Of a stretch of DNA of 24,637 bases, positions 1 through 24,637 are shown in pieces (the stretch's first letter is position 1; each line of letters starts with the position of its first letter). The DNA lies in the IMG/VR virus record IMGVR_UViG_3300034374_005923, positions 1 through 24,637 of that record. One strand, written 5' to 3'. This DNA comes from a virus. A program made the position numbers and the translations under genes. The notes below the pieces were generated by a model. That model ran no database searches and was not told the DNA's origin. It worked only from the letters and a program-made list of their open reading frames with translations.

Positions 1-3000
1 AATGAGATCACAGTTAACCTTGATCCTGCAGACAACTCAGATCCTGCCGGTACTCTATATGTAAATACAAGATATACTGCGAATCCAAGACCGTTCGGTA
101 AACTTGTGCGCAATGTTTATGTAAAGAACACTTATTCGGCTGTAGTAAATACGTACAGCCTTGGCTTCCCAGATGTATATGAGATTCTAGAAGTAACTGA
201 CAACACTGGAACAGATTACAGTGAAAGCTTTAGATTGAGAATCAATCAGAAAGATACTTTCTATGATATTTCATATATGGAATATATTCCGGGCAGACCA
301 AAGCCAAATGCTGGTACGATTACAGTACGTATGAAATGTTTCGAACCAAATCCGGGCAGCGGTAAATACTTCTTTACGATCGATAGTTATCCTATCGACG
401 ATGAGACTGCTGTTTTGCCAAATGATAAATGTCGTTCATGGCAAATTCCAACATACTCATCTGGCAATAAAAAGATTTACAACATGCGCGAATGCATTGA
501 CTTTAGACCTCATGCAGACAAAAATGCTGCTGTTCAATATAGTCATACAACTCCTGCATCTGCCGGAACAATTACTCAGACTGTTGGTCAGCAAGCACCT
601 CAGTTCTCAAGAACAGATTACCTACAACCTTGTCTGAATGCTGTTGCAACAGGTGACATTGAAACATATCTTGCTCGTGTTGACAGTATTATTGTAGATT
701 CATTTGGTAGCATTAAGATTGTAAAAGGCGTAGAATCTGCTACTCCAGTTCCTCCTCAGGTAGGTTCTGATGAGATGGTAATTTCGCAGATTACAATTCC
801 TGGATATCCAGCTCTAAGTCCTAATGAAGCCGCTAACCAAAGAAAATTTGAGTATGCTGTAAGTGCTAAATCAAAAGGTACTCCTCGTTATAGAATGAGA
901 GATATCGAAAAGATTGAGAAAAGACTTGAAGGACTTGAGTACTATATCAGCTTGAGCCAGCTTGAATCTTCTGTCGAGAACATGACAATTCTAGATGAAA
1001 ATGGATTGACAAGATTTAAGAATGGTTATCTTGTAGATCCAATGAACGACAGTTCTCTTGCTAACCTAGAAGATACTGACTACAAAGCAGCGATTCATTT
1101 TAATAGAAAGATTCTTACTCCTGCAGTAAAAACTTTCCCAATGGATCTAAAGTACAAAACAAGTACGAATGCCACTATCTTCCCGAATACAGCAGATGCT
1201 GATGTTGCTACGCTTGAAAGAAATGCGCATGTTGAGCTACTTAACCAGCCTTATGCAACAAACTTTAGAAACTGTGTAAGTAACTTCTGGTCGTTTAACG
1301 GTACAGCAGAATTGTTCCCATCACATGACATGGTTCATGATACTGTAACAAACCCAACACGTTTGAATATCGATCTAGCAACACCGTTTACAAGCTTTGT
1401 TGAAGGATTACAAAGATATATTCCTCTTACTGATACTCAGTGGGGTGACGTTATTGGAAGTACTCAGATCGGTAACCCGAATGATTGGTTCCCAACACCA
1501 ATTCAAGAAGGTACAGTTTCTACTATTGCAGCTCGAGAGAACGCTACTATCGACCAAAGAGTTGGTGACTTTGTTTCTAACGTACAATTCATGCCGTTTA
1601 TTAGAGCAAGAGATGTAAATATTTTTGTATCTGGTTTGAGACCAAACACTAAACATTATTTCTTCTTTGATGGTGTTGACGTTAATCAAGACGTCGCGCC
1701 AGGTACTGCAGTAAATGCTACAAGAGATATTCAAGCATTTGGTGATAAAGGTGCTGATGTACTTACAGACGAAAACGGCGTATTGAGAGCCGTATTTAGT
1801 ATTCCTGAAGAAACATTCTTTGTAGGTGAAAGAGTACTCTACATTGTTGACGTTGATCAGTACTCAAGTATTGCTTCAGGTTCAACATCTAGAGCTACTA
1901 TCGCATATAACTCATATAATATTTCTATAGATGCTCAGTCTATGACTGCTTCTACAAGAACTGCAGAGTTCTTCCATAATGAAACAACGACAACTCGCAA
2001 CCTGCCACGTAGAAGAAGACCTCGCCCGGATCCACCCGCTGATCCTCCAGGAAATGGCAACGGGGATCCACTTGCTCAGACATTCTTTATCAAGAAAGGT
2101 ATGGGTGAAGGATCTAACAGTGTATTCGTTTCAAAGATTGATCTTTACTTTAAGAGAAAGTCAGAAACGAATGGTATTACTGTTATGCTTCGTGAAGTGG
2201 AAAATGGTTATCCAACAAATACAATCTTGCCTTTCGGTAAAGTGCATCTATTAGCTTCAGAAATAAATGTTTCTGATACTTCAGATCTAGTTACAACTGT
2301 AACTTTCCCAGCTCCAGTAAGAATGGACATTGAGAAAGAATACTGTGTTGTTCTAATGCCTGACGCCAACGATCCAAACTATCTGCACTTTACGTCTAAA
2401 GTTGGTGGTAACGATCTCACATCTGGTTCTACAAATGGACAGGCTGTTGTACAAGACTGGGGTGATGGTGTTCTATTTACATCTACAAACAACAGAGCTT
2501 GGAGTGCTTACCAAGACGAAGATCTCAAGTTTAAGTTGCACAGACATGACTTTAATGCTTCAGTCGGTTCTGTTACTATGACAAATGACGATCATGAATT
2601 CTTTACATTGTCAGATTGGGATGGTAAGTTTGTACAAGACGAGTATGTCTATCAGATCAAGCCTAAGCAAGGCGCTACAGTAAGTGGAATGACTATTAGT
2701 GGTACTACTGTAACTGCGGATTCCGGTGTTCTCGGTGATACATATGCCGCCGATGACTATGTTCTAATGGAAGATTCTGGAAACGTGGCTAAAGACATAT
2801 TCAGAGTCGTAAGCGTTAACAGCAATACTGAAATGACTGTAGACAAACCAGCTCACTTTACAGTTGCTTCGGGTGAGCCTATCGTTGTAGGTAGAGTTTC
2901 TTACTACGATAAACTTGACAGAACAGAACTTCATCTTAAAGGAAGCTCAGCAAGAACAAGTCGTGGGTTTGCAGCAGGAACTATTGAAGGATTAGCGTCT

Positions 3001-3753
3001 GGTGTTCAAGCAACGATTGCTACAATCGATGATATTAACTTGAGTTATATCCAACCAATTGTTATGAAAGCAAATGACAGTATTACAAGAACACAGCTTA
3101 AAGGTACTTTTGTTCCTCCGGCAAATACAAGCACAACATATCAGCTTCCAATGAGATTCGGTGATAATAACACATTTACTCAAGGCGTAACACTCTTTAG
3201 TAAATCAAATGATCCATCAAGATCGAAAGCATTTGATATTACAGTAGAAATGTCGAATGGCTCAAACTCTACATCAACACCTATGGTTGATATGGACTTA
3301 TCAGCTGCCCTTGCTTATCAGTATATGACAGCTTCTACTGCAGCAGATACTTCTAAATATATCTCAAAACGAATTGAGTTGGCAGAAGATCTTGATGCTG
3401 AAGATATGGAAATCTTTGTTACAGGTTACAGACCACCAAACACCGATATCAAAGTTTATATCAGACCGCAGAATACATATGACGCTGCAGACTTTGATAC
3501 TCTACCTTGGATTGAATTAGAATTGGTAGAAGGTGTAGGTGTATATTGTTCAGCGATTAATCAAAAAGATTATCGAGAGTACAAGTATAAAGTAGCCGCC
3601 GCGAACAAAGATGCTGATGGAGTTCTTGAATATACAAGCACTGAAGGAGACTTTAGCGGATATAGAAAGTTTGCAATTAGAATTGATCTTATTGCAGATG
3701 ATCTCCATCAAGTACCTATGGTAAAAGATTATAGAGGCATTGCGTTAACATGA
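1..3753 (+). CDS. DUF4815-like large virion structural protein (5' partial)
   Basis: The reading frame is open from base 1, so the true start lies upstream; the GTG at 106 is only an internal codon. About 1250 residues are visible. Counting from the window edge, the landmarks are: a Cys-x-DFRP element near residues 163-170; a helical stretch near 297-322 rich in charged and Leu residues (MRDIEKIEKRLEGLEYY); a PNTKHYFFFDG element near 550; an Arg/Pro-rich linker near 665-690; then DPLAQTFFI, which opens a beta-rich C-terminal half. This order of landmarks is what I remember for DUF4815 structural proteins of T4-like marine phages, which sit in the baseplate/tail-fibre gene region. The precise virion position is inferred, not seen. 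The stop overlaps the next start as ATGA, suggesting translational coupling. The assignment as a virion protein is firm; the family name is from pattern recognition. Confidence 0.75.
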   Translation, partial: NEITVNLDPADNSDPAGTLYVNTRYTANPRPFGKLVRNVYVKNTYSAVVNTYSLGFPDVYEILEVTDNTGTDYSESFRLRINQKDTFYDISYMEYIPGRPKPNAGTITVRMKCFEPNPGSGKYFFTIDSYPIDDETAVLPNDKCRSWQIPTYSSGNKKIYNMRECIDFRPHADKNAAVQYSHTTPASAGTITQTVGQQAPQFSRTDYLQPCLNAVATGDIETYLARVDSIIVDSFGSIKIVKGVESATPVPPQVGSDEMVISQITIPGYPALSPNEAANQRKFEYAVSAKSKGTPRYRMRDIEKIEKRLEGLEYYISLSQLESSVENMTILDENGLTRFKNGYLVDPMNDSSLANLEDTDYKAAIHFNRKILTPAVKTFPMDLKYKTSTNATIFPNTADADVATLERNAHVELLNQPYATNFRNCVSNFWSFNGTAELFPSHDMVHDTVTNPTRLNIDLATPFTSFVEGLQRYIPLTDTQWGDVIGSTQIGNPNDWFPTPIQEGTVSTIAARENATIDQRVGDFVSNVQFMPFIRARDVNIFVSGLRPNTKHYFFFDGVDVNQDVAPGTAVNATRDIQAFGDKGADVLTDENGVLRAVFSIPEETFFVGERVLYIVDVDQYSSIASGSTSRATIAYNSYNISIDAQSMTASTRTAEFFHNETTTTRNLPRRRRPRPDPPADPPGNGNGDPLAQTFFIKKGMGEGSNSVFVSKIDLYFKRKSETNGITVMLREVENGYPTNTILPFGKVHLLASEINVSDTSDLVTTVTFPAPVRMDIEKEYCVVLMPDANDPNYLHFTSKVGGNDLTSGSTNGQAVVQDWGDGVLFTSTNNRAWSAYQDEDLKFKLHRHDFNASVGSVTMTNDDHEFFTLSDWDGKFVQDEYVYQIKPKQGATVSGMTISGTTVTADSGVLGDTYAADDYVLMEDSGNVAKDIFRVVSVNSNTEMTVDKPAHFTVASGEPIVVGRVSYYDKLDRTELHLKGSSARTSRGFAAGTIEGLASGVQATIATIDDINLSYIQPIVMKANDSITRTQLKGTFVPPANTSTTYQLPMRFGDNNTFTQGVTLFSKSNDPSRSKAFDITVEMSNGSNSTSTPMVDMDLSAALAYQYMTASTAADTSKYISKRIELAEDLDAEDMEIFVTGYRPPNTDIKVYIRPQNTYDAADFDTLPWIELELVEGVGVYCSAINQKDYREYKYKVAAANKDADGVLEYTSTEGDFSGYRKFAIRIDLIADDLHQVPMVKDYRGIALT

Positions 3754-3935
3754 TACATCTAAAACGAGAGCAAACGACAGGCGCAGTTTTAAACACAGAC
3801 AAAGCTGCGCTAAATAAATATAAACAAGAAAGAGCTTTATATAGAAAAGTTGAGCTCTTAACAAAAGAACTTGTTGTTGTTCGTGAAACTCTCGTTAGAG
3901 TAAATGAGCGCTTAGATCAATTAGAGAACAGATAA
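3750..3935 (+). CDS. small coiled-coil protein, unknown function
   Basis: A 61-residue protein whose ATG overlaps the preceding stop (ATGA, 3750-3753) and whose TAA is directly followed by the ATG of the next fibre gene. Residues about 24-60 form one amphipathic helix with Leu/Val at heptad-like spacing (KVELLTKELVVVRETLVRV), ending LDQLENR, so a short oligomeric coiled coil is likely. No signal peptide or membrane segment is visible. Its position between a large structural protein and a fibre suggests a virion adaptor, an oligomerisation plug or an assembly factor, but this is inference from context. It is too short for a family assignment by eye. The tight coupling on both sides and the fact that it fills the gap exactly support it as a real gene. 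Confidence 0.75.
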   Translation: MIHLKREQTTGAVLNTDKAALNKYKQERALYRKVELLTKELVVVRETLVRVNERLDQLENR

Positions 3936-5183
3936 ATGGCAAAATCAAGTATTACAAACATTACAACTACACAAACATTTCAAAACTGGTTTGATAAAAC
4001 CAATGAAATGGTAGATTTGTTTAGAGCTGAAGTAGTAACCGCATCTGCTCTCGGTGACGAAACTACAGGTAACGCTACTCTCGTAGGAACGTTCGAAGCA
4101 ACAGATTTAAAAGCAAATGATGAACTTTTTTCAGATCACGTAAGAGCTTATAACTCTGCTAATAACGTTACATTCCACAATCCTATTACAATGAATGCTA
4201 CAACAAATCAGAATCAACTTGTTCTGAAATATACGGCTGGTGGTCCTAGAATTGAACTTACAGATAATACCGACACGTGGACTTTCGGTATGGAAGATTC
4301 TGTAAACACCGCTGTTATCTTAGACACAGGTTCTGGAGATCCTAAGCTTAGATTACTACCGAATGGTACTCTTCAAGTTGTAGATCTATATGTAAGAGAT
4401 GATGTGGTAATTGAAGATGGTCTAGTCGTTCGCGGAACATTTACTGCAAATAATATCGTAACTCAAGGCGGTTCTGGTTCCTTTACTGGTAGCGTAATTG
4501 GTAACGTAACTGGTGATCTTACTGGAGACGTATATCATCCAAGCGCTACAGGCGGAAACGGGTCAGGTAAAGTACTTGAAAATGGTGGACCTGCTGCAAA
4601 TATTCCAGCGACTTTCTTCGGCAACGTTCAAGGTACAGTAAGCTCACTTATTAACCACGACACCGACTCTTTAGCCGAAGGTACCGATAACCTTTACTTT
4701 ACAAAAGCAAGGGCACAAGGTGCTTTCTCAGAAGGAACAGGTGTTACATTTGGAGCTGCAGATGAAGATGGTATTGTTCCAATTAATATTGGTCAGGCAG
4801 TAGGAACAGGATCAAATGTAACATTTAGTTCGTTGGTTGTTAACAACGCCACTGACGCAAATCTGGGCACAATACAGGCCAGCGGAGATATTACAGCTTT
4901 TGCAAACATCTCAGATATCGCGATGAAAGAAAATATTAATCCAATTGAAAATGCTTTAGATAAAGTTTTGCAACTTGGCGGATACACGTTTAACTATAAG
5001 AGCAGACCGGGTGAAGAGATGACTGGTGTTATGGCTCAAGAAATTGAGAAAGTCGTACCTGGCATTGTATATAAAACAGTGAATCCTGATACTAATGAAG
5101 AAACTTATGCAGTTCGACATGGTAATCTAGTAGGTCTACTTATCGAAGCCATTAAGGAACTCTCAGCAAAAGTGGGGAAGTAA
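3936..5183 (+). CDS. tail fibre with C-terminal Peptidase_S74-type chaperone
   Basis: A 415-residue fibre protein. The N-terminus (residues 1-60, containing TFQNWFDKTNEMVDLFR) looks like a virion-attachment segment. The middle is beta-rich and Gly/Thr/Asn-rich, including short SVIGNVTGDLTGDVY-like repeats near 188-202 and a LYFTKARAQGAF element of a type common in phage fibres. Residues 326-415 match the intramolecular chaperone of endosialidases and related fibres (Peptidase_S74): Ser326-Asp and Lys331 form the expected Ser/Lys pair for self-cleavage, followed by GVMAQEIEKVVP and GNLVGLLIEAIKEL. By analogy, the 90-residue C-terminal part trimerises the fibre and is then cut off before Ser326. 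The usual Arg between Ser and Lys is Ala here (SDIAMK). The start follows the previous TAA with no gap, with AGAGAA upstream. Confidence 0.85.
   Translation: MAKSSITNITTTQTFQNWFDKTNEMVDLFRAEVVTASALGDETTGNATLVGTFEATDLKANDELFSDHVRAYNSANNVTFHNPITMNATTNQNQLVLKYTAGGPRIELTDNTDTWTFGMEDSVNTAVILDTGSGDPKLRLLPNGTLQVVDLYVRDDVVIEDGLVVRGTFTANNIVTQGGSGSFTGSVIGNVTGDLTGDVYHPSATGGNGSGKVLENGGPAANIPATFFGNVQGTVSSLINHDTDSLAEGTDNLYFTKARAQGAFSEGTGVTFGAADEDGIVPINIGQAVGTGSNVTFSSLVVNNATDANLGTIQASGDITAFANISDIAMKENINPIENALDKVLQLGGYTFNYKSRPGEEMTGVMAQEIEKVVPGIVYKTVNPDTNEETYAVRHGNLVGLLIEAIKELSAKVGK
4911..5180 (+). other. S74 intramolecular chaperone domain, copy 1
   Basis: This segment encodes residues 326-415 of the fibre. 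It starts at the predicted cleavage Ser of SDIAMK and ends 90 residues later at the C-terminus. Conserved blocks are KENINPIENALDKV, GVMAQEIEKVVP and GNLVGLLIEAIKEL. It has the same length as the second copy at 23165-23434, but the DNA has diverged widely, so any shared origin is not recent. Confidence 0.8.
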
Positions 5184-6689
5184 ATGGCTATCAAGACTTC
5201 CGGCCCTCTTAACACTCAAGACATCGCCAACGAGTTTACCGGCACTAAGCCGCACTCTCTATCAGAATATGCTAGAGGAGGAGGTTTGGTACCTAATAAA
5301 AACCAAAACTCTGCTATCGGTCAGCAGGGTGAACCTATTGCTATGAGCCAATTTTATGGCGCTACAAGAATAATTAATCTAGCGTTTGAAGCATACGGCG
5401 GAGGCGGTGCAGGTGGTTCTGGTTTTGAAAACAATTCTAATATTGTAAGTCGAGCTGGATCTGGTGGACCTAGTGGTATCATGCTTATGTCAACCTTTGA
5501 TGCTGCAGTAGCGGCAAACGGCGGGGTAGTACCATCACAAATAGATCGTGCGAATTTTCTCACTGCGTTTAACGTAACACGAGATGACGTAGCCCAGACT
5601 GATACTAAAGCCGGAGCACAATCTGGTCTTGGAGGAAATAACAACGCGTTTACAAGTGCGAATGCTACAGCGGGTGAAGCGTCACCATTCGGCGCTGGCG
5701 GAACGGCAGCTCCTAGAAACAGTGCTGGTGGCTCTGCACCTTGGGGACACTGGGGTGCAGGCGGCGGTGGCGGTGGCGGTGACCAAGGTAATGGAGATTC
5801 CTACGAATTCTTTGGTTTGATTAACAGAGGTGGAGCAGACGAATGGGGTAAAGCCGGTGAAGGTGGTTTTTATGGCGGAAGATGGAACGGTACTGTTGAT
5901 GTTGATGTAGAGGTTGATTATGTCGTACAACTCGGTAAAGGCGGAACTCCAGCATTCGCCGTAGGTAACCACGACGGCGGTTACGGAAATCCAGGCTACT
6001 TAAAATTCGACCTTGATACGGGTGCTGCTACTCAAATCTTTACCCCACCTGCAACTGGTGGTAATACTGAAAGAAATCAATCATATTATTTTGGTTTCCG
6101 TATAGAAAAGAATGGTTCAGTAACAAAATTTAGTGTGCCAACAGATCAGCCTGTTGCAGCAAATAGTATTAACACATTGTGGCGATTTAATGCAACAAAT
6201 ACGACTACTACAGGTCCTTTCTGTCGTTTTGGTTTCCAGCTTAGAAGCGACGGAACAACAGATAAAATTATTCAGAACCTATCAAACATAGGTGGAAGTA
6301 ATGTTCCTGCGTTAGGTGATGTAATAGACTGGTTACAAGACGACATTGGTACAGGAAATGGCGACCGCTATGAGGTAAGATTAAATTACAGTAATGTTGT
6401 GCAGAACATTCCGCTTGCTGTAAACTCTCCACAAACGCCAACACTTGCTACAGGAACTGTTGGTGTAATCAGAAATGATCTTTGGGGCGAATGGATTACT
6501 TTGGACCAACATGTTGCAGTAACATGGGGAAATCCAGATCCTTCTAACGCAGGCTCGGCAGGTATTGCATATTACGGAGTAGATGTATCTGCAGATATTT
6601 CTGTTGAAATAAGAAGAATAGGCTATCCCACAACAGATGTAACTCAAACTATTACACTAGTTTTGGCTAATGGGACAGGGGGCAACTAA
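5184..6689 (+). CDS. glycine-rich tail fibre / adhesin
   Basis: A 501-residue protein starting directly after the previous TAA, with GGGGAAG as a close Shine-Dalgarno. Residues 1-62 hold a short module seen in many marine phage fibres (QDIANEFTG, HSLSEYARGGGLVP, AMSQFYGATR). From about residue 72 to 275 the chain is very rich in Gly, with runs such as GGGGAGG near 72 and AGGGGGGGDQG near 192-202, mixed with aromatic residues (WGHWGAG, FYGGRW). Glycine-rich motifs of this general type build the host-binding layer of some T4-like adhesins, and that comparison is an inference. Residues about 290-501 are beta-rich with no recognised catalytic motif. It probably binds the host surface. The stop overlaps the next gene's ATG by one base (TAATG). 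Confidence 0.7.
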   Translation: MAIKTSGPLNTQDIANEFTGTKPHSLSEYARGGGLVPNKNQNSAIGQQGEPIAMSQFYGATRIINLAFEAYGGGGAGGSGFENNSNIVSRAGSGGPSGIMLMSTFDAAVAANGGVVPSQIDRANFLTAFNVTRDDVAQTDTKAGAQSGLGGNNNAFTSANATAGEASPFGAGGTAAPRNSAGGSAPWGHWGAGGGGGGGDQGNGDSYEFFGLINRGGADEWGKAGEGGFYGGRWNGTVDVDVEVDYVVQLGKGGTPAFAVGNHDGGYGNPGYLKFDLDTGAATQIFTPPATGGNTERNQSYYFGFRIEKNGSVTKFSVPTDQPVAANSINTLWRFNATNTTTTGPFCRFGFQLRSDGTTDKIIQNLSNIGGSNVPALGDVIDWLQDDIGTGNGDRYEVRLNYSNVVQNIPLAVNSPQTPTLATGTVGVIRNDLWGEWITLDQHVAVTWGNPDPSNAGSAGIAYYGVDVSADISVEIRRIGYPTTDVTQTITLVLANGTGGN

Positions 6690-7336
6690 TGGTAGATTCA
6701 AATATTTTTAGAGGCTATTATGATATCCTAGATGAAGCATTAGATATATTTCCAATAAGCATCCTAACTACATTAGAATTTGTTAGACGCAAAGATGTGC
6801 ATTCGGTTGTAATTTACATTCGTAATAACTCAGAAGAAATTAGACAAGACATTGATACTTTTTTAGAAAAGTATGGATTTTCAGTACCAAGAAGATTGTA
6901 CGAGACAGGTCCTGAAGGAACACGAACTGGTTTGATTGCTATCGATTTAGGTACGTTGACTACTGATAATCTGAGACTTTACGTGACTACAACTCATAAT
7001 AAACCTACAGACAATTTAGGTAAAGAATGGCACTGGGGAACTGGATATTATTTAGATAAGCAAGGTAATGTATTAGGTAAAAAACATTATCATATGAATT
7101 TAAAACAAAGAATCATGAAGATAGATTATTTTGATTCAGAAAATAATTTAAAATCTTCTGGAACGGACTATGAACATATTACTGATGATTGGACAGTTTG
7201 GGGAGGACCTGAAGCTCTTTATAATATTGTGAAAGATAGAACTGATATATCTCATCAATTTTGTCACAAAACAGAAAAAGATCAAGGCTATTTTATTGTA
7301 TCGATTCCGGGTGAACGATACGGTATTGTTTTATAA
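6689..7336 (+). CDS. unknown 215-aa protein in the fibre cluster
   Basis: I do not recognise this protein. The ATG shares its A with the preceding TAA, and a strong ACAGGGGG ribosome site lies at 6675-6682. It is globular rather than fibre-like: no Gly/Asn-rich repeats, no signal peptide and no membrane segment. It is richer in charged, aromatic and His residues than its neighbours, with a conspicuous cluster near residues 112-136 (EWHWGTGYYLD, then KKHYHMN) and a second near 168-175 (DWTVWGG). The His/Trp clustering could mark a ligand or metal site, but no known catalytic motif is evident. Its codons are more AT-rich than those of the flanking genes. Position suggests an accessory fibre factor (chaperone, cap or modifier) or a small cargo gene; this is inference only. 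Confidence 0.7.
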   Translation: MVDSNIFRGYYDILDEALDIFPISILTTLEFVRRKDVHSVVIYIRNNSEEIRQDIDTFLEKYGFSVPRRLYETGPEGTRTGLIAIDLGTLTTDNLRLYVTTTHNKPTDNLGKEWHWGTGYYLDKQGNVLGKKHYHMNLKQRIMKIDYFDSENNLKSSGTDYEHITDDWTVWGGPEALYNIVKDRTDISHQFCHKTEKDQGYFIVSIPGERYGIVL

Positions 7337-7339
7337 ATA
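7332..7339 (+). promoter_or_regulatory. T4-type late promoter (TATAAATA)
   Basis: An exact match to the T4 late promoter octamer. It overlaps the stop of the 215-aa gene and lies 36 bases before the ATG at 7376. In T4 this element is read by the gp55-gp33-modified host polymerase coupled to the sliding clamp. Its place at the start of the only sizeable gap before the giant gene makes it the likely driver of the 7376-23437 unit. Confidence 0.8.
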
Positions 7340-7375
7340 AAAAGAAAAACAGCAGACTTATAAGGGTATAACCGA

Positions 7376-10300
7376 ATGTCAAAGATTTCAGAATTAGGTC
7401 CAATAACCGGCGCCAATACAAGACCGGAAGACCTCTTTGTCATTGTTAACTTGATTCAAGGTGATGACGGCACAAAGAACATCACCCGTAAAGAACTAGT
7501 TCAAGCTATTCAGTACGAGATTTTTAATAGAATCACCATCACCGGCGGTACTATTAGAAACGTATCGATGTCAGATTCTACTTTGACAAGTGTTACTATC
7601 AATACTTCAACATTCACAAATGGACGAATCGAAACAACCCGATTTATTGGCGGAAGTCTTGAAGGCTCTACTGGTATCAATCTTGAAATAGCAAACTCTG
7701 ATTTCTCAGATGGTACTGGTAACAACAACGTATTTACTCATACCACTATCGATCTTGGTAGAATTACAAACTCGTCTGCTAACAATATAACAATGTCTCA
7801 GTCTGTCATTACTGGTTCTCAGTTTAATGACGGTACAGGAAACAACGTTACTCTTACAAATTCTACTATTGACGATTCAGAGTATAATAACGTTACTATC
7901 GATCAAGGTACAGCTAACGGTCTTATTCTTACAAACATTACCATCGACGAGATTATTCTTGAAGACGCGTTTATGTCTAACTCAACTATCGTCACCACGA
8001 ACTTCTCAAACGGTGACATTTTTGATGCAGAGATCTATGGTAATACGCAGATCTGGGATGTCGCTATCTCTAACTCAGATATTCGTGACACCGATCTCGA
8101 TAATGTTGTAATCACTAGATCTATTTTTGCTAACGGTACTATCTACGATACCGAGATTAGTAATTCAAATATCTTTGATACAACTGCGAACAATATTGTT
8201 ATTACAAATTCAGAACTAAATGATTCTACTGCTAATAACACAAGCCTAGTAAATTCAGATTTCTCAGACGGCACTGGTAATAACAACGTATTTACAAATA
8301 CAACTATTGACCAAAGTACGGTACAGAATTCAGTCATCGCAAACAGTGCATTCCAAGGTACTATGGAAAATACTGTTGCAGAAAATATGACTATTAACAA
8401 TTCTGCTGCAACTGAGCTACAACAAAATAAATCTACATTTACAGACGGTAATGTTGAAGATTCATTGATCTCTAACTCAACAATCGACGATTCTAAGCTT
8501 GTCGATTTTGACATGGATCTAACCAAAAAGTTTGAAGCTCCTATCGACGAAGATAGTTATTTCGCTCTTAAAAATGTTAAGACCGGCGATGTAGAGCAAA
8601 TGACTTATCGTCAACTTTATGACGAATTCTCAAGAAAAACAGAAAAGGCTCTTAAGGTTTACGTCTCAGCAGACGGTGACGACGACAATGATGGTACACT
8701 TCTAAGACCAGTACAAACATTGAAAAGAGCTGAAGAACTTGCATTAGAGAAAGCCGGTGGTTCGTATAATAGAAACGATATTAACAACGCTGTACACATC
8801 TCGGTCGGACCAGGCACTTATTATGTCGATGAACCAATCTCTCTTCCTGATGATTGCTCGTTAACATCTACAGCTGGTCAGTATGCAACAGTTATTCAGA
8901 AGAAGCCAGGTTGGGAAAGAACAAACGGCATTCAGGTTGGATCTGGTTGTTACGTTCAAGGTTTCTCATACATGAACTTCGAGGTCGATAACTTCGATCA
9001 TCCTGAGGGTGGTTTCGCTATCGTTTATCGTCCTGGTGCTCTAATGAGAAGATCTCCATATATCAGAGACTCCTCTCAGCTTTCAAACTTCAACCGCTTG
9101 GATGTTGAACCTCCACTTAATCCATTCAACTCAAAAGGTACAATCTACGACCTTGGACAAGAATTCTATGTCACTAATGTTGTGGGCCAAGCAAACTTTG
9201 AGATTGATGATGAGGTTGTATTCTCAAGTGGTGCCACAGGCTTTATTTCATATATTGATGATCTACCTAATACAGTTCACGTTCGCAACCTTAAAGGTAA
9301 TGTAGAACCAGGCGACATCCTGACTGCACAAAGAGGCGGTACAGCTGAAGTCGTAAGACTTGGTATTGACGACTTCCCGAACAGACTAATTGGTCGTGGT
9401 GGCGGTTGTGCGCTTATGGACAGAGCAGTTCTAGATACTGACTCACTTTATACATACCTACTTTGTTTTGGTTTTACACCTCGTACTCAAAACGGTACAG
9501 GATACGTTGCTAAGAACGGTGCTGGTATCAACGGTATTGGTTCATTGTCAATCTTTACTCGTCAGGCGTTCTTCGCTCTTGATGGTGGTCAGGTTACATT
9601 GAACAACTCAGGTTCTCAGTTCGGTGACATCTCAATGAGAGCCAGCGGTAAAACAACAATTGTTAAACCTGCAGAAGCAGCTTCTGCTGTTCTTCTTTCT
9701 AATACAGATTTTGCAGATGCTCTTGCAGAGAACAAGCAAGCAATTGTTGACGATATGGTTCACTTCTTGACTGCAAACACTACACACCCGGCCTCTTCAT
9801 TGAATTCTGATGTAGGTCTTGGCTACCAAGGGTATAATGCAGACAAGTGTTTCCGTGATACTGGAATCATCGTAGAGAACACTGGACTAGACATTGCAAC
9901 CAAGGGTAACTACTGGGGCCGTCTAAACGGTATTACTTATCGCTCACCAATTTCATATGTTGTTGTAAATGAACAGCTTGATGAAACAGTTGGTTCTATT
10001 GAGCATCTAAAGGATTCTATCGAGCACATCTTTAGAAATGCAAACACAGAAGTAAATGATAGAGTCTCAACATCAATTGATGAAACACTTAACATTCTTA
10101 AGAATGGTGAAGAGTTTGCAAACAACATTATCTTTACCGATACAGGTAATGCTCCTGCAACTGCAGCTCGTGAAGTTGTACAAGACAACCGCGAATTCAT
10201 TATCGAAGAATTTATAGATTGGTTAGATAATAACGAAGAATTTTATGCATACGATTCTGCTAAGTGTAAGAGAGACGTACGCGAGTTTATCTTGCCGGCA

Positions 10301-13300
10301 GTTAAGTATGACACAATGCTTGACACAAACTATAACTCTGTAACAGCAGGTAATGCATATTACTTTAAAGCTGCTAAGAACGTAATCGGTGCACAAAGAG
10401 AAGAAACAATTGCTGCATATGAAAGACTACGTTTTTCAACAGACGAGTTGACTCAAGCTAATTCTGCGGTATTTGCTGCAGAAGCTTACGAGAAATTTAA
10501 TGAGATTATTGGTATTCTCAAGAATGACGGTGACAAGTTTACGCCAACTGCGGTAACTTATACACCTTCAACAGGTGACTTTGAGATCACTATAGGTACT
10601 CACAGCCTTGACGTTGGAAGATATATTCTTCTAGAACCAGAAGGATTCACATTTACTTGTGCGACAGATGGTAATGTAGTAAAACTCAAGCACCCAAGAA
10701 AATCGGATCCTGCATTTAAATCAGCACTTCCGATTACATCAACAACAGCAACTACAATTACTGTAAATGTTGGATCTACAGGATATAACGGTGTACATAC
10801 TCTTGTATCTGTAAAAGATAGCGCAGTAGCAGTTCTTGGTTCAGCAATCACATTTAGTGACGACACTGCAATCTCTGCAGATAAACGTAATGCAAGAGCT
10901 AAGCTACAACATAACCGTACTTGGATCCAAAACTATATGATGAACTGGGCTGATGAAGAGTGGTTCTTCTACGATTCAGAAAAATGTCAGAGAGATACAA
11001 AAGAATATATTGTTCCTGCAGCAATGAGAGACATGCAGTTAGGTACAAACTTCAATGCTATCCAAGCTGGTATTGCATATCGTGGTGGAACAAGTAAGAC
11101 TCTACTTACAGATCAGCTTACTGAAACAGTTGGAGCGTTCTCACACTTAAGAGATGAAGTTTCTGATACAATGTCAGATTCTATCGCTATCGCAAAATCA
11201 AAAGATTCGTTTAACGAAATCATCGGTATCATGAATACCGGTGCTAGAAAGTTCACACCAGAAACTGCGACATACGATCCGGTAACTGGTGTAATGACTC
11301 TTACATTGCCAAATCATAGTTATGAAATTGGTGATATGATTATTGTAGAAAAAGAGTCTATCACATTCTCATGTGGTACTCCGGCGGTTGAAATCTCTCA
11401 TCCAAGAGCAACTGATCCTCTATTTAGAAAACCAATGCAAATTACAAATGTTGCCGGCGATGTTATTACAGTTAATGCTGGCGATGCAAATGGTTATACA
11501 GGAGCACATACATTTGTAAGAGCGAAAGCAAATGCTGTTAAAACATATGCTGAAGTAAAACGTAATTATACTCCAACAGGAAGTACTTACGATCCAGCAT
11601 CTGGTAGAACAACATTTGAAATGGTGGGACACAATCTAAGTAAAGGTGATTACATCGTAATTGATGAAACTGCAATCACATATCAGTGTTCTAACAACAC
11701 TCATACTAATGTACAAATCTCACACCCAAGAGTTACAGATCCAATCTTCAACAATATGGTTGAGATTACTGATGTACCAGATGCAAATACAATTGCTATT
11801 GATGCTGGTGCAATCTCAGACGGATATCTAGGTGTACATACATTTGTAAGCGCAGATGCAGACGCTATTAAGCATATGGAATATGCAAGAGGCAACGGAT
11901 ATACTCCAACTGCTGCTACATATAATGTAAACACAGGTATTATGACTGTTACTATTGGTGAGCATGATCTAAGAATTGGCGAAAAAATTAAGATCAACGA
12001 AGGTGCGATGACATTCTCATGTGGTTCACCGGCGGTCGAGATTTCTCATCCAAGAGCATCAGATCCTGCATTTAATACTGATCTAACTATTTCCGCGGTA
12101 ACTGCAGACTCTATTACAGTTAATGTTGGAGATGCTGGTGGATATACTGGTGCGCATACATTCGTAAGAGCAGAACCTTTTGCAATTACATCTTCATCAG
12201 TTTACACTGGTAAGTTTACTCCAAGCACAGGCACATACGATCCTCTAACTGGTGATATGACTTTAGAAATTGGTCAGCATAGCTTACCGGTTGGTAAATA
12301 TGTAATGCTTGCAGATGAAAGCATCAGATTCTCTTGTGCGAATACAACCACAAGTGACATTGGTGAAATTTCACACCCAAGAGATGGCGAACCTGCATTT
12401 AGAAAACCAGTTCGTATTTCAGCAGTTACTGATACTGCAATTACAATGAATGTTGGTAATGCTGGTGGATATACCGGTGCACATACATTCGTAAGTGCTA
12501 AGGTTGATTCAGTAGATACAAATGCCATCTACTGGACAGACCCTGCTAAGGTTGCAAGCTATCATACACCAATAGATGTTGATTATAATCCAACAACAGG
12601 TGATATGATTATCGACTTTGGTGGATCTCATGATTTCACAACTAACGATCATATCGAATTTAAACCGGCAAGTGTTGTACTTTCATGCGTTAATACTGCG
12701 ACTTCTGAAACAATCGAGATTGCTCATCCAAGAATTGGCGAGCCAAATTACGAGTTCCCACTTGAAGTTACAGCAGTTGCTGCAAATACAATCACAGTTA
12801 ATCCTGGCTCAGCAGGTGGATATACAGGTACTCATACATTTGTAAGAGCAGATTATGACGCTGTAGTTAAATTACCAGCAAGAGTTACAAGAAATGGTGC
12901 ACTTGCTCGTAAGCAGCTTCAAGCTAATAAAGCATTCTTGCAAGCTGAAGTCGATGCATGGTTAAAAGATAACTACTTCGTATACGACGACAAGAGATGT
13001 GCTCGTGATACCGGATATATTCTTGATGCTGTACGTCGTGACATGGCTACAGGCTCTAATGTTAACGCAGTATTTGCTGGTTTGGCATATAGAACTGGTA
13101 ATGCAAGCGCTGAAAATGTTGTTAACAATCAACTTACAGAAACAGTTGGTGCGATTACTTGGCTAAAAGGTAAAATCAATACAACAATTACTTCAGGTGC
13201 TGCAGGACTAGCTGCTGACGCTGCATTCGATGAAATCATCGACATCATGAATAACGGTGCAGGCAATGCAAACTCAAGAACATTCGGCACATCTTATGTA

Positions 13301-16300
13301 TCACAAGATACTTTAGACGCAAGAGAACTTCTACAATCTAACAAAGCATTCTTGCAAGATGAAGTAACAGCATGGATCGCAAATACACATCCAGATCTTT
13401 CTTACAACGTAGCAGATTGCGAAAGAGATCTAGGATACTTCATCGATGCGGTATCATGGGACGTACAACACGGCTCAAATGCTGCAACAGTAAATAACGC
13501 AAGAGTTTACTTCGACAATGCTGTAAGTGTACTAGCAGAACAAGAAAAACCAGTAACTGCTGAAGCATATGCTTACATTGCAGATATCGCTGGTGGACTG
13601 GTAAGACAAGAAGTTGTAAGAACACAGCAAAATGCTACAACTCAAACATATGCTAATACACTAACACCTACATTTGCTGCATATAATCCTGTAACTGGAA
13701 TTATGACTCTAACAATTCCAAGCCACGGTCAATCTGTTGGTGATTACATTGTTATTGCAGAAAATGGTATTACATTCCAGTGCGGTTCTCCTGCAACTCA
13801 GATTTCTCATCCAAGAGCAACAGACCCATATTTCAATACACCAATTGAAATTACTAAGGTTGATGGCGATATTCTTACAATGTATGTCGGCACGGCTCAA
13901 GGTTATGCTGAAGCACATACATTTGTTAGTGCAGCAACAGACTGTGTCAGACCATCTGTCGCACCTGCGGTTGGTACAGAAGTTGAGAAACTATTCAGAA
14001 CAATTTCTGACATCATTGAAGAAGATGATTACAAAACAACATTCGGTATTGAAGGTTACGAAGATACAGACGGTTATGTAAGTGGAGGCGAAGGATACGG
14101 TACTGATGGAATCAATACTGGTCTAACAACACCAACTATTAAAGAACCAACTCTATCTGGTACAGGATATGATGCAGCAACAAACGCAATGTTTGAAGAA
14201 ATTGCTGGTGCAACTGCCAAATACCAGACTGAAATTATCGACTATATTAGAGAAACATACAACGGTCTAGCTTATCAAGAAGATAAGTGCCCACGCGATG
14301 TTGGATATATCGTCGATGCGGTTTCAGAAGATCTAGAATACGGTGGAGACTCTGCAACAATCAATGCAGCAAGATACTACTTTGAAGGCGCTATTAATGT
14401 TCTGCCTCTATATCAAAGAGAGCCTACAAGACTGGCATTTGAGCATATCGCTGATCTTATGGAAGATGTTGTTACAGAGACAGCAATTACACCTACAACA
14501 GGTAATGCGCTAACTCAAGATACTTCGGGTCTTCCTGCTGACGCGGCAACTGGTGCAGAAGCTAAGAGATTGGCTAACATCATCTCAAACATTACAGATG
14601 ATCGTCTTGTAATTCCAGAATATACTGGATCTCTTGATATTACTCAGAAACCAGAAGCAAGACTTAAAAATCTTCCATCTGCAAATACAGACATCGCACC
14701 TCTTATCGAGCCATCAAGAACATATGCTCGTAAAGCACTTCAGATGAACAAAGGCTTCATCCAAGATGAGGTTGTTGGATACATCAACGATACTTACTTT
14801 ACATACGATGAAGATAAGTGTGCAAGAGACGTTGGATACATTATCGACGCTGTAAGAAGAGACGTTGAAACAAATAGTGATTACTCAAGTAAGTATGCAG
14901 GTCGTGCTTACAGGGCTGGTAATCCTTCAACAGACACAGTAATTAATGACCAACTTGCAGAAACTATTGAAGCAATTAAGTATGTAAGAAAAGACATCGA
15001 AGCACAGCTTTCAGGCACTGCTCTTACAACAGCTCGCGGTGCTTTTGATAACATCATCAACATTATGAAAGATGGTGTATCAGGTCTAACATATAACTTT
15101 GGAACATCTAGAATTGGTGTTAGCGAAGGTAACTCAACTGACGGCTTGGTTGCTAACAGAACATTCTTGCAAAAAGAAGGTAGAGCATACTTTGAGCAAA
15201 CTTATCCAGTACTTTGGGCAGCTCTTTCAGCTGAGCAAAGAGATAAGTGTGAGCGCGATATCGGTTACATGGTTGACGCGGTAAGCTGGGATATTCGTCA
15301 CGGTTCAAACGTTGCTATGAGAGATGTTGCAAGCCTATACTTTGATCAAGGAACATCAGTTCTACCTGCAGATCAGAAAACAGAAACTGCAGCAATCTTT
15401 GTACATGTAGCAACAGTTGCCGAAAGAATCTTGTTGAAACTTCCTGTAACACCTACAACTGGTAATACTGAAACAGTAAGTACTGCATTCGGTAATGTTA
15501 TTACTCAGGTTGCTCAAGATGTAGAAGATCTATTTAATATCGTATCTAATATGATTACTGAAGATTCTCTCTTTGGTTTACCTGCAGCCGTGTTCCCAGA
15601 TACTGGAGCTGTAGGCGCAACAGGATATGCCGATGCATCAGACGTTGCGAAGATTACAGCACGTAAGACAACACTACAAAACGGTGTTAATTCTCATCTG
15701 CAATCCAAATTTGATTATCTTGAGTACGATTCAGAAAAATGTCGCCGTGACACTGGTTACATGGTTGATGCGATCTCTCATGATATTCAGTACGGTGGTA
15801 ACTCTGCAATGTGGAATGCAGCGCAGATCTACTTTGTTAATATGACAAACCTACTACCGCTTGAGCAAAGAGAACCAACTAAGAAAGCCTTCACACATAT
15901 GGCTGAAGTAATGCGTAAAGTAATCCGCAACGAAGATGTTGATCTAAGAATCGGTAAGCGCTTTACACCTACAAATGCTACATACAATCCTTTAACAGGC
16001 GTGATGGAAGTTACTCTTGGTGCTCATAACCTAGCGGTTGGTGATTACATCATGTTTGAAAAAGAAAGCATTACTTTCGAATGTGGTTCACCTGCTGTAC
16101 AAATCTCGCATCCAAGAGAAACAGATGGTTCTTTCGCTAAGCCGCTAAGAATTGATGCTAAAACAGCAACAACAATTACAGTTCAAGCTGGATACGCTAA
16201 GGGTTATGCTGGAGCACATACATTCGTAAGTGCGACAGACAATGCAGTAAAAGTTATTAGAGGACAATCATTCAAGCAAGACAAGTCATCGTTGGCTGCA

Positions 16301-18271
16301 AGAAGAGAGATTGCTATGGAAGCAAAACATCTTGCACTTATGATTGCTGATATTGCAGATGATAACAATCCTGATAACCTACCTGCACGTATCGAGCCTA
16401 ATATGGATTGGGTACCTTCAATATTTAAGACCGAGAAAGATAAAGTTGACGATGCTCTTGAAGCACTTACAACAAGCATGGTTAACCATATCTCAACAAC
16501 TTATAAAGGTATCAGTTATCCTAAAGAAAAATGTCGTAGAGATGTGGGCATTATGCTCGACGCTATCTCACACGACGTACAATACGAAACAAACTATGCT
16601 ACAAGACTTGCTGCTAATATGTATTTCGACAATGCAACAAGCGTTCTTCCATTCGATCAGCGTCAACAAACTGCTGATTTCTATGAAGAAATGGCAAACT
16701 ACGTCAGCAAGATTATTACTGGTGCAGTTGCTGGTGAAGCAGGTGGTCCATCAGCAGCGACAGCAGTTGAAGGCGAATGGGCTGCAGACATGGTTCATAT
16801 TGTTGAAGAAGCAATTAGAAGAGATGGATTGGATGCAGTTCCTGAGCTTATCGAACCTAACACAGCATGGGTTGATGATAGCAAGGTATCAGCAGGTAAG
16901 ATGATCGATGGAAAACTCGGTGATCTTGCAGATGATGTAACTAAGTTCATCTCAGACAACTTTACTATCGTAGATTACAGCAAAGCTAAGTGTCGCCGTG
17001 ACTCAGGTTACATCATTGATGCTATGAGCTGGGATTTGAACTACGGTGGTAACCTAGCATCTCGCTGGAACGCAGACTTCTATTACTGGAATAACGAACT
17101 TCGTATTCCGGAAGATACAAGAGTTGCAACAGCTCAATCTTATCGTCAACTTGGTAAGATTGTAAGTGATGTTACAGTAGGTAAGTATCCAGGTCAGAAG
17201 CTTCGCCCAGAAATGGGATCTGAAGCTCAGCAAGCGCAAGCAAAAGACTTGGGTATGATTTTCTACAACGCACTATTCTACAACACACCAAAAGCTCTTG
17301 GTAGAACAATTCAACCAGACTTCATGTGGGAAGACAAGAAGAATAAAGCGTTTAGATTCTCAAGAGATATCTTGTTGAATAATAAAGTTGCGCTTCAGAA
17401 AGAAGTACAGAGATTTATTACTTCAACATATAAGTTTATCGATCTACCTAAAACATATCGTGATGCTGGTAACTTAATTGATATTCTACAAAACGATCTT
17501 CGCTTCACAGATCCTTCACAGAACCCAGTAATCGAAGGTTCGGATAAAGCAACGAGATCTTTTGCAGCAGCACTATTCAATATTGATTCACAATCAGTAT
17601 TCCCAGTGTTTAACCCACCAAGCGCGTTTGCTAACTGGAGAGATCTAAGATTTAAAGGTGCTGGTACATTAACAGAACGTGATGCATTAACTAATCCAAA
17701 GAGATGGGATGCATTCGTTGTATCAGCAACAGGCGGATCTAACCCAGATAATAACGATTATGTTGGTGAAATTCATTACTGGAATGGTACTGGATGGATT
17801 GCAAGTGGACATCAAAATAATGTAGATTTGCTAGTATCTTTCTATAAAGCTTGGGAGCGTATGAGAGATTATATAAATACCAATATCGCACCTAACGCAG
17901 CACATAGATCTATGATTACTGAATTGATTGACGACGTATTGATTGATACAGTGTTGAGACCAAACTTCTTGGCATTTGGTTCGCTTGTTGAATCGATTGC
18001 CCACCAGTTTAACGGCGCATCTGCAGGTGTTAACAGAAATGCGTTGCCGCTAAACTTTAGAAACGTTGGTGCTGCAATTGGTGCTACCGCTTCTGTTCTT
18101 TCAGAAGATGGTGGTAGAATTAGATGGTCCGGTTCTGACGAATTGAACAACCAGTACTTCGCAAGAGGACTGAGAATCAACGGTAGAACAGGACGTATTG
18201 AAGGTAGACCGTTTACGTCATCGGTCAGAAAACTAGCTAGAAGAGCTTCTAACAGTAGGGCAGTACTATAA
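7376..18271 (+). CDS. giant 3631-aa modular virion protein (beta-helix plus alpha/beta repeat modules)
   Basis: The ATG follows TAAGGG (7361-7366) at 9-base spacing. Residues 1-45 resemble fibre-attachment segments (SKISELGP, LFVIVNLIQGDDG, ITRKELVQAI). Residues about 48-390 are an Asn/Ser/Thr/Asp-rich repeat (patterns such as NSTIDDS, NVTITNS) expected to coil as a parallel beta-helix, akin to pentapeptide repeats. Residues 420-800 start with KVYVSADGDDDNDGTLLRPVQTLKRA, typical of DUF1565/pectate-lyase-like right-handed helices. From about 780 to 3430 two module types alternate. The alpha module (about 140-150 aa) has a KC-x-RD-x-GYIxDAV core, with Cys at 825, 964, 1204, 1875, 2015, 2305, 2482, 2625, 2789, 3053 and 3206, plus a Cys-less copy near 3358. 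The beta module (about 100 aa) runs from FTPT-x-x-TYxPxTG through ISHPR to GYTGAHTFVSA, in eight copies. The unique C-terminus holds RIRWSGSDELNNQYFARGL. It is probably a tail-fibre or whisker-like virion protein. Similar modules occur in marine T4-like phages as I recall; the function is unproven. Confidence 0.8.
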   Translation: MSKISELGPITGANTRPEDLFVIVNLIQGDDGTKNITRKELVQAIQYEIFNRITITGGTIRNVSMSDSTLTSVTINTSTFTNGRIETTRFIGGSLEGSTGINLEIANSDFSDGTGNNNVFTHTTIDLGRITNSSANNITMSQSVITGSQFNDGTGNNVTLTNSTIDDSEYNNVTIDQGTANGLILTNITIDEIILEDAFMSNSTIVTTNFSNGDIFDAEIYGNTQIWDVAISNSDIRDTDLDNVVITRSIFANGTIYDTEISNSNIFDTTANNIVITNSELNDSTANNTSLVNSDFSDGTGNNNVFTNTTIDQSTVQNSVIANSAFQGTMENTVAENMTINNSAATELQQNKSTFTDGNVEDSLISNSTIDDSKLVDFDMDLTKKFEAPIDEDSYFALKNVKTGDVEQMTYRQLYDEFSRKTEKALKVYVSADGDDDNDGTLLRPVQTLKRAEELALEKAGGSYNRNDINNAVHISVGPGTYYVDEPISLPDDCSLTSTAGQYATVIQKKPGWERTNGIQVGSGCYVQGFSYMNFEVDNFDHPEGGFAIVYRPGALMRRSPYIRDSSQLSNFNRLDVEPPLNPFNSKGTIYDLGQEFYVTNVVGQANFEIDDEVVFSSGATGFISYIDDLPNTVHVRNLKGNVEPGDILTAQRGGTAEVVRLGIDDFPNRLIGRGGGCALMDRAVLDTDSLYTYLLCFGFTPRTQNGTGYVAKNGAGINGIGSLSIFTRQAFFALDGGQVTLNNSGSQFGDISMRASGKTTIVKPAEAASAVLLSNTDFADALAENKQAIVDDMVHFLTANTTHPASSLNSDVGLGYQGYNADKCFRDTGIIVENTGLDIATKGNYWGRLNGITYRSPISYVVVNEQLDETVGSIEHLKDSIEHIFRNANTEVNDRVSTSIDETLNILKNGEEFANNIIFTDTGNAPATAAREVVQDNREFIIEEFIDWLDNNEEFYAYDSAKCKRDVREFILPAVKYDTMLDTNYNSVTAGNAYYFKAAKNVIGAQREETIAAYERLRFSTDELTQANSAVFAAEAYEKFNEIIGILKNDGDKFTPTAVTYTPSTGDFEITIGTHSLDVGRYILLEPEGFTFTCATDGNVVKLKHPRKSDPAFKSALPITSTTATTITVNVGSTGYNGVHTLVSVKDSAVAVLGSAITFSDDTAISADKRNARAKLQHNRTWIQNYMMNWADEEWFFYDSEKCQRDTKEYIVPAAMRDMQLGTNFNAIQAGIAYRGGTSKTLLTDQLTETVGAFSHLRDEVSDTMSDSIAIAKSKDSFNEIIGIMNTGARKFTPETATYDPVTGVMTLTLPNHSYEIGDMIIVEKESITFSCGTPAVEISHPRATDPLFRKPMQITNVAGDVITVNAGDANGYTGAHTFVRAKANAVKTYAEVKRNYTPTGSTYDPASGRTTFEMVGHNLSKGDYIVIDETAITYQCSNNTHTNVQISHPRVTDPIFNNMVEITDVPDANTIAIDAGAISDGYLGVHTFVSADADAIKHMEYARGNGYTPTAATYNVNTGIMTVTIGEHDLRIGEKIKINEGAMTFSCGSPAVEISHPRASDPAFNTDLTISAVTADSITVNVGDAGGYTGAHTFVRAEPFAITSSSVYTGKFTPSTGTYDPLTGDMTLEIGQHSLPVGKYVMLADESIRFSCANTTTSDIGEISHPRDGEPAFRKPVRISAVTDTAITMNVGNAGGYTGAHTFVSAKVDSVDTNAIYWTDPAKVASYHTPIDVDYNPTTGDMIIDFGGSHDFTTNDHIEFKPASVVLSCVNTATSETIEIAHPRIGEPNYEFPLEVTAVAANTITVNPGSAGGYTGTHTFVRADYDAVVKLPARVTRNGALARKQLQANKAFLQAEVDAWLKDNYFVYDDKRCARDTGYILDAVRRDMATGSNVNAVFAGLAYRTGNASAENVVNNQLTETVGAITWLKGKINTTITSGAAGLAADAAFDEIIDIMNNGAGNANSRTFGTSYVSQDTLDARELLQSNKAFLQDEVTAWIANTHPDLSYNVADCERDLGYFIDAVSWDVQHGSNAATVNNARVYFDNAVSVLAEQEKPVTAEAYAYIADIAGGLVRQEVVRTQQNATTQTYANTLTPTFAAYNPVTGIMTLTIPSHGQSVGDYIVIAENGITFQCGSPATQISHPRATDPYFNTPIEITKVDGDILTMYVGTAQGYAEAHTFVSAATDCVRPSVAPAVGTEVEKLFRTISDIIEEDDYKTTFGIEGYEDTDGYVSGGEGYGTDGINTGLTTPTIKEPTLSGTGYDAATNAMFEEIAGATAKYQTEIIDYIRETYNGLAYQEDKCPRDVGYIVDAVSEDLEYGGDSATINAARYYFEGAINVLPLYQREPTRLAFEHIADLMEDVVTETAITPTTGNALTQDTSGLPADAATGAEAKRLANIISNITDDRLVIPEYTGSLDITQKPEARLKNLPSANTDIAPLIEPSRTYARKALQMNKGFIQDEVVGYINDTYFTYDEDKCARDVGYIIDAVRRDVETNSDYSSKYAGRAYRAGNPSTDTVINDQLAETIEAIKYVRKDIEAQLSGTALTTARGAFDNIINIMKDGVSGLTYNFGTSRIGVSEGNSTDGLVANRTFLQKEGRAYFEQTYPVLWAALSAEQRDKCERDIGYMVDAVSWDIRHGSNVAMRDVASLYFDQGTSVLPADQKTETAAIFVHVATVAERILLKLPVTPTTGNTETVSTAFGNVITQVAQDVEDLFNIVSNMITEDSLFGLPAAVFPDTGAVGATGYADASDVAKITARKTTLQNGVNSHLQSKFDYLEYDSEKCRRDTGYMVDAISHDIQYGGNSAMWNAAQIYFVNMTNLLPLEQREPTKKAFTHMAEVMRKVIRNEDVDLRIGKRFTPTNATYNPLTGVMEVTLGAHNLAVGDYIMFEKESITFECGSPAVQISHPRETDGSFAKPLRIDAKTATTITVQAGYAKGYAGAHTFVSATDNAVKVIRGQSFKQDKSSLAARREIAMEAKHLALMIADIADDNNPDNLPARIEPNMDWVPSIFKTEKDKVDDALEALTTSMVNHISTTYKGISYPKEKCRRDVGIMLDAISHDVQYETNYATRLAANMYFDNATSVLPFDQRQQTADFYEEMANYVSKIITGAVAGEAGGPSAATAVEGEWAADMVHIVEEAIRRDGLDAVPELIEPNTAWVDDSKVSAGKMIDGKLGDLADDVTKFISDNFTIVDYSKAKCRRDSGYIIDAMSWDLNYGGNLASRWNADFYYWNNELRIPEDTRVATAQSYRQLGKIVSDVTVGKYPGQKLRPEMGSEAQQAQAKDLGMIFYNALFYNTPKALGRTIQPDFMWEDKKNKAFRFSRDILLNNKVALQKEVQRFITSTYKFIDLPKTYRDAGNLIDILQNDLRFTDPSQNPVIEGSDKATRSFAAALFNIDSQSVFPVFNPPSAFANWRDLRFKGAGTLTERDALTNPKRWDAFVVSATGGSNPDNNDYVGEIHYWNGTGWIASGHQNNVDLLVSFYKAWERMRDYINTNIAPNAAHRSMITELIDDVLIDTVLRPNFLAFGSLVESIAHQFNGASAGVNRNALPLNFRNVGAAIGATASVLSEDGGRIRWSGSDELNNQYFARGLRINGRTGRIEGRPFTSSVRKLARRASNSRAVL
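9720..10500 (+). repeat. alpha modules 1-2 of the giant protein
   Basis: Two divergent helical modules, with core Cys at residues 825 (DKCFRDTG) and 964 (AKCKRDVR). They share the layout NKxxIxxE, an acidic/aromatic turn, KC-x-RD and a long amphipathic helix, but are less alike than the later copies. Edges are approximate. Confidence 0.6.
10535..10830 (+). repeat. beta module 1 of the giant protein
   Basis: Residues about 1054-1151: KFTPTAVTYTPSTG, then a single Cys (FTCATDG), KHPRKSDPAF and GYNGVHTLVS. It is the most divergent of the eight copies, with LKHPR in place of ISHPR. Confidence 0.7.
10880..11200 (+). repeat. alpha module 3 of the giant protein
   Basis: A single helical module between beta module 1 and the beta array. 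The core is EKCQRDTKEYIVPA with Cys1204, followed by AGIAYRGG and DQLTETVGAF. Edges are approximate. Confidence 0.65.
11249..12891 (+). repeat. tandem array of five beta modules (2-6)
   Basis: Residues about 1292-1838. Five consecutive copies of about 105-120 aa each run from (K/Y)xTP through TYDPxTG, an SCG- or SCAN-type Cys, ISHPR or IAHPR (near residues 1341, 1449, 1557, 1666, 1783) and GYTGAHTFVRA. The DNA of the GGATATACTGGTGC-type segment is similar in several copies, so some duplication may be fairly recent. No helical module interrupts this array. Confidence 0.8.
12895..13640 (+). repeat. alpha modules 4-5 of the giant protein
   Basis: Two adjacent helical modules with Cys1875 (RCARDTGYILDAVRRD) and Cys2015 (CERDLGYFIDAVSWD), 140 residues apart. 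Both begin LQxNKAFLQxEV. The first continues with AGLAYRTGN and QLTETVGAI; the second with YFDNAVSVL. This shows two subtypes, RRD/AGxAYR and SWD/YFD, that recur later in the protein. Confidence 0.75.
13658..13956 (+). repeat. beta module 7 of the giant protein
   Basis: Residues about 2095-2193: LTPTFAAYNPVTGIMTLTI, QCGSPATQISHPRATDP and GYAEAHTFVSA. It is inserted between alpha modules 5 and 6 and is close in sequence to modules 2, 4 and 8. Confidence 0.75.
14190..15930 (+). repeat. alpha modules 6-9 of the giant protein
   Basis: Four helical modules in a row with core Cys at residues 2305, 2482, 2625 and 2789. Linkers of 20-50 residues rich in Thr/Ala/Asp separate them (for example VTPTTGNTETVS). 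The copy at 2482 is the RRD/AGRAYR subtype; the others are the SWD/SED/SHD-YF subtype. Edges are approximate. Confidence 0.7.
15959..16266 (+). repeat. beta module 8 of the giant protein
   Basis: Residues about 2862-2963: FTPTNATYNPLTGVMEVTL, ECGSPAVQISHPRETD and GYAGAHTFVSA. This is the last beta copy, isolated from the array and flanked by helical modules. Confidence 0.75.
16420..17600 (+). repeat. alpha modules 10-12 of the giant protein
   Basis: Two clear copies with Cys3053 (EKCRRDVGIMLDAISHD) and Cys3206 (AKCRRDSGYIIDAMSWD) are followed by a decayed copy near residue 3358, where KTYRDAGNLIDIL replaces the Cys-containing core. The last copy leads into the unique C-terminal domain. Confidence 0.65.
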
Positions 18272-18696
18272 TGGCAATTACAACGATATCAACATCACAG
18301 GCGCCCGACGCAAAACCGGTCGCCAAGAATTTAACATTAACGACGAACTGGCAAACCCTTATCGAAGTGCCCAACTACGAAGTTCCTGAGCTCGTTTTTG
18401 GCGGCTCTAATGTGGTTGAACCGGGTGTAGGCGAAGTTATCAGTCCTTTGATTATATGTAATTTCTCAGCAAATACTGTAAATGTAGATGTACGTACACA
18501 TAGATACGACTTAAACCAGGAATTTTACGTAATAAGAAACATGCCGATTCCGGCATATGACACCTTCGCTTTGCCTTTAAACGGACAATTCTTTGCATCA
18601 GGTGATTTGTTGGAAATTAAAGCGTCTGCAAACTTATCTTGTGATGCTACATTGTCGTTCACATTAGGTCAAAGTGAGGAAGACGATGTCGAGTAG
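18271..18696 (+). CDS. small beta-rich virion-associated protein
   Basis: A 141-residue protein that starts inside the giant gene's stop (TAATG) and whose end overlaps the following fibre gene by 11 bases. The sequence suggests a beta-sandwich: a Thr/Ala-rich N-terminus, then alternating hydrophobic strands (PLIICNFSANTVNVDV, MPIPAYDTFALPLNGQ, FASGDLLEIKASA, ATLSFTLGQ) and an acidic tail SEEDDVE. Similar small proteins sit beside fibre genes in marine T4-like phages as far as I remember, with no assigned role. The double overlap points to coupled translation and fixed stoichiometry with the neighbouring fibre, so an adaptor or fibre-associated protein is plausible. No signal peptide or catalytic motif is seen. 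Confidence 0.75.
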   Translation: MAITTISTSQAPDAKPVAKNLTLTTNWQTLIEVPNYEVPELVFGGSNVVEPGVGEVISPLIICNFSANTVNVDVRTHRYDLNQEFYVIRNMPIPAYDTFALPLNGQFFASGDLLEIKASANLSCDATLSFTLGQSEEDDVE

Positions 18697-21600
18697 ATTT
18701 AGAAGCCTTAGAGGTCGCACAACTCTTATAGGACAGGGCGTACCCCAAGATTATACGACGCTTGATCCTGCGGCGCACGAAGGATCTATTGTCTATACAA
18801 CTGCTGGGCAGATGCGCTACTCAGATGGTACTAACTGGGTACTTTTTGATGCAGCTGCGGCAACTTCTCAAGGCACCCAAGGTGTCCAAGGTGTTCAGGG
18901 CTTACAAGGTGACTACGGTCCAGGATTTACAATCATTGGATCTGTCGCTGATGTAGATGCCGGTGGCGACCCCCAGGCCACATTGAACGCCGCTTTTTCA
19001 AGTCCTAACATCGGCGACGGTGTTATTGACGAAGCTGATGATGAACTATGGATCTATGTTGGCTCAAACACTTGGGTAAACATTGGTTCTTTCCGTGGTG
19101 TACAAGGTTTTACTGGTAATCAAGGCGTACAAGGTAATCAAGGTACTATCGGTGAAGAAGGTATTCAAGGTTCTCGTGGTTTCCGCGGGCAACAAGGTGT
19201 TCAGGGTATCCAAGGCTATAAAGGCATCCAAGGTACACAGGGTATCCAAGGTACTCAAGGTACTCAAGGTCCACAAGCTTACCAAGGTGTACAAGGTATT
19301 CAGGGCGTACAAGGACTTCAAGGACTTCAAGGTATTCAAGGTCCACAGGCTTATCAAGGTGTCCAAGGTATCCAAGGTTGGTATGGTTTTCAAGGTTTTC
19401 CCGGCGACGACTCAGGAATGGTTGTCTCATATAATGTATCACATGAATTTGCAGAACCATCTCCTGCTACTAGCGGGTTTATGTATTTCAATTCTCCGGC
19501 TGCTGATACAGGAGCACTTACCGGTGCAACTAAACTTTGGATTGCAGAAAACGATACGTTTAACGTAGATTTAACAGGTTATTTTACAGCTATTGATTCT
19601 TCATCATCTGCTAATAAAGCATACATGAAAATCACATTACGTGATAATCCATCTAAATATGTTATCTTTTCAATACAAGAACTTACTGACGATGGCAACT
19701 ATTGGGATATGGATGTAACGTACCTATCGGGTACTGCTGTAAAGGAAGATTTTGTCGCTGAAGATCTGCCAGGCAATCCAGGTACTTATATTTCGCTTCC
19801 TTGTATTGTAGCATTTAATATTGCTGGTGATCGTGGTTTCCAAGGCATTCAAGGACCACAAGGTACTCAAGGCGTACAAGGATGGCAAGGTGTACAAGGT
19901 GTACAAGGTCCTCAATCAGCTCAAGGTACACAAGGTTTCCAAGGTTGGCAGGGTACACAAGGTACTCAAGGATTACAAGGCCGTCAAGGTACGCAAGGAC
20001 CACAGTCTACTCAAGGTGTTCAGGGTACACAAGGTGTACAAGGATTTAGAGGAAACCAAGGTGTACAAGGCTACCAAGGTGTTCAAGGTCGCCAAGGCAC
20101 CCAAGGTGTTCAAGGCGGATTCGGTACTCAAGGTGCTCAAGGCTACCAAGGTGTTCAAGGAGTTCAAGGTACCCACGGCGAGCATGGTGGTCTAACATTT
20201 GAGTGGGCATTTGACAGCGGTACCGCTACATCAGATCCTGGCACGAATAACTTTAGATTCAACAACTCGGATCCTACCCAAGCAACAAGAATTATTCTAG
20301 ATGATATTCCTTCTGATCAATATTCAAATCAGATTGACGAGATTCTAGATTATTTGGCTGGACTCCCAGGTACTCCAAAAGGTCATATCATTGTTTCACA
20401 CGCAGGTGGAGACGGTGACGGTCCTGGCGGTCATCATTTTGCTGCTTACTCATTCTCTAACTTTACTTGGGATTCAGTTTCTAAAAACTGGGGTTACTTT
20501 GACGTAACAAATATCGAAAGTACAGTTACAAACTGGCAAACACAAGTCGTTGATACACATGACGAATTTGCTATCATTAACTTTATTCCAGGCGGTCCTA
20601 TCGGCCCACAAGGTGTTCAAGGCGCACAGGGTACTCAAGGAACACAGGGTGCACAAGGTACTCAAGGCGTACAGGGTGTACAAGGTCCACAAGCATATCA
20701 AGGTGTGCAGGGTACTCAAGGCTTCCAAGGTATGCAAGGCTTTGAAGGAGCCCGTGAGTTTACGGTTACCAATAATGGATCTACAGACTATGTAATTGAC
20801 GGAGTAAATGATCCTGATCTGCATCTTCTAAGAGGATTTACATACGTATTTGATATTAATGCAGTAGGTCATCCATTCCAGATTAGAGTATCTAATGGTG
20901 GTGCTGCATACAATACAGGCGTAACAAACAACGGCACAGATAATGGTAAGCTAGTATTCAGAGTTCCATTTAATGCTCCAGACTCGTTGTACTATCAGTG
21001 TACAGTACACGGCGCAATGGGTGGAAACATTACTACTTCCGAGGTTGGTCCACAAGGTATTCAGGGTATTCAAGGTACTCAAGGTATACAAGGCTGGTAC
21101 GGTTTCCAAGGTACACAGGGTATGCAAGGTTTCCAAGCCGCTCAAGGTATCCAAGGTGATCTTGGTTTCCAAGGTGTGCAGGGCTTCCCAGGCCAAGTTG
21201 GTCCACAAGGTGCTCAAGGTACATTTGGTTTCCAAGGTGCTGACGGTGCTCAAGGTTCTACAGGTAGCTTTGGTGGTGTAACATTCGATTATACTTGGTC
21301 AACAAACACAGCAACATCAGATCCTGGTGTTGGTTATGCTAAGATTAATAACGCAAATGGATCTTCTGCTACACTTCTTTTGATGGATGATCGTGATGAT
21401 AACTTCACAGACATTCAGCCATATCTAAGAACTATAGATGATTCCACAAGTGCCATTAAAGGTCACGTTAAGATCACTGAAAAGCAAACACCTGCTAACT
21501 TCCAACTATATACTATCAGTGGAGTAACGGAAGCTTCAGGTTATTTTGCCATCGATGTTTCTTACGTATCTGGTTCTGTAGGTGGTTCATTTGCTAATGA

Positions 21601-23437
21601 CGAAGATATTACCATTACATTTGCTAGAACTGGTGACGTCGGTGATCCAGGCTCGCCTGGTCCTGCTGGTATCCAAGGTCCTCAAGGAACTCAAGGTGTT
21701 CAGGGTTTCACAGGTGCGGGCACACAAGGTATTCAAGGTGATCAAGGTGTACAAGGTTTCCAAGGTCCTTCAGGTACTCTAGGTGCTCTTGGTCCACAAG
21801 GTCCACAAGGTACTCAAGGTGTACAAGGTGTTCAGGGCGCTGATGGTGTTCTTGGTGGAGATGGTATCCAAGGTTTCCAAGGTATCCAAGGTACACAGGG
21901 TATAACTGGGCAAGGCGTCCAAGGTGTTCAAGGTTTTGCTGGACAAGATGGTATTGGTGGATCTGGTCTTCAAGGTAACCAAGGTACGCAAGGTGTTCAG
22001 GGTGCTCAAGCTTCGCAAGGTACACAGGGTATCCAAGGTGATTCAGGTACAGGTTTCCAAGGTACGCAAGGTCCACAGGGTCTTCAAGGTACTGACGGTG
22101 AATCTGGTCCGCAAGGTTTCCAAGGTACGCCGGGTGACGGTAACCAAGGTGCTCAAGGTTTCCAAGGCCAAACTGGTGATCCTGGCTTCCAAGGCGCTCA
22201 AGGTATGCAAGGTGGACCTGGTGTAGGAACTCAAGGTTTCCAAGGTTTTGATGGATATCAAGGTTTCCAAGGTCCTGGAGGCGAAGGTAACCAAGGTGTA
22301 CAAGGTATCCAAGGCTTTATTGGAGCTGGTGCAATTGGTAACCAAGGTACGCAAGGTCCACAGGGTATGCAGGGTACTGCCGGCGATGAAGGTGTCGGAG
22401 GTGTTCAAGGTTACTATGGTTTCCAAGGTGCTGATGGTATTCAAGGTTTCACTGGTGGTCCTGGTGAAGGCGGTAGCCAAGGTGCTCAAGGTACTCAAGG
22501 TTGGTATGGTTTCCAAGGCCCAGACGGCGGTGGTGGTATACAAGGTCTTCAAGGACTTCAGGGTACACAAGGTCTTCAAGGTAATTTTGGTTTCCAAGGC
22601 TTCACTGGTGCTGGTGCACAAGGTATTCAGGGCACACAAGGTATCCAAGGTGAGCTTGGCTTCCAAGGTATTCAGGGTACTCAAGGTTTTGGTAACGAAG
22701 GTGGTGTAGGTAACCTACAAAACGTTCACACAACTGCTCTTCAAGATACTGCACTCTTTATCGCAATGTTTGAAGGTGGCGCTGAGCAAAGACCTCTACT
22801 TGGTACTACTGGTCCAAACCCAGGCGGTGAATCTAACTTCTACTATCAATCAGATGTAGATACACTTTATATTGAAAACCTAGAGCTTGGTGGCAACCTT
22901 ACAGTTAATGGCACAACAACATCCGGAGCTGTAACAGGTATTACATCGGACATGAACTTCCCGAATGATGTTTATGCTACATTCGGTACTAGCGCTGTAA
23001 TGAAACTCGGTTACGAGTCTGCGACAGGTAACTTCTTGTTTGATGCAACGACTTCAGTCCAACAATTCTCAATTGAAAACCAAGCGAATGGAACAGCATG
23101 GTTTACATTTGGTCTGGGATCTGGAGGCGGTAACTTTACTGCAACTGGTGACGTTACAACAAACTCTGATATTAGATTGAAAGAAAACATCGAAACAATT
23201 TCTAACGCTCTAGATAAAGTAGAAGCTATGAGAGGTGTTTACTTCCATAAGAAACATGATCCTGATGTTAGAAGAATCGGTCTCATTGCCCAAGAAGTTG
23301 AACAAATCATTCCAGAAGCTGTTATTGAAGATGATAGCGAAGATAAAATTAAGTCTGTATCTTACGGAAACTTGGTTGGTCTTCTCATCGAAGCAGTTAA
23401 AGAACTTAAAAAAGATTTAGACAAATTCAAGGGGTAA
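18686..23437 (+). CDS. collagen-like tail fibre with cupredoxin-like insert and S74 chaperone
   Basis: The ATG at 18686 (1583 aa) is preferred to the in-frame GTG at 18674 because GAGGAAG lies just upstream of it. Domains: 1-62 attachment (SIVYTTAGQMRYSDGTNW); 63-80 short collagen; 81-137 small domain (GDGVIDEADDELWIYVG); 138-240 collagen; 244-382 insert D1; 383-500 collagen; 501-636 insert D2; 639-688 collagen; 690-786 cupredoxin-like; 787-860 collagen; 863-984 insert D3; 985-1340 collagen; 1341-1493 beta-rich; 1494-1583 S74 chaperone with Ser1494/Lys1499 (SDIRLKE). D1-D3 look like one paralogous family. The collagen is Gln-rich (GVQGIQGTQG-type), roughly 230-240 Gly-x-y triplets in all. The expected product is a trimeric rod with bulges, host-facing, with its C-terminal 90 residues removed after folding. 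Annotation as a fibre is secure; the roles of the inserts are not. Confidence 0.88.
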   Translation: MSSRFRSLRGRTTLIGQGVPQDYTTLDPAAHEGSIVYTTAGQMRYSDGTNWVLFDAAAATSQGTQGVQGVQGLQGDYGPGFTIIGSVADVDAGGDPQATLNAAFSSPNIGDGVIDEADDELWIYVGSNTWVNIGSFRGVQGFTGNQGVQGNQGTIGEEGIQGSRGFRGQQGVQGIQGYKGIQGTQGIQGTQGTQGPQAYQGVQGIQGVQGLQGLQGIQGPQAYQGVQGIQGWYGFQGFPGDDSGMVVSYNVSHEFAEPSPATSGFMYFNSPAADTGALTGATKLWIAENDTFNVDLTGYFTAIDSSSSANKAYMKITLRDNPSKYVIFSIQELTDDGNYWDMDVTYLSGTAVKEDFVAEDLPGNPGTYISLPCIVAFNIAGDRGFQGIQGPQGTQGVQGWQGVQGVQGPQSAQGTQGFQGWQGTQGTQGLQGRQGTQGPQSTQGVQGTQGVQGFRGNQGVQGYQGVQGRQGTQGVQGGFGTQGAQGYQGVQGVQGTHGEHGGLTFEWAFDSGTATSDPGTNNFRFNNSDPTQATRIILDDIPSDQYSNQIDEILDYLAGLPGTPKGHIIVSHAGGDGDGPGGHHFAAYSFSNFTWDSVSKNWGYFDVTNIESTVTNWQTQVVDTHDEFAIINFIPGGPIGPQGVQGAQGTQGTQGAQGTQGVQGVQGPQAYQGVQGTQGFQGMQGFEGAREFTVTNNGSTDYVIDGVNDPDLHLLRGFTYVFDINAVGHPFQIRVSNGGAAYNTGVTNNGTDNGKLVFRVPFNAPDSLYYQCTVHGAMGGNITTSEVGPQGIQGIQGTQGIQGWYGFQGTQGMQGFQAAQGIQGDLGFQGVQGFPGQVGPQGAQGTFGFQGADGAQGSTGSFGGVTFDYTWSTNTATSDPGVGYAKINNANGSSATLLLMDDRDDNFTDIQPYLRTIDDSTSAIKGHVKITEKQTPANFQLYTISGVTEASGYFAIDVSYVSGSVGGSFANDEDITITFARTGDVGDPGSPGPAGIQGPQGTQGVQGFTGAGTQGIQGDQGVQGFQGPSGTLGALGPQGPQGTQGVQGVQGADGVLGGDGIQGFQGIQGTQGITGQGVQGVQGFAGQDGIGGSGLQGNQGTQGVQGAQASQGTQGIQGDSGTGFQGTQGPQGLQGTDGESGPQGFQGTPGDGNQGAQGFQGQTGDPGFQGAQGMQGGPGVGTQGFQGFDGYQGFQGPGGEGNQGVQGIQGFIGAGAIGNQGTQGPQGMQGTAGDEGVGGVQGYYGFQGADGIQGFTGGPGEGGSQGAQGTQGWYGFQGPDGGGGIQGLQGLQGTQGLQGNFGFQGFTGAGAQGIQGTQGIQGELGFQGIQGTQGFGNEGGVGNLQNVHTTALQDTALFIAMFEGGAEQRPLLGTTGPNPGGESNFYYQSDVDTLYIENLELGGNLTVNGTTTSGAVTGITSDMNFPNDVYATFGTSAVMKLGYESATGNFLFDATTSVQQFSIENQANGTAWFTFGLGSGGGNFTATGDVTTNSDIRLKENIETISNALDKVEAMRGVYFHKKHDPDVRRIGLIAQEVEQIIPEAVIEDDSEDKIKSVSYGNLVGLLIEAVKELKKDLDKFKG
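19097..19405 (+). repeat. collagen-like block 2 (Gly-x-Gln repeats)
   Basis: Residues 138-240. Gly-x-y triplets with y mostly Gln; the DNA is a degenerate 9-base repeat based on CAAGGT. Ala replaces Gly at 198 and 222 in a PQAYQ context. The block ends in an aromatic GWYGFQG element. Confidence 0.85.
19832..20185 (+). repeat. collagen-like block 3
   Basis: Residues 383-500. About 39 triplets in one register, rich in GTQG and GVQG, with Ser in place of Gly at 411 and 441, both after PQ. It separates inserts D1 and D2. Confidence 0.85.
20600..20749 (+). repeat. collagen-like block 4
   Basis: Residues 639-688. A short block between insert D2 and the cupredoxin-like domain, with Ala in place of Gly at 670 in a third PQAYQ context. 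Confidence 0.8.
20753..21043 (+). other. cupredoxin-like domain inside the collagen fibre
   Basis: Residues 690-786, about 97 aa, the size of plastocyanin or amicyanin. It starts FTVTNNGSTDYVIDG, continues with LLRGFTYVFDINAVGHPFQI and a strand with KLVFRVP, and ends APDSLYYQCTVHGAMGGNI. His729, Cys772, His775 and Met778 occupy the positions of the four type 1 copper ligands, with Cys-x2-His-x2-Met as in amicyanin. Counted from Phe692 the ligands are 38, 81, 84 and 87, close to plastocyanin's 37, 84, 87 and 92. The fold call is by motif and spacing only; copper binding is not shown. Confidence 0.7.
21044..21265 (+). repeat. collagen-like block 5
   Basis: Residues 787-860. Triplets between the cupredoxin-like domain and insert D3, including GWYGFQG near 803-808 and Ala in place of Gly at 818. 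Confidence 0.8.
21638..22705 (+). repeat. long collagen-like block 6
   Basis: Residues 985-1340, the longest block. Unlike the earlier blocks it contains many Gly-x-Gly register slips (for example near 1010, 1075, 1121, 1150, 1179 and 1199), a GYYGFQG and a GWYGFQG element, and one Ala substitution at 1109. DNA-level repetition of CAAGGT is dense. Confidence 0.85.
23165..23434 (+). other. S74 intramolecular chaperone domain, copy 2
   Basis: This segment encodes residues 1494-1583 of the collagen fibre, 90 aa as in copy 1. Ser1494 and Lys1499 of SDIRLKENIETISNALDKV, then GLIAQEVEQIIPEAV and GNLVGLLIEAVKEL, match the family. It keeps the Arg between Ser and Lys that copy 1 lacks. Confidence 0.85.
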
Positions 23438-23460
23438 TTGCAGATTAAATCTCGACTTTG

Positions 23461-23486
23461 AAGGGGGTTGCTAACACCCCCTTTTT
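23461..23486 (+). terminator. rho-independent terminator after the collagen fibre gene
   Basis: AAGGGGGT (23461-23468) pairs with ACCCCCTT (23476-23483) around a 7-base loop, followed by T residues to 23486. It lies 24 bases after the fibre stop and just before the next late promoter, so it most likely ends the 7376-23437 transcript. Confidence 0.85.
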
Positions 23487-23502
23487 CAAACCATCATTTT
23501 AT

Positions 23503-23510
23503 TATAAATA
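23503..23510 (+). promoter_or_regulatory. T4-type late promoter (TATAAATA)
   Basis: An exact TATAAATA, 25 bases before the ATG at 23536 and directly after a terminator. It is the second of the two well-placed copies in the window, both ahead of a gene after a gap, which supports gp55-type late transcription in this phage. Confidence 0.82.
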
Positions 23511-23535
23511 AAGAAAAAAGCAAAAGAGATTTAAA

Positions 23536-23862
23536 ATGGGATCCAAAGCAAATATCTATATAGATCAAGGTACAGATTTCCGTCTATCCTTAGAGCTATT
23601 CGACGAAGACAATGACGAGATGGTTCTCAGCACGATCACGTTTCATGCAGATATGCGTAAGTTATACTCGTCCAAAAAAGCAGTAGATTTTGATATTGAA
23701 ACTGCTAATAATGACGTAACCCTAGTACTTTCAGCAGATACTACGGCTACTTTAAATCCCGGAAAATACCAATATGATGTGTTAATGAAGAAGGCCACCG
23801 GAGAAACGTCTAAGCTCCTAGAAGGACTTGCGACAGTAGTTCCTACTATAACGGAGGTATAA
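23536..23862 (+). CDS. small structural protein, BppU N-terminal-like (tentative)
   Basis: A 108-residue protein, first gene of the unit driven by the promoter at 23503, with AAGAGA as ribosome site. It is beta-rich: IYIDQGTDFRLSLELFDED at the N-terminus, an ADMRKLYSS segment near 36-44, VTLVLSADTTATLNPGKYQYDV near 64-85, and LEGLATVVPTITEV at the end. This pattern is widespread in phage baseplate/tail regions and resembles the N-terminal domain of BppU-type proteins that seat receptor-binding proteins. Its place directly before a fibre gene fits an adaptor or fibre-socket role. No enzyme motif is seen. The family link is by eye and tentative. Confidence 0.75.
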   Translation: MGSKANIYIDQGTDFRLSLELFDEDNDEMVLSTITFHADMRKLYSSKKAVDFDIETANNDVTLVLSADTTATLNPGKYQYDVLMKKATGETSKLLEGLATVVPTITEV

Positions 23863-23865
23863 CCC

Positions 23866-24637
23866 TTGGCTATCAAATTAAAGGTTAACTCCCAAACAAA
23901 CTCAGTAAGACTTGTAGCAGCCGGAGAAAAAAAGCCTCTTATAACACCAGATTCAGTTGCGCTTGGTGCAGATACAACCGGCAATTATATTGCTAATATA
24001 ACAGCCGGAGACGGTATTGTTGTAACTCCAAATCAGATAGAAACAGCAAACGTAGAAGTTTCTCACGCTGATACATCGTCACAAGCAAACACGAATAACA
24101 CAGCTCTCGGTCTACTTAACAATGTTACAGTAGATCAGTTTGGGCATCTTACAGCTGTTACTAATGCTGAGTTAAGTACATCAAACTTCTCGGCCGCCAA
24201 CGGCGTTATTTCTTCTCAATCAATTAGCTTTGCAAATACAACACTTAATCTAGGTGATAATACATCAACACTAGATGGTTTGTCATTTACTAATGTTGGA
24301 TCTATAGCAGGTCCAAACAATGACGTTTCATTTAGTAATAATAGACTTATCAATGTTGCACCGCCACAAGCAAATACAGACGTTGTAACGCGAGAATATC
24401 TATCTGACGAATTAGTTGCTCTTGAATTAACTGTTCGTGTTGTTGAGGATCCAGTAGATCCACGAGACGCCGCAAACAAAAGATATGTTGACAATACTGC
24501 TCAAGGTCTTATTGTAAGACCTTCAGCTCTTGCCGCAACAACAGCAGATCTTGGCGGTACTTTTGCTTCCGGTAATACAACTATCGGTGCGACAATTACG
24601 ATTCCTGCAACGGCAGTTCTAGATATTGACGGTGTTA
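23866..24637 (+). CDS. long tail fibre-like protein, TTG start (3' partial)
   Basis: The frame is open from TTG at 23866 to the window end (257 full codons) with no in-frame ATG near the start. GGAGG (23853-23857) lies 8 bases upstream, a strong Shine-Dalgarno that decides the TTG. The N-terminus reads (M)AIKLKVNSQTNSVRLVA. Residues about 44-90 contain GNYIANITAGDGI, VSHADTSSQA and DQFGHLTAVT, elements I know from long tail fibres of T4-like marine phages. Later come RLINVAPPQANTDVVTREYL and DPRDAANKRYVDNTAQGL near 166-215, the familiar fibre motif of a 'DA-x-x-KRYVD' step before a repeat domain. The protein is probably much longer and continues past the window. Function: distal or proximal host-binding fibre, from the sequence pattern. 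Confidence 0.82.
   Translation, partial: MAIKLKVNSQTNSVRLVAAGEKKPLITPDSVALGADTTGNYIANITAGDGIVVTPNQIETANVEVSHADTSSQANTNNTALGLLNNVTVDQFGHLTAVTNAELSTSNFSAANGVISSQSISFANTTLNLGDNTSTLDGLSFTNVGSIAGPNNDVSFSNNRLINVAPPQANTDVVTREYLSDELVALELTVRVVEDPVDPRDAANKRYVDNTAQGLIVRPSALAATTADLGGTFASGNTTIGATITIPATAVLDIDGV

Follow-up and report, generated by a model that had tools for sequence, protein, structure and literature searches.

Gene content of the window and the tail fibre

The stretch of DNA analysed here (the window) is a virus record of 24.6 kb (IMG/VR IMGVR_UViG_3300034374_005923), which holds the tail and structural gene block of a T4-type phage. No DNA-level relative of it could be found in the phage collection, and one of its genes (5184-6689) had no protein match there. 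The gene of main interest codes for a tail fibre and is located at 18674-23437 on the plus strand, as are all features within it that are described below. It starts with GTG and encodes 1587 amino acids; the ATG at 18686 gives the 1583 amino acids on which the numbering of the original prediction was based. The fibre is composed of a collagen-like shaft, inserted non-collagen domains and a C-terminal S74 chaperone. Its Pfam matches were Collagen (1.1e-76, 12 stretches) and Peptidase_S74 (3.7e-16), and its PHROG matches were tail fibre families. The S74 intramolecular chaperone was placed by Pfam at residues 1498-1550 (23165-23323), near the C-terminal end.

A predicted cupredoxin domain of ∼97 residues (694-790; 20753-21043) lies between collagen segments. 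It is followed by 794 residues of the ORF and is thus positioned mid-shaft and not at the tip. This region had been predicted to carry the four residues of a type 1 copper site, and all of them are present once the numbering is shifted by four residues for the GTG start: His733 (20870-20872; formerly 729) within G-H-P-F, Cys776 (20999-21001; formerly 772), His779 (21008-21010; formerly 775) and, as putative axial ligand, Met782 (21017-21019; formerly 778). The C-x2-H-x2-M loop formed by the last three is, as had been stated, identical in spacing to that of amicyanin. The motif occurs once in the fibre, which has two Cys residues in total, and is absent from the other eight window genes examined. 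When the residues of the fibre were shuffled 20 000 times, the motif appeared in one shuffle, and never in combination with a His located 38-48 residues N-terminal of the Cys. A relaxed search of the window revealed no further copy of the domain.

Occurrence of the domain in marine phages

By tblastn (E≤0.01), the domain could be identified in 355 of 50 697 phage records, 347 of which were named Synechococcus, Prochlorococcus or cyanophage. It matched the inside of phrog_677, 'baseplate wedge tail fiber protein connector' (1.4e-30, positions 308-408 of 412). Consistent with this, it forms the C-terminal end of the annotated gp9/tail fibre connector in phages S-ShM2, Syn30, S-WAM1, S-RIM2, S-IOM18, S-SSM5, P-RSM6 and S-TIM4, in four of which the gene after gp9 is annotated as baseplate wedge subunit (hypothetical or unknown in the other four). 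The N-terminus of cyanophage gp9 was above the Pfam cut-off for T4_gp9_10_N (PF07880) in all three proteins scanned, and the profile of full gp9 (58 proteins) matched residues 7-144 of T4 gp9 at 1.6e-9. Because of these two matches, the gp9 label is sound. Positions 327-406 of 408 in the same profile led to amicyanin (1.2e-3). The domain is therefore not special to the window fibre: it is a widespread virion module of marine phages that also ends the gp9 fibre connector, and its most regular family member is the C-terminal domain of ∼100 residues in gp9, which connects the baseplate to the long tail fibres in T4-like cyanophages.

The PHROG families and annotated rows among the matches listed were mostly fibre, connector and other tail proteins. 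With regard to placement, 32 of 97 copies were flanked by collagen, 41 were internal without collagen and 24 were C-terminal without collagen; 29 of the 97 ended within 12 residues of the ORF C-terminus. Eight ORFs contained two or three copies each. The domain was also found in the Autographiviridae phage P-SCSP2, in a Pelagibacter phage and in a methylotroph phage, and the host of the window phage may likewise not be a phototroph. Five relatives came from bacterial genome assemblies. One of these (L198) is a phage contig colinear with the window. Another, from Bdellovibrionales, is a free-standing protein of 146 amino acids amid housekeeping genes, with an N-terminus that looks lipoprotein-like by eye, and a Flavobacterium relative has the domain at the end of a CHRD-repeat protein. 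The latter two resemble ordinary secreted proteins, which suggests that the domain may have originated in cells.

Predicted fold and relationship to known copper proteins

Used alone, the window domain matched no Pfam cupredoxin model, its sole Pfam match at E≤1 being PF25489 (15.2 bits, cut-off 27), and reached no cupredoxin cut-off in NCBIfam (amicyanin, 12.4 bits versus 110.2). Single-sequence phmmer gave no significant cupredoxin match either; the best match in PDB was a viral capsid VP1 (0.18), which was taken as noise. Since single sequences did not suffice, profiles of relatives were needed. A profile of the window's own subfamily (A2, 97 diverse relatives) matched Cu nitrite reductase (0.0029) and plastocyanin (0.02) in PDB. 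These links were weaker than those of gp9, for which a profile of 54 C-terminal domains matched amicyanin at 3.9e-4. Two phage domains made such links as single sequences, that of S-H9-1 to rusticyanin (7.8e-4) and that of S-CAM4 to plastocyanin (0.0064). Among the 97 relatives, the most frequent Pfam match (E≤1) was PF25489 (48), followed at a distance by Copper-bind (23), and one had a PF00127 match at E 4.1e-5 that may exceed the cut-off. Forty relatives were also scanned singly: none was above the cut-off of PF00127 Copper-bind (best 19.8 bits versus 21.2), the best score against NCBIfam rusticyanin was 24.8 bits versus 146.7, and one (L177) was above the cut-off of DUF4352 (26.3 versus 25.9). 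In the HMM searches, the links to amicyanin, plastocyanin and Cu nitrite reductase came from the profiles of relatives; the window domain itself stays below the cut-offs of Pfam and NCBIfam.

The cupredoxin fold of the original prediction was supported by modelling. An AlphaFold2 model of the window domain, built from a 48-sequence alignment (the domain and 47 relatives from viral contigs), had a mean pLDDT of 95.5 and a pTM of 0.88, with eight strands and no helices. Foldseek returned 42 PDB matches at E≤1e-3, and 50 of 50 among the matches listed were cupredoxin-fold copper proteins, among them rusticyanin, AcoP, amicyanin, pseudoazurin, plastocyanin, Cu nitrite reductase and laccase. With a second structure aligner (VIA), 91 residues of the model could be superimposed on Hyphomicrobium nitrite reductase, in its N-terminal part (Z 11.3, rmsd 2.2), and likewise 91 on rusticyanin (Z 10.6, rmsd 2.0). 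As modelled, the window domain is a Greek-key beta-sandwich of the cupredoxin fold. The model of whole gp9 was poor (pLDDT 80.2, pTM 0.40) and its C-terminal domain was confident (block means 91-96, residues 301-408); it gave four PDB matches at E≤1e-3, and all 50 among the matches listed were again copper proteins.

We then compared the positions of the four residues with known copper sites, using profiles A1, A2 and A4 against amicyanin, plastocyanin and rusticyanin in global and local mode (18 alignments). Cys and Met coincided with known ligands throughout; the second His did so in 16 alignments, the exceptions being the two of A1 with rusticyanin. With the gp9 profile, Cys, the second His and Met fell on the ligands of amicyanin and plastocyanin under both settings tried. 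The first His was less regular. In the gp9 profile, its counterpart in plastocyanin was the ligand His whatever the setting; for rusticyanin this was true of the global alignment only, and for amicyanin of one setting out of two, according to the choice of match columns. In the window-type profiles A1 and A2 it was out of register or uncovered in 12 of 12 alignments: relative to the ligand His it was displaced by two residues in plastocyanin, in most cases also by two in amicyanin and, for A2, by nine in rusticyanin. The first His, which had been stated to lie at the expected distance, thus agrees with plastocyanin in the gp9-type profile and is displaced by two residues in the window-type profile. 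It should be noted that the GHPF His is the sole nearly invariant His on the N-terminal side of the Cys among the 97 relatives, and for this reason it was taken as the putative ligand. The uncertain register of this His in the window-type profile would fit a cupredoxin fold reused without metal, that is, an adhesion or spacer module in which His, Cys, His and Met owe their retention to packing or to recent descent.

Conservation and joint loss of the putative ligands

Two samples were drawn independently of the ligands. For gp9, the neighbouring gene served as the guide: its start was searched for in viral contigs, and the ORF ending there was read; at least 120 sites were obtained, from which 3 without an ORF and 13 duplicates were dropped, leaving 104 unique C-termini. 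All four residues were kept in 104 out of 104. The pattern H ... C-x2-H-x2-M was recognized by regular expression in 98, and the other six, examined by eye, kept the four residues within longer loops: four had C-G-I-P-S-H-x-x-M (C-x4-H-x2-M, similar to azurin and rusticyanin) and two had C-T-I-H-E-T-N-M (C-x2-H-x3-M). Across the 103 C-termini of at least 110 amino acids, 12 of 127 columns were invariant, including all four ligand columns. In addition, of 78 unique full-length gp9 proteins, 72 contain no Cys apart from the putative ligand, so an intramolecular disulphide does not explain its conservation there; a disulphide or chance origin of the Cys is disfavoured by this count together with the shuffles mentioned above. 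The retention of all four residues despite changes in loop length, and a Cys that in most gp9 proteins has no second Cys beside it, speak against fold reuse without metal.

The second sample was based on the loop Y-N-T-G-V-T-N-N and yielded at least 119 stretches, from which 6 truncated sites and 5 duplicates were dropped. In the resulting 108 unique domains, the first His and the Cys-His-Met motif occurred together in 100, neither was detected by regular expression in 8 and one alone was never seen. One of these eight (L185) is an unrelated sequence, and in two (L142 and L146) an insert splits the domain. Of the latter, L146 departs in part from the rule, having the first-half His (GHGF) but none of C, H and M. 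In a set of 170 rows, which excludes these three, all four residues were kept in 163, and the first His, Cys and second His were lost together in 7. When a tree was computed with the ligand columns left out, each of the three residues needed five changes, in the same rows. Only two of the five joint losses were on well-supported branches, and a sign test, under-powered with two pairs, was not significant (p 0.5). This pattern shows that the fold can exist without metal, and suggests that where the residues are kept, they are kept as a set.

By eye, all four residues were kept in 21 of 21 annotated phage copies, which were selected among the listed rows of 355 and 377 matching records, and in all five copies fetched from bacterial genomes. 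When 173 match strings were scored, 16 were left unscored by reason of a gap at one ligand position; among those listed, the unscored strings (L111, L112, L116, L135, L142, L146, L148, L167 and L180) were truncated, ligand-less or interrupted. For the best 80 of 531 relatives, some of the search patterns contained ligands, and this set was never the sole basis for a statement on conservation.

These data bear on fold reuse in both directions. The ligand-less copies in 7 of 170 rows show that the fold does not need metal everywhere, and in the window's own subfamily conservation at many other columns equals that of the ligands. However, the first His, which is distant in sequence from the C-H-M loop, disappears together with Cys and the second His (L146 excepted), and the set is kept in all 104 gp9 C-termini sampled. 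We regard a metal-free module as improbable. The four residues are not freely lost, and the original view that selection acts on metal binding beyond mere reuse of the fold is supported by both the gp9 conservation and the joint losses, with L146 as a partial exception.

Possible role of the predicted metal site

On the basis of sequence and structural model, the domain is likely to be a true cupredoxin whose type 1 copper site is intact, folded as a module within a collagen-type fibre and under selection for that site. That it binds copper or a copper-like soft metal appears highly probable. Binding of copper is the most economical explanation because of the order and spacing of the four residues and the way in which their loop varies, all within a fold known from copper-holding proteins. 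Cupredoxin sites are able to bind other metals in vitro, and the copper reading comes from sequence and a predicted fold; a site for Zn, Fe or Ni, or one for Cu(I) only, with no working type 1 centre, would agree with both points. The ligand set, its order and the loop lengths fit the copper cupredoxins instead, and we give another metal little credence.

Virion and fibre assembly takes place in the cytoplasm, which contains little free copper. Considering this, loading would probably take place at lysis or in seawater, and the virion would hold copper that it had probably acquired late in lysis or after release from the cell. The metal would lock a small beta module in place where the fibre apparatus has a joint or bulge. 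Assuming a trimeric collagen shaft, each window fibre would have three such sites mid-shaft, and those of gp9 would sit at the fibre socket. The placement of the domain mid-shaft in one protein and at the socket in the other suggests a metal-stabilized joint or bulge, and if metal is indeed bound, we would give this role a nearly even chance.

Two other roles of a metal site were considered. In the first, the site or its surface would bind a component of the host outer membrane, possibly a metal-uptake receptor ('Trojan horse'). The prevalence of fibre, connector and other tail proteins among the PHROG families and annotated rows listed is compatible with docking, as is the nearness of 29 of 97 copies to the ORF C-terminus, and part of PMC11705849 presents the iron version of the idea. 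The two proteins considered here offer a less favourable setting: the window-fibre domain has 794 residues after it, S74 included, and its mid-shaft position weakens the idea of a receptor-binding tip (receptor binding was one of the roles first suggested for it); the gp9 domain belongs to a baseplate connector and not to a fibre tip. Furthermore, the window fibre has no HxH iron motif, as no two of its 16 His positions are two apart, and an HxH iron fibre was rejected on this ground. Docking thus seems unlikely, with some chance left to it.

In the second, the copper centre would exchange an electron at the cell surface and thereby gate fibre movement or baseplate triggering. The ligand set of electron-transfer cupredoxins is kept, gene 9 is tabulated as baseplate socket in a section of PMC2984593, and the same source describes light-dependent adsorption of several marine cyanomyoviruses, which makes the redox idea testable; passages from PMC5931967 contained nothing on how adsorption works. 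However, the domain is also present in phages that perhaps do not infect phototrophs, and the connection with light is a mere coincidence of two facts. We consider a redox role quite unlikely. An extended form of it, in which ocean T4-like phages bear a ring of type 1 copper at the gp9 fibre sockets with more copper along the fibres, and in which fibre deployment or tail triggering is controlled by the redox or loading state of this copper, with a possible connection to light-dependent adsorption, is a long shot.

Significance and comparison with known systems

The cupredoxin fold and its site are already known, and their occurrence as a conserved domain of the virion appears to be new: searches of open-licence PMC papers listed none that describes phage tails with a cupredoxin or a type 1 copper site. 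If the site is real, a large group of marine phages would have a copper site fixed in the fibre apparatus and their virions may carry copper, with a measurable metal content per virion and a spectroscopic handle on fibre proteins. Infection might depend on copper, and seawater would contain a new class of copper ligand. In addition, the C-terminal domain of phrog_677, named only connector in PHROGs, would gain a fold and a likely cofactor.

Phage-encoded cupredoxins are known in another form, the plastocyanin gene petE of cyanophages (parts of PMC3037559 and PMC2984593). In our search, 400 of the 50 697 phage records matched petE plastocyanin at E≤1e-3, and 12 of 12 among the matches listed were annotated as plastocyanin. 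In contrast with the domain described here, petE is a separate photosynthesis gene and not part of the virion; a plastocyanin annotation did not appear in any of the 60 rows listed when the window domain was the query. A captured petE as source of the domain is disfavoured, petE being annotated as a separate gene in the rows listed.

Metal in a phage fibre has been proposed for the iron-binding HxH fibres of T4 gp37 and Alteromonas phage R22Y (a portion of PMC11705849). There, iron is held octahedrally through His-x-His, whereas the site predicted here is formed within a single chain by Cys, His, His and Met.

With respect to T4, it is the N-terminal part of cyanophage gp9 that matches T4 gp9 (PDB 1qex and others), and this match is limited to the first half of the 288 residues; the last part matches amicyanin instead. 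Cyanophage gp9 (phrog_677) and the window fibre share the same domain of ∼100 residues with the same putative ligands, but the N-terminal domain PF07880 of T4 gp9/gp10 is found in gp9 and not in the window fibre, whose Pfam matches are limited to Collagen and S74.

Finally, the phage domain is like the type 1 copper cupredoxins (amicyanin, plastocyanin, rusticyanin and azurin) in predicted fold and in ligand order. It has the C-x2-H-x2-M loop in common with amicyanin, and 4 of the 104 gp9 C-termini have the C-x-I-P-S-H loop that resembles azurin and rusticyanin. These cupredoxins are soluble, exported electron carriers, whereas the phage domain is part of a fibre or baseplate protein of the virion with a sequence below the family cut-offs; in the window, it is an internal domain of a 1587-residue collagen/S74 fibre and not an exported free-standing carrier.

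Copy number and conserved features of the phage domain

The predicted cupredoxin domain of the collagen/S74 tail fibre (20753-21043, plus strand; residues 694-790 of 1587) was found in two or three copies per ORF in eight ORFs (L039, L096, L114, L134, L150, L159, L160 and L179). In L039, the four putative copper ligands (His, Cys, His and Met) were kept in one copy and lost from the other. The stretch that links the first His to the Cys of the window domain includes a Y-N-T-G-V-T-N-N loop (YNTGVTNNG, 20909-20935), which was near-invariant across the subfamily, although this conservation is overstated because the set was sampled by the same motif. The loop was not found in the gp9 sequences read, whose C-terminal domain belongs to the same family.

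Relatives and model matches outside phages

Two relatives with all four ligands were identified in cellular genomes. One, from a Bdellovibrionales genome (L202, 4842-5282), is a free-standing, secreted-looking protein of 146 aa; the other, from a Flavobacterium genome (L200, 3789-5318), forms the C-terminal end of a CHRD-repeat protein. In addition, the model of the phage domain matched predicted proteins of pithovirus- or marseillevirus-labelled giant viruses (E 2e-8 to 6e-6; BFVD rows 25, 35, 42, 44, 46 and 48); five of these six matches were named 'beta-sandwich protein'.

Genomic context and possible host

The fibre ORF (18674-23437, plus strand) overlaps the preceding gene (18271-18696) from its GTG start at 18674, and an overlap of 11 bases remains with the alternative ATG at 18686. 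Upstream, a structural protein of 3631 aa (7376-18271) matched pentapeptide repeats over residues 259-326 and also had repeated stretches akin to phrog_701 and phrog_5342. The window phage may infect an alphaproteobacterium instead of a cyanobacterium, since a contig binned with a Rhodobacteraceae genome (L198) was colinear with the genes at 7376-24636, and the large structural gene at 106-3750 was nearest to those of the Sinorhizobium T4-type phages phiM7, phiN3 and phiM12 (34.5-34.6% over 99%).
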